A DNA stretch of 64,000 nucleotides, from positions 22,139,210-22,203,209 of the forward strand of contig NC_134030.1 of the NCBI RefSeq assembly GCF_964204645.1, in the 5' to 3' direction. The stretch comes from Tubulanus polymorphus. Lineage: Eukaryota; Nemertea; Palaeonemertea; Tubulaniformes; Tubulanidae. The notes under the pieces are model-generated. The model was not told the DNA's origin. It ran no database searches and saw only the letters and a program-made list of their open reading frames with translations. Both the position numbers and the translations under genes were made by a program. Positions 1-64,000 of this stretch are shown in pieces (the first letter of the stretch is position 1; every line of letters starts with the position of its first letter).

Positions 1-1440
1 AGCATCTAATTTGAATATGTTGTAACACTGATAGTGAAAGAGACACTCAGTGAATACTGTTGATTATTTATATACACTATTGTTTATATATTTCTGTAAT
101 ATCTCTTCCGAGTGAAAAATAGTTCGTCAACTTAAAACTTCGGAGGAAATTGTTGGCGCTTAAGTGTATAGGCCAAATGTCTATTTCAGCTCTACTTGAA
201 AGCACATCAGATGGCCTAGCTCGGTCAGTCTTGGTGGTACCTTGGAGTAATCATTTGACTACTCCAAGGTGGTACATACCTGATAGTTGAAATAGACATT
301 ACTTTTCTGCACCTTCTCCTTCGATGAGGAAAATTTAGAAACGTTTCTGTCATTAGTTTAAGCGCGATTTTATTTCGAAAATCCTGAAATAAAAGCTGAA
401 GACAATATTCAAACAATCAGACCACGATATTAGAAAGAAAATAACACTTTTAATTCATGTCAAATGCACCTACCGGCTAAAGATGGCGCTTAAATCCATA
501 TACTGGAAAAGGATAAAAGATGGCGATCAACCGCAAAGCCTAAAAATGAGAATGAATTGGTTTTGTTTAATGTTTGTGCGTTGTACAAAATACAGAAGCC
601 AGTTTCAGCTGAATCAATTAATGTTCAAAATATGGTTAATTGTTACTGTTTCAACCGATTGCAATTATATATATAACCAGATGGAACTGGATTCACCCAA
701 AACATAAGGTTCATTTTTCAACTTTTTAATCAACCGATTTTTAACCCCTTTTCATACCTAATTCTAGTAAGAACCTCAACAAACTCACCTTTATCTAGTT
801 ACACGAATAAGTTTCACTTCATCACCAGAGTTTTGATATCAGTCTGATGTGAGAGCACCTCTAAAGTTGCGACGCGTATATCAGTTGTAGAAGACGCTGA
901 TTAAACGCCGCGTACGAAAAGAATGGTCGAACAAACACTAGTGTCGCATTTTACATTTATCTAACTATTCGGTTCAGTGTAAACTAACACATGTCCAACT
1001 GTAATAATCCATCTTCGCTCTATTAACTGCGCGTCTTTACTAACATCAATAACATTCTACACTGAATATTATCCGTTTACGATTCCATTTTAAGTAATTG
1101 AAAAATAATCTTTTACCAGTTACATCTTAAAAACGAGTTCAATCTAAATGTGAATATCATCTGCACATTTTCACAAGAAGTCTGATGTCTGTAGACAGAA
1201 AAACGCCACGTATGACGGGTCTAATAATGCGTCACATTTTACATTATCTTACTATAATTGGGGTCAGTGTAAACTTACACATGTCCAACTGTTAAAATCT
1301 TGATTAACATCGATCAATTCTACACTGAACACCGGGTTCTGAATGGTCTAAACACGAAGGCTGGCGTTTCAAGGGATAAAATGATTCCACATCATGTAAT
1401 TTATATGAATCAATGGAAAAAAACATAATTGTGTAGTTTA
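1..1440. other. No gene seen; LINE-like tail and local direct repeats
   Basis: About 180-300 matches, in reverse complement, the sequence at about 33487-33560 (GAGCTAGGCC and TGAAATAGACATT shared), so it is an old LINE-type 3' piece. It includes a short hairpin (ACCTTGGAGTA / TACTCCAAGGT, 240-272). At 945-1075, 1225-1330 and 1690-1770, three diverged copies of a unit containing ACACATGTCCAACTGT occur. No credible coding exon. Confidence 0.5.
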
Positions 1441-1498
1441 TTTCATGACTGTGTTTATGGCGACGATAGGTTACCCGCAGGATGGAACGAAGTTTGAA

Positions 1499-1635
1499 CC
1501 GGTGGCTACCCGTGGGGACCGGTGGCTACCCGTGGGGACCGGTGGCTTCCCGTGGGGACCGGTGGCTACCCGTGGGGACCGGTGGCTACCCGTGGGGACC
1601 GGTGGCTTCCCGTGGGGACCGGTTGCTACCCGTGG
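1499..1635. repeat. 20-bp minisatellite, 7 copies
   Basis: The unit GGTGGCTACCCGTGGGGACC is tandem, with a TAC/TTC variant arranged in a three-unit (60-bp) higher-order pattern. The frames are open only because of the repeat; not coding. Confidence 0.9.
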
Positions 1636-1807
1636 AAAGGAGCCAAATTTGGAATGGGCGGGTAGCCTTGATGTGAGCCATGACATCTAAAGTGTCGCAT
1701 TTCACATTATTGGGGTCAGTAAACTTTAACATGTCCAACTGTTATAATCCATCTTCGCTCTATAAACCGCGGGCCTTGTCGCTGGTGATAGCGATTTGAT
1801 TTATTAA

Positions 1808-2017
1808 TCAAAAAACTGAATGATGAATTGATATTTCATGAAAAACTGAATGATGAATTGATATTTCATGAAAAACTGAATGATGAATTGATATTTCATG
1901 AAAAACTGAATGATGAATTGATATTTCATGAAAAACTGAATGATGAATTGATATTTCATGAAAAACTGAATGATGAATTGATATTTCATGAAAAACTGAA
2001 TGATGAATTGATATTTC
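1808..2017. repeat. 30-bp minisatellite, 7 near-identical copies
   Basis: The unit begins AAAAACTGAATGATGAATTG and ends ATATTTCATG. Copies are almost perfect, implying recent expansion. The length is a multiple of three, so artificial open frames appear on both strands. Confidence 0.92.
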
Positions 2018-2189
2018 GACGCGTCGGCGTCGTAACCACACCTTGGTTCCAGCTCCCGCGAACGGAACCTACGTAGGCGTAGTCATACTGGTCGGTGATT
2101 GGCCAACAGAATCTTTATGAGGGGTGCCGAATCTACTCATGGTCACTAGAACCATGTCCACCGTATACAATAATGCATACCAGGCTCTG

Positions 2190-2410
2190 TATTAAAAAAA
2201 AATGTCATTAGCTAAATGTTGAATTCATTCTTCCAAAATCAAACTCTGACCAAAAGAGTAGCAACAAGAGCTACCAGGACTGACCACGTGACCACAGACC
2301 GTCAGTAACCCTAGACCGACCGTAACCCTAACCCTAGCAGGAAACGAACCTTCGACCTGCAGTATGTCAGCCGAGCATGCTAACCACTAGACCATAGACC
2401 AGTGCTGACT
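2190..2410 (-). mobile_element. tRNA-derived SINE (head on minus strand)
   Basis: On the minus strand TGGTCTAGTGG (2394-2384) fits a Pol III A box, and 33 nt later GGTTCGTTTCC (2350-2340) fits a B box, the spacing found in tRNAs. The sequence between, GTTAGCATGCTCGGCTGAC, is tRNA-like. The body continues toward lower coordinates with telomere-like AGGGTTAGGGTTACGG. No tail was identified. Confidence 0.5.
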
Positions 2411-2424
2411 AGAAAGTTTGTCTG

Positions 2425-2580
2425 GCTAGTGTGGTGACTGGTGACCCGTCAGTGTGGTGACTGGTGACCCGTCAGTGTGGTGACTGGAAACCCGTCAGTG
2501 TGGTGACTGGAAATCCGTCAGTGTGGTGACTGGTGACCCGTCAGAGTGGTGACTGGAAACCCGTCAGTGTGGTGACTATA
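2425..2580. repeat. 22-bp minisatellite (GTGGTGACTGGTGACCCGTC type)
   Basis: About seven tandem copies of GTGTGGTGACTGGTGACCCG with GAAACCCG variants. No gene. A poly-C run of 16 follows at 2645-2660. Confidence 0.85.
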
Positions 2581-3270
2581 CACTAACGATACCCGCCGAT
2601 ATCATCTATTCTTTATATTAACCGATTTGTAAACATCCTGGTACACCCCCCCCCCCCCCCTCAACAACAGGCCCATTCAAATTCCACCAGGTTCGGACCT
2701 TCGGCAGGGACCGGGCGAAAAGAAGACACATTCTTCCAATCAAGCAGCCAGTCAGCGAAGATCGCAAGTCGGGTTTTGTGAAGAAACACATTCGAAATAG
2801 GTACAATTTCCGAGAGTAGGAATGAAAAATCTGCAGCAGGTTTTGACGATTTTCACTAAAGGATAGCATCAGTGGAATGACAGGAATCCATACCCTGATG
2901 TCGTGACCATAAAAACAACAACTAATCAATTAAATTTCTAGACATTTTATTATTTCGAAATAATTGACATATTTTTTCTTCATGCAACATTTTCGCACGA
3001 TACGCATTTTATTGCACCACGTTTTTTTTTCCATACATTAACAGCATAATCGTTAAATGCGAAATTATTTTTGCGAAAATAATTCATGTCAGGAGAATAA
3101 AAAAATAAATTCACACTTTACGAGTACATTTGAGGTAGGCTAGCGAACAGATTTCTTAAATTACATCTAACTGTATTCAACCTTATATATATGATAATAG
3201 CCGATAGATTGTTTGACAAAAACATACCATTCTTATGACCAGTCATTTTTGCTGCTATAAGTCCACCGGC

Positions 3271-3934
3271 AAGGTCCTTACAGAGATCTGCATTTATCCA
3301 AATTCCCCGACCTTCGACCAGAAATTGCCCGATAATTTATCAGATTTTCTCAGTGGTGGCCGTTTTTTATCAAGAGGTTCCTTAATGTGCCACTCTTCAC
3401 CCGCATGAACAACAAGACACCAAAAATACAAAATTCCCTGATTAAATTATAAGATATCCTCAGTGAAAGCTGTTCGTTATCACGAAGTTCCTTGTGCCAC
3501 TCATCACCAGTTAGAACAACAAGACACCAAAAATTCAAATTCCCTGATTAAATTATAAGATATCCTCAGTGAGGGATGTTTATTATCAAGAGGTTCCTCG
3601 TGCCACTCATCACCAGCAAGAACAAGACACCAAAAATTCAACTTCCCTGATTGAATTATTAGATATCCTCTCAGTGAGGGCTGTTTCTTATCAAGAGGTT
3701 CGTTGCGCCAACAAGACAAAAATCGTAAATGACATTGATACACTGCACTGCAGGGTAGACAAAATAAAGGATGGATGGATTGTACACTGCATTCAAATTC
3801 CCCGATTGAATTATTAGATATCCTCTCAGTGAGGGCTGTTTCTTATCAAGAGGTTCATTGCGCCAACAAGACAAAAATTCACGCCCCTGACTTTTCAAAA
3901 TAAATCTGGAAATATCCGATCTGTAAGAACCCTG
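3271..3934. mobile_element. Inverted-repeat element with internal VNTR (copy 1)
   Basis: Ends are AAGGTCCTTACAGAGATCTG and GATCTGTAAGAACCCTG, matching in inverted orientation the cleaner copy at 25184-25607. Inside are about five copies of a unit with AAATTATAAGATATCCTCAG and GAGGTTCCTTGTGCCACTC. No transposase; a non-autonomous DNA element, perhaps hAT-like because of the CAGGG ends. Confidence 0.5.
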
Positions 3935-4194
3935 GTCTATCGTCTTAAATATTATGTTCCGCAATATTACAGTCACTAAGATGACATTGAATTTGCTTTA
4001 ACGTTGGATGAAAGCTCTACACGAGAAAGGGACCCTTACAGCGTTAAAATTTGTCAGATTTTCACACGTGCCGGACACAAATCCCTGTTCCAAAAGGTCC
4101 GACTTGTACTGGCTTTACATTTATAAAAACTTATACAAAACACTAACTACACATCACACATTCAAGATAAGAAATATTAGCACTCCCTAATTCA

Positions 4195-4620
4195 ACAAAT
4201 CAGCACTCCTAACAAAATACCAGCACTCCTTGTTTTAACAAAACAGGAGCACTCCTTGTTTTAACAAAACAGGAGCACTCCTTATTGCAACAAAACAGGA
4301 GCACTCCTTATTACAACTAAACACTATAGCTTGCCTTGTTTTAACAAAACAGGAGCACTCCTTGTTTTAACAAAACAGGAGCACTCCTTATTGCAACAAA
4401 ACAGGAGCACTCCTTATTACAACTAAACACTATAGCTTGCCTTGTTTTAACAAAACAGGAGCACTCCTTGTTTTAACAAAACAGGAGCACTCCTTATTGC
4501 AACAAAACAGGAGCACTCCTTATTACAACTAAACACTATAGCTTGCCTTGGTTTAACAAAACAGGAGCACTCCTTATTGCAACAAAAAAGGAGCACTCCT
4601 TGTTCAAACGAAGTTAAAAT
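4195..4620. repeat. 28-bp palindromic minisatellite
   Basis: Copies of GCACTCCTTGTTTTAACAAAACAGGA in higher-order blocks of about 114 bp. The core TTGTTTTAACAAAAC is almost self-complementary, so each unit can form a small hairpin. Confidence 0.85.
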
Positions 4621-5192
4621 ACTAGCACTCCTATCTTTTTTAGTTTTATATTAAATTTTGATAGACATACATTCGCACATCACTGTTACGTAGAAAACCT
4701 TTAAAAATGTTATAAAACGTCACATCCTTGGACGCTATTTCAATAAGTTATCAATTACAATCGGCCCACTTCTACAGCTCGTGGTTAAGTCTGAATCTTA
4801 ATACAGAAAAACGCACATCCTTGTAATAGAAAAATTATTCACACTTTGATACAAATTTACAATTCACGGGTAACATTAAATTAAAACAACCACTTGTGCC
4901 CCGTCATTTCGGTCGAAAATGTTCCGTCACACAAATTCCAGCGCGGGTTTGTTCTGAAAAGAAAAGAAGAGAAAAAATTTTAGAGAGGTTTTCATACCGA
5001 CTTCTTTTAACCTTAGCAGATTCACGCTGGAGATACTTTGATGATTTGGAGGAAATTTCACCACAATGCCGTGTACAATAGACACACAGCTGTATTGTGT
5101 CTATCCCACAGTGCAGTGTATAACCACTAAATCATGTCTACGCAGCAGCCTGGTGTATAGCCAGGACCTTTCAATATTCGAGATTTTAACCA

Positions 5193-5470
5193 ATCGTAAA
5201 TGACATTGATACACTGCACTGCAGGGTAGGCAAAATAAAGGATGGATGGATTGTACACTGCATGATGAGCCGAGCGCACTGTCAATTGCATTTACCCCAT
5301 AGCGCAGTGTATAAAAGATTTACCACTATATCGAATCTATCCCGCAGTGCGATGTGTAATAAATGGACTGCTGTATTGCATTTTACCTGCAGTGTATTGT
5401 TAGTTAATAATTATGAATACATCGCACCACAGGGTAGCCAAATGGTGGATGGATTACATACTGCCCCGCG
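5193..5470. repeat. Duplicated segment with TGCACTGCAGGGTAG
   Basis: A stretch of about 70 bp (TGACATTGATACACTGCACT onward) is repeated almost exactly at 3729-3790. The surrounding sequence is built of CACTGCAGTG-like palindromes. No coding potential seen. Confidence 0.55.
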
Positions 5471-5531
5471 AGGGACACAAACTGAAATAGGGTTAAGGGT
5501 GCTGAATTCTCAAGTGGAGCGGTCTGTTTGT

Positions 5532-5674
5532 TTAGCTACATAAAACTCGAACCTTTCTCCTCAATTTTTTGTGTCTCGATCCATCGCCGTCTGCTTTCGT
5601 CGCTGCCGCCAGGGGGCGTTTTCTCGCCTGTTTCCGCGGTGATCGTCTCGGTGCACTGTCGGCCATGTCTGAGA
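5532..5674 (-). CDS. NPAT: NPAT exon 10: basic C-terminus (predicted last exon)
   Basis: A GATTCCAG acceptor at 5675, used with the exon 9 donor at 6546, keeps frame and gives 47 residues: SDMADSAPRRSPRKQARKRP, then HKKLRRKVRVL before a TAA stop at 5532. This is a strongly basic, S-P-containing nuclear tail, which suits an NPAT C-terminus better than the read-through tail of exon 9. The exon also carries a CTCF-like word (about 5607-5621). No cDNA evidence is available here, so this is an inference from phase, splice sites and composition. Confidence 0.6.
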
Positions 5675-8600
5675 CTGGAATCGACGCAAAAAATAATTCG
5701 ATGTAAAATACAAAATAAAATTTCAGGTATTATTTTGCAGACGCTGGGCATGTGTCGAAAACAAGGATCAACACTCCTTAAAACTGGTTTCAACTTCCGA
5801 CCAAATAACTGCTCTATATTCTGGGTTTAACTTTCAGTGCGGTGTATGAATCGGTGATAGATTTTGCTAGTACACCGCACTGCGGTGTATTGATGTAATT
5901 AGTAATTATATCTCTTGAAAAATGGCAGCACCTGTCAAACATAGTGAAATATCAGTAACTAACGATACACCGCGCTACTGTGTAGACGCACTATACTGGT
6001 ATTCCCGTTGTTCAACACACTAGGGCGGAATTATTCAAAATTTTCAAATTATCTCCATCACTATAGGGTATCAATAAGTCAGCACTGAAAGGGTTAAGGA
6101 AACTGATAATTTGAGAAACTGGTCTAAAGATTCGAAGTCCATCTAATTTTTATCTAGACCCTGGCTTCTCGTTGAGATAAAAACTGCCCTTTTGAAATTC
6201 ATGCTGAAATCCACCCTCCTAAAAATCCGTTTTTAAAACCAGTTTATACTCCAGGGCTGGGTTTCATAAATGTAGGCCCAGTTTCACGAAAAAGTTTAAG
6301 CCTAAAACGGTTAAGTTTGAATTGTTGAATTGTTGTCCTGCCATTTACCACCACCACCAAAATCGTTCTGCACCGATGCGGGCGCAGTATATCGGGGGCT
6401 GACTGTACTCATTTTTATGAGTTATCAGCTCATGTTCATTTCATACTGATGTAAAGGTGCACTGATTATAATTAGTAGAAGTGCCCGCCCTAGATTAGAA
6501 AATAAACTATCATTATTATCATTAATTAGACCTAATTCTATTATACCTGGTTGTTCCGTGTTTGACTGCGAGGTGTCGCTCTCTAGTGACTGTTCACCGC
6601 TGAAACGCTCGGTCCACAGTTTTTTCGGTGTCCGTACGCTGCTAACAGGCGGCGCCACTGAATCTGTTCGCCTCGAGTCCTGCGTTTTGCGGGACTGCGA
6701 AATTTCAACGTTATAGATTTTTTTCTCGTCCGGCGTTTTACAAATTCTCTTTGTCGGCTGCTCGGGCGTCAGTTCGGAATCGTCGTCGTCAGAATCAGCC
6801 ACGTCCGAATTGCGGAACGTTTTGTGAAGTTCCACAATTTCAGATTCGATATCGTCATTTTTTCTAGCCGACATTTCCCTTGTAGACGTTCGACTAGCCG
6901 ACATTTCCTCCGGCACAGGCGACATTTTCTCGCGTGACATTGTTCGATTCCGACCGCGAGTTACGTTCGTATTTCCGGCCGACATTGCGACATTTCGTTT
7001 AAGTTTTACGAGAATCGAAGCGAACTCTTCGAGCGATGACGTCTGCGCGTCGACGCCCCCTGGCGGTGAACGCGAACACTTTTTACCGGTCACCGGCGCC
7101 CGATTGGTCGGAATTGTTTTTAAGTAATTCGAAAGATTCTCCGTATTTGAATTTTTCCGATGATTCGTTTCGATGACGACTCGTTTTCGATTCCTCGTCC
7201 CCGTTTTCGACGGGGTATTCCGAGGCGAGCGGACGTCGATGTCGGATTCGGACTCGGCGACGAATTCCGGAGACGAAGCTTTCAAAGTTTCGATCGAAGA
7301 ATCGCTGATCGCCAAACGATAGCTTTCACTTTCCAAAACAAACATGTCCGCCGTTTCGAGTGGATCGTTTGTCTCGGGTGAATCGGATAAACCGAGATCA
7401 ACCGTCTTGGGTGGAGTAAACATATCACAGTTATTGTCGAGCGCGGGTGGAATTTCATCCACCGATTCCACTGACATCGCTCTCGCTTCCAGGCGATCGC
7501 CGCTTGATAATCCAGTTTTTCCTTCTCCGTCGCGCAGAGGAGCGACAACAGCTGCCGGAACAGGAGCAGCTGCAGGAGAAGCAGCCAGAGCTGGAGCAGA
7601 CGGAGGAGCAGCCGGAGCTGGAGCAGCTGGAGAAGCAGATGCAGTTGGAGCAGATGGAGAAGCAGCCGGAGCTGGAGCAGCTGGAGAATCAGCCGGAGTT
7701 TGAGCAGACGGAGGAAGAGCAGCCGGAGTTTGAGCAGACGTTTTCACCGGTGATTTCATAATAACCGATTCGTCGAAATCTGAACCGGATTCCGAAATCA
7801 AACATTCAATCACAACTTTCTCTCTTTTCTTCTTCTCTTTCTTCTTCTTTCGGTTCTTCTCTCTTTCGATCGAGGGTTTTTTAGGTGAACCACCGTTTTT
7901 TTTCGAAGAAGACGAACGTCTTTTTTTGCCGCTTTTTCCATGTTTTGAAGAAGAAGATTTCTTCTTTTTCTTTCGTTTATTTCTCGACAAATTCATCTCA
8001 TCCGGGGTTTTCCCTCCATCGATTCCGGCAGCGCCGTCGATCAGAATTGTCGCTACCTCGGCGACAATCTCCGAGCGGGCAGCGCTCGAACCGGTGGCTC
8101 CATCTAGCTGCTCATCGAGTTGTTCAAACGGACGGATTATTTCCGGCGCTTGCGTCAGTAATCGCCGCGCCTTCGATAACCACGGCACGTTCGTGCGGAC
8201 TTTCTTTGGACTCGAATTCACGACGAACTCCGGCTCCGATTCCGTATCCGTCAAATCCGGTAAGATTCTGTCGTCAAGACAACAATCGCCATCTCCAGAA
8301 TCACAAATCGCGCTTTTTTCAGGAGCTTTTGAATTTTGCTCGACAACATTTTTTTCATCCTGAACTACCGATATTCGTTCCTCCGATTCATGATTCGGCA
8401 ACGAATCGTTGATTCCATCCTCCGCTGCGGTTGTCGTGTCTCCTGAGTATCGTTTAGCTTTAGTTTTATCGACTGATGAACAGTTTTTATCATTAAACCA
8501 GGTCGGTTTTCGAATTTGAACCGTCATCGGTTTCGGTGAGGTTTTATTCTTCGCACTGCTGCGCACCTGCTTACAATCTGTAGATACAGGTACCTGCTTG

Positions 8601-11600
8601 TTGGCCTGCACCAGCGCACAGTCTGTAGACACCGGTACCTGCTTGTTGGCCTGCACCTGCGCAAAGTCTGCAGACACCTGATCACCCGCTCGCGCCTGAA
8701 ATGTTTTAGATTTCGTATTCTTAATACCTTCGATGATTTTCTCCAATTTAGATTTTGATCCCGTACGACAGTTCCGTTTACTATCACCAGGTGGCTTCAC
8801 GCCTGTCCGTTTAACTGAAGAACCACCAGGTGGCGTCTTCGATTGAACTTTCACTACCTTTAAACTTTCTCCACCAGGTGGCTCTGATAATATTTGGTCA
8901 TTAGGTGCATGCTCCAGATGGACAACATTAGTGTCTTCTGCTGAGCAGTTCACATTATCACCACTAGGGGGCTCTGGATGCACAATTATAGTATCTGTCA
9001 CTGTAAGATCAGTGTTTGTCACTTTAAGCTTTACATTTTTCCCACTAGGGGGCTCTGGATTTACAAAATCAGGGTTTTTCACCGTAAACTTCACACTTTT
9101 CCTAACAGGGGGCTCTGGATGAATGCAATCGGCATTTTTGACTTTGAGCTTGGCATTTCGTCCACTAGGGGGCGATGGAGCGACGCTATCAATATCTTTC
9201 GTCGATGAACGTTTCACATTTCCTCCGCTAGGTGGAGTTTGAGATAACCGAAGCGCGTTAATACTGTTCATGAATTCATCGACTTCGCTGCGTTCCGATT
9301 GACTTGCGTCCGGTCGACTGGTTTCCGATCGACTGGTTCCTGATCGACTCGTTTTCGATCGACTCGTTTTTCGGCGACTGGTTTTACAACGAATTTTCTC
9401 GGTGGGAGGTTTTTTGGACCGATTCGAAGACGGCACTGAACGAGCGACGACTTTTTGTGAATCTCGCGATTCGCGCGTTTTATTCAAGTTGATCAGTCGA
9501 CTCAACGGCAACAAGTCGTCCTCGGAATCATCACTAGATGGCGCTCCGTCAACCGGTAAATGATCTGTTTTATTACAAGAGGGCGCTCTATCCACAGGTA
9601 GTTTACCTATTTCATCACCAGATGGGTCTCCATCACCGGCGACTTGTAGTTTATCAGTGTTATCGCTAGATGGCGCTCTATCCACTGCTAGTCTATCTAC
9701 TTTATCACTAGATGGCGCTCTATCACCTGCGACTAGTAGCTTATCAGTTTTATCGCTAGATAGCGCTCTATCCACTGCTTGTCTATCTATTTTATCACTA
9801 GACGGCGCTCTATCCCTCGCGACTGGAAGTTTATCCCTTTTATCACTAGATGGCGCTTTGTGTGGTGATTTCCGCACGACCGAAATGAAATGTTTTTTGA
9901 CGCAATCGCCGGGAATCGCGGAACCGCGACTGCGCGTATTACGACACACTTGGTCGTCGACGTCTGCTGATGATGTCATCGATTGTTGTGTGGCTTCGCG
10001 AATCGCCGCGTTCAAAACTTTCATACATTTCCCTTTCGATTTGAATGGAAACGATTTCGGTTTCGAGGCCGATTTACCGCCGTCGCCGCCGTTGTTGTCG
10101 TCCGTGATGACCGCTCGTATTTGCGGATTAATATGCGCCGCGGTTGCCGTCGGTTTTGCGATGGTCGAAACTACTTTCTTCTGCGGAGAATCGAGCAGCG
10201 ACGCGATTTCGCTCAATAAATCGAGGTTTTTCGTGTACAAGTCGTTCGACGCGATTGGAGCAGTCTGAGTCGGAGCGGACGGATTCGGAGCAGTCCCATT
10301 TAGATCAGACGGGATTGGAGCAGTCCCATTTAGAGCAGACGGATTCGGAGCAGAACTTACTCGAGCAAAACTAAGCTCAACTGGAGCAGATCCAATCGGA
10401 GCCGTCCCAACTGGAGCGGAAGCCGACCGCTTCAATCTCGGAGACGCAAGTATCCGAGCGAGGACGTCGGGACGCTTCGGTGATAGTAACAATTCACCCG
10501 CCGCGGCGGCCGCGGAGGTGACTGCTGGGTCATCGCCGGGGACGATATCCAACGCCGACAGAATATCGCCGAGAATATTGCTGTTATCGTCTCGCGACAC
10601 TTCCATGACGACCTGATTGACCAGATCGTCGCTCGTGTTATCGCAACGAGGCTTCGGTCGAATTTTACGAAGTCCGCGGCGTTTCGGCCGAGGTTTAGTT
10701 TTAACCGCGTTACCGCCGCCGGCGTCCGCGTTGAAATCGAGTGATTTCGCGCACATGGCGACGCCGGTATTGTTGTTGTTTTTATTGTTGCGATGCGTTT
10801 CGGGTTTGTTTAAAACGTTGGACTGTTCGACGGACTGGTACCGCTGAGGTGACGCCAGATCCAGCAACGCTTTCAAATCTGAAAAACAAAACAAAAAAAT
10901 TGAAATCAACCCAAAACTGATTAGCATAAAATATGTTGCTATGTTTTCTAATTTATGCGCATAACTTACTCGGCGACCAATCGCAATTGATCAAATTTGG
11001 AATCAATTTTTCGGGAGTTTTTATGTTCATCACAGCCGCAACATCTAAAATTAACATCATATCTCAATTAGTAAAAGCTTCTAATGATGATGTCATAGGA
11101 GGATTTATGGGGAATTCTTTCTGTTATTTGACGGGATTTTTGGAGTTAGCTATGTGTGATGTCATACAGAGGGATTTATGGAGACACTGATGATGTCATA
11201 GAGGGATTTATGGAGGCATTGATGATGTCATAGAGGGATTTATGGAGGAGACACTGATGATGTCATAGAGGGATTTGTGGAGGAGACATTGATGACGTCA
11301 TAGAGGGATTTATGGAGGCATTGATGATGTCATAGGGGGATTTTTTGAGGCATTGATGATTTTTATGATGTCATAGAGGGATTTATGGAGATTTCTATCC
11401 GTTATTTGATAGAATTATTTGGAGTTAGCTATGTGTGATGTCATAGAGGGATTTATGGAGACACTGATGATGTCATAGAGGGATTTATGGAGGCATTGAT
11501 GATGTCATAGAGGGATTTATGGAGGAGACACTGATGATGTCATAGAGGGATTTGTGGAGGAGACATTGATGACGTCATAGAGGGATTTATGGAGGCATTG

Positions 11601-14600
11601 ATGATGTCATAGGGGGATTTTTTGAGGCATTGATGATTTTTATGATGTCATAGAGGGATTTATGGAGATTTCTATCCGTTATTTGATAGAATTATTTGGA
11701 GTTAGCTATGTGTGATGTCATAGAGGGATTTATGGAGGCATTGATGATGTCATAGAGGGAATTATGGAGGAGACATTGATGATGTCATAGGGTGAATAAA
11801 GACTTACCGTTATGAGTTTTCTCCAGTAACGAGACTGTTGTTGTTGTTGTTGTTTTGTGTTTTGTTGATGTTGTTTTTTTAACGGGAGGCGGCGGAGGTT
11901 CGGGCAGCGTTACAGAATCTACGAATTTCGAATTACTCGGCGAGTTGGAGGTGACGCGAGTCAAGGCCACACGACGAGGAGGAGGAGGAGGAGGAGGCGG
12001 AGGAGGTCTCGATGATCGACTGTTCTTACGTAAACTACCGCTACCAACTTTATAATCCAAGGCAGACGGCTTCGATTCAACAATCCGCTCGCTAGATGGC
12101 GCCGGTAGTATAAACTGAGATTTATTCGCGGTCACTTGCGGCGTCTGCTGTGGTACGACGGGCATCGTCGTCATGGTAACCGGTGGCGCTTGTTGTAGAA
12201 TAATTATCGTAGGTGGCGCCGGTAATGATGCGATTGCGTTCTGAATCGGTACCGCGGCCGTTGCTACCGAAACGTTAACCGGCCGCGTATCGATTACGTT
12301 CGAAGTGTAACTAGTTACCGCTGATGTCGTCTGCGCGCGTGTATTATCCGTGTAACTAACGGCAGCACTTTGTTGATATCCCGACGCGACCCAGTCTTGT
12401 TGCGCCGTGTAACTCATAGCCGCAGCGCCCCCTGGTAGTGGACCATTTAAATGCTCCTCGATGAATTCGGTGTCGAAGCTGACGTCATCGGCGGTGGTGG
12501 TAAGTGGAAAATGCGTATTCGGATTGGTGTCCGGCGAGCATCCGATGAGGTGTTCGCGGTGCGCCGCCTCAACCGATGACAACATCTGCGGCGACATGAC
12601 GCGTAACAGAGCCTCGGCCTGAGTCTGCGTGACGATCTCGTGATTAACTCCCGTCGGAGGCGTAGGTGGCGCCGTCGTCGGTGAACACGCCGAGTACGTC
12701 TGCCGTATCGGAATGAACGGCGATTGTGGAGCGCAGCCCGGTGAGGGAGCCAACCTCGATAATGGAGATGGAGCCACCCCAGGCGACGGGGCTACGATGG
12801 ATGTATTCATAACGTCCTGATATGCAGCAGGTGATGGTACAGCAGCCGGCGACATGATTCCACCACCAGGGGGCACTACGAACTGATTCGGTGCTGGTGA
12901 CACTATTCCACCACTAGGGGGCGCTGCAAATTGTTGATTCTGAGCAGATGCCACCATTCCACCAATAGGTGGTGCTACAAATTGATTCTGAGAACCCACC
13001 ATTCCACCAGAAGGGAGCGCTACAAACTGTTGATTCTCAGCAGACGCCACTGTTCCACCACAAGGTGGCGCTACAAATTGTTGATTCTGAGCAGACGCAA
13101 CTATTCCACCACTAGGGGGTGCTATGGCCTGTTGAACAGAAGATCCAGTAGGTGGCAGTAGTGACGCTTTATGATTTTGAATAGTCGGCACTAAACCGGC
13201 GAAACTAATATTCAAACGAGCGTCTGCCACATTGTTGTTTCCAACGACAAGCGGAGAATTCAAATTCGAACACTGATCGCTTGCAAATTTCTCGAAATTA
13301 AAACCCGTCTCGGCAGCTGTCGCCGCCGCTGTTGTCGCCGTGGTTACAATATCTCCGGCGGCCATTGTTGTGAACGCGTCTTGAGTGTCGAGTAAACCGC
13401 ACGTAAACGCTGTCGTCTCGATAACAGTCGGAGCTGTAACGGATTTTTCAACTTCGTGTCGTTTTTGTTCCTCGTTTCGAGCCTCGGAGTTCGGCTGTAA
13501 ATCAATAGAGTCATCAGGTGCTGCCACCTGTACAGATTCAGTGTCATTACAGGTAACCTCTCCCACAGGTGCTGCCACCTTTAGATAGTCTGCTTCCTGA
13601 GTTGACGCGAGTATATAAGAGTTCCCAGCAGGTGCTGCCGCCTGCTGATCAATTGTATCGAACGACTTCAGTCCAACGCTTTCTCCAGCAGGTGCTGCCA
13701 CCTGGTGTTCATTAGTCTCACCAGACTCGAGTATAACAGAGTTTCCAGCCGGTGCTGCCACCTGCTGGTAATTCACATCTACCGTTTCTTGCATAACACC
13801 AACTCCAGCAGGTGCTGCCATCTGGTGATTGTTTGTATCGACAGTTTTTGGTAGAACGCCGTCTGCAGTAGGTGCTGCCATCTGATGTTCATTCATATCA
13901 TAAGCCTCCGATATAATCGAGTTTCCATCGGGTGCTGCCACCTGGTGACCATTCGTTTGAACCGCTTCGACGTAAACAGACGTACCGCCCGGAGAGGACG
14001 TTATCGATATCGGAATGATTTCGCCGTCACCAGGCGGCGCTGCTGGACTCGACGGTGGCTGCGGATCGGAAACTATTTCAGCACCTGAAAGATAATTGAC
14101 AAAACTTCTTGAGTTTATAAACGAATTTCACGCTAAAAATTCCATTTCTTTGAGATTCTGAATCGGCAGACGATAAAATTGAAACATTTCTCGGTTAAAC
14201 TAAACTCATATCTAGGATGCAAACTTTAACTGCCGGCGACAGGAAGATATCTCATTGCTCCAATCCCCCCTCCCTTGTAGCTGATTCTTTCTATTCACAG
14301 TAGATATTTGCACATGGGAATGGCCCAGTTCCTGATTGGCTGGCAATGTGAACAAACTCAGCTTCATTTTCACTGCTCATTGGTCAATGTCGAGCGAAGG
14401 CTGACAACGTAATAGCTTCAGTTCAAACCTACGAGTAAACTCGTAGTTGCAATAGAGGGCAGCACTGTATCAACATGGCAGTATATCTCTACGCATAGAT
14501 AGTCAAAATAAGTCACTTTGTTATTTCTGTTAGTTCATTTAAACAAGTTTATTGTGTCATTGAATTTGTAAATTTTCCACCGTGTTATAAAATCTGTAAA

Positions 14601-17600
14601 ATATGTGTCGTCCCTCAATTACCTGTGTGTTTTAGAGTAAAAAAAAAAATAAATAAATAAATAAACAAGCAGCAAATGTTGTCCGCCACGTCAGGAGAGT
14701 TACCTATTTCGAATAGATTGAACAGCTCATCAAACGCCGGGTCCAACTTCGCTTCTTGAATCACGTTCGTAATATCGTCCGACGTCATTTCCTGCGACGT
14801 CAGAAAATCGTCGAGCGTCGTCGTCGTCGTCGGCATCCTCGTGGCCGTCGAGATAGTCGCTGCGCCACCTGGTGGCGGATCTTTAACGACGACTTTGTTG
14901 ATGGTTTCGGCGAGTCTTTCCTGCAGCTTCTTATCGGCCAACATTCGTTCGACGACCGACTGTAACAAACAGAAAACAAATTGAAAACTCAATGATGAAA
15001 TGTGGCTTCATCCAACAAGATAAAATGTCAATAGACATTGAAACACGGGTTCCCTTCAGATGAGTTTTAACAGGATCTCTACAGATAACAGTCATTCCTG
15101 GATATGAGTTTAGATGGGGTCCCTACAGATCAGTCTTACCAGGATAAAAGGAGTTTTAAAGGTGAAAATTTCAAATTTCGAGGAAGCGTCAGAATCACTT
15201 TCATATCCCAATTTCAGGAGACTCCTCCTAAATCAGTGCACTTTATTTCAGTAAACCAGTAATTCAGTAGTTTTTTTGTAAGCAAATTTTTATCCTTAAA
15301 ACTGCATAATTGGGTAAAAAAATCCTAATTGTTGACTGATTTAGGCATAGTTCACAGTCCGTACAACACAAACATTTCCAATCTCCTATTTCTCAAAATT
15401 GCAGTTTTTAAGTAGTTTTGGCATTTAGCTCAAATGAAAGGAGTTTCTATATAGGTATTTCTATATAGGCAAAGGAGTTTTTAAGGAATCAAGGAGTCGC
15501 AGTGACCCTCTAAACTTACTGAGACTTTTTCCGGGTGTATCGACTCATTGCTGTCGCATTTCAATTTACGCTTGACCTCTGTGCGTTTACGAGGCGTGTG
15601 CCTAAAAAATATATCAATTCAATATTACATCGTGATGCGATGTACTAACAAAATCCATCACCTATTTATACACTGCACTATGGTGAAAACGTTTTCCTTA
15701 AAATTCTGGGAAAGGTTTTTCAATAATAATTGATTAGAATCGGGTTTAGGGTTAACTAAACAGATTTGAATTCCAAGTCAAACTTAAGCAGTAACTTATT
15801 CAAGTGGGAACTTTTCCTTGCATTTCTCGTTTCATTGGTTTGTGTTAAAATTAGTTCATCGTAATCATTTTCAAACTTTTAGAGTCATAATTTTTTCGCG
15901 AATGTTTCGTTCGTTCATGAATAACTTTTCGAAATCGCGACAAAAACTTACTTTTTGCGCTTAGGTGTGCGTAACAGATTATCAGCGTCTGCGGGCTGCG
16001 TCAAGTCAATTGAAAAGGAAAAGCTGTCCACGCTCGCCGTAGCTAGTACGTCGTCTTCTGGTTGTGATTTCGATAGTTTACAGGTCGATGGTTGTTCGAT
16101 TGACTCAACTGTTCCTTCCAGAGCTGAAAAAATCATTCAAATAAATCCAGTTCAACAAAGAGGACAAGAATGAACAATGGATTTGTTAGATTAGTTTTAG
16201 GATCCGCGTAGTCCTGGAGTTTTTCGATGTATTTTAGGACAACATTCACCAACTTGAGTGATATCCGAATTGGATCGTACAGTAGACTCAGCTCAAGTCA
16301 GATCTATCGACTTGAGAGTGATATCTGAGTTGGATGATACAATAGACTCCGCGCAAGTCTGATCTTTTGACTTGACAGTGATATCTGAATTGGATGATAC
16401 AGTAGACTCCACTCAAGTCGGATCTTTTGACTTGACAGTGATATCTGAGTTGGATGATACAGTAGACTCCGCTCAAGTCAGATCTTTTGACTTGAGAGCG
16501 ATATCTGAGTTGGATGATACAGTAGACTCCGTTCAAGTCTGATCTGTTGACTTGAGAGTGATATCTGAGTTGGATGGTACAGTAGACTCCGCTCAAGTCA
16601 GATCTATCGACTTGAGAGTGATATCTGAATTGGATGATACAGTAGACTCCGCTCAAGTAAGATCTTTTGACTTGAGAGTGATATCTGAGTTGGATGGTGC
16701 AGTAGACTCCTCTCAAGTCAGATCTATCGACTTGAGAGTGATATCTGAATTGGATGATACAGTAGACTCCTCTCAAGTCAGATCTTTTGACTTGAGAGTG
16801 ATATCTGAATTGGATGATACAGTAGACTCCGCTCAAGTCAGACCTTTTGACTTGAGAGTGATATCTGAGTTGGATGATACAGTAGACTCCGCTAAAGTCA
16901 GATCTTTTGACTTGAGAGTGATATCTGAGTTGGATGATACAGTAGACTCCGCTCAAGTCAGATCTTTTGACTTGAGAGTGATATCTGAGTTGGATGATAC
17001 AGTAGACTCCGCTCAAGTCTGATCTTTTGACTTGAGAGTGATATCTGAGTTGGATGATACAGTAGACTCCGCTAAAGTCTGATCTTTTGACTTGAGAGTG
17101 ATATCTGAGTTGGATGGTACAGTAGACTCCGCTCAAGTCGGATCTTTTGACTTGAGAGCGATATCTGAATTGGATGATACAGTAGACTCCACTCAAGTGG
17201 GATCTTTTGACTCATACCTGTATTTTGAGAAGCACTCTTCGATATATCTGCAGGTTGATCTGTGATATCAGAAAAAAAAACAAAGTTTATTTTCATGTCT
17301 CGGTTCGGAGCCAGTTCAGTGGAATTTCAATTTCTGTCTGCTTAAATTCAAAGTAACTCTATTTTCTCACCTGAACAAACGGCGTTAAAAACCTCTTCGA
17401 ATCCAAGGATTTCCATCGCAGGCGTCTTTTGTTTCCGTTTCCTTTTCCGTTTTTTAGGAACCGAGCTGCTAGTATCTGTATGGCTAGATACGGCACTGCT
17501 AGGAACAGCACTGCTAGATACGGCACTGCTAGGAACTGCAGCGATAGGAACTGCACTGCTAGGAACAGCACTGTTAGGAACTGCACTGCTAGGAACCACA

Positions 17601-20344
17601 CAGCTAGGAACTGTACTGCTAGGAACCACACAGCTAGGAACTGTACTGCTAGGAACCACAGCAGAAAAACCTGTTTGAAAAAATAATAATCAATATTTGG
17701 TTTTAATTCTATGGATGGTATTATCATTAGCCAATCAGAATGCATGTTTCATTTAGAGTCCTTTTTAGAGTCATTCTTTTTCATGGCAGAGTCTCACGAT
17801 GTCATCAGGTTCAAATCCCTGAGGGAGGAACATGGCAGAGTCTCACGATGTCATCAGGTTCAAATCCCTGCGAGGGAGGAACGTGGCAGAGTCACACGAT
17901 GTCATCAGGTTCGAATCCCTGCGAGGGAGGGACGTGGCAGAGTCTCACGATGTCATCAGGAACGAATCCCTGCGAGGGAGGAACGTGGCAGAGTCTCGCG
18001 ATGTCATCAGGTTCGAATCCCTGCGAGGGTGGGATGTGCCAGAGTCTCACGATGTCATCAGGTTCGAATCCCTGCGATGGTGGAATGTGGCAGAGTCTCA
18101 CGATGTCATCAGGAACGAATCCCTGCGAGGGAGGAACGTGGCAGAGTCACACGATGTCATCAGGTTCAAATCCCTGCGAGGGAGGAACGTGGCAGAGTCT
18201 CACGATGTCATCAGGAACGAATCCCTGCGAGGGAGGAACGTGGCAGAGTCACACGATGTCATCAGGTTCAAATCCCTGCGAGGGAGGAACGTGGCAGTCT
18301 CACGATGTCATCAGGAACGAATCCCTGCGAGGGAGGAACGTGGCAGAGTCACACGATGTCATCAGGTTCAAATCCCTGCGAGGGAGGAACGTGGCAGAGT
18401 CTCACGATGTCATCAGGTTCAAATCCCTGTGAGGGAGGAACGTGGCAGAGTCACACGATGTCATCAGGTTCAAATCCCTGCGAGGGAGGGACGTGGCAGA
18501 GTCTCACGATGTCATCAGGTTCAAATCCCTGCGAGGGAGGAACGTGGCAGAGTCTCGCGATGTCATCAGGTTCAAATCCCTGTGAGGGAGGAACGTGGCA
18601 GAGTCACACGATGTCATCAGGTTCAAATCCCTGCGAGGGAGGGACGTGGCAGAGTCTCACGATGTCATCAGGTTCAAATCCCTGCGAGGGAGGAACATGG
18701 CAGAGTCTCACGATGTCATCAGGTTCAAATCCCTGCGAGGGAGGAACTTGGCAGAGTCAGGTTCAGTAATCCCTGCGAGGTTCATAAAGAACCCTGTTTT
18801 TTGCTTACCTCCATTTTTAAGCGCGACAAACTGATCAATAATATTGATCAATGATAAGCCGTATACGTTAGTTGGATATTCTCGGCCCTTGCGCAACAAC
18901 GTGACGTATTCCTTCAGATATAAACACTCATCCAGAAACACATTGTACGTATTGAAACAAGACTCTTCTTTTAGGTAACCTAAAAATAGACACACATTCT
19001 TTTTATACAGGGTCCCCCTATGGACTCAGTGACGCAGGTTCCCTACAGATCGGTCATTCCTGGAGATATAAAGAATTTACAAGGAGAATATTTCAAATTT
19101 GAGGAAGCATCTGCATCACTTTCATAACCCAATTACTGCAGACTACTCCGAAATCAGTACTGTTTGTATCTCAGCAATCCAGTTTTTCAGTGTTTTTGTA
19201 AGCAAACTTTTATCATATAGGCCTTAAATAGCATTTTCTGTAAGTAAGTTTTGAGGAAGCGTCTGCATCACTTTCATAACCCAATTACAGTAGACTACTC
19301 CTTAATCAGTACTGTTTGTATCTCAGCAATCCAGTTATTCAGTGTTTTTATAAGCAAACTTTTATCATATAGGCCTTAAATAGCATTTTCTGTAAGTAAG
19401 TTTTGAGGAAGCGTCTTTCATAACCCAATTACAGTAGACTACTCCTTAATCAGTACTGTTTGTATCTCAGCAATCCAGTTATTCAGTGTTTTTATAAGCA
19501 AACTTTTATCATATAGGCCTTAAATAGCATTTTCTGTAAGTAAGTTTTGAGGAAGCGTCTGCATCACTTTCATAACCCAATTACAGTAGACTACTCCTTA
19601 ATCAGTACTGTTTATCTCGGTAAACCATTAATTCTAGGGTTTTGTAAGCAAATCATCTACACAACCTAAACTTGATTTATAATTTGGTAATGGCCGAATT
19701 GGGTTAACACAAATCCAACTGTACAACTACAAACTAGACAAACATTTCTAATGGCATTTTGTTCAAATAGAAAGAATCTCAAGCAGCTTTAAAATCATTT
19801 TCAGTTTAGACAGAGTTTGTAAGGAATCGACCACCGGTTGTAGGGAACACTGCTGTTGATCCTGTCATCTTACTTTTTCAAACTTCAAAAATAGAGGCAT
19901 ATTACACGAAAAAGCAACACTCAAATCTCTGGTTTGGTTCATGTGTCGTGTTGCAATTGGTAAATTCTTCTATTTTGCTTACTAGTTACTGTAGTTACTT
20001 TTTCACAAAATGACAAATCAAATTTATATGAAATTTCAAACTTAATTTTGCCATGGGTTGCTTTTCTAAGTTAAACTGATTGTTGAAACCGGATTCTCAG
20101 GTTAAATGCGACGATTGAAGTTACAGGGTTGAGGTTTAAGTTGGGCATTAAGTCGTTAACCATTAACTTTCGATCCCAGGGTCTCCAAATGGTTAACACG
20201 TACTTTTGCGGGATATTCGGATATTTTTAAGCCGAACCCGGAAGTGAAAAAAAAAGTTAAACATTTCGCGTTTGAAGCGGAATTTTCAAGTTTAAACTCA
20301 CCTAAAATCAAACGCGCCACTTCTGACGGCAACAACTCGTTCAT
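5532..20344 (-). CDS. NPAT: NPAT homologue (LisH-domain histone-gene co-activator), whole gene, 10 coding exons
   Basis: Recognised from three places. Residues 1-40 are a LisH-type start (MNELLPSEVARLIL then GYLKEESCFNTYNVFLDECL) very close to the NPAT N-terminus. Exon 7 carries LQERLAETINK and DPAFDELFNLFE, both typical of NPAT. The C-terminus is strongly basic. Exons (minus strand, high to low): 20344-20302, 18979-18809, 17670-17371, 17259-17218, 16123-15952, 15601-15520, 14959-14704, 14084-11808, 10878-6547, 5674-5532. The phases join and sum to 7,818 nt, 2,605 residues; human NPAT is about 1,430, so this one is nearly twice as long because of repeats. In the family, NPAT sits in histone locus bodies and activates replication-dependent histone genes under cyclin E/CDK2 control. 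This protein is rich in S-P and T-P pairs, but which of them are used is unknown. Every intron above 500 nt holds a minisatellite or transposon. If exon 9 is not spliced at 6547, the frame runs to a stop at 6425 instead. Confidence 0.85.
5827..6097. mobile_element. piggyBac-like MITE, copy 1 (in last NPAT intron)
   Basis: The ends are TTAACTTTCAGTGCGG and GCACTGAAAGGGTTAA: inverted repeats flanked by TTAA, the piggyBac target. The 271-bp interior is the reverse complement of the copy at 41321-41605. No open frame. Confidence 0.6.
6547..10878 (-). CDS. NPAT: NPAT exon 9: giant exon with SSDK and PPSGG repeats
   Basis: 4,332 nt, residues about 1115-2558. Visible blocks in order: PSAPNGTAPI-type repeats (10.25-10.4 kb), about nine R-A-P-S-S-D-K units (9.52-9.88 kb), a T-S-R-S-x run, about nine PEPPSG or PPGG units (8.78-9.24 kb), a lysine/serine patch KKKKKSSSSKHGKSGKKRR (7.83-7.98 kb), and a Pro/Ala tract (7.54-7.74 kb). 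Acidic S-D-S-D-D-D-D and many S-P/T-P sites follow. I place the donor at 6546 (CAACCAG then GTATAA) because sequence beyond it turns abruptly AT-rich and encodes a hydrophobic tail unlike the rest. Without that splice the stop is at 6425. Confidence 0.75.
8780..9860 (+). promoter_or_regulatory. Array of CTCF-like words inside NPAT exon 9
   Basis: About sixteen matches to the CTCF core pattern CCA(C/G)(T/C)AG(G/A)(G/T)GGC, nearly all on the plus strand, e.g. CCCACTAGGGGGCTCTGG (9041-9058), TCCACTAGGGGGCGATGG (9160-9177), ATCACTAGATGGCGCTC (9531-9547) and copies at about 9661, 9703, 9751, 9796 and 9842. Spacing is about 45-95 bp. Binding is not shown by sequence alone. Confidence 0.5.
11100..11795. 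repeat. NPAT intron 8: minisatellite with GATGATGTCATAGAGGGATT
   Basis: About 20 copies of a 28-45 bp unit, TGATGATGTCATAGAGGGATTTATGGAGG, in larger blocks of about 290 bp that repeat twice. Each unit holds TGATGTCAT or TGACGTCAT, a CRE/AP-1-like half or full site. The same unit occurs in SF3A1 introns (34.7-35.05 kb and 37.9-38.63 kb). Confidence 0.88.
11808..14084 (-). CDS. NPAT: NPAT exon 8: large repeat exon (AAPAG, APPSGG, polyproline)
   Basis: 2,277 nt, residues about 356-1114, no recognisable globular domain. From the 5' end it holds about nine copies of a roughly 20-residue unit with a Q(V/M)AAPAG core (60-nt period, 13.5-14.0 kb). Next come about six copies of a 16-residue unit with an APPSGG core (48-nt period, 12.85-13.15 kb), a proline/serine-rich region, and a run of ten or more prolines at about 11.99 kb. 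Near 12.5 kb, the segment around RVMSPQMLSSVEAAHREHL looks like a short helix. Likely largely disordered, like the middle of vertebrate NPAT. The acceptor is ATCTTTCAG and the donor GTAAGT. Confidence 0.8.
12860..13160 (+). promoter_or_regulatory. Array of CTCF-like words inside NPAT exon 8
   Basis: Seven words at roughly 48-bp spacing. CCACTAGGGGGCGCTG (12911-12926) is a textbook vertebrate CTCF core; neighbours read CCACCAGGGGGCACTA, CCACAAGGTGGCGCTA and CCACTAGGGGGTGCTA. A further nine CCAGCAGGTGCTGCCACC words lie at 13.51-13.95 kb. Confidence 0.5.
14704..14959 (-). CDS. NPAT: NPAT exon 7: conserved NPAT block
   Basis: Residues about 271-355. This exon has the best similarity to vertebrate NPAT outside LisH: a helix with KKLQERLAETINK and an acidic stretch ending DPAFDELFNLFE. 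It also contains PPPGGAA, encoded by a CTCF-like word at about 14866-14882. The acceptor is CTGTTTGTTACAG and the donor GTAACT; phase 0 in, 1 out. The conservation supports the gene assignment independently of the LisH motif. Confidence 0.8.
15115..15510. mobile_element. CAGGGTYCCTAC-family element in NPAT intron 6
   Basis: Starts GGGGTCCCTACAGATCAGTC and ends AAGGAGTCGCAGTGACCCT, ten bases from the exon 6 splice site. It shares the GAAGCGTC, CAGTACTG and AACATTTCC blocks with the copy at 62062-62452. Confidence 0.5.
15520..17259 (-). CDS. NPAT: NPAT exons 4-6, small spacer exons with basic clusters
   Basis: Exon 4 is 17259-17218 (42 nt, DQPADISKSASQNT). Exon 5 is 16123-15952 and ends TPKRKK. 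Exon 6 is 15601-15520 and begins HTPRKRTEVKRKLK. The exon 5/6 junction thus builds one long basic stretch, a good bipartite nuclear-localisation candidate. All junctions have consensus donors (GTATGA, GTAAGT, GTAAGT) and AG acceptors, with phases 1-1, 1-2 and 2-0. The exon 4 donor abuts the 60-bp satellite array of intron 4. Confidence 0.7.
16261..17215. repeat. NPAT intron 4: 60-bp satellite, 16 copies
   Basis: The period is exactly 60 bp with only substitutions between copies, no indels. The unit begins CTTGAGAGTGATATCTGAGT and ends GATCTTTTGA. It fills almost the whole intron. Long frames on both strands are artefacts of 60 being divisible by three. Confidence 0.93.
17371..17670 (-). CDS. 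NPAT: NPAT exon 3: V-P-S-S-A pentapeptide repeats and a basic patch
   Basis: The exon is 300 nt, phase 1 at both ends. It encodes about a dozen degenerate five-residue units (VPSSA, VPSCV, VSSSA), a 15-nt minisatellite inside coding sequence, then a lysine/arginine run (KKRKRKRKQK) that could be a nuclear localisation signal. The acceptor is TTTTTTCAAACAG and the donor GTGAGA. The repeat block looks like recent slippage; the basic part is more likely to be functional. Confidence 0.7.
17775..18775. repeat. NPAT intron 2: 51-bp satellite with tRNA B-box word, about 20 copies
   Basis: The unit contains TCACGATGTCATCAGGTTC, then AAATCCCTGCGAGGGAGGAA, then CGTGGCAGAG. Copies with GGTTCGAATCC are exact Pol III B-box matches; others read GGTTCAAATCC. 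No A box is evident. Frames are open on the plus strand because 51 is divisible by three; coding is unlikely since splice sites place it in an intron. Confidence 0.9.
18809..20344 (-). CDS. NPAT: NPAT exons 1-2: LisH domain
   Basis: Exon 1 (20344-20302) gives 14 residues and ends one base into a glycine codon at a GTGAGT donor. Exon 2 (18979-18809) follows a TTTTTAG acceptor and completes Gly-Tyr-Leu-Lys. Together they make a LisH motif: LPSEVARLIL, then GYLKEES and a C-terminal helix, with ILE-type spacing as in NPAT. LisH motifs dimerise, and in NPAT this region is needed for histone-gene activation. The ATG at 20344 is the only sensible start; the same residues begin the vertebrate protein. 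Confidence 0.85.
19040..19865. mobile_element. Inverted-repeat element (CAGGGTYCCTAC family) with internal triplication, NPAT intron 1
   Basis: Begins GGTTCCCTACAGATCGGTCA and ends near GGTTGTAGGGAAC. The interior AGGAAGCGTCTGCATCACTT block of about 150 bp is tandemly repeated three to four times. Other copies: about 15115-15510, 37205-37585, 41680-41955, 52917-53215, 62062-62452. Non-autonomous DNA transposon family. Confidence 0.6.
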
Positions 20345-21147
20345 TTTACATCATAATTCATAGAAACCGCGCTTAGAAAATAACTTAACGGCGCCGTAAA
20401 CATCGATAAACATCGAATTTTAATGTGGAAAATCCAGCGACGGTTGCGACTTAAACGGAGTAACGCGCGCCGGCACTGGCATTCTGCGAGCGGGTTCGAA
20501 TCCCATAAATATCGACAGAATAAACATCGCTGATGTTATGATTTACGTTACTTTTTATTCGTTTTTTAAATAATCCCGGCATTGATTCATTTGATTTTTG
20601 TCTTGTTCAAAATTTGAATTCAGATTTTTTTTTAGCTTAAGAGAATTGTTTTATATTTTGAGAATAAAGTTATTAGAATATAAATAATTGAATTGTTTCG
20701 CGAATGAGTGAAAGTTATTTTTTCTAACTAAAACAAGAAACTTACATTTTTTCTTTTTTTCGGCTCTTTTTCTCTCTGCGTTAAATTAAATTTATAATTT
20801 CTTTGAAAAACGAATAAAAGAGGGCGTCTCGAAAGAGGAGTTTCGATTTTAATTGAATTGCTCCGATATTAGTTTCGCAAATGCTGACAAAGTCATTTTT
20901 CCTCGCAAAATCTAAGAACAAATAAATCAATCAAAATACCTAAAATCTGATACCATATTTATTAGTTTAAAGGGGAAATTAATTGCAACATTTTAAAAGA
21001 AAATTCTCAATGGCGTAAAAATAGTGCGGAGCTTGATTCCGATAACGAATGCGAAACGGTGTCATCTCATTCTTGAATAAAGGCGCATCGAAGTGAAAGC
21101 CACGATCCATCCATAATTCAACCCGATAAACCCCGAATAATATCGAT
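20345..21147. promoter_or_regulatory. Divergent promoter between NPAT and the KH gene
   Basis: About 800 bp separates the two opposed ATGs. CpG-containing stretches lie next to both starts and an AT-rich stretch is in the middle. No TATA box is convincing. The segment 20492-20503 holds GGGTTCGAATCC, a tRNA B-box match without a clear A box, so it is probably a tRNA relic. In human, NPAT instead shares a divergent promoter with ATM. Confidence 0.45.
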
Positions 21148-24100
21148 ATGTCTTATAGCGAGAGCAGGGTAAGTAATCTAGATCGCTTTGAGTAGAGTTT
21201 GAAGTGTTATACGATAGGTTTGAACCGGTTTTAGGTGTTGAATTGAGGGTTTTAAGCGACGGATATTTTCCCCTGCTGTCCTCGCTCGACTAATATTAAT
21301 ACAAAATGGCCGGTGTTCGCAGAAAAGCCAGGGACGCCATTTAAATAATGGACGTAATTTCTAAAAATCCCTGAAAATCGGTTTGTTTTCTTTAGTGAAT
21401 TATTATAGCGTTTTGAGAATATATGCTTTTTAGTTTAGATAAAATAGAACTTGATATTTTGAACTTCATCGTGTCATCTTTGCTTCTTCAAAAAAAGGAA
21501 CGAACGATATGAATTAGAAATTTTTTCACGTGTTGGTGTTGTTAGCTCATTACATTTCAAAAAGCAATTATCACAGAGTGGCCCTTACCTGGATATCCGG
21601 GACCGGTCCAGAGAATTTCTTGTCTTCAAAAAGTAAAGTTAGGCAATTTTGTAAAACGGAACGGTTTCCGTCCATGTCTTTGTGTTAATTCATAAGATTC
21701 TGATCAAGTCTTTGTGTTAATTCATAAGATTCTGATCAAGTCTTTGTGTTAATTCATAAGATTCTGATCATGTCAGGGGAAACAACATGTCAGGGATTAA
21801 ATAATAGTGTAAAAGCAAGTCGAATAAAAGTGGTATCACCCTGTACCAGCATTTGGTAGAATATATCGATATCCACTTCGGTGATGGGGCGGCAGACAGG
21901 CGCGGATCTAGGGGGTCTTAAACGGGTCTTCTGGAAGACCCTCAAAATTTCTAAGTGCCCTCAAAAGATTTTGCTCGCAATACAATTTCATGACTCAAAA
22001 TGCAGGAAATCAGTGCTGGAATCTCAAAATTTTCTGTCAGGGCCTTAGACAAAGGGCTTCAATGTGTTATCAGTGCCCTTTTCGGTGTGTCCCTTGAATT
22101 TCGAGAAGACCCTTAGATTAACGCCTAGATCCGCCCCTGGCAGATTATATTTATAAAGAAGGTTGGCTTGAAAAATGAAAGGGTGGCCTCCACCCTCTCT
22201 AAAATCTGTTGTGGAGAAAACTGGGTTTTGAAAGACGAGCGGTAAGGACTCGGGGGGGGGGGGGTTCGTTAAGATATGAGAATGAGGTGTAACATGTTTT
22301 TTTTTTTTTTGTAGAGCGCTGATGGTGAAATCAAAGTTAAAAGCGAGGATTTAGGACGAATCATCGGCCGCGGAGGAAGCAACGTGAAATCAATGGAATC
22401 AAGATCCGACTGTAAAATAACCGTAAGTCATCGTCCTCCCGCCAGGTGTCGTTAGTAGTAATAGTGCGAGTAAATTGAAAACCGACTAATTTTGTCGGAC
22501 TAACTGGGCTGACTAAAAAAAAAAAGTTGAATAGGAAAGTTGTAAATATTTTCGAAATCACGTCAGCGACTGTTTAATTTGTGCTGTGCGATCAGTTAAA
22601 TTTTGAGAATAACTTTTAGTTTGACTAGTAGGGGTCTGGATAAAGGAAATTAAAATGATATTGGGTCATATGAAAAAGTATGCGTATGCGTGCAGTTCAG
22701 AATATGCATGGCATGGGTTGGATCGAAAATGGCGGCCCCGAGACAAGTGGTCCGACTTATGCGTACATTACTGGATCCAGTTCTACAGTTAGTTCATTTT
22801 CGATCAGTTAACTCGAAATCTAAATCATAACACAGTCACTGTGGAACTGGGTCGCCAGGAGGTCGATTTTCAAAGTGGTCCGACTTATGAGTTAAGATTT
22901 AACTAATTGGAAATGAACTAACTTTAACTCAGAGTTAACTCTTAACTCACGACTGTGGAACCGGGTCCAGTTCTACAGTTGTGAGTTTAGAGTTGTAACT
23001 CTCGAGTTAAAATTAGTTCATTTTCGATCAGTTAACTCGAAATCTAAATCATAACGCAGTCACTGTGGAACTGGGTCGCCAGGAGGTCGATTTTCGAAGC
23101 TTCAAAAAATAAGTTATCGTTTTTCGTTGTTCGCATGGTAGGATCGAAAATGACGGTCCCAAGTGGTCCGACTGATGAGTTAAGATTTAACTAATTGGAA
23201 ATGACTTAACTTTAGGCTTAACAAAAATGATACCTTGTTTCTCCGCAGCGGCCGGGTCATTTTTGTAAAATATGATAAAATTTGCAAACAGTTCATTTCT
23301 ATAGCGGCCGGGTCTGTTATGGTGAAATTGATCACGATTTTAAGAAAAGTAATGTATAGGGTAGATAGGCGGCCGGCCGGGTCAACATTTAAGCTCAGCA
23401 GAGCGGAGAAACAAGGTATCAATTTTTTTGGCCTTAACTCAGAGTTAACTCTAACTCACGACTGTGGAACCGGGTCCAGTTCTACAGTTGTGAGTTTAGA
23501 GTTGTAACTCTCGAGTTAAAATTAGTTCATTTTCGATCAGTTAACTCGAAATCTAAATCATAACACAGTCACTGTGGAACTGGGTCGCCAGGAGGTCGAT
23601 TTTCAAAGCTTCAAAAAAAAAAGTTAAAATCAGTTCATTTTCAATGGGTTAACTAAGTATCAAATCATAACACAGTTACTGTGGAACTGGGTCGCCAGGA
23701 GGTCGATTTTCAAAGCTTCAAAAAAAAAAGTTAAAATCAGTTCATTTTCAATGGGTTAACTAAGTATCAAATCATAACACAGTTACTGTGGAACTGGGTC
23801 GCGGGGAGGTCGATTTTCAAAACTTCAAAAAAACAAAGTTAAAATCAGTTCATTTTCAATGGGTTAACTAAGTATCTAATCATAACACAGTTACCGTGGA
23901 ACTGGGTCGCCAGGAGGTCGATTTTCGAAGCATCAAAAAAAATAAGTTATTGTTTATTTGTTTGTTTGTTTTTTAAAGATTCCGCGAGACCGTAAAGATG
24001 AAAACGGCGAGGAACCGTATTACACGGTGATACAACTGAGCGGATCGGACTCGGCGTGCGAACACGCTAAAGAACTCATCGAAGACGTCTGCGCTGAAGC

Positions 24101-27100
24101 TGCCAAATACAGCAACGGCGGAGGAGGTTCGTTTACTTTATTTTGCAATAATGGGTTTAAGCGAAATGAAAGATCTGGAAATATAGATCTGGTAATTCAG
24201 GCTAGAAATTAGATTTTTTTGCAATAGAAAAGAAATCACTTCGATAGACCCAATGATTTAATCGTAATGATGATGCGGCTATAAGAAATGATTCCTAGAT
24301 TTTCATTTCTGCTGTAGGGTCATTCATTTATTACGTACGCATTAGGGGAGGTGGAAATATTGGTTATAATTCTAATGAATGGTGGAAGTTCTCAGTAACT
24401 AATTATAATTTAATGAATTGTTGAAACTATCAGTAACTAATTATAATTTAATGAATTGTTGAAACTATCAGTAACTAATTATAATTTTAATGAATTGTTG
24501 AAGCTATCGGTAACTGATTATTATTTTAATGAATCGTTGAAGTTCTCAGTAACTAATTATTATTTTAATGAATCGTTGAAGTTCTCAGTAACTAATTATA
24601 ATTTTAATGAATTGTTGAAGCTCATCAGCTGCAACTAATTATAATTGTAATGAATTGTCGAAGCTATTAGCAACTAATAATAATTTTAATGAATCGTTGA
24701 AGAAGTCCTTGAGTGTTGTGTTTTAATTCGCAGGCGGCGGTCGAAGACGCGAGGGAGGTGGTCGCGATCGACGAGACAGCGGAGACCGTTACCGTGGCGG
24801 CAGTGACCGGTACAGCGACCGAGGAGGTGACCGATACGGTAGCAGTAGTAGATACGGTAGCAGCGGCGGTGACCGATACGGTAGCAGTGACCGGTACGGA
24901 GACCGTCGAGGAGGCGGTGGAGGTGGAGGCGGTGGAAGAGGTAATGTCGTTGATCGTTTTTTGATGGAAATTTTGCATTTTGAAATTTGTGAAATTTTTA
25001 CGAAATGAGTTTTGTATATCATAATGTTGTATGATTCTGGTTGGGGAGAAGGTGTTTCCAGTTCTATGGGGGGGGGGGGGGGTTGGAACTTGTAGAGTTT
25101 CACCTTTACGATGAGGTGTAGTGCCTTTAAATGCAGGTAGTCTCTCATTCTGGACCTTTGCCAATTTTCTCTGTAGTTCAAGTCAGGGTTCTTACAGATC
25201 TGTGGATTCTGGATTTAGTTTTTTTCTGCAGGGAAAAATCAGGGAATCGAATTTGAATTTTATTTGTGTCTTGTTGTTCCTGCTGATGACGAGTGACACG
25301 AGGAACCTCTTGATAAGAAACAACCCTCACTGAGGATATCTTATAATTCAATCAGGGATTTTTTGGTGTCTTGTTGTTCTTGCTGGTGACGAGTGACACA
25401 AGGAACCTCTTGATTAGAAACAGACCTCACTGAGGATATCTTATGATTCGATAAGGGATTTTGAATATTTTGGTGTCTTGTTGTTCTTGCTGATGACGAG
25501 TGGCACGAGGAACCTCTTGATTCTTATCAGCCCTCCCTGAGAATAACTAGGCATTTTTACTCGAGGGTCTTATGGGATTTTGGATTCCTTGGTCTGTAAG
25601 AACCCTGTCGTCTGAGCTGTCAGACAGTGGGGGGAGTGGGGAGTAAAAGGGGGGTGCAGGGGGTTGAAACCTCAAACCGGCTGGCGTTGTTTACATCGTT
25701 ATCATATTTCATACAACAGGTGCAACATATTTTTGATTTCAGGCCCCGCCCAACGACAGACGGCTCCTACTACCGGGGAGATGGCGGCGAGGATAGCTGT
25801 TACTGTAGTAGCGTTGACCGGTTGACTGATTCGACCAGTTTGTTGTTGAAGCGCCGTCAGTCAAACATCCAACGTCCTAGTTCTGTTTAATATATCTCTA
25901 GTGTCTCTAGCTCGTTCTCTGGGTCCGATGAGTCGATCAGTCGTCAAAAGCTTGCAAAGTTCGTTCGCTCACTCGCTCGTGTGATATTTATATCTGTCTG
26001 GTTAACTCCGCAGGTATTTTAGATAAACCACCGGCTCTACGCTCATTTATATTTATATATAATTATTATGATAATTATTATTAACTTATATACAAATTAA
26101 TTCATATTGTGATATCGTTTTAAACTAAAAAACGAATAACGGTTTTTCGATTTGATTTGTGATAATTTTCGTAAGTTTGAAATATTTCGGCAGCGACTGA
26201 GGTTATACCGGTCTGTACTCGGGGGGGGGGGGGAGGGGGAAGGTGTGTGTCTCGTACTCAGGGAGGGACTGTCCCAACTTGTCTCACTTAAGTCAACTGA
26301 AGTCGTCTTTATTTTTTAGTCCCAATTTGTATTTCCAATTCTATTTCCTATGGGTAAGTCGTCAGTTGGATAAGTCATTAGTGAAGTCATCTCTGTCATT
26401 TGGATGTGAGTCGTCATCAATGGCTGACTTTAAAATTTTATCTACATTCGTTAAAAAGTAACTTCCATGACTCCTGAGTTTTGATGGATGACTACAATTG
26501 TAGGAGTCTAATTCTTTTTCCTAGTGTCAGTTGGATAAGTCATTAGTGAAGTCACCTCTGTTAATTGGAGTCCTCAATGACTGCGCGGATAACTGACTTT
26601 AAAAAGTTTATCTACATTTCGTAAAAGTAACTTCCATGTTTCCTGAGTTTTGATGGATGACTACAACTGTAGGAGTCTAATTCTATTTCCTAAGTGTCAG
26701 TTGGATAAGTCATTAGTGAAAAGTTGTCTCTGTCATTTGGATGTGAGTCATCATCAACGACTGCGTCGATGACCGACTTTAAAAAGTTTATCTACATTCG
26801 TAAAAAAAAAGTAAAAGTCCATGACTCCTGGGTTTTGATGGATGACTATAATCGTAGGAGTCTATATCAAGTTGCCCAGTTTTCAAATAAATTCATCCTA
26901 GAGTTTAATTTTTTATTTGAATCAGATTCTTTCCTCCTACCCCTGATACAGGTCCGTAATAACCACAGTCGAAGTCGCCATTTGAAATTAACCGTTTTTG
27001 GCCGCCAAAAAATTTCCTTTACGATAGGGAGGAAATCCTTTAAAAAAAAACAGGTCGGAAGAGATAAATTTCGACCGGAAATTTTAACCCCCCATAAAAA

Positions 27101-27355
27101 AAGAAATTGAATTTTTGAAAATTTTTTTCAATTCCTAACAAATTATGATAAAACGCTGGCTCAGATTGCCGATGGTACCCGCCCCGGGTGATACCCGCTC
27201 CCCGGGCGGACGGGCGGTCGATCGATCATCTGTTTTCGGTAAAACTCTGTCATCTCTAATTTCTCCGACTCGTTTCAGATCGTGAATGTTTCAACTGTAA
27301 GGGCGTCGGCCATATTGCGAAATTCTGCCCGGAGGAACGTCGCGAGAGGTACTAG
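21148..27355 (+). CDS. KH domain + RGG-rich + CCHC zinc-knuckle RNA-binding protein
   Basis: Exons: 21148-21168, 22315-22422, 23979-24126, 24734-24940, 27279-27355; 561 nt, 186 residues, all phases fit. Residues 8-85 form a KH domain with the nucleic-acid-binding GXXG loop at 25-28 (IIGRGG). Residues 89-161 are a glycine/arginine linker with GDRYGSS repeats and a GGGGGGGGRG end, like RGG-box RNA-binding proteins. Residues 165-178 are a retroviral-type zinc knuckle C-x2-C-x4-H-x4-C (CFNCKGVGHIAKFC). The order KH then knuckle recalls SF1/BBP, but there is no QUA2 region and the protein is much shorter, so I give no symbol. Probably binds single-stranded RNA. It starts about 800 bp from NPAT in the opposite direction. 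A 3'-UTR intron (27385-27616) lies only 29 nt after the stop, too close to be expected to trigger nonsense-mediated decay. Confidence 0.75.
22760..23980. repeat. KH gene intron 2: repeat array GTGGAACTGGGTCGCCAGGA
   Basis: Five or more copies of a roughly 120-bp unit (TCATAACACAGTCACTGTGG, AACTGGGTCGCCAGGAGGTC). The junctions contain inverted ACTCACGACTGTGGAACC / GGTCCAGTTCTACAGTTGTG pairs. The GTTCCACAGT core recurs at 42.28-42.54, 48.07-48.36, 53.4-53.5, 62.56 and 62.93 kb. Confidence 0.75.
23226..23424. mobile_element. Short inverted-repeat element in KH intron 2
   Basis: Ends TGATACCTTGTTTCTCCGC and GCGGAGAAACAAGGTATCA are perfectly complementary over 19 bases. The interior of about 160 bp has three GCCGGGTC words. 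It interrupts the surrounding repeat array, so it is younger than the array. Confidence 0.75.
24376..24720. repeat. KH intron 3: roughly 46-bp AT-rich tandem repeat
   Basis: About eight copies of AACTAATTATAATTTTAATG plus AATTGTTGAAGCTATCAGT. It ends just before exon 4. Confidence 0.85.
25184..25607. mobile_element. Inverted-repeat element with internal VNTR (copy 2), KH intron 4
   Basis: Perfect 15-base ends CAGGGTTCTTACAGA and TCTGTAAGAACCCTG. The interior is three copies of the same unit as 3271-3934 in the opposite orientation. A partial third copy lies at 34240-34395. No clear target-site duplication. Confidence 0.65.
25743..25890 (+). CDS. Candidate alternative last exon of the KH gene (lacks the zinc knuckle)
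   Basis: After exon 4 (phase 1) there is a good acceptor TTGATTTCAG at 25742, giving a 27-residue tail ending at a TGA at 25823-25825. A second AG at 25758-25759 gives G|AC GGC TCC and the tail DGSYYRGDGGEDSCYC, ending at TAA 25890. The latter looks more like the rest of the linker (Tyr/Gly/Asp), although its polypyrimidine tract is poor. Either choice yields a KH-RGG protein without the CCHC knuckle. Whether it is used is unknown. Confidence 0.4.
26335..26870. repeat. Roughly 185-bp tandem repeat in the KH gene, three copies
   Basis: Each copy has GTCAGTTGGATAAGTCATTA, TTTATCTACATTCGTAAAA and GTTTTGATGGATGACTAC. Non-coding. Confidence 0.75.
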
Positions 27356-27690
27356 ACCCGCGCAGGAGTCGTCGATGGCGCCTGGTGAGTTTGAGTATAT
27401 CAATGGCCACTTCATGGTTCCCACAATTCAAAATTTCCATGGGTGATCTTTCAATTTTCCCAAATAGAAAAACTAAGACATTATTATCATGGTTCCCACA
27501 ATTATATGAATTCAAATTTCCCAAGTTTTTCCCAAGTATTTCATGGGTGATTTTTCAATTTTCCCAAATGGCAAAAAAATGGTTAAATTTTGGTTGCGAT
27601 GTTTTGTGTCTTACAGATTTCGATGTTGTTGTCGACTGGTGATTTGAAAGAAGCACCATCCGAATAAAAACAACTTAAAACTATAACCTT
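27279..27690 (+). terminator. KH gene zinc-knuckle exon, 3' UTR, UTR intron and poly(A) signal
   Basis: The stop is at 27353-27355. A donor CCTG|GTGAGT at 27385 and an acceptor TCTTACAG ending 27616 frame a UTR intron. The final UTR exon has AATAAA at 27663-27668, so cleavage is expected near 27685. Confidence 0.5.
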
Positions 27691-27699
27691 GTACAGAGA

Positions 27700-29030
27700 A
27701 ACTGGATGGGAAAAACTTTGAAAACACCGCGAGAACAAAAGAGGGCGCCACCAATATCAGCATGTGTTCTGCCGATATTCGATAATTTTATTGGGCGGAT
27801 CTGACCCCCCCTCTCGGGAGTCGAGGGGGGCTAATCTTGTCTCGGATTCTTTAAATGTCTCTGCCATACATACGCGACGACGCGGTGGACTATTTCGGAT
27901 CGGGGGGCAGGGCTTATATCGGCGTCGATTTGATTGACACTTCGCTCGCTCACGTCTCGCGAATAAACAACACGGAAAAAAAAGAATTACGTTTTAAAAC
28001 GGATCATGACCCGATATTTTTTGTACGAAATTTGACGAGCGTTTAAGAAATGGTCGTCCCCGACAACTATCTATTGTGTAAATATTTTTGAGTCCGAAAG
28101 AATAAAAAAAACAAGCGATTGATAGTAAAATAAAAATGTGAAAATCTTGATTTAGTTTTCATTCGGTATTTTTCATGGTTTTTCAAAGATATCGGAACCG
28201 TTTGGCTGAGGATGCATTTTTCTCTGGCTGGTTTTTGTGTTTTTAGTAAATGGAACTGGAGTCCCTGGCGTTGTGAAATAGAATGCGTATTTACGTTTTG
28301 CAGTTGTGGGTGACCGTGTTGGCCTTGAAAATTTGGTTGGAATTGATTGTCTTTGCTAAGTGGTAAAAAGGCGCCGACAGGGTAATGATTCCTTGAGAGA
28401 TGTTGCACGCAGAGATGGGTTGCTATGATTGGTGAACTTGGGACGAGGAATATGAAAGAATTGAGAATTGTGTCTCTATTCATTGACGATTGAAACAATA
28501 TCTCCACTCGACCGGATTGTCTGGTAAGCGAGTATAATGCTAGTTCTCGTTTTTTCCGCTATCGTTATACCTAGCGGCAGCACTAGACGGTCGAGATCGG
28601 ACCTCGCTATTTTCGCCCTCGCTGCCAGGGGTCGGGTATCGCTCCCCGAACTCGCTTCCACCATAGATTGGTCACCTGTCCAATTCTGAGCCACCTGCAT
28701 TCGCAGTCAGAATAGGACAGGGGACGACAGCGGGTGGACCGGGGCACTCCCAAAAGGGTTCGGCACCGCTGCCCCAAGATGTCGTGTACTTTGTGTCCCC
28801 ACTGCTCACGATCTGTAGTAATTTGCTCTAGGAATTCGATAGTAGATATTGGCGAGGTTAATACCAATTTTAGTGCTATGTTTGATTAAAAAAACTAGAT
28901 CAAATCCGTTTAGTAGCGAATAGTCCGCACCCCGATGAATAGAGGATTCTACTTCCTGCCGCTGGGTGGTGCACCGGTCGAAAACTGCGGATTTAAATAG
29001 TCATTATTGCGAATCGGTAAATCGATCTGA
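27700..29030. other. Intergenic, no supported gene
   Basis: 27855-28046 has a 63-codon frame without recognisable features. 28550-28620 matches 44925-44990 (GGGGCAGCACTGAACGGTTG and related words), so part is a dispersed repeat. The rest is unassigned. Confidence 0.4.
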
Positions 29031-29037
29031 AGCCGCG

Positions 29038-29138
29038 ATGTCTGGTAATTTAAAAGTTTTAAACGATGATGCTGAATTTCAGGCTGAACTGAACAGCGCT
29101 GGTTCAAAACTGGTCGTCGTAGATTTGTTCGCAACCTG
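29038..29138 (+). pseudogene. Orphan thioredoxin-like first exon
   Basis: An ATG at 29038 opens MSGNLKVLNDDAEFQAEL and continues SAGSKLVVVDLFATW: the first beta strand, helix and second strand of a thioredoxin fold, up to the Trp that precedes the CGPC active site. The exon ends in TG|GTTAGT, splitting the Trp codon as an intron would. I find no downstream exon with CGPC before the opposite-strand gene at 31.8 kb. Unspliced, the frame runs 13 more residues to a TAA at 29178 with no active site. It resembles the thioredoxin or TXNL1 N-terminus. Most likely a duplicated fragment; a distant exon cannot be excluded. Confidence 0.45.
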
Positions 29139-29359
29139 GTTAGTTGCCCGACAGACCGGGCCACCACCAAAAAAATAAACAAAAATCCATTCCGATTTTA
29201 CCGTCAATCGTTTGGTTCTTTGCATGAACTATTTACAAATTGATCGAGATGTCAAGAAAAACTCTATTCAAATTGACAGTTGAACAATCAATATTTATAT
29301 ACTCGATTATATACTCTTGTTGAATGCATAGAAGAGAATACCTCCAAAATACTTCGCAT

Positions 29360-29860
29360 TAAATGTCACATTTGAGAAAATAACCAATTTGATAATGTCT
29401 TGAAGACAAGGCAAAGGTGGCAAAACTAGCCATCTTGTAAAATAATGTTAATGAAAATTAAATCAAAGACTGTTTACTTAATCTAATCTTAAGCTTTCCA
29501 GATTGAATTTGTGTTTTTATATCCGGTTATTATGTTTTTATTTTGCAGACTTTTATAATTATTTGTGTATTTTTGTTATTTTCCTATTGATGCAAATTGT
29601 ATAAATCAGCTGTAGTGGAAATGTATCGTAGGTAAAGACTTCTAAATACCTTACATGTAACTTTGTTTTAAGTTAGTACAATTTCATACATAGTAATAGA
29701 AATAAAATTACTATTAAAATTTGAGAAAATAAGCTGAAAGTTAATAATATGATATTTATGTTGATGAAAATAAAATGATGTAAGAATGTAAATCAGATTG
29801 ATTACTTAATCCTACGCTTTCCAGAGTATTTGGCCAGGTTTATCTCTGATTTTAGTGCGG
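29360..29860. repeat. Roughly 350-bp direct duplication upstream of the hairpin run
   Basis: TTTGAGAAAATAA and the later words ACTTAATCTAATCTTAAGCTTTCCAGA (first copy, to about 29505) recur as TTTGAGAAAATAAGC and ACTTAATCCTACGCTTTCCAGAG (second copy, to about 29826). Diverged, AT-rich, non-coding. Confidence 0.5.
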
Positions 29861-29866
29861 GGAGCC

Positions 29867-30042
29867 ATGGACTCACGGTTTAAGAGTCCATGGTTATGGC
29901 CATAGACGTTCTGTTTTAGAGTCTATGGTTGGACCATGGGTGTATAAACTCTCATTTATAGTTTATACGCCTATGGTGGTTGGACTAATTGTTTTTGAAA
30001 GTCCACGTGTTTGAGGAGCTTACGTTATAATTCCTCGAGCAC
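29867..30042 (+). ncRNA. Run of five consecutive stem-loops (candidate structured RNA)
   Basis: Five stems of 8, 8, 9, 6 and 11 bp (arms 29867-29874/29884-29891; 29900-29907/29921-29928; 29942-29950/29960-29968; 29981-29986/30000-30005; 30007-30017/30032-30042) have loops of 9-14 nt. The stem sequences differ, yet pairing is complete, with only two G.U pairs in the last. An AATAAA follows at 30075. Strand and transcription are unknown. Confidence 0.35.
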
Positions 30043-30124
30043 AAACCTGGCATTTTGTATAATTGTTGTATGAGAATAAATATGATTGATTTTGAAAGTT
30101 GTCATTCGTTTAGTTAAGCAATAA

Positions 30125-30328
30125 GTGTTACTAAAACGAAGCACTACTAAAAACGAAGGCTATATGCACCCGAGAGAACCGACCAATATACGTTTCCGGC
30201 AGAGGTGGCACAAAGCGCCCCAAGTGATGATTTCGAGTATCTTCGGACTTCTTAAGTCATGCATAGTTTTAATACCTCGAAGTGCATAGGTCTTCGTTTT
30301 AGTAGCGCATAGTTTTTAGTAACACCCC
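30125..30328. mobile_element. MITE with GTGTTACTAAAACGAAG ends
   Basis: GTGTTACTAAAACGAAGC at the left and the inverted TTTTAGTAACAC with CTTCGTTTTAGTAGCGC at the right. About 204 bp, no coding sequence. Confidence 0.65.
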
Positions 30329-30839
30329 CATTGCACTGCCCTGCTATAAAATTAACTGCTTTTTACGGCCGGTCCGTGAATCATTTTCACGAACCCAGGG
30401 CCACCTTCGGTTATCTGAGTCAGTCGACCATAGTCGAACTAAACGAAACCGAATGTCCGTTAGTCGGAACTATATTTCGGAAATAGTTCGATAAATCAAG
30501 CGCATTCGGTTATAAGCTGATCCTGAGCCATCCTATATAGACAATTCCGACCCGATTATGTTGTTCGTAGGCCGTTCCGTACAAATAGCATTCGGAGTTC
30601 ATCCGCACGAGCGAGTCCGTACGAATAGCTATCACTTTGAATCTTATTTTGTTTCCAAAGAATTAACTATTATTATAGCGATGCTTTCAACTTCTACAAG
30701 GATGGTGGCTACTTAGGATGAGAATTGTTTGATTTTACACGCGATCTAAAAATCTCAATAGATTCCGTACTATTTAGAAATCGGTAAATCTATAGTAACA
30801 ACTCACATACCAGAGGGAGAATTAGAAACAAATTTAATT

Positions 30840-31829
30840 TTATTGAGCTGGCACTTTGTTCAGATTATATATTCTCAGTGAGGACTGTTTATTACTGTTA
30901 TCATAGTGATGGATGGCTACAGTGTTGCTGTCACACACTTGATGTATATCACATGTCAAACTGTCTACAGAGTTCAATACTATGCGTGGGTGATCTATGA
31001 ACCCCTGATCATTATATCTGATACTAATCACAGCTCCTCTGTTATCAGAGTATCCAGGATTTACAGATATTAATACACGTTGATCATTAATAACACAAAG
31101 GTATCCACGATCTGGAGTAAATGTTAGTCCGCAATCCTTATTGATATTGATAAAACTGATCAGTTTTGCTTCAGCTGTTAAATACATCAATTTATACGTA
31201 AGCACGCAGTAAATAAACATTCGGCTCCCCCGCGAGTCGACATCGAAACAGTTGATGACGTAACCTCCATCCGGCAGCTTATATTTCGTTATTTGGTTTC
31301 TATCGATCAAACTGTTATTAGGATTTTCTAGCAAATGTAAAACATGAACGTTTCCTTCTGACTGTATATAAATACCGCGACCACGCATTTTTAGGGTTAC
31401 ACAGTATCTGGACAGGATATCATTGATATTTTCTTCCAAATAGTTGTCCTGATTTATATATTTTCTCAGATAGTATTCCTGGTTTATTTTCCATATGAGC
31501 ACGTACAGAAATCCGTTATCATCAGCAGCGAGTCCCCGCACACCAAAACCACCATTCTTTATATATCTCGTCATTTCATTGTCATCATCCATGAAATAAA
31601 TAACACTGGCCCTCCAGTACTGTGCACATAGAATCATTCGTGACTGTTGACCAGCCAGCTGCTGCTGCTGCTGCTGCTGCTGCCGCCGTCGCCGCTCACC
31701 TGACAAAGTTATCACTAGATTGGGCGAGAATTTCGTCCGAACTTGTTTACTGATCATCAATGAATCGATGACATCGTGTTCCATATGATCCGTATGAATT
31801 GCTGCGGCGTCATCGGTAGATCTCTCCAT
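30840..31829 (-). CDS. Unrecognised propeller-like protein with polyglutamine tract
   Basis: Open for 329 residues from the ATG at 31829. An early QQQQQQQQ run comes from a CTG/CAG microsatellite (about 31660-31684), followed by repeated beta-rich segments: GVRGLAADDNGFLYVL, then YVINCFDVDSRGSRMFIY, then CGLTFTPDRGYLCVI. Each is about 40-45 residues and alternates aspartate/glycine turns with hydrophobic strands, as in NHL/SMP-30-like propellers. No RING, B-box or transmembrane segment is seen, and I do not recognise the gene. The frame is open further upstream, and a CTGTTTCAG acceptor ends at 31888. A tiny 5' exon at 32565-32555 (ATG CGA TTT AG|gtaatg) would join in phase and give 352 residues starting MRFRKPAKRRRD, with an in-frame TAA just upstream. 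Transcribed away from SF3A1. Confidence 0.55.
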   Translation of the reverse strand: MERSTDDAAAIHTDHMEHDVIDSLMISKQVRTKFSPNLVITLSGERRRRQQQQQQQQLAGQQSRMILCAQYWRASVIYFMDDDNEMTRYIKNGGFGVRGLAADDNGFLYVLIWKINQEYYLRKYINQDNYLEENINDILSRYCVTLKMRGRGIYIQSEGNVHVLHLLENPNNSLIDRNQITKYKLPDGGYVINCFDVDSRGSRMFIYCVLTYKLMYLTAEAKLISFININKDCGLTFTPDRGYLCVINDQRVLISVNPGYSDNRGAVISIRYNDQGFIDHPRIVLNSVDSLTCDIHQVCDSNTVAIHHYDNSNKQSSLRIYNLNKVPAQ

Positions 31830-31889
31830 TTCATCAATTCTAGTCCTGACACCGATCTGTTGATCTCTTCTCCTTTTTGCTGGTTTTCT

Positions 31890-32640
31890 GAAACAGTTTA
31901 AAGTCAGGCGAATCAGAGAACTATGCTGACCGTTGATCAATGTCTGCTGGTGGAACTGCTCGCACGTGACTTATCGGTATCATGCTATTCTAATTCGTTC
32001 TGTGACGATCGCTAGCACCACGAAACCGGACCGAACCGGCGCCGTGAGTCATGTCGGGTGATGACGATTCCCTTATTGGCTTCGTGGTGACACCGTTTGT
32101 TTGTCTCGGGTAAACATGAAAGCAGATAAAGACAGATAAAATCCCTTTGAAAAACAGTTATCAATCAATAGCAATAAAATACCAGGTCGTATACTACGGC
32201 GGCCGCGACGAGCCACCATTTTCACATACAGCGAGATATGTGTGTCATGGCCAAAAAGATCTAATAAAAAACAGCGAATAACAGAAGCGAAAGGCGACGG
32301 GCTGGGCGGCCGTGGGTCGCCTGTACAATTATCGCGGTCTAAACAAAGTCAACATTGAATTCATTGGCTTTCATTAGACTGCGACTTGCCTCGTGTCCCC
32401 ATTCAAGAAGATAGACTTCAAGTTCAAGTTCAAATTACCGGTTTGGACAGGCACCCAGTCTATCAAGACGATAGGACCGGTAACCAGTCTACCGGTAAAC
32501 CGCCATTTTGTTTTTTAAGTACTACTTCCGTTTTACGGTTGATTTCAACATTACCTAAATCGCATTTCTTAGGAAAGGATCAAATTTATTTTTGGGAATT
32601 AAGATTTTCATATCGAACGTAGAAAGAGCGCTGATAGAAG
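31890..32640. promoter_or_regulatory. Divergent region between the propeller gene and SF3A1
   Basis: About 800 bp between the opposed starts. Contains a CpG-rich block near 32190-32340 and short direct repeats (ACCGGTAA at about 32470-32500). No TATA box was identified. If the small upstream exon of the propeller gene is real (32555-32565), the two transcripts start within about 100 bp of each other. Confidence 0.35.
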
Positions 32641-35600
32641 ATGCCTGAAGCGTTAGTCCAACCGACTGCAGCCTCGACTGGAACTGGAGGAGGAGGGGAA
32701 CAACAGAAATCATCGATAGGAATTATATATCCACCTCCAGAAGTCAGAAGTATCCTTCTCATCAATTCAATTTAAATACTGAATTTATTGCATTGTTAAG
32801 CAATTCGCGACGAAAACGTAAAACACGACTTTCATATAAGGATTAACTCTTCGTAAACTGGACTGGATTTGTAGCCGGTGCGATTCAAGAATAGGGGACT
32901 ATAGCAATATATATGTAGTGATAGTAATCAATTAAGTAATAATATTAGTAATTGATAATGATGATATATAATGATAGTAATGTATATAGTAATTAATGAT
33001 GATTAGGGAACTAAACCTAACCCTAAACCTAACCCTAAACCTAACCTTAATCCTAACCACTAGTCCCCTATTCTTGAATCTTACCCTGGCAACTAACCAC
33101 CACCGTGCCCAACCCTCCCCTTCCTGGCTGAGCAGGCTGATTTTATTGACTAAATTCAATTTTAGAACGCATGTGGAATGAGCTCCCCTTCTCTGTTATG
33201 GCATTACCCATTAGGCCTACCCAGTTAAGCCATGTCTTCAGAGGAGATCACTACATTAAAAACGACCTTAAACATCGTTTTTTAATCCACTTTTAACTGT
33301 ATTGAATCCAATGAAGGATATCCAAAAAGTCTTCATTGAAAGCGGTTCATGAGAGAAAAGAGACTCCATGATTTGAAAGTTTAACAATATGTCTCCATAC
33401 CTACCAACTGAAGTTCAAATGGATTAAAAAATGATGTTTAAGGTCGACTGGTAGTCCCTTGTGGTCCTATTAAGACCTTTATCAGGTATGTACTACCAAA
33501 AATGAGCGAGCTAGGCCACCGGGAATGCTCTCAAATCAGGTTGAAATAGACATTAGTGTTCAATCCACATTTGGCTAAACGACTATGGTAGCTACTTCAC
33601 TTTGACTATTGATGTGGAATAGGCCCCCTTCTCAGCTGTTAGGCGTCAGACAGTTTAGACAACGTCTAAAAACATATCTGTTAGTTGTCAAGAAATTATC
33701 TTTTGCTCCAAGATAGTTGTGTTCTCGCTCTGTACGTTTTACGTGTTTTTAAGATATTTCTATTTGTTGCGTTGTTGTTGTTGTTCCTCAATTTCACGCG
33801 TTCAGACATCGTCGATAAAACCGCGAGTTTCGTCGCGCGTAATGGACCCGAATTCGAAACGCGTATTCGTCAAAACGAAATCAACAATCCGAAATTCAAC
33901 TTCCTCAACGCCAACGACCCGTACCACGCCTACTACCAGTATAAAGTCAAAGAGTTCAAGGAGGGCAAAGGTAAAAAAAAGCAACCAAAATAAAGATAGC
34001 TGCAAAGCAGCGATAACAGGTTTTCTGCCTAATTTCCAACTTGTGGGTGCCGATGAAAAATTAAGATAGAGAAATCAAAGTTCTTTTGGGGATAGTCGAA
34101 CTAAATTATGGTTAAAAGTTTATTTCAGAATTTGTTTTTTAATGTTTTTCAAAACTATCTTTTTTCCAGGCCAAGAACCAGCAGCGCCTAAGGTAAAAAT
34201 ATTCAATATTCATATCTAGATGGAAAATTCTGTCAGAGAACTAGTATTGTTGGTGTCTTGTTGTTCTTGGTGACGAGTGACACAAGGAACCTCTTGATAA
34301 GAAACAGCCCTCACTGAAGACATCTCATCATCTTAGGGAATTTTTGGTCAGAGTTAAGGGAAATATCTTTCAAAGATCTTTTAAAACCCTGTAATTTTTT
34401 CACCAGCGGGTGGCTGTCTCATACGTGGAGTTTAGAATTTATGCTGAGTTAATGTGTGATTAAAGAATGGCCCTGTTAACTGGTGTTATTGAAAGTGAAT
34501 TCTGATAATGATGTTTTTGTTTTTCTGTTTCAGGGCACCCCGGTCGGGATTTCAGTTGCGCCAGCGTTCACTAAAACACAAGAACAGCAGAGTAAACTGA
34601 TCGAACCTATCGTACCGTCGGAACCTCCGCCTCAGAGCGACTTCATCGCTGACCCTCCTTCTATATCAGCATTCGACTTGTAAGTTTAACCTTAACATCC
34701 TTAGATCCCCCTATGACATCATCATATTTGTCACTTCCAGAAAAAACTTCTGCCTCTATAAATCCCCCTATGACATCAAATTTTTCATTACCAGAAAAAA
34801 CTTCAGCCTCTATAAATCCCTCTATGACATCATCAAATTTGTTATTTCCTGAAAAAAACTTCTGCCTCTATAAATCCCCCATGACATCATCAAATTGTCT
34901 ACTAGTGATTTGATCTACAGACACTTCTAGAAAAGATGCCTGCCTCCGTAAATCCCCCTATGACATCATCGAATTGTCTACTAGTGATTTGATTTATAGA
35001 CACTTCTAGAAAAGATGCCTAAACCTCCATAAATCCCCCTATGACATCATGTATCTATATTTCAGGGATGTAGTTAAGTTGACTGCTCAATTCGTCGCCA
35101 GAAACGGTCGTCAATTTCTGACGAATTTAATGAATCGCGAACAGCGTAATTATCAGTTTGATTTCCTGCGACCGCAGCACAGTTTATTCACCTACTTCAC
35201 TAAACTAGTCGAACAGTACACCATGGTAATTACTACCGATTTAATCCACTGAAACGAGCGTGTGGATTTATCCACTGCTGAAACGGGCACGTGTGGATTT
35301 ATCCACCGCTGAAATGAGCGTGTGGATAATCCACTGAAACGGGCGCGTGTGGATAATCCACTGAAACCTAGCTACTTTGCTTTGAATTGTTTCCTTGTTT
35401 TCATTTTCAGATTTTGATTCCGCCGAAAGATTTGAATAAGAAATTGTCGACAGAATCGATTAATTTGAAAGAAGTAAGTCCTTTCCCTCCCCAGTCTTGT
35501 TTCTCCCCGCAGAAGTGGTGTGGATCACTCTCCCTTCTCTCTTCTCCCTCCTCCCTACAGAGGTTCAGTAGAGCGCTCTCCCTCCCCGTGCTCTACTCTC

Positions 35601-38600
35601 TGTAGACAGAAATGGTGTATAATCCAGCAGCGATTTCTGAATGAATAAATCTCTCTGAGAAACGATGATGAATGTCGGTAACATTCTTTCACGTTTCTCT
35701 GAAAAAAAGAAAAATAAGATAAATTGAATAAACTTTGAAATATCGACGTTGTTCATTTCTGTTTGCGGGAATAAATCATATCAAAACGGTCAGAATGAAT
35801 AAACTTAGAAATATCACCGTGAGTGGAATTATTATTTGATTGATCGATTGATTGTTTGTAGGTTTTGGATCAGGTGATCTATCGCGTGGAATGGGCGAAA
35901 TATCAGGAACGCGAGCGTCGTAAGATCGAAGAGGCAGCCGAAAGAGAACGAGGTTTGTTCATTAGATTGCGTAATTCTCATCTGTGGTATTTTATTTCAA
36001 TCATACGTAATATGCTCGACCAGGGTGCGATCTAAGCACTTGTCCGATTGCCCGGGACAAGTATATTCTCATCAGGGCGAGTAGGTTATCATTATCACTT
36101 GTCCCCCGGGCTAGTGCAATTTCATGTCATAAAGCTTTTTTTCCCATTCGATACAACAGATGATAGTGCCACCAATCGGACTGCCTGGTGTAGGGCAAGT
36201 AGGGGGAGGGGGCAAGCAAAATTTCACATATGCTTGCCCCCGGGCAAGTGACTTTCATTCCTTAGATCGGACCCTGCCGACTGTAAAGCCTTCGTTAATA
36301 AACCCCAATATTTTCAAGTGCATAAGAGTTTACAAACTGCTGAATTAAAGAATTCGCCAATTTTGAATTGTTTTTCAGTCGCGTACGCACAGATCGACTG
36401 GCACGACTTCGTCGTCGTGGAGACAGTCGACTTCCAGCCGAACGAACAGGGCAACCTGCCGCCTCCGACGACTCCGGAGGAGGTCGGAGCGCGAGTCATC
36501 GCGCAGCAACGCGTCGATCTGGAGGTAGCTAAACGTTTCTGGGATCAACTCGTTTTCAAATTTAGGAAGATTTAGACTTGTAGTTTATCAGGGTGGCTGG
36601 TGCCACTGACCTGGAAAACCTGAAAAACTCAAAAAATTCAAAAAAATCTACAACAAACTTGGGAATTTTGCAAAAGAAACTTGTAAAATTCAGGCAATTT
36701 GGATAATGTTATAAACCACATGTTTCTTTATCAATACGCGATTCAATGAAAAATGAATGAATTTTTCATATTTTAAACCTAGAAATTTCTCTGATTCACT
36801 CTGGGGGGGGGGGGAATTTTGTGTTATCATGGAAAAATTAAAGTAAACTCGGGGATTTTGTAAATGTGTTGAAGGAATAGTTTGGAATGATCTGGAAAAG
36901 TTTAGAATTTGAACCTTTTTTTTTCGGAAAATATTTAACATCGGAATTTAGAAATTCCGGGGAACGATTAAATTTTGAAAACAATTTTTTGTTGTGGCAG
37001 GAATCGAATGATGTTGAAATGGAAGTGGAAAGCGGGGATGAAACGGACAGCAGCGACGACGACGAGGACGCAGCAAAGGAGAAAACATCGAATGAAACAC
37101 GGGTAAATCATCATTCTCTATTCATCATCATCACTAGTTTCATCTTCATCGGATGTAATTAATTTCAATGTAATTTACAACTCTTGATTCCCTTAAAACT
37201 CTTAAACATAAGATGCTTTTAGGGCGCTTGAAACTATTTTGATTTGAACAGACTCCTTTAAAACTTCAATTTTGAGGAAAAGTCAATTAGAAATTGTTCT
37301 CGTCGCACAGAAATATTTGCATTAGTGGGTTCAGTAGCGACCAGGATTTTAGTTTACCCGATTAGGCAGTTACCAAACTGTTAACATGAGAAAGAGTTAA
37401 GTGTAAAGGATAAAGATTTTATAACAAAACCACTGAATTAACAGTTCATCGAGATGAACAGGATTTAGGAGGAGTCTACAGTAATAGGGCTATGAAAGTG
37501 ATGCAGACGCTTCCTCAAAATTTGAAATTTTCTCCTTAAAAACTCCTTATATCCAGGAATGACTTTAACCGTTATAATTAACACAGGATTGATAAACATT
37601 ATCGTTGATTTAACTGAATTGTTTATAAAATGAATGTAACTTTAATTTAATTAACTAATTAGTAATGTGTAATTAATTGTTGGTGTTTGTAGAAGAAGGA
37701 AGAAGAGGTAGTGACTAAACGTCTGCCACCACCGCCACCTCCCAGTATACCTCCCCCGCCTCTACCGTCCGAGGTGCCGCGACCTCCTCCGGTCAGTGAA
37801 ATACCACAACCACCACCTCTACCCCCGACACCGGACCACGTCGTAGTCAGGAAGGATTACGATCCTAAAGGTATGTTACATATTGATACATGCCTCCATA
37901 AATCCCCCTATGACATCATCAAACTACCTATTACTTACTTGATATATAGACACTTCAAGAAAACCAGCCCCGTGGGGCATCTTACAGTTCACCTTCAGAA
38001 TTCATAGGATATCTGCCTCCATAGATCCAACTATGACATCATCAAATTATCAACTGTCTCTAAGTGATCATAGTTTATTAATTGTGGTTATTTGATGTCA
38101 TAGGGGGATTTGTAGAGGCAGACATCTTTTGTGGAAGTGTCTATAGATCAAATCACTAATAGACAATTTGATGATGTCATAGGGGGATTTTTGAAGGCAG
38201 ACATCTTTCTAGAAGTGCCTATAGATAAAATCACTAGTAGACAATTTGATGATGTCATAGGGGGATTTTTGAAGGCAGACATCTTTTCTAGAAGTGTCTG
38301 TAGATCAAATCACTAGTAGGACAGTTTGATGATGTCATAGGGGGATTTTTGAAGGCAGACATCTTTTCTAGAAGTGCCTATAGATGAAATCACTAGTAGA
38401 CAATTTGATGATGTCATAGGGGTATTTTTGAAGGCTGACATCTTTTCTACAAGTGTCTATAGATGAAATCACTAGTAGGACAGTTTGATGATATCATAGG
38501 GGGATTTATGGAGGCAGACATATTTTCTGAATGTGTTTATGGATCAAATATTACTATTTGATGCTGTGTGATGATATCGTAGGGGGATTTATGGAGGCCT

Positions 38601-41600
38601 GAAGTGTCTCTTCGATGATGTCATAGGGTGATTAAGTGAAGCAGCCATGTTTATACGTATATATTGATTGATATGTTGTAGCTGCGAAGGCGTCTGCGGC
38701 AGTCGTAACCGATCAGTACCTGATTTCACCAATCACTGGCGAGAAGATCGCCGCCGATAAGGTAGCGGAACACGTTCGCATCGGATTACTGGATCGTAAG
38801 TGGATCGAACAGCGCGATCGGTCGATGTCGGAGAAACGCGAACAGGAAGAGGTGTTCGCGCCCGGAGTCAGCATCGGATCAAACTTGAAGAAACTGTCGG
38901 AGCGTCGTACGGATATATTCGGTATCGGTCTCGAGGAGACGCAGATCGGTAAAAAGGTGAGTAGTTACGGGCACCGGTTGCCAGGGGGCGTCGCGACTTA
39001 CAATAGATTACATCCTCACTTGCCACAAGTGGAATCCTCTATTACCGCAGTAGTTGATGTCCAACAGCTCACTAGCGACACCTGGTGGATCCACACTTGC
39101 TACAAGTGGAATCCTCTATTGCCGCAGTAGTTGATGTTGTACTGCACACACTTGTTACACCTGGTGGATCCTCACTTGCCGCAAGTGGAATCCTCTATTG
39201 CCGCAGTAGTTGATGTCGTACTGCACACTAGCGACACCTGGTAGATCCTCACTTGCCACAAGTGGAATCCTCTATTGCCGCAGTAGTTGATATCGTACTG
39301 CACACTAGTGACACCTGGTGGATCCTCACTTGCCACAAGTGGAATCCTCTATTGCTAAAGTAGTTGATGTTGTACTGCACACTAGCGACACCTGGTGGAT
39401 CCCCGTGCTGAGTATTGATTTGAATTGTATTTTGTATTTCAGATCGGTGAAGAAGAGAAACGCGTTGAGAAGGTCACGTGGGACGGTCACACGGCGTCGA
39501 TGGAGAAAGTCACGCAGAAAGCTCGTGAAAACATCTCGATTCAGGAACAGATTCATCTGATTCACAAAGTCAAGGGTCTCCTGTAAGTCTTTAACAACAG
39601 TTATCACTACAATCTCATATACACTGATCGTCATCTTCTCTATAGAACCAAAATGTGCTTACTCCTGCTGGAGTGTGGAGTTGTTTTAGTCTTAATTTGT
39701 TTGATTAGCATTTTCTGATTTCATAAAGAATGGTCTTTATCTGAGGACTGATTGGTTTTAACTTGATTGTCAAATTGATTATAAAACCCAATTGAACTAA
39801 GGCTGGTCTTAAATGTTCCACAGATCTTTGTTGATGAATGATGAGTTTTATACTGAAATTATAGACTTGTAGTCTGAAGTAGGAGTTGCCATATTTACAC
39901 ACTGTGTGGTTCCAATATTGTACACATATTGAATAAATAGTCATAGTGTTGTATTGAACCAGTTTGAGTAGTGACACACACACACACACCTGTCTGTCTG
40001 TCTGACCACCTCAATCAGCTTCAGTGATCTAATGATTTCATTGGCTGGCTAGGGTTATGATGTCATAGCTGGTCAGGTGACCTAGGGTTAGGGTTAGCTG
40101 TGATTGGCTGGCTAGAGTTATGATGTTCCAGCTGGTCAGGTGACCTAGGGTTAGGGTTAACTGTGATTGGCTGGCTTGGGTTATGATGTCATAGCTGGTC
40201 AGGTGACCTAGGGTTAGGGTTAGCTGTGATTCGCTGACCAGAAGTTATGATGTCACAGGTCTCAGGCTTTAGGAATTAGTAGCTACGTATTGATAATGGA
40301 ATCTACTATTCTATTCTGGGGTAGGACTTTTAATAGTTACAAATAGAAAACTGACATTTATTTAACAATTAGAAATCATGAGTTTTATACTGAACTTATA
40401 GAGTTTTAGAAATATGGGCTGAACCTATTTCCGCTAGGCTCTCAAGAATTTACCTCCGAGTGGAAATACAGAATCCTTTTCTAGAGTCTTTGAGTTACAA
40501 GTACTTCACTTTCAATGTTTTTAAAATAGGTTATTTAAGCATTTAACCAAGTTTTTCAAGGATATCACAAAGATTTCATTAAAAGAATTATTCACAAGCA
40601 AGACTTATCTTTCCGTTCAAGGGTGCATTTAAATCCAAGATGGCCAATTCCCTAGAAAGCTCAGGGAATCAGAAAAATATAGAAAGGAATCAGGGAAAAC
40701 TCTTGAAATTTGATAGAAATTTACCGCAAACCTGGAAAACTCAGGAAATTCAGATATTGTCCACGTATTTCTTTATCAATACGGGATTCAAAAGTGAATG
40801 AATTTTTTATATTTCAAACCTGGAAATTTCTCTGATTCACTCACAGGAAATTTTCTGTGATCACTAGGAATGAATCAGGGAAATGTAAATATGTGAAAAG
40901 TGGCGCCATCCTTGAAATCTAAATCAAATTTGAATTTATCGCGTTTCAGGCCGGACGAAAACAAAGAGAAGATCGGACCGACCCTCCCGTCGTCGAAACC
41001 AACGACGACCTCGTCGTCGCTAGGCGGAAGGATGCCGCCGGCGACCTCTTCGTCGACGCTGACGGCTCCGATGAAACCGCTGCTGCCACCTACGTCGACG
41101 TTACCGAAACCGAAGCCGCTGCAGCAGGCGAGGATTCCGGCGGCGATGATGGCGTCGATGCCGCGCCCGCCGCCGATTCACCGACCCGCCCACATGTCCG
41201 TGCCGCCCGTCATGATGATGCCCGCGATGCCTCAACCGCCGATGATGCCGGGTATGTTTGTATTTCACGATCCCTACGACTCTGGAATTCCCAAAAAATC
41301 CTTCTAAACAGAAAATGCTTTTAACCCTTTCATTGCTGACTAATCAATACCCTATAGTGCTGGAGATAATTTGAAAATTCTAAAAAATTCCACCCTAGTG
41401 TGTTGAATAACGGGAATACCACTATAGTGCGTCTACACCGAGGTGCGGTGTATCGTTAGTTACTAATATTTCACTGTTACATGTGCTGCCATCTTTCAAG
41501 AGAGATAATTACTAATTACATCAATACACAGCAGTGTGGTGTACTAGCAAAATCCATCACTGATTCGTACACCGCACTGCGGTGTAGACGCACTGAAAGA

Positions 41601-43950
41601 GTTAAACGTGCTTGCAACTGATTAAAATCCGATTAGAATGCCAGAAATTGGTTCAGTTTTGAGAAATATCCAATTAGAAATATTTGGTTAGTTTGTAGTC
41701 GTACAGTAGACTACGCCTAAATTGGTTGGGAGTTGGGACCTGAATTTGTTTCTACCTAATTAGGCGGTGACCTAATTAGAAACTGAGTTTAGCTAGTGAA
41801 AGGGTTAAAACATTGCTCACAAAACCACTGAATTACCGGTTTATCTTGATAAACAGATTTAAGAGTCTACTGGTATGCAAGTGATGTGGACACTTCCTTG
41901 AAATTTCTCCTCGAGAACTTTTATCTATGAACGACCGATCTGTAGGGAGCCTGTTTTTGCACGGGGGGAGGGTTTGAAATTCAAACTGTTTAAAAAGTTG
42001 AGCTTATTGATATCATGAATAGTTAGTAGCCAACAGTGATTAAATTAAAGACACGGTTTTGATTGTTTAAATTTGATTGACAGGTATGCCTCCATTGCCG
42101 CCTCCCCCTATGATGCCTCCGATGCCGATGCAGGTGCCGCACCCGATGTCATCGCACCAGCAGCAGCATGCGGTCGAAGACGAACCACCGACGAAGAAAG
42201 CTAAAACCGAGGACAGTCTGTTACCGGAGGAAGAGTTCCTCAGGAGATACAAGGTACTTTCGATTTCAACTGAAATCTTGCCACAATTGTGGAACTTTGT
42301 TCCCTGTCTCAAAACTGTGGAACTGGGTTCCCTGTCTCACAACTGTGGAACTGGGTTCCTTGTCTCATAACTGTGGAACTGGGTTCCCTGTCTCACAATT
42401 GTGGATATGGGTTCCTCGTCTCATAATTGTGGAACTAGGGGTTCCCTGTCTCACAACTGTAGAACTGGGGGTTCCCTGTCTCACAATTGTGGATATGGTT
42501 TCCTTGTCTCACAAATGTGGAAATGGGTTCCCTGTCTCACAATTTACTGGGACCAACAAAACTCATCAACTGGATCAAATTTCAAAGGAGCCGAATTTTA
42601 AGTAAATTTCTGCAAAACCAAGAAACTTGTGAGAAGTTAGTTGTTTATTATAAGTTTATGTTTTCCAGGCTCCAGTCACGTTTCAAGTGCAGATACCGAA
42701 CATGCCGGATAAGAGTGAATGGAAACTGACCGGTCAGATGTTAACGTTAACCCTTCCTCTTACTGATAATGTAAGTTTGAAAAAAATGCGTCTGTCGCAA
42801 CAAGCAAGGATCCACCAGGTGTCGCTTGTCGTAACTTCCGTGTTCTAAATTTCTTCTAGATTTTAATCAAAATTCAAATGAAATTATCTTCTGCATAAAA
42901 ACACAATTTGAGCGAAACAATGAACCAATCAAATATGCGAGGAGTTATTAGGAAAAGCCAAAGTTGCGTTTATGTAGTCCTATGAATCGGTCATTAATGA
43001 AGAAATGAATTTGATGTATATTTGTCGGGTCCTGTGATTAAAGTATGGATTCAGGAGGCTTGAAATTCAATATTTCAGGTGTCTGTTATCAAAGCTAAGT
43101 TGCACGAAGAGCTCGGAATGCCGGCCGGAAAACAGAAATTACAACACGACGTAAGTAACTTCCAGATTGGGAAACAAATTTGCGAATGTTCCTTCGTCTC
43201 GTACGGAGGGTATCAACACCTGGATTCAGGGAGGGGGTCGACCGGAAAATTGGAATCGGCACCTAATTTCGCAATGCAATGGCTGTAAGCACAAAACATG
43301 GATTGGGGTTGAACGAGAAGATACACAATATCCGTGTATGATGATGACGAGAGAAATCCCACAATAACGAAGCCAAAAATTCTATATCAGAATGATTGTA
43401 TTTGAGGAGCGACGTTTCGGCTAACAACTATTGTTGCTCCTCAAATATAATCATTCTGATATAGGATTTTTGGCTTCGTTATTGTGGGATTTCTCTCGTC
43501 ATGGATGGGGTTCGGGCGGTTTTCCAACAGAAAATATCAGATAAAAATGTTCTTTTCAGGCCCTTGTGAGGGCCTTTCTTGGATTTTTGATTCAATTGGC
43601 TGCACTGGTCGACGTCCCTAAATCCAATGGTGGTCGCGGGGGTCTGTGCCCCTGCCTTTTTCTTTAGGTCAGAAATTGCAAATTATACACCTATCTTTAA
43701 GGATTTACTACTTCAAAGTATATTTTAACACCAAGAGTTGGAGGAACCCAGCTAGTGGCCTTTGACATGGTTGATTTATCAGGCAAGAAAGGCCTTTTTT
43801 TTGTTCTGGATACCTGGTGTTTGTAGTTGATGTTTTCTCTATTTTCAGGGTTTGTTCATCAAAGATTCGAACACTCTCGCGTTCTATAATTTCACGCGCG
43901 GCGCGGTCGTTCAACTACAACTGAAAGAGCGCGGTGGACGAAAGAAATAA
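32641..43950 (+). CDS. SF3A1: SF3A1, splicing factor 3A subunit 1 (U2 snRNP), 17 exons
   Basis: Exons: 32641-32749, 33806-33970, 34170-34192, 34534-34679, 35066-35225, 35411-35473, 35862-35952, 36379-36524, 37001-37102, 37693-37870, 38682-38956, 39443-39582, 40950-41251, 42084-42253, 42669-42770, 43079-43150, 43849-43950; 2,346 nt, 781 residues (human 793). Order: a GIIYPPPEVRNIVDK lead; SURP1 (about 37-82, FVARNGPEFETRIRQNE); SURP2 (about 150-195, FVARNGRQF and FDFLRPQHSLF); YAQIDWHDFVVVETVDF near 254; an acidic stretch; a proline-rich block; DQYLISPITGEKI; TDIFGIG; a Pro/Met-rich region; and a C-terminal ubiquitin-like domain (about 690-781) ending LKERGGRKK. SF3A1 is part of the SF3a complex of the U2 snRNP: the second SURP binds SF3A3 and the ubiquitin-like end contacts U1 SL4 RNA. 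Intact, all splice sites canonical, no frameshift. Its introns hold most of the transposons between 33 and 43.8 kb. Confidence 0.97.
32882..33080. mobile_element. Inverted-repeat element with telomere-like core, SF3A1 intron 1
   Basis: Perfect 20-base ends GATTCAAGAATAGGGGACTA and TAGTCCCCTATTCTTGAATC. The interior holds AACCTAACCCTAAACCTAAC, a degenerate CCCTAA run. 199 bp, no coding. Confidence 0.75.
33160..33700 (+). mobile_element. Two LINE 3' tails (reverse-transcriptase C-terminal remnants)
   Basis: 33168-33296 translates as MWNELPFSVMALPIRPTQ and continues to LKHRFLIHF before a stop. 33610-33690 translates as WNRPPSQLLGVRQFRQRLKT then YLL. Both show the W-N-x-x-P ... F-x-x-x-L-K pattern at the end of many LINE ORF2 proteins. 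The intervening 3' UTR-like sequence is shared with 180-300. Heavily truncated, not coding for the host. Confidence 0.6.
34690..35050. repeat. SF3A1 intron 4: TAAATCCCCCTATGACATCA minisatellite
   Basis: Six copies, the reverse complement of the NPAT intron 8 unit. The first frame crossing it (34713-34913) is not an exon. Confidence 0.85.
35240..35368. repeat. SF3A1 intron 5: GTGTGGATTTATCCACTG tandem repeat
   Basis: About five copies of GAAACGAGCGTGTGGATTTA plus TCCACTG. Each unit is a small palindrome around GTGGAT(TT)ATCCAC. Confidence 0.8.
36018..36277. mobile_element. hAT-like MITE, SF3A1 intron 7
   Basis: Ends CAGGGTGCGATCTAA and TTAGATCGGACCCTG are inverted; inside, ACTTGTCC...GGGACAAGT and GCTTGCCCCCGGGCAAGTG palindromes add structure. 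About 260 bp. CAGGGT ends suggest hAT, but no convincing 8-bp duplication was found. Confidence 0.6.
36590..36990. repeat. Dispersed repeat TGGAAAACTCAGGGAATTT family (copies also 40610-40905, 50945-51235, 51590-51770)
   Basis: Shared words: TTTCTTTATCAATACG, GAATGAATTTTT, AAATTTCTCTGATTCAC, then a G-run. The outer ends look like GGTGGC...GCCAC in the best copy (40630-40905). Non-coding, found in SF3A1 and BBX introns. Confidence 0.55.
37880..38635. repeat. SF3A1 intron 10: 76-bp tandem repeat with GATGATGTCATAGGGGGATT
   Basis: About seven copies of TTTGATGATGTCATAGGGGG with GAAGGCAGACATCTTTTCTA and ATCAAATCACTAGTAGACA. The same core as NPAT intron 8, and the orientation flips within the intron near 38.1 kb. 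Confidence 0.88.
38998..39405. repeat. SF3A1 intron 11: roughly 78-bp tandem repeat with CACCTGGTGGATCC
   Basis: Five copies containing CACTTGCCACAAGTGGAATC and CACTAGCGACACCTGGTGGA. GCGACACCTGGTGG is close to a CTCF-type core in reverse. It starts right after CCAGGGGGCGTCGCG (38981-38995). Confidence 0.85.
40045..40265. repeat. SF3A1 intron 12: roughly 70-bp repeat with telomere-like AGGGTTAGGGTTAG
   Basis: Three copies of GATGTCATAGCTGGTCAGGT plus GACCTAGGGTTAGGGTTAGC. Confidence 0.8.
41321..41605. mobile_element. piggyBac-like MITE, copy 2 (SF3A1 intron 13)
   Basis: TTAACCCTTTCATTGCTGAC at the left and CGCACTGAAAGAGTTAA at the right, with TTAA at both edges. The interior is the reverse complement of 5827-6097. 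A half element (GCACTGAAAGGGTTAA) also sits at about 49365-49382. Confidence 0.65.
42285..42545. repeat. SF3A1 intron 14: 28-bp repeat GTGGAACTGGGTTCCCTGTC
   Basis: About nine copies. The core GTGGAACTGGG is the reverse of the CCCAGTTCCACAG unit in BBX intron 1. Confidence 0.85.
42669..43950 (+). CDS. SF3A1: SF3A1 exons 15-17: ubiquitin-like domain
   Basis: Three exons encode the C-terminal ubiquitin-like fold: FQVQIPNMPDKSEWKL, then VSVIKAKLHEELGMPAGKQK, then FIKDSNTLAFYNF and a final GGRKK. They match the human domain nearly residue for residue. The long intron 16 (43151-43848) contains the large hairpin described separately. Confidence 0.95.
43344..43502. repeat. Large foldback hairpin in SF3A1 intron 16
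   Basis: Arms 43344-43410 and 43436-43502 (67 nt each) are complementary except at two positions, both of which become G.U pairs in plus-strand RNA (43381 and 43398). The loop is 25 nt (43411-43435, with GACGTTTCGGCTAACAAC). MITE-like, or a precursor-like hairpin. Confidence 0.85.
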
Positions 43951-44559
43951 TCAGTCTCTATCGAGGCCTGCGAGGACGAGGCCGGGCGGTCTCGTGTGAG
44001 GCCATCGCTGTGTAACCTTATCTGTACATGTTTATAAAAAATCAGCTTCATTTGAATATTGTAACGTTGATGCTAAAGCTAAAAATGAAATAGTCAATTC
44101 AGTGTTCTCTTCATGCTGGAATTTTAAAGGGGCTTCATTCATTAAGTGTATTACATTGTGGCTGAAGTAGCAAGTCTTTTGTTCCCCCCAAAAATACAGA
44201 AATCTAAGCTTTAGTTTTTGTTGTAATCATCTTCTATTCGTCTAATTTGTTCAATGTATTTCAAAGCAATTATGAGCATTGATAGAATATTGACATCCAC
44301 TCTGGTTTGGGCAGCAGATATTCTATAAGGGGTGGTTGATTTTCAGAGGGGTTGATGTAAAAATGAAGAGAATACCGATCTTAAACTCTATTATTCTACT
44401 ATGGGTCCTGCTTATAACTAGATTATATGATGTTTACTTTCATTATTTTCGCTTATGGTAACTTTTTTGCCGATACCCAAGAAAAAGTGATTGTTGCGTT
44501 TGGTTCAAATCGTGTTTTGTTCCTAGAGGATTGATTCTGTAATTGGAAAGAAATCATGG

Positions 44560-44565
44560 AATAAA
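44560..44565 (+). terminator. SF3A1: SF3A1 poly(A) signal
   Basis: AATAAA about 610 nt after the stop codon, the first canonical hexamer in a plausible 3' UTR. Cleavage is expected shortly after. Confidence 0.5.
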
Positions 44566-44569
44566 TATC

Positions 44570-45300
44570 TACGCAGTAAAATAGATTAAATTTCGTTTCT
44601 CGTTATTTCATTTCTTTTTCGGGATTTTATCTCTTTATTTCCTACAGCTCTTATAGTTCGGAGCATTTTGGGATTGATTTCTCACTGTAGGGAAAATGGG
44701 GAAATTTCAAAATGAACAAATTGCTTGATATCCACGCTAATTAATTGATAAGTGAGTTTTTGCTAAGGAGCATAAAATATTTACTCATGAAAATAAAGAA
44801 ACATCTCTTAAAATTTTAGACTGGTTCATAGTGTCATGTTATACCTGATATGGGCGCTACAGTGGTCCGTATTGTGCTACATAGTCCGGTGATAAAAATG
44901 TAATATTATTTTAGTTCACAGAAATTCCGCTATCGTCATTCATAGGGGCAGCACTGAACGGTTGAGATGTAACACAGCCTCGCTATTTTACTGTGGCATG
45001 TGAGGAATATACATATTTTTCGTTATTGAAATATCATCTATCACTCGACTGTAGTTTATTGAAATAAACAATATCATCACTTTGAAAGCTTTATTTAAGG
45101 AAGAAATGCATTTTAAAATGATTTTCAAGCCACATTTATGAGTACTATTTGCTCTCAGCGCATGTATTAACACGCAGTAAAGAGACGGACTAACATGCCA
45201 CAGGAATAATTTTTAACTAATTAAATTTAATTAGTAAAATTCTATCAGAAACATAATTAATGATATTACAGTTAGTAAATATTCCATACTATGTCGTGAA
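44570..45300. other. Intergenic, no gene seen
   Basis: AT-rich. 44925-44995 belongs to a repeat shared with 28550-28620. Nothing else was recognised. Confidence 0.45.
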
Positions 45301-45859
45301 ATCGCCAGCTCCGACCCTCTGAACGGGATGAGCGAGTTCTAAATTCGAGACTGGAAAAGATCTAGCGGGTTTCAAGCTTTTTTCGTGCAGTCTCTAAGCT
45401 AGGCCGTATTATTCTAGTAAAAAGTCTCGAAAAATCTTAATTTTGACAACGGTAAATCATTGTTCGATCTTCTGGGACGGCTCGGGATCCATTTTTAATC
45501 CAAAAGTTCCATTTTCAACTGGAATTTTGACCACGTCGTTTCCCACGATGCCGATTCCATCCAGTTATTTGCCCTCAAATGGAGTAGTATTCATCAAAAT
45601 GTTCGCAATTTCGAGTTCATTGAAGCGTATGCACGCACGGGTGACAATACGCGTTTTTATGGTTTGTTTACAAACAACAACAATTCTTGACATATGCGCA
45701 ACACGTGCATTAGCATTATTTATGAAATCTCGTCGAACATCGCGAGATCTCGTCTCTGACCTAGTTAATGAATGGGGCTGCTGCTCAAGATTGACAGTTC
45801 GTTCAAATTATCAGTCAATATTCCACGTCGAAAATACGACCGAAAACGATGCCGATTCG

Positions 45860-47797
45860 GGATTAAACTTCGCCGACATCTAGCTGAGATATATGTAAGT
45901 AGATTGGGTTTTGTTGCGCGAGTTGTAATCGTTTTGAATAGAAATTTCCAGTGATTACACGACGAGCTAGTGCGAGCGAGGATTACACGCGAACCCGCTA
46001 GATAGAGAGCTGCTCCGACAGATCAATACAGCGAAGTGTCTTACAGTGTGTTGCGCAGTTTAAACTTCTATTACGATGTCACGTCCGAATTCGAATGGCA
46101 TTCGGTTTAAATGGTTTAAATACCTTCTCGCTATCGAAATATCGTAAATACGCGATTTTTAATCGCATTTTTGAGTCGAATCGAAGCGAGCCGCTGTTAC
46201 TGTCGGGATTGCACAGAATGACCTACATCGCGAGCTCTGGCACTGCTGGGGTATGTCTGGTACTGTTAAGAACGTCATGCCAATTAGTTGGCAGTTTTTG
46301 ATAATAAGAAACGTAATTACGCGCAATTGTTATTAAATATCCAATGATGGAATTTTGCTCGAATTGTGTGAATAATCGCGAATTTTGACCTGAGAAATGA
46401 CCTACATATTGTGTCAATTTTACGGTATGTCTGGTGTAGTAGGCAGTGCTTAATGTTGTTCCAGATATGTTAATGCTGTTTACAGCGCTGGTGCCGTCGT
46501 GTTTGTCCTTGGCGTTGAAGTAATAGTGTGTACACTGCCTTTTGCGTAATCGATGTTTCAAATGTCAAATTGAAATTTACCCCATGAAGATGAAAAGAAA
46601 ATTGGTACACAAAGTTCATTCCAAATACGTTATATAATTATGGAAATGTCATGAATGGAGTCACATTTTTCAAGGCAAAAACTCTAACTATAGGCAAAAG
46701 AGTGCATTTGTACTTTAAATCTTTCCAGTAAAATTGTTCGTCAGGAGTTAACTCCAAAGTAGGATTGGAAAATTATCTAAATGCTTCAATCAATAATGAA
46801 GATGATATTAAAATTCAAGGTGGAATCTAAAATAGAAAAATTGGAAAAAAGTGAACAAATTTTTTTACAGAAATTTTAGAAAATTCCTCTACAATTTGTC
46901 TTACTCATTATCAAAATTAATATTGAGTTTCGAATCTGTCAGGTCCAGGCGTCTTTTATGGAAAATTAAGAAAAAAAGTTGGACTTGTTGTGTCATGTTG
47001 AAGAAGACAGTATCAAAATGACTTTGTAAATTGAATTAGAAATACAAATTGGGCCTTAGAGAAAACCAGTAACCTGCAATTAGGCCTTCTCGGATGAAAA
47101 CACACTCAGCAAATTGAATTGCAAGCTATATCTTCAGATGGTGCTTGAAACAGAATATGGTATCCTAGAATCCGTTAATATGACAAATATTTTTTCACCA
47201 GTCTAAGCTACCTCAGTTGTGTATAGCCATTCTAACAAGATAAAACCAGTCTAAGCTCGTTAATTGGTTCTTTAGCCAATCTTGAAGTACTCCAAGAGCC
47301 AATCTTCAGACCAGTCTAAGTTCATTTTAGGTCTGTAGCCAATCTAACAACTTAAGACCAGTCTTAAGCTTGTTTTAGTTCGATAGCCAATCTAACAACT
47401 TAAGACCAATCTAAGCTCATTTTAGTTCTGTAGCCAATCTAACAACTTTCAGACCAGTCTAAGCTCATTCTGGTTCTAAAACCAATCTAACAACTTTCAG
47501 ACCAGTCTAAGCTCATTTTAGTTGGGGGCTGGTTGCATAGTCATGGCTTTGACTTAAGACCAGTCTTAGACCAACTTAGTTCTATAGCCAATCTAACAGC
47601 TTAAGATATATATTTTGAGAAGTGCTAGTCGAAAAAAAACGTATCAATTTTGAACTGATGTCTTCACCTGAATCCAGATCAGCCCCAAATGATTAATGCA
47701 ATTTGATCGTAGATTTTTTTGGCAGTTCACAAAATGTCAAATTGACAAAAAATACTCAATAATGAAATGAATGATTTGGAAAATGTTGTTTATAGAA
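45860..47797 (+). promoter_or_regulatory. BBX: Probable BBX promoter, 5'-UTR exon and first intron
   Basis: The region 45.3-46.3 kb is CpG-rich compared with its surroundings. A strong donor (ATAT|GTAAGT, 45895) could end a 5'-UTR exon that joins the BBX coding acceptor at 47795. The intron between them carries about eight degenerate copies of a roughly 50-bp repeat (GACCAGTCTAAGCTCATTTT type, 47.2-47.6 kb). The 146-codon frame at 45443-45883 does not look like a protein. Confidence 0.35.
47200..47600. repeat. Roughly 50-bp degenerate repeat upstream of BBX
   Basis: About eight copies of AGACCAGTCTAAGCTCATTT with AGTTCTGTAGCCAATCTAAC. Confidence 0.8.
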
Positions 47798-48650
47798 ATG
47801 GAGTCGGAGGAGATATCACCGACCGGGGCGCCGACGTCCGGGACCCCACAAACGACCGTCAAACGACCGATGAACGCGTTTTTAATATTCTGTAAACGTC
47901 ATCGCGGGATGGTACGAGACAGGAACCCGAATTTAGACAACCGTAGCGTAACGCGTATTCTCGGAGAATGGTGGGCTAACCTTGACCCTAACGAGAAATC
48001 TATCTACGTCGATTTAGCAAAACAGGTTCGTTTAATTGTAGTACAAGAAATATTCACTGGGTCCGGTTACAAAGCCTGCTCCACAGTTTTTCACCTAGTT
48101 CCACACTTCTGGATCCAGTTCCACAGTTGCGTACCAAGTTCTACAGGACCCAGTTCCACAGATCTGAACCCAGTTCCACAGTTCTGAACCCAGTTCCACA
48201 GTTCTGAATCCAGTTCCGCAGTTCTGTATCTAGTTCCACAGTTCTGAACCCAGTACCACAGTTCTGCACTCAGTTCCACAGTTCTGTATCTAGTTCCACA
48301 GTTATGGACCCAGTTCCACAGTTCTGTATCTAGTTCCACAGTTCTGGACCAAGTTCTACAGTCTGTTGATTTGGGGATGCATTTGAATTTAAAAAGTAAA
48401 TATGTTTTATTTTATATTTATTTATGTCTGTAGTATAAAGACGCCTTTATGAAAGCGAATCCAGATTTTCGTTGGTACAGCGACAAATTCCATACTTCAA
48501 CGCCATCTACAACTACTAAACCATCAACTGCCACCAGGGGGCCATTGGCTGTGGCTCAGCCCGGCGGGGCTCCATCTACTGGGGCTACTAGACAAACTGC
48601 CAAACTGTCATCAGCTGCGAAAACCGAACCGGAAATCATCCAAACTGCTG
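47798..48650 (+). CDS. BBX: BBX exons 1-2: HMG box
   Basis: Exon 1 (47798-48025) ends DLAKQ at a GTTCGT donor; exon 2 (48434-48650) resumes [12 protein letters not shown]. Key HMG residues are present: the N-terminal RPMNAF strand, paired Trp in helix 2 (GEWW) and the aromatic W near the end of helix 3. The intron between them is filled by a 20-bp CAGTTCCACAGTTCTG repeat. Exon 2 ends in a T/P-rich stretch that includes a CTCF-like word (CCACCAGGGGGCC, about 48533). Confidence 0.9.
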
Positions 48651-51600
48651 GTAGGCTGTCCAATTTGAAATTTTGTGAATTTTGCGAATATCTTTTTTTT
48701 TCGCAAATTTCCTCTTCACAAATTTGTTGAATTTCTTATTTTCACAAATTATCCTTTTTCGTGTATTTCTAATTTTTGTGAATTTTCCCTTTTTTGTGAA
48801 TTTCATTCGCCCTTTTTTTCGCGAATTTCCTCTTCACACATTTTGTGAATTTCTTATTTTCGTGAATTATCCTTTTTTCGTGAATTTCTAATTTTTGTGA
48901 ATTTTCCTTTTTTCGTGAATTTCTAATTTTCGCGAATTTCCAAATTTCGTGAATTTCTTATGTCCGTCATATTTCCTTTCTTTTCACGAATTTTCCCTGA
49001 TCATGAATTACTTATTTTCCCGTTTTCTATTCATGAATTTCTAGTCAATGAATTTGATTTTTTAAAGATGGCGGAGGATTGAATATGTTGTGGGCAGCGG
49101 CCGCGTCTCAAGCGGCGACCGCTGTTAGCCCGACCGATAAACAACAATCGCCGCGCACGGCAACGGCAACAATGTATTCGGAAATTAAACGAGCTTTAGA
49201 ACGGTCTTCGACGGCGACCGCTAATGTTACGGCTGCTTCATTGAAAACAGATGGCAGCACTGCTCTATTCGAGCTTGCACAGGTAACAGGCTCCTTATGA
49301 CACCTTGATTCTTTAAAAACTCCTCCTAAACAATTTGGTTTTATCTAAATAATTAGGTATTAGTCAGCACTGAAAGGGTTAATGATCGAAATTGTAACTA
49401 ATCATAATTTTATTGAAGTTTCATTGAAGTCATTAAAGACTATTTTGTTTACGTTGTAGATGTGTTCAAGTCAAATACCGCGTGACTCCAGACCGAGTTC
49501 AACGACTTCCTCGACGTCCGACCCAGCGCCGTCGATGACTCCAGCGCCGCCGATGACTCCTGCAGTCACGCAGAGTAATCAGCTACTGCGCCAAACGCTA
49601 GCGAACGCTCCGACCGACCGCGCGGAGCACTCCTACCTGCGCGATCGCGCGGAGCACTCCTACCAACGCGACATCGCGTCGCAGGTCCTGAACACCCTCT
49701 ACGGCGCCGACAAATTCCGCAAGCATCTGATCAGCGGTTCGCCACGCGGTGGCGCCATCTACAGCGCGACGACACCCGCCGTGTCCGCGTTAACCAATCA
49801 AACGCATTCGGTGACGAAAGTTTCGCAATCGGTTTCGAATTCGTATTTGACTTATATTGATTCGCTGATTCAGAAGGCGTATTCCTCGTGCTCCGAGCTA
49901 CCCGCCGTTAAACAACACCACCAGAGGGAGCCGGTGACGATAATAGCGACGGAACCGGTGCGCGTCGTCGACGTAACCAGTCCGACGACGACTACGCATT
50001 CCGGGGAATTAGTCCAGTTAGTATCGAACGTCTCAAATCAGCCGATCGCGTCGATAGATGGCGCCAACACCGCGATGAACAAACATGCGATTCTCGATCG
50101 AACCGCCCCCTACAGGCGGAGCAATAAACCGATCGATTGTTCAAAGACGAGTGTAAATGACGACGAAGTATTTCTGTTGTGCGGTGAACGCGTCGATTTC
50201 GAAAAGTTAGACGCTCCGCCGCGTTCCGAGGCGGCGCCATCTGGTGTCGGTCGCGCGAAATCGGACAGCGAGGCAGCGGTGTCGTGTACGCGCATGTGGA
50301 AGAAGGAGATGATGCGTCGCGCGTTCTCGACAAACGTTTGCCGCGGAGACAAAACCGACGATCGTTCGGACGCGGCGGTCGATTTATCGGTGAACACCGC
50401 TGCCAGCGCCACCTGCACCGCGGCGAGAATCGAAACGCACATTGGGAAACGCGAATCGCAGGAGGAGATTCACGAGCAGACGATCGAGGGGAATTGCGAG
50501 GTGAAGCAGACGCAGAATATTGAGGAGCAGATGCAGAATCGAAACGAGCTGCAGATGGAGCTTTGCCAGGAGCAGACGACGCTGAATCGTGAGGAGCAGA
50601 CAATGAGTTGTGAGGAGCAGACGCTGAATCATGGGGAGCAGACGCTGAATCGTGAGGAGCAGACAATGAATCATGGGGAGCAGACAATGAGTTGTGAGGA
50701 GCAGACGTTGATTCGTGAGGAACAGATGGACGTCGGACCAGCCACCGCCGCCGAAGACGAGGAATTCGAATTCGTTCGTAAATCGAAACGTTCGAATCGC
50801 GGCAGACGCTACATGGAGCTGATCTCTCAAGGTTACATCCATCGGCCGAGAGGTGAACGCACTTTAACGAACGCCAAACGATCGACGAGGTACGTCTGTC
50901 GGGGACCGTTCATCAATTAACGGTCGTTTGTGTAGCATGTCTGGGGACCATTTCAGAAATTGAAATCTTGAATTGAGGAAGCATTTGATGGGCCTTGACC
51001 AGGAAAATCTAGAAAACATGGAAATTATAGGGAAATTTGACATATTTCGGCAAAATTCAGGGAATCTGACGAATGTAGCAAAAACTGGAAACGATACTGG
51101 AAACCCTGCTATCAACAACGTGTTTCTTTATCATGAATTTTAAATGAATAAATGGTAACATTTTAAACCAAGGAATTTCTCCATTCACCTGCTGCAGTTT
51201 CACTCGGATAACTTGGAAAACTCAGGGAATTTGTAAATAGGGGGGAGAGCGGTGGAGGGGGTGGCCCCCATGTTTGAGAAAATGAGTATAATATAGTGTA
51301 GTATAGTAGATATTGTTTGGGGGGAGGAGGGGGAAAATTAATCCTTGCATCATATACTGAACTTTTTCTCTCAAAAAATTTCAGCGTGGATCTCGAGGAG
51401 CCTCAGGTCGCCGCCGCTGTTTCTGTGAAACCAGTTTTAAAACGCTCGAACTCCGGGACGTCGAAATCTCCGGCCGCGACTGATAAACCCGACGTGTCGA
51501 CCGCGCCGAAAAAACCGAAACCTTCAACGATGTAAGTAGAATTCAATCCAGCACGGTTCAGTTTTATAACGACGGAGGCCTATAGATAGATGTCTGTGCT

Positions 51601-54600
51601 TGAAAAATTGTGGAAAAGTTCTAAAATGTGTGAAAAGTTCTAGAAAATTTTAAACCTCGAAATTTCTCAGAATCACCGGGGGGGGGGGGATATCGTGTAA
51701 TCACGTGGAAAAACTGGGGAAAACTCTCACAATTTTTAAATGGGTTGAAAGTGGCTTCTCTGGAAATTGGATCCTGAACTTTTTTATCTGATTATATATC
51801 TCTTTTCTGTTATATATATTTCGTAAATCTGTTACAATTATCAAAGAAATAAAGTTAATCATTAAATGATTAAATTAAAACTGGTGCACCTGGAACCAGA
51901 ACTGGTTATTCTGAAAGAGTGATAATTATCTCTGTATTAATTTTTTGCGCGCAGTGATTTCGATTTGGAAGCGCACATCGCCGAGCTGCCCGCCTGTTCG
52001 ATGGATCGTCTGACCTCGTGCAAGAAAACGAAAACGAACCAGCGCAGACGCACGCAGAGCGAATCGAAAAAACCAACTGAAAACAAAATGGACGTCGACG
52101 TCACGATAGCTGGTGAGTTGATTGGTCAGAAATTTCAGATTTTGTACCATCTTTCAATAGAGATTTTAATTAATTTACATTTATATGGATACACCACATT
52201 GAAGTGCAAGTGCAATATAAGATTGGTAGATTATACACTGTAATTATTAATTACAGTCAACCCCTGATGTACCACATCAGTGCAGAACTATTTTGGTGGT
52301 ATAGAGAGTATGGTTGTATATCGGGGGTGTTTTACTATGTATTTGTACAGAGATGTACATTGTGAAAAGTTGGCGGTAGGCGGTATATGGGAGGGCGGTA
52401 TATGGGGGTTGACTGTAGTTAGAATCTCTATTCAAAGATGGCAGCACCTGTCACACTTCAAATATTAGGGAGTAATGATCTACTGCACTGTGGAGTAGAT
52501 GCAATAAAGATGTAAATCATTAATACATCGCACGGCTGGGTAATGGCAATTTACAGTATTTACTCCATCATGCGGTGTATAATCCACCCATCCTATATTG
52601 TGTCTATCCTGTGGTACAGTTTTTATCCGTGAAAAATGGCAAACTTTAAAAAAAAAGATTTCAATTTTTGATTTTCTCAGAAGTGATGCCGACGCCGCTG
52701 TTGAAGTCATCGAGCGCGCCGACCACGCCGGTCGAAACCGGTATCGCGCTTAAACTCGCGCCGGTCGTCGGCAGTCAAAAACGGAAAATTCGCCGCACCA
52801 GAATTATGCATTTAGTACCGCACAGTCCGAACAGTCGGTTTAAAGGTACAGTCGAAAAAATTTTATAAGCTTTTTAACTTAGAACGGGTTTCAATTGTGA
52901 CAGATAGCAACTAAACCAGGGTCCCTACGACTCCTTGATTCCTTAAAAACTCCTTTAAAACTCCTTCAATTTTTAGAAAAAGGCAATTAGAAATGTTTGT
53001 GTTGTACTGTTACCTATGCCTAAATTAGCACAGTTAGGACCAGGATTTTTTTTACCCAATTGCGGCTACCAAATAATAAAGGATAGGAATTCGTTTGCAA
53101 AACCACTTAATTAACAGTATACCCAGACAAACAGTACTGATTTAGGAGGAGCCTACAGTAATTTGGATATGAAAGTGATTCTTGTGCTTCCTCAAAATGT
53201 GAAATTTTTGCGGTCGGGCTGCGTTTTGACGACACAAACTAATCTTTCATTTATGTAGAATAAACCAGTTCGTAGTCGGGCGTGAACTAAAGATAATACT
53301 TGGATTGTTAAAACCTTGTATATACTAACTGAAAAAGAAAAATCAAATTCGTTTATCAGGAATTAAAATCTGAAGGTTAAAGACATAAAGTTTCTGGACC
53401 TTGTTCCACTCTTGAGTTAAGATTTCACTCAGAGTTAACTCATTGAAAATGAATTGATTTTAACTCAAGAGTTAACTCTTAACTCAGAACTGTGGAACTG
53501 GATCCTGCACTCTCACTGAACCACCATCCGGTGTGCCTTCATTTTGCCCATGATCCATCGAAAAGTAATTAGACTATATTATATCTTATGGTAGATTTAA
53601 GTCTCAACATTTTGTTTTTTTTGTTTTCAGTCCCGGCGCACTGGTTGGAGGAATGCGACGAGAACAAAGCAAAAATCAATGAACTGCTTCCGATCAAACA
53701 ATTATTGACCGAAAACATGGCGACCGAGACCGATGTAAAACAACCGCTAAAAACTGATACCGATTCTTCTGAGCAGACCTCTGCTGTGGCATGTGAGGAG
53801 CAGACGGTAATGTGCGAAACTCTGTCTGCTGCGGCATGTGAGAAGACAGCAGGGTGCAAAACTCCATCTGCTGTGGCATGTGAGGAGCAGACGGCAATGT
53901 GCGAAACTCCGTCTGCATTGGCATGTGAGGTGCAGACAATGTGCAAAGCTCCATCTGCTGCGGCAGGTGAGGAGCAGATGGTATACGAAGCTCTGCCTGC
54001 TGTGGCATGTGAGGAGTCCGAAGCTCTGTCTGCCACAAAATCTCAAAACCGATCGAATCTTGATATAGTTCTACAGTTGGTCGTCGCCGGCGACGTGCCG
54101 ACGATCGATGTGGAAACTGTCGACGAAAAACGTTCGACGTCAAAAAACGATGGCGATAACAAAGATGGCGCCACCAGCGACAGTTCGAATAGGTCGTCGA
54201 GTTTAGAGGAAGTTTTACAATCGGTCGTGGAGGGCGTCGCACGTTCGGAAACTGAAAACTCGGACGCCGGGAACGAGAGCAGTTGTAGTTCGAGTTTGGA
54301 AGAAGTGATCTGTTCGGTTGTTCGGGACGGAGTCGTCACGGAGTCACCGTCAAATTCGACGACTCCAAAAAAAGGCGTCGGCCGAACTTCGAATCTGGAG
54401 AACGTTCTAGATTCGGTCGTTAGCGCGAGCCCGGTAGCAGAATCGGGTTTAGAAAACGTTTTGGATTCAATCGCGCGCGTGGAATCGGAGGGAATCGTAG
54501 ACGTTCGTGAACCACGCGGTTTAGTGAACGTTTTGCAATCGGTGGTCGCTGTCGCTCCTCACAAACTCGCGGTCACTACGGCGACGAAATCCAACAAACG

Positions 54601-57600
54601 TAAGTCGGAATCAAAATCGAATTTAGAAAGCGTACTTGAATCGGTGGTTTCCGGGGATGTAAATCCTCCAGGCGCCACGGCGAATTCAGCGAAATGTCAG
54701 AAACTATCCGACGATCGCGTCGCCGATTCAGGCCGGTCGAATCTGGAAAAAGTGATGAATTTAGTGATCGAAACAGCGGCAGGCGACAGTGAAATTTCGT
54801 CTGGCATACTTCCGGTGGCTATCGACGCTGACGTACGGAACCCAACAAATAGTGCGCAGAATTTTGTTGAATGGAAAATTTCGAAAAACATCTGCGTTAA
54901 AAAGATTGATTTACCCGTTTTGAAATGCGTGAACGCCGATCGCTTGAGCGTTCACGCAGAACACACGATTACAGGCGATAATTTGAACGCCGTGTCGACC
55001 GGCGTTTTCGAAAAACGGAAAAACGTTGATGACACGATGGAAACAGTTAGAACGGAACTGAATTCTTTCATAATCGAAGAACATGGGAAAAAATCTGAAA
55101 ATTATCCGATTGAAAATGGTGCCGAAGATCTTAAACATAAACATGTGAGTGATGAGAAGGAAAGATCTGACGATGAGAAGGAAACTGAAGATAACGAGGG
55201 TAAGGCGAAGTCGACCTTGTTAGTTGGTGAAAATCCGCGCGGTCAGATTTCTGGTGATTGTGACGACTGCGCCGGAGAACCATCTGATGAACCATCTGAT
55301 GAACCAGTGGAACCGCAGGTTCTACGAGGAAAAATCAATCCTGAAAGTTGTTCCAGTATCGAAGAACCGTTAGAACATAATGTTGCTTGTTCATCACAAG
55401 TCAATGAACCGGATGAGAAACAAGTTCAAGGTAACGCAAATTTTCATCAAGGAAGGGATAATGTTCAAAATGTTTCCGGCGGCTTTGTACTGGACAAACC
55501 ACAAGAACCACTAGTTAAGGGGATTGTAAATGCTGATTTTGATCGGAAAACTGAGGATTTTCAAAATGGTTGCAGCGTCTCTGAACGGGATGAACCCGAT
55601 GAACCAAATGGTCCACTTATCGGCGAAGGAATAAAAGCAGTCGGCGTTGCCGAGCAGAAACTGAGCAATCACGATCGAGATAACTTTGAGACAGGGGCGG
55701 AGACAACCACTCACAGTGAAGATGACATTGAGACAAAGCTAAAACCACCCAATCGCAATGAGGATAACATTAAGAGAGAGCAGGAACCAACCAATCACAG
55801 TGAAGATAACATTGAAGAGGAACCAACCATAAACAGCGAAGAAAACATTGAAACAAAGCCGGAATCAACCAATCACAGTGAAGATAACATTGAGGAGGAA
55901 CCAACCAATCACAGTGAGCATAACATTAAGACGGGGGAGGAGACAACCAATCACAGTGAAGATAACATTGAGGAGGAACCACCCAATCACAGTGAGCATA
56001 ACATTAAGACGGGGGAGGAGACAACCAATCACAGTGAAGATAACATTGTAACAAAGCAGGAATCAACCAATCACAGAGAAGATAACATTGAAACAAAGCA
56101 GGAATCAACCAATCACAGTGAAGATGACATTAAGACAGAGCAGGAACCACACAATCACAGTGAAGATGACATTGAGATTGAGGAGGAATTAACCAATTAC
56201 AGTGAAGATTACATTGAGGAGGAACCACCCAATCACAGTGAGAATAACATTAAGACGGGGGAGGAGACAACCAATCACAGTGAAGATAACATTGAAACAA
56301 AGCAGGAATCAACCAATCACAGAGAAGATAACATTGAAACAAAGCAGGAATCAACCAATCACAGTGAAGATGACATTAAGACAGAGCAGGAACCATACAA
56401 TCACAGTGAAGATGACATTGAGATTGAGGAGGAATTAACCAATTACAGTGAAGATTACATTGAGATTGTGGAGGAATCAACCAATCATAGTGAAGATAAC
56501 AATAGCACAGAGCTAGAACCACCCGAGACTGAGGAAGAACCACCCTATCACACTGAAGATAACGTCGTTGATTCTGCAGTCAGTGAGGCAGACGGACCTG
56601 ACCAAAATCCGACCAATCACACTGAAGATAACATTGTTGATTCTGGGGTCAGTGAGGCAGACAAAACCGACCAAAATCTGACCAATCACAATGAAGATAA
56701 CATCGTTGATTCTGGGGTGAGTGAGGCAGACAGAACTGACCAAAATCTGACCAATCACGGTGAAGATAACATCGTTGATTCTGGGGTCAGTGAAGCAGAC
56801 AGAACTGACGAAGATCCAGCCAATCACAATGAAGATAACATCATGGATTCTGCGCTCAGTGAGGCAGATGCAACTGTGCAACAACCGACCAATTGCAGTG
56901 AAGATAACATCGTTGATTCTGGGGTCAGTGAAGCAGACAGAACTGATGAAGATCCAGCCAATCACAATGAAGATAACATCATGGATTCTGCGCTCAGTGA
57001 GGCAGATGCAACTATGCAACAACTGACCAATTGCAGTGAAGATAACATCGTTGATTCTGCTGTCAGTGAGGCAGACAGAATTGGCCAAAATCTGACCAAT
57101 CATAGTGAAGATAACATTGTTGATTCTATGCTCAGTGAAGCAGACGCAACTGTGCAACAACCGACCAATCACAGTGAAGATAACATCGTAGACGACAGAG
57201 TTGATAACGAGGCTGATGGAATGATTCAAATTGAAGACAATGACAATATATCGTCGTCGAACGACCATCAGAATGAGGTCAACGCAGAGGAATCGGTCGG
57301 ATGCTCGATGAATCTGAACAATAACGCGACTGTCAACGATTCCGATTCACGCGAATTAGCGGATAGCACGAGTTTCCGCCTGATTACGACTATAGATGGC
57401 GATAGCGCGACGTTGAAAGAGATGGTCTCCAGTTCGAGCGAGTGTTATTCCCGGCGCGCACCAGAGCCGGACCAATCATCAGCAGACACGATTCCCGAAT
57501 CGTCGATTCTAGTCACCTCGAATAATTCGTCGTCTGCTTGTCGTGAAATCTGCCGATCGAACTCTACGCTAGCGTATGCGGAAATATGCATAGCGACGTC

Positions 57601-60600
57601 GTCCTGTAACCTAGCAACCAGTGCGGGAGGCGGTATTGTTTCAAATTCTCCGACAAATTCAAGAATTTCGAATTCTCCGTTTTCGAACCGTTATCAGGCG
57701 GATTCATCGTTTACAGCTGCAGCAGATGAGAGGCTGGACGTGGCAATGACGCAGGATGCTTACATCACTTCAGCCGGGAGCGATCACCGAAGGATCAGTT
57801 CCGGTGATCGAGATCAACGACTGGTCAGTTCGGCTGGTAGCGATCAACGATCGGTCAGTTCAGCTGGGCGTGATCAACGATCGGTCAGTTCAGCTCTGAG
57901 CGATCAACGACTGGTCAGTTCAGCTGGAAGCGATCAACCACCGGTCAGTTCAGCTGGTAGCGATCAACAATCAGTCAGTTCGGCCGGTAGTGATCAAGGA
58001 ACGGTCAGTTCGGCCGGTAGTGATCATGGACCGGTCAGTTCAGCTGGGAGTGATCAACGACCGGTCAGTTCGGCTGGTAGCGATCAAGGACCGGTCAGTT
58101 CAGCCGGTAGCAATCAAGGACCGGTCAGTCCAGCTGGGAGCGATCAAGGACCGGTCAGTTCGGCTGGGAGTGATCAAGGACCCGTCAGTTCAGCCGGTAG
58201 TGATCAAGGACCGGTCAGTTTGGCCGATTGCGATCAACAACTGGTCAGTTCAGCCGGTAGCAATCAACGACCGGTCAGTTCAGCCGGTAGCAATCAACGA
58301 CCGGTCAGTTCAGCCGGTAGCGATCAAGGACCGGTCAGTTCAGCTGGGAGTGATCAACGACTGGTCAGTTCAGCCGGTAGCAATCAACGACCGGTCAGTT
58401 CAGCCGGTAGTGATCAAGGACTAGTATTAGACAGTTCGGCTGATCGAACTCAAGGTCAGTGGAGCTGCGATGATCTCGTGTCTGGTTCTAGAGACAACAA
58501 TCCGTATCCAGATTCTCCGAGTATCAATACAATGGTTGATACCGATTGTCTGGTATCGAGTGTCGATGATCAGATTACATCTGATACTCGATTGATTCCC
58601 GATTCGTTCAGCCCGATCGCCGATTCTGCATCGAATCTACGCGTTCACGAGGGAATCTTCGATTCTTCGAACGATCACAACAGAATCGACGATTCAGGTT
58701 CTGAGGCGGTTTCCTCGTGCGATCGTAGCGTTATTTACGATTCAGTCGCCGCCGATTCCTACGATTCGGTAACCGTTTCTTCTTGCCAACCGCGCGGAAT
58801 CGAAGCGTTGATTCTCGAAGACGACGATGGCGATTCCTCCGTCTCGCGGCCGTTTCCCGTCTCTCAAACGGATTCGTTACCGGATTCTCCGGCGCCTCCG
58901 AGCACTCCGAGCTCGTCTGACGATTCCTCCATCGTTGATCCGCTCCTCGCCGACAACTCCTGCATCCCGCGTTCGCCTCCGTCGGATTTCGTGAATAACG
59001 AATCGCAGATTCCCGACACGTCGTCGACGTTTGTCGCTGAGTCGCCGTTGATGTCCGATCGTCTGCAGTACGTCGACAGTCCGCTGATGCCGACGACGCC
59101 GGCCGCGATGTCCGATTCTTCCGACTTCGCGATCGCGTCGCGCGATCTCCTCGACGTCGATTCATCGGAGAACGACGAAGAAGATATTCGAATTTCGAAT
59201 TTAACGGCCGTTTCGGCGGATTCGCGCGACGACGACGACCGTTCGAATTCTTCGGAAACGACAACAATGCCGGATACGTCATCGCGTACGAATCGTAGTG
59301 AAACCCGATTCCTCGGTTCAGAGATGATCGCCGATAGATTGTCTCCATCGCGAGTTCCCGATTCCTCTCGTCAGACGTTTGAATCCGACATTACGAACTC
59401 TGATTCAAATTTAAAACGACCTTCACCCGACAGACAACATTCCGTAGCAGACGACATTCCTTATTTGGACATTTCTTCGAATCGCTGCGAAATTGACCGG
59501 AATGGCGGACTCGGCGATGAAACGAATCGGGAATCTCGTCGGGAATATTCACCGGTTGCGGTTGATTCGTTATTAGATATGATTCAGTCAAATTCGCCCC
59601 GCTTGCTCACCGGTGAATCGACAGATGAACGGATTCTCGATTCACCCGTAAATGATTCGATTGATGATGTGAATCGTAATCTAACAAATTCCCATTTACA
59701 GGATTCATTGGAGTCTTTAGAGTCCCCTGACAAACCTGTGGAGTCCTCTGACTTACTGGAGTCACAAAACACAGATAAAACAATGGAGTCCTTCCCTGAC
59801 TTACTGGAGTCACAAGAGACAGACAAACCTGTAGATACCCCTGACTCTTTGGAGTCACAAGACGTAGACCCTTCTCAGGAGTCCTATGACTCAGTTGAGT
59901 CAGTATTTGGGTTAAAACAGTCTGACTTCCCTCTGAAAGAGGAGTCACCAGAAACAGATAAACCTGTGAAGTCCCTCAACTCACTGAAGTCACATCTATT
60001 GGAGTCCTCCCAGGTGGAGTCCCCTCCAATGGAGACCGTCCTGGAGCTCAACCTGCTTGACTCTCCGATACAGTCACAAGCAGAGCTGAGCCGACCTGAC
60101 GTCGACCTTCAATCGAACACTGAAAATCATGAATCAACGCTCATTGAGTCGACTCTACGGACTGTCAGATCATTGCCTGCCGATTCCCGTGCTCCTAATT
60201 CTATGACTCTTGAGTCTCTAGAATGTGAGACTGATGACAACGTTGTGACTCTTTCACCACAATTAATAGAGTCGCAAAATAACAACAACATAGAAACGAA
60301 AGAGTTTTCTACAACAACCATTCCAGTTGAGGACTCCAGAGTCAATTCCCTCAGAGATTCCCCTCCAGTTGAGGACTCCAGAGTCAATTCCCTCAGAGAT
60401 TCCCCTCCAGTTGAGGACTCCAGAGTCAATTCCCTGAGAGATTCCCCTCCAGTTGAGGACTCCAAAGTCAATTCCCTGAGAGATTCCCCTCCAGTTGAGG
60501 ACTCCAAAGTCAATTCCCTGAGAGATTCCCCTCTAGGTGAGGACTCCATTGTCCGAAGAGATTCCCCTTTAGCTGCCGACTCCAGAGTCAATTCATTGGA

Positions 60601-61960
60601 ATCGAATGAACTGTTAGAAATACTGGATAGGACTCCGGAGTCTTTAGTCATCGATGAGGTTCCCGTAGATGTACCATCGGCCGCCGCCAGTGACGTAACG
60701 AATAGCAGCGACGAAAGTTCGAATTTCGAATTCGGCTCGAAAACTTCACCCGGGGCTAAAGACGTGAACAGTAATGATTCATCCGTCTGCTATTCACAGT
60801 GCCATCTACTGGACAAACGAGAAATCAATGAAAATATCGTTACAGCTTTACCGCAGAATTTCATCACCGATTCTCTGCGGAATCTGGTCACCGATTCACC
60901 ACGGAATCTCGCCGCCGATTCGCTGAGGAATCTTGTATCGCCCGTTTCGTCGTCTAACAATGATGGTTACTACGGTAACATTATGGATTTGAATTCACGA
61001 ACGACCGATCTCGCGTCTGCCGGTATAACCAGTTCGGTTATGTTAACGTGCGGTCCGAATCCGAGTCCGTGTAGTTCGATGTTTAGCGACGAGGTGTCGG
61101 ACGACGGCGACACCGGCGACGATCTATCGAGCGCGATCGACCGAATCGTCACGGTGATCTCCGATAACGAGTGCAGTTCGAATTTCGTCGGTCGCCCGAT
61201 CGTGTTCCCGAAATTAAAAACGCCGCCCCCTAGCGTCGGCGTCGCGAATCAACATGCGTTCCCGTCGAGATCGGCGGGGAGTAACCGCGCCCGAACCTGT
61301 ACGATAACCCGTGCGTACCCGCCACCTGAACAGTCACCAGGGGGCGCTGCAAAATGTACAGATCAGTCGCCTGTTAGTGTTAGTAATATTATCGATCAGA
61401 CACCAGGGGGCGTTAGTAATATTACCAGTCAGACACTAGGGGGCGTTAGTAATGTCACCAATCAGTCACTAGGGGGCGTGAGTAATATTACCAGTCAGAC
61501 ACTAGGAGGCATTAGTAATATCACCAATCAGACACTAGGGTGCGTTAGTAATATCACCAATCAGACACTAGGGGGCGTTAGTAATATCACTAATCAGTCA
61601 CTAGGGGGCAGTAATAATGGCGATGAGGCAACTGGTTTTATGGGATTAGCCCCCGACCCGCTCGGACTAGACCAACCGAAAAACTACAACGCAGCAATTT
61701 ATGAAGTGACTAGCAGTTCGCCGTCTGCTCGCATGACGCATTTACCGCTCGATTCTGGCATCGTTCCAAGTGACGATGCACTCGATTTTCGTCGAACTTA
61801 TGCAAATATAGGCGGCGTTACTGTACCGTTAGCGGGCAACAACAACGTCGCCGTGGTTACTGAAAAATCGGCGCACGTTTGGAATATGAGTTCGTTGCCG
61901 GCAGTTTCTTCATCTTCGAATGACGTCAACAATGTCGGTCAGTTTACGTTGTTGCCATGA
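47798..61960 (+). CDS. BBX: BBX (bobby sox) HMG-box protein, 8 coding exons, greatly enlarged
   Basis: Exons: 47798-48025, 48434-48650, 49068-49282, 49460-50889, 51385-51531, 51955-52112, 52681-52845, 53631-61960; 10,890 nt, 3,629 residues, all phases fit. Human BBX is under 1,000 residues. Residues 21-92 are an HMG box of BBX type ([16 protein letters not shown], then [15 protein letters not shown], then [15 protein letters not shown]). The intron inside the box, before YKDAF, lies at the usual place for a split HMG box. The rest is low complexity: a Q/E-rich NxEEQT repeat in exon 4, basic patches in exons 6-7 ([30 protein letters not shown]), then the giant last exon. BBX is a DNA-binding transcription regulator linked to cell-cycle progression. 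The start is the first ATG after the acceptor, two bases into the exon. Confidence 0.88.
48070..48365. repeat. BBX intron 1: 20-bp repeat CAGTTCCACAGTTCTGAACC
   Basis: About fourteen copies filling most of the 408-bp intron that splits the HMG box. Confidence 0.88.
48665..49055. repeat. BBX intron 2: degenerate TTTTCGTGAATTTC repeat
   Basis: AT-rich tandem repeat of about 22-26 bp (GTGAATTTCTTATTTTCGTG type) throughout the intron. Confidence 0.8.
49460..50889 (+). CDS. BBX: BBX exon 4: linker with EEQT repeats and conserved basic end
   Basis: 1,430 nt. Starts S/T/P-rich; [18 protein letters not shown] is a short internal duplication, and [15 protein letters not shown] looks like an ordered helix that may be the conserved BBX middle region. 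From 50.45 to 50.73 kb it encodes about ten glutamate/glutamine-rich units ([13 protein letters not shown] type). It ends with [20 protein letters not shown], a basic motif likely to be conserved. The donor is GTACGT. Confidence 0.75.
52252..52418. mobile_element. Short pogo/mariner-like MITE, BBX intron 6
   Basis: ACAGTCAACCCCTGATGTACC at the left and GGTATATGGGGGTTGACTGT at the right, flanked by TA. 167 bp. A related end (GTATATCGGGGGCTGACTGTA) occurs at 6387-6408 near the NPAT 3' end. Confidence 0.6.
52917..53215. mobile_element. CAGGGTYCCTAC-family element in BBX intron 7
   Basis: Starts CCAGGGTCCCTACGACTCC and continues through the GAGGAGCCTACAGTAATTTG and CTTCCTCAAAATGTG blocks. The far end is truncated. 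Confidence 0.5.
53631..61960 (+). CDS. BBX: BBX exon 8: giant last exon with four tandem-repeat blocks
   Basis: 8,330 nt without an intron, about 2,776 residues, highly acidic and serine-rich. It starts with repeats of NLExVLxSVV (54.05-54.8 kb, about eight copies, evenly spaced, possibly short helices). Then come NHSEDNI units (55.7-57.2 kb), about 22 copies of a 10-residue AGSDQxPVSS unit (30-bp period, 57.78-58.44 kb), many F-x-S-D-S/D-S motifs, ESxDKPVES repeats (59.7-60.0 kb), five to six copies of a 14-residue [14 protein letters not shown] unit (42-bp period, 60.32-60.54 kb), and [11 protein letters not shown] units (61.38-61.61 kb). It ends QFTLLP at TGA 61958-61960. The frame is open throughout, with periods that are multiples of three, so it is under coding constraint. 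Confidence 0.85.
61334..61612 (+). promoter_or_regulatory. Array of CTCF-like words inside BBX last exon
   Basis: Eight words at 30-36 bp spacing: TCACCAGGGGGCGCTGC (61334), ACACCAGGGGGCGTTAG (about 61400), then ACACTAGGGGGCG and TCACTAGGGGGCG repeats to 61612. All on the plus strand. Confidence 0.5.
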
Positions 61961-62061
61961 CGTTAGGCCGTTTAATATTCACATCGTGTTCAAATTCGTT
62001 AAATTTGTATTTATATCGATATGTGCTCTTCTTGTTTTTCATGCATGTGACTGTACGAGTC

Positions 62062-62452
62062 CAGGGTTCCTACAACTCCTTGATTCCTTAGAAATCCTAG
62101 ACTGAAAATGCCTTTAAAAATCCTTCAATTTTGATAAATACCTATTAGAAATGTTTGTATAGTTTAAGTTGTACAGTAGACTATTACCTAAATCAGTACA
62201 GTTAGGAACACGATTTGTGTTTTCCCTAATTTTAGGTGGTTACGGAATTATGAACTGACTTTAGTTAGTGTATGAAAATTAGCTTTTAAAACCACTGAAT
62301 TAACAATTAACGGATATAAACAGTACTGATTTAGGAGGAGTCTGCGGTTATTGGGATATGAAAGTGATGCAGACACTTCTCGAAATTTGAAATTCCGCGA
62401 AAACTCCACAAATCCAGGAATAATGAACGATCTGTAGGGATCCTGGAGTCAC
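62062..62452. mobile_element. CAGGGTYCCTAC-family element in BBX 3' flank
   Basis: Ends are CCAGGGTTCCTACAACTCC and GATCTGTAGGGATCCTGG, a clear inverted repeat about 390 bp apart. The interior is in the opposite order to the NPAT copies, so it is inserted in reverse. Confidence 0.6.
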
Positions 62453-63710
62453 ATGCGCCTGTAGACGTCACATGTGCCTGTAGATGTCACATGTGCATGT
62501 ATGACATACATGCGCATGTTTGTTAGTGTAATGTCCGTGTACATGTAAAAAACCTGCACCCGGTTCCACAGTTGTGAGGTGACGATTGACTACGAGTTAA
62601 AAATAATTAAGAATTGTAAACTCAAAACCTCTCTCAAGCTGCCGAACTGTCACTCTGCCGGACATAAGCATTTAAAGTCGTTATAGTATGTTTACGTTGT
62701 TGCCTAGCAACCTGCAATAATCTTCGTAAACTGTTAGTAAGTTTTGAATCTCTGGTTTCAGTTTTTTGTTTATCGTGAATTTCCTTTCGAAAAAATTCGA
62801 GTAAATTCGCTAGAAATTTATTGTTATGTTCCTTCCACGAGTACTTTTAGATATAGCTAGTTACTGAATTCCGCTATGAGAAATGTTTACCATTCAATGG
62901 CATTTTAAGGAATTCATTCATTGCGGGATTCAGTTCCACAGTTGAATCGTGGAACTGTGGAATTGTGGAACTGTGTCTCGGCTATACTGTAGTGTTACTA
63001 TAGTCCGTTTGTAATTTATTGAATCGCTTCATTCTACTTAAAAGATTAATCTATTGTATGTATATCATATAGACTATATTGTATGCGGTATGCTGTATAC
63101 TGTATGCTGTATGCTGTATGCTGATTGTTGAAAATGTAAATACTTTACAGAAAATATCAAAACTATATTTATTTCATAAGAATTGATAGTCGTTTGGTAT
63201 TTATTGGTTTTTTGGAGTCTCGGAAATTATTTATCGAATATTGGATGGGTGTCCCGGGTTCGAACCCAGTAATTACTGGGAGATTCTGATACTGAGTGGT
63301 CCTAGTGTGAATAGAGGATGTACAGGGTTGTCCCGGGTTTGAACCCAGTGAGTTGCTGATACTGATTGGAGAGTGGCCCTGGTACAGGGTTGTCCCGTGT
63401 TTGAAGTAGTTGATTGTTTACCATTCAACTTTCGAAAGTAGTTTAGAATTCACGTTTAGAATTGAATGCCGAAGGTTTCAGAGCATTACGCTGCCTTAGA
63501 TGTGCATACTCAAGCTACCCGGCGCAACAGCCCGCAGCTTTATCTAGTTCGATAAAATTCCGCCAGGGGACCGTACGATTTTGCCTGAAACCGCTATAGT
63601 GGCAGTCGAGGATTCTACCTCTGGCAGTCGGAGTTCGCGGCGTATAAGAAAATCCGAGAAATGTCAACAAAACGTGATTTTTCACTTTTGAAATTTCATA
63701 ATGAACTCTA

Positions 63711-63716
63711 AATAAA
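63711..63716 (+). terminator. BBX: Possible BBX poly(A) signal
   Basis: AATAAA about 1.75 kb after the BBX stop. The intervening sequence contains a dispersed repeat (62062-62452) and tandem repeats, so an earlier non-canonical signal is possible. Confidence 0.3.
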
Positions 63717-64000
63717 GTGAAACTCGAAATATAAACCGAAAAAGCTTTTTAAAAGAAATGAATTTCAATGTTTTTGTAGTATTTATAGTCGTGTCCACGG
63801 TAACCATCGCTGCGGGACTTATGTTGCTGATCATGTGACCAGAAATTTTAATGGCGGCCAAAACAACGAAATAAAAACTGAAAGAATTTCGAGAAAACAA
63901 TTCGTCGAGATGGGATCTTAAACAGGTCAGAATTCTGAAACTGATAACTGGAAATTGAACTCGAGCATTTCACACGACTGATTAAAGGTTTTGTAAGGTT

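Follow-up and report, generated by a model that had tools for sequence, protein, structure and literature searches.

The coding exons of NPAT in Tubulanus polymorphus repeat one CTCF-like word within several unlike protein repeats, which raises the question of whether the word is kept there as DNA or is carried along by the protein that it helps to encode. A sequence-only reading had estimated about 28 CTCF-core matches in these exons and proposed an exonic CTCF platform. The window (the whole stretch of 64,000 nucleotides that was analysed) was scanned with a reconstructed JASPAR MA0139.1 matrix. Words of at least 17 bits numbered 27 within the exons of NPAT and an HMG-box gene (16.7 kb) and 2 within 46.3 kb treated as non-coding, a set into which exons of one or more other genes also fall. 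Twenty random loci, utilized as a control, gave 1 word at this threshold in 60 kb; by this matrix, matches to the CTCF core are above chance in the window. Between 5.6 and 14.9 kb, the NPAT region held 32 matches of at least 11 bits.

The features of NPAT, positions being those of the window, are as follows.
5603..5621, plus strand: isolated CTCF-like word scoring 16.8 bits; its exon, assigned by eye, is presumed to be the last of NPAT
6551..10879, minus strand: large NPAT coding exon, open in frame
7051..7069, minus strand: isolated word of 18.7 bits, coding
8770..9240, minus strand: PEPPSG repeat in 9 copies, counted by peptide anchor; 5 matches of at least 15 bits, the words running antisense to the gene, on the plus strand
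9520..9865, minus strand: RAPSSDK repeat in 8 copies; 4 matches of at least 13 bits, with plus-strand words
11812..14085, minus strand: second large NPAT coding exon
12423..12441, minus strand: isolated word of 16.9 bits, coding
12850..13165, minus strand: APPSGG repeat in 7 copies; 7 matches of at least 15 bits, with plus-strand words
13500..13990, minus strand: AAPAG repeat in 8 copies; 5 matches of at least 15 bits, with minus-strand words, sense to the gene
14024..14042, plus strand: isolated word of 16.5 bits, coding
14704..14962, minus strand: NPAT exon whose word at 14860 (minus strand, 23.9 bits) is nearly palindromic
18816..20335, minus strand: N-terminal (LisH-type) NPAT similarity in two pieces (E 2e-5 and 2e-4 by tblastn, human query)

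The claim that different protein repeats (APPSGG, RAPSSDK and PEPPSG) hold the word was borne out. The best match named earlier, CCACTAGGGGGCGCTG at 12911-12926, lies inside a 24.6-bit word at 12908; this word and the one at 12860 (24.7 bits) are the strongest in NPAT. Several details required revision. Periods of about 48, 46 and 80-95 bp had been given for the three repeats; measured between peptide anchors, spacings were mostly 51 bp in APPSGG, 42 or 48 bp in RAPSSDK, and irregular (27-81 bp) in PEPPSG. About nine further CCAGCAGGTGCTGCC words had been described as related, yet only two reach 11 bits on the plus strand (11.7 and 12.9), and the repeat carrying them has six minus-strand words of 13.5-22.7 bits, for instance TTACCAGCAGGTGGCAGCA. 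They are thus better read as minus-facing CTCF words, so that 9 of the 32 NPAT matches face minus and 23 face plus, rather than nearly all facing plus. A few of the 32 matches overlap on opposite strands (13622/13633, 13682/13693 and 14860/14862).

The HMG-box gene, which we take to be BBX-like, spans 47.8-62 kb and holds one 33-bp word array in addition to isolated words.
47771..48187, plus strand: start of the HMG-box gene (Pfam HMG_box, E 2.9e-12)
49460..50917, plus strand: coding exon with 4 isolated words of at least 15 bits, in both orientations
53573..61957, plus strand: 2795-aa open frame, presumably a large exon of the HMG-box gene
60797 and 61221, minus strand: isolated words inside the 2795-aa open frame
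61331..61613, plus strand: TLGGV repeat built of 33-bp units; 7 matches of at least 11 bits, with sense-strand words

Five differing peptide repeats therefore share the word, on both strands relative to the genes. Their units are tandem and in frame within open reading frames, and the protein regions holding them are probably disordered.

An excess over codon-shuffled sequence had been set beforehand as a test of the platform, and such an excess was present. Outside the arrays, the coding sequence contained 10 words of at least 15 bits versus 1.10 expected, the maximum in 400 codon shuffles being 4. A stricter synonymous null, in which the repeat units were tied, was also exceeded: across both genes, 5 of 21 coding tandem arrays bear the word versus 0.26 expected, with NPAT arrays picked by hand, overlapping rows removed and a 3-bp array at 11976-12006 omitted. 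The other 16 arrays lack the word. The codon-usage table of the peptide-repeat analysis contains one 153-bp out-of-frame piece.

Silent sites within the word were compared in the 24 copies of three NPAT repeats, aligned on peptide anchors, since a DNA anchor forced T at position 6 and was dropped; a second version utilized only columns with the modal amino acid in at least half of the copies. The silent site at the fixed CTCF position 6 was variant in 0 of 24 copies, whereas that of the adjacent codon, at position 9, where CTCF takes G or T, was variant in 9 of 24, in copies that share ancestry and arrays that were first noticed through their CTCF likeness. The silent base at position 9 was one of the two permitted, A or C, in 23 of 24 copies, compared with 46 of 156 other proline codons, and in the same comparison neighbour changes were exchanges of A and C in 9 of 11 cases versus 7 of 56. 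Tolerance of this kind was weaker at position 12 and absent at silent position 3, where 13 of 27 same-amino-acid pairs in the NPAT arrays differ without special conservation. At positions 4, 5, 8 and 9 the tolerated bases agree with the reconstructed CTCF matrix, and the amino acids at other codons of the word change (S, C, I, G and T; S, E, T and K). Within the NPAT repeat copies, silent sites are thus constrained beyond protein and codon bias, and a protein repeat in which the word is present by accident does not explain this pattern. As silent codon positions change mainly where a CTCF site would tolerate it, the DNA word itself, and not the protein alone, may be kept in the exons of NPAT and its neighbour. 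The silent-site result from arrays L001, L002 and L014 is biased, because these were found by word search, and is not main evidence.

Comparisons elsewhere gave no such signal. Eight non-coding tandem arrays, whose period is not divisible by three (8 of 9 loci yielded an array), had a divergence of 0.038 within the word versus 0.042 outside it (p 0.29). Changes between the paralogues L004 and L009 affected 6 of 117 positions in the word versus 32 of 524 others, so that neither comparison gave extra conservation of the word.

The exact 14-base word occurs in 201 copies genome-wide, its reversed control in 0. A search covering tandem and convergent pairs retrieved 245 tandem word pairs versus 3 convergent inverted ones. 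A tandem partner 33-62 bp on was found for 5.1% of window 9-mers of similar G+C versus 3.9% of words genome-wide, indicating that the window is repeat-rich anyway. The excess is not specific to NPAT, such arrays being found in other genes too. Beyond long open frames the word is likewise plentiful, and some copies sit in dispersed repeats. A genome-wide exon preference was considered and dropped: 7 of 40 sampled words lay in stop-free frames of at least 150 aa versus 14% of 800 random placements, the sample being drawn from 100 listed places of the 201 with listed clusters excluded, and the comparison being biased against words in that the TAG of the word closes two frames. In 6 of those 7 words the antisense APPSG/APSSG frame prevailed. 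The flanks of the 40 words had no column above 0.25 bits beyond the 14 bases, except one at -42. Among listed loci, 15 of 34 merged array loci were within 1 Mb of a chromosome end, in a comparison of listed places on C1-C7 for words and control and on C1-C8 for arrays. A cognate protein is encoded in the same genome, as a CTCF orthologue is present at C3:3430460-3431720, where 58 of 82 and 77 of 146 residues match the human protein, and its core fingers 3-7 are similar to the human ones when the helices are compared by eye. The CTCF query had 42 C2H2-type matches in this genome at E 1e-20 or better.

We consider it an evenly balanced proposition, judged from the DNA, that these are coding minisatellites grown on CTCF-type sites, the word of which has been retained as DNA. 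CTCF, or another factor that shares its specificity, would bind these exons; germ-line binding would favour short duplications in tandem there, in keeping with reports on human CTCF sites; the exons would retain those in frame; and the clusters might serve chromatin architecture in a word-rich stretch near a chromosome end. The proposed platform is partly supported, by the shuffle excess and by silent-site tolerance in three NPAT arrays, though it would be no speciality of NPAT, its clusters grow through tandem duplication, and the non-coding arrays and paralogous pair have no extra conservation. A further-reaching version, which we regard as unlikely, is that germ-line CTCF binding helps to write protein: sites in disordered exons would seed in-frame duplications, site arrays and amino-acid repeats (in NPAT, the HMG-box protein and an FG-nucleoporin-like protein) would grow together, and selection would hold the word at silent sites, making one exon both site array and protein.

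Ordinary coding minisatellites, in which slippage or unequal exchange multiplied a word of the founder unit and homogenisation keeps the copies alike, with no DNA-binding function in these exons, offer a possible if somewhat doubtful account. The tandem arrangement of the clusters suits it, as do the many arrays of both genes without the word, the absence of extra word conservation in the eight arrays and the paralogous pair, and the proximity of listed array loci to chromosome ends, where minisatellites are often common. It sits poorly with the word frequency among arrays, with the isolated words, and with a silent site fixed at position 6 beside a freely changing position 9 of the same word. 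That another DNA-binding factor with a similar word, such as a C2H2 protein or recombination factor, reads the sites appears improbable: the 42 C2H2-type matches speak for it, and a factor linked to recombination would fit with arrays close to chromosome ends, but the tolerated bases follow the CTCF matrix, and the CTCF orthologue has similar core fingers.

A constraint on the mRNA, through an RNA-binding or splicing motif, would fit exonic sites and the mostly antisense orientation of words in three NPAT arrays. It is disfavoured, and in our view very improbable, because orientation relative to the mRNA is mixed (AAPAG and TLGGV sense, the other three antisense, isolated words both), and the word abounds outside long open frames too. 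Equally remote is selection on the protein repeat alone, with the DNA likeness a by-product of codon use; the dominance of one antisense frame favours it, yet neither codon shuffles nor tied re-encoding produced the words, the proline third bases at position 9 are unlike the usual ones of the gene, and the amino acid at other word codons varies.

Stergachis and colleagues reportedly described, in 2013, exonic transcription-factor sites ('duons') that bias codon choice, CTCF being among the named factors. As in duons, the putative DNA-binding word here overlaps codons and would limit silent change; unlike duons, several genes here have the sites in multiple copies, within tandem repeats that stay in frame. 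In disordered proteins, coding minisatellites (VNTRs) likewise have in-frame tandem units with variable copy spacing, but here a single DNA word of regulatory appearance is common to five different peptide arrays in two adjacent genes. Tandem CTCF words also occur in macrosatellites of the DXZ4 type, though these are non-coding with kilobase units. Mammalian SINEs carry repeat-borne CTCF sites, comparable to the words in dispersed repeats, whereas the NPAT arrays are local tandem repeats with unrelated spacers. Insertions at bound motifs, including those of CTCF, are often tandem duplications (PMC8559717), and exonic CTCF sites affect codon usage (PMC5064350). Homotypic CTCF clusters and tandem duplications at sites bound in the germ line (PMC8559717, PMC6945661) resemble the present case in motif type, same-strand clustering and small tandem duplications, and differ in that coding exons here contain many of the copies, in units of 33-60 bp; the word 'exon' is absent from PMC6945661. 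No report of coding arrays of CTCF sites, or of such words in NPAT, was found among the top-listed titles of the one library searched.

If the retention of the word as DNA is true, this would be dual coding multiplied in tandem, in which one DNA-binding word shapes both codon choice and protein repeat content. The contrast of two neighbouring silent sites in one word would provide a sequence-only way to find such exons elsewhere, and the multiplication of CTCF sites would become a testable question in an invertebrate lineage.

The minus-strand gene NPAT extends over approximately 5.6-20.3 kb, where two pieces matching the N terminus of human NPAT (tblastn) are followed by large open exons. The open frames at 47.8-62 kb probably constitute one gene, which begins with an HMG box and which we take to be BBX-like.

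18816-18989, minus strand, first NPAT N-terminal match (tblastn E 2e-5)
20240-20335, minus strand, second NPAT N-terminal match (tblastn E 2e-4)
47.8-62 kb, plus strand, HMG-box gene, with the box at its start (Pfam E 2.9e-12)

Both genes contain many coding tandem repeats. No Pfam family was found above cut-off in the two largest NPAT exons, whose one sub-threshold match was to a tRNA synthetase (E 0.018). A CTCF-core-like word at 5603-5621, in what is presumed to be the last exon of NPAT, overlaps codons read as RPLAAA, a reading in yet a third frame. PMC7432317 describes binding of FLASH/YARP by the C terminus of NPAT.

Scanning with the CTCF matrix MA0139.1 revealed 32 matches of >= 11 bits at 5.6-14.9 kb, 23 plus-facing and 9 minus-facing. 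The CCAGCAGGTGCTGCC words that the sequence-only reading had listed in the AAPAG repeat (13.5-14.0 kb) are better read on the opposite strand, which gives six words of 13.5-22.7 bits. At >= 17 bits, 27 matches were found in the 16.7 kb of five exons from both genes, compared with 2 in 46.3 kb masked as non-coding (exons of one or more further genes fall within this mask) and 1 in 20 random loci (60 kb). Both matches in the masked 46.3 kb were of the type GATCCACCAGGTGTCGCTA, seen again in a 77-bp tandem repeat downstream. This dispersed repeat, with GATCCACCAGGTGTCGCTA and variants of it, was observed at window positions 39073-39401 and 42809, and at two further loci (L086, 5440-5920; L087, 5153 and 7397-7857). 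Open frames of 451, 458 and 1101 aa in the 20 kb upstream were without any match of >= 13 bits, hence a large exon does not by itself entail words, whilst the 20 kb downstream harboured five matches of >= 17 bits outside the 77-bp repeat, making the neighbourhood word-rich on one side.

The words were in excess of a codon-shuffle control, in that 14.8 kb of non-array coding sequence contained 10 matches of >= 15 bits where 1.10 were expected (maximum 4 in 400 shuffles). Since array copies are not independent, the array null re-encoded one unit only once with synonymous codons; a 15-bit word was present in 5 of 21 coding arrays (10 NPAT, 11 HMG-box gene), against 0.26 expected in sum (approximately 1e-5 by a hand Poisson estimate). 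These five arrays encode different peptides, APPSGG, PEPPSG, RAPSSDK and AAPAG in NPAT and TLGGV in the HMG-box gene, with the word antisense in three and sense in two. The chance of a 13-bit word in a single unit was 0.28, 0.075, 0.02, 0.14 and 0.004, respectively, so that APPSGG and AAPAG are unremarkable taken alone.

For the three NPAT arrays with antisense words, copies (n = 7, 9 and 8) were anchored on the peptide only. At position 6 of the word, which hardly varies in the CTCF matrix, the codon third base was T in all 24 copies. At position 9 (G or T in CTCF), the preceding codon's third base differed from the array's commonest base in 9/24 copies (Fisher p 0.0016, optimistic like all silent-site p-values here, because the copies share ancestry; CTCF likeness is also how the arrays were noticed). 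That base was A or C, which pair with T and G, in 23/24 copies, compared with 46/156 for proline codons at other places in the two exons, and changes between adjacent copies were A<->C in 9/11 cases vs 7/56 in the remaining homologous columns (p 1.2e-5). With positions 12, 6 and 3 pooled, 8/72 were variable vs 45/137 in homologous outside columns (p 4e-4); position 3 alone was unconvincing, with 13/27 same-amino-acid pairs differing. Amino-acid changes fell where the word is loose, one APPSGG codon being read as S, C, I, G or T and one PEPPSG codon as S, E, T or K.

Coding arrays were also found at loci sampled elsewhere in the genome, the words in L001, L002 and L014 being read as APSSG or APPSG.

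L001 (G000:C7:20455000-20458500), 1467-1701, FG-nucleoporin-like open frame (Pfam Nucleoporin_FG E 7e-4, below family cut-off): 45-bp TAPSSGFNFSAPPA repeat, exact words on the opposite strand
L002, EGF-domain, mucin-like gene: coding word array
L014, unnamed open frame: coding word array
L005, C2H2 gene: sense-strand words read as ALGGA/PLDGA
L017: sense-strand words with an SLDGA-like reading

At L006 (G000:C8:16260000-16263200), 13 word copies, possibly coding, lie at 1112-1670, mostly spaced by 42 bp, with several frames open on both strands. The paralogous loci L004 (C7:8110000) and L009 (C6:177000), 87% identical, have a common word array of unequal copy number adjoining a proline-rich exon. 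A transporter-like exon at L020 (G000:C5:82121) apparently has an exact word immediately after its splice donor, as judged by eye.

Throughout the genome (267.8 Mb), CCACTAGRKGGCGC occurred 201 times vs 0 for its letter-reversed control, and swapping position 6 to the other three bases gave 93 occurrences in sum, mostly CCACTGGGTGGCGC. The 9-base core occurred 6,227 times vs 2,521 reversed; same-strand core pairs with gaps of 24-53 bases numbered 245 vs 34 reversed, inverted pairs of the convergent type, which this count covers, numbered 3, and partnered words made up 3.9% vs 1.35% for the control. Among the listed places on contigs C1-C8, 15/34 merged array loci lay <= 1 Mb from a contig end (7.8% expected), as did 14/72 word loci among those listed on C1-C7 (7.4% expected), compared with 9/65 control-pattern loci among listed places on C1-C7 (p 0.05); NPAT lies ~0.9 Mb from its own contig's end. 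Contig-end arrays on the CTCF-like word (e.g. C1:66598-67389, C1:31733338-31734557 and C6:31639-31780) repeat every 19-61 bp, and their spacers are unrelated. Judged by eye, dispersed repeats carry at least some word copies with flanks in common, such as TAGTGCCTAGTTCTGCCACTAG; sampled words shared flanks at L035, L040, L041, L054 and L056 (centre), at L025/L026, and at L047/L050/L051/L059.

Ordinary coding minisatellites are a rather unlikely explanation, kept at that level by four results that count against the best reading given below. In eight arrays with a period not divisible by three (nine loci were tried, the ninth giving no array), the word was no more conserved than its surroundings (0.038 vs 0.042, p 0.29). 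Substitutions in a paralogous pair numbered 6/117 in words vs 32/524 outside, exact words were not enriched in long open frames (7/40 vs 14%), and the window is repeat-rich anyway, with 5.1% of random 9-mers of similar G+C having a partner there and 1.0% in random loci.

A CTCF orthologue is present at C3:3430460-3431720, with 58/82 and 77/146 residues identical to human; compared by eye, fingers 3-5 have almost unchanged helices and fingers 6-7 similar ones. The literature describes, in two echinoderms, motif enrichment at boundaries without an orientation rule (PMC13317027); frequent tandem duplication among germ-line insertions in humans at motifs that are bound, including those of CTCF, which builds clusters, possibly neutral according to the authors (PMC8559717); and an effect of exonic CTCF sites on codon usage (PMC5064350). 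Taken together, the germ-line duplications and the codon-usage effect point to what we consider the best reading, in which exonic CTCF-type words would have been duplicated in frame and, after duplication, the word retained as DNA. In Tubulanus polymorphus, such a duplication mechanism may have operated, and the words may be occupied by CTCF and have an architectural role.
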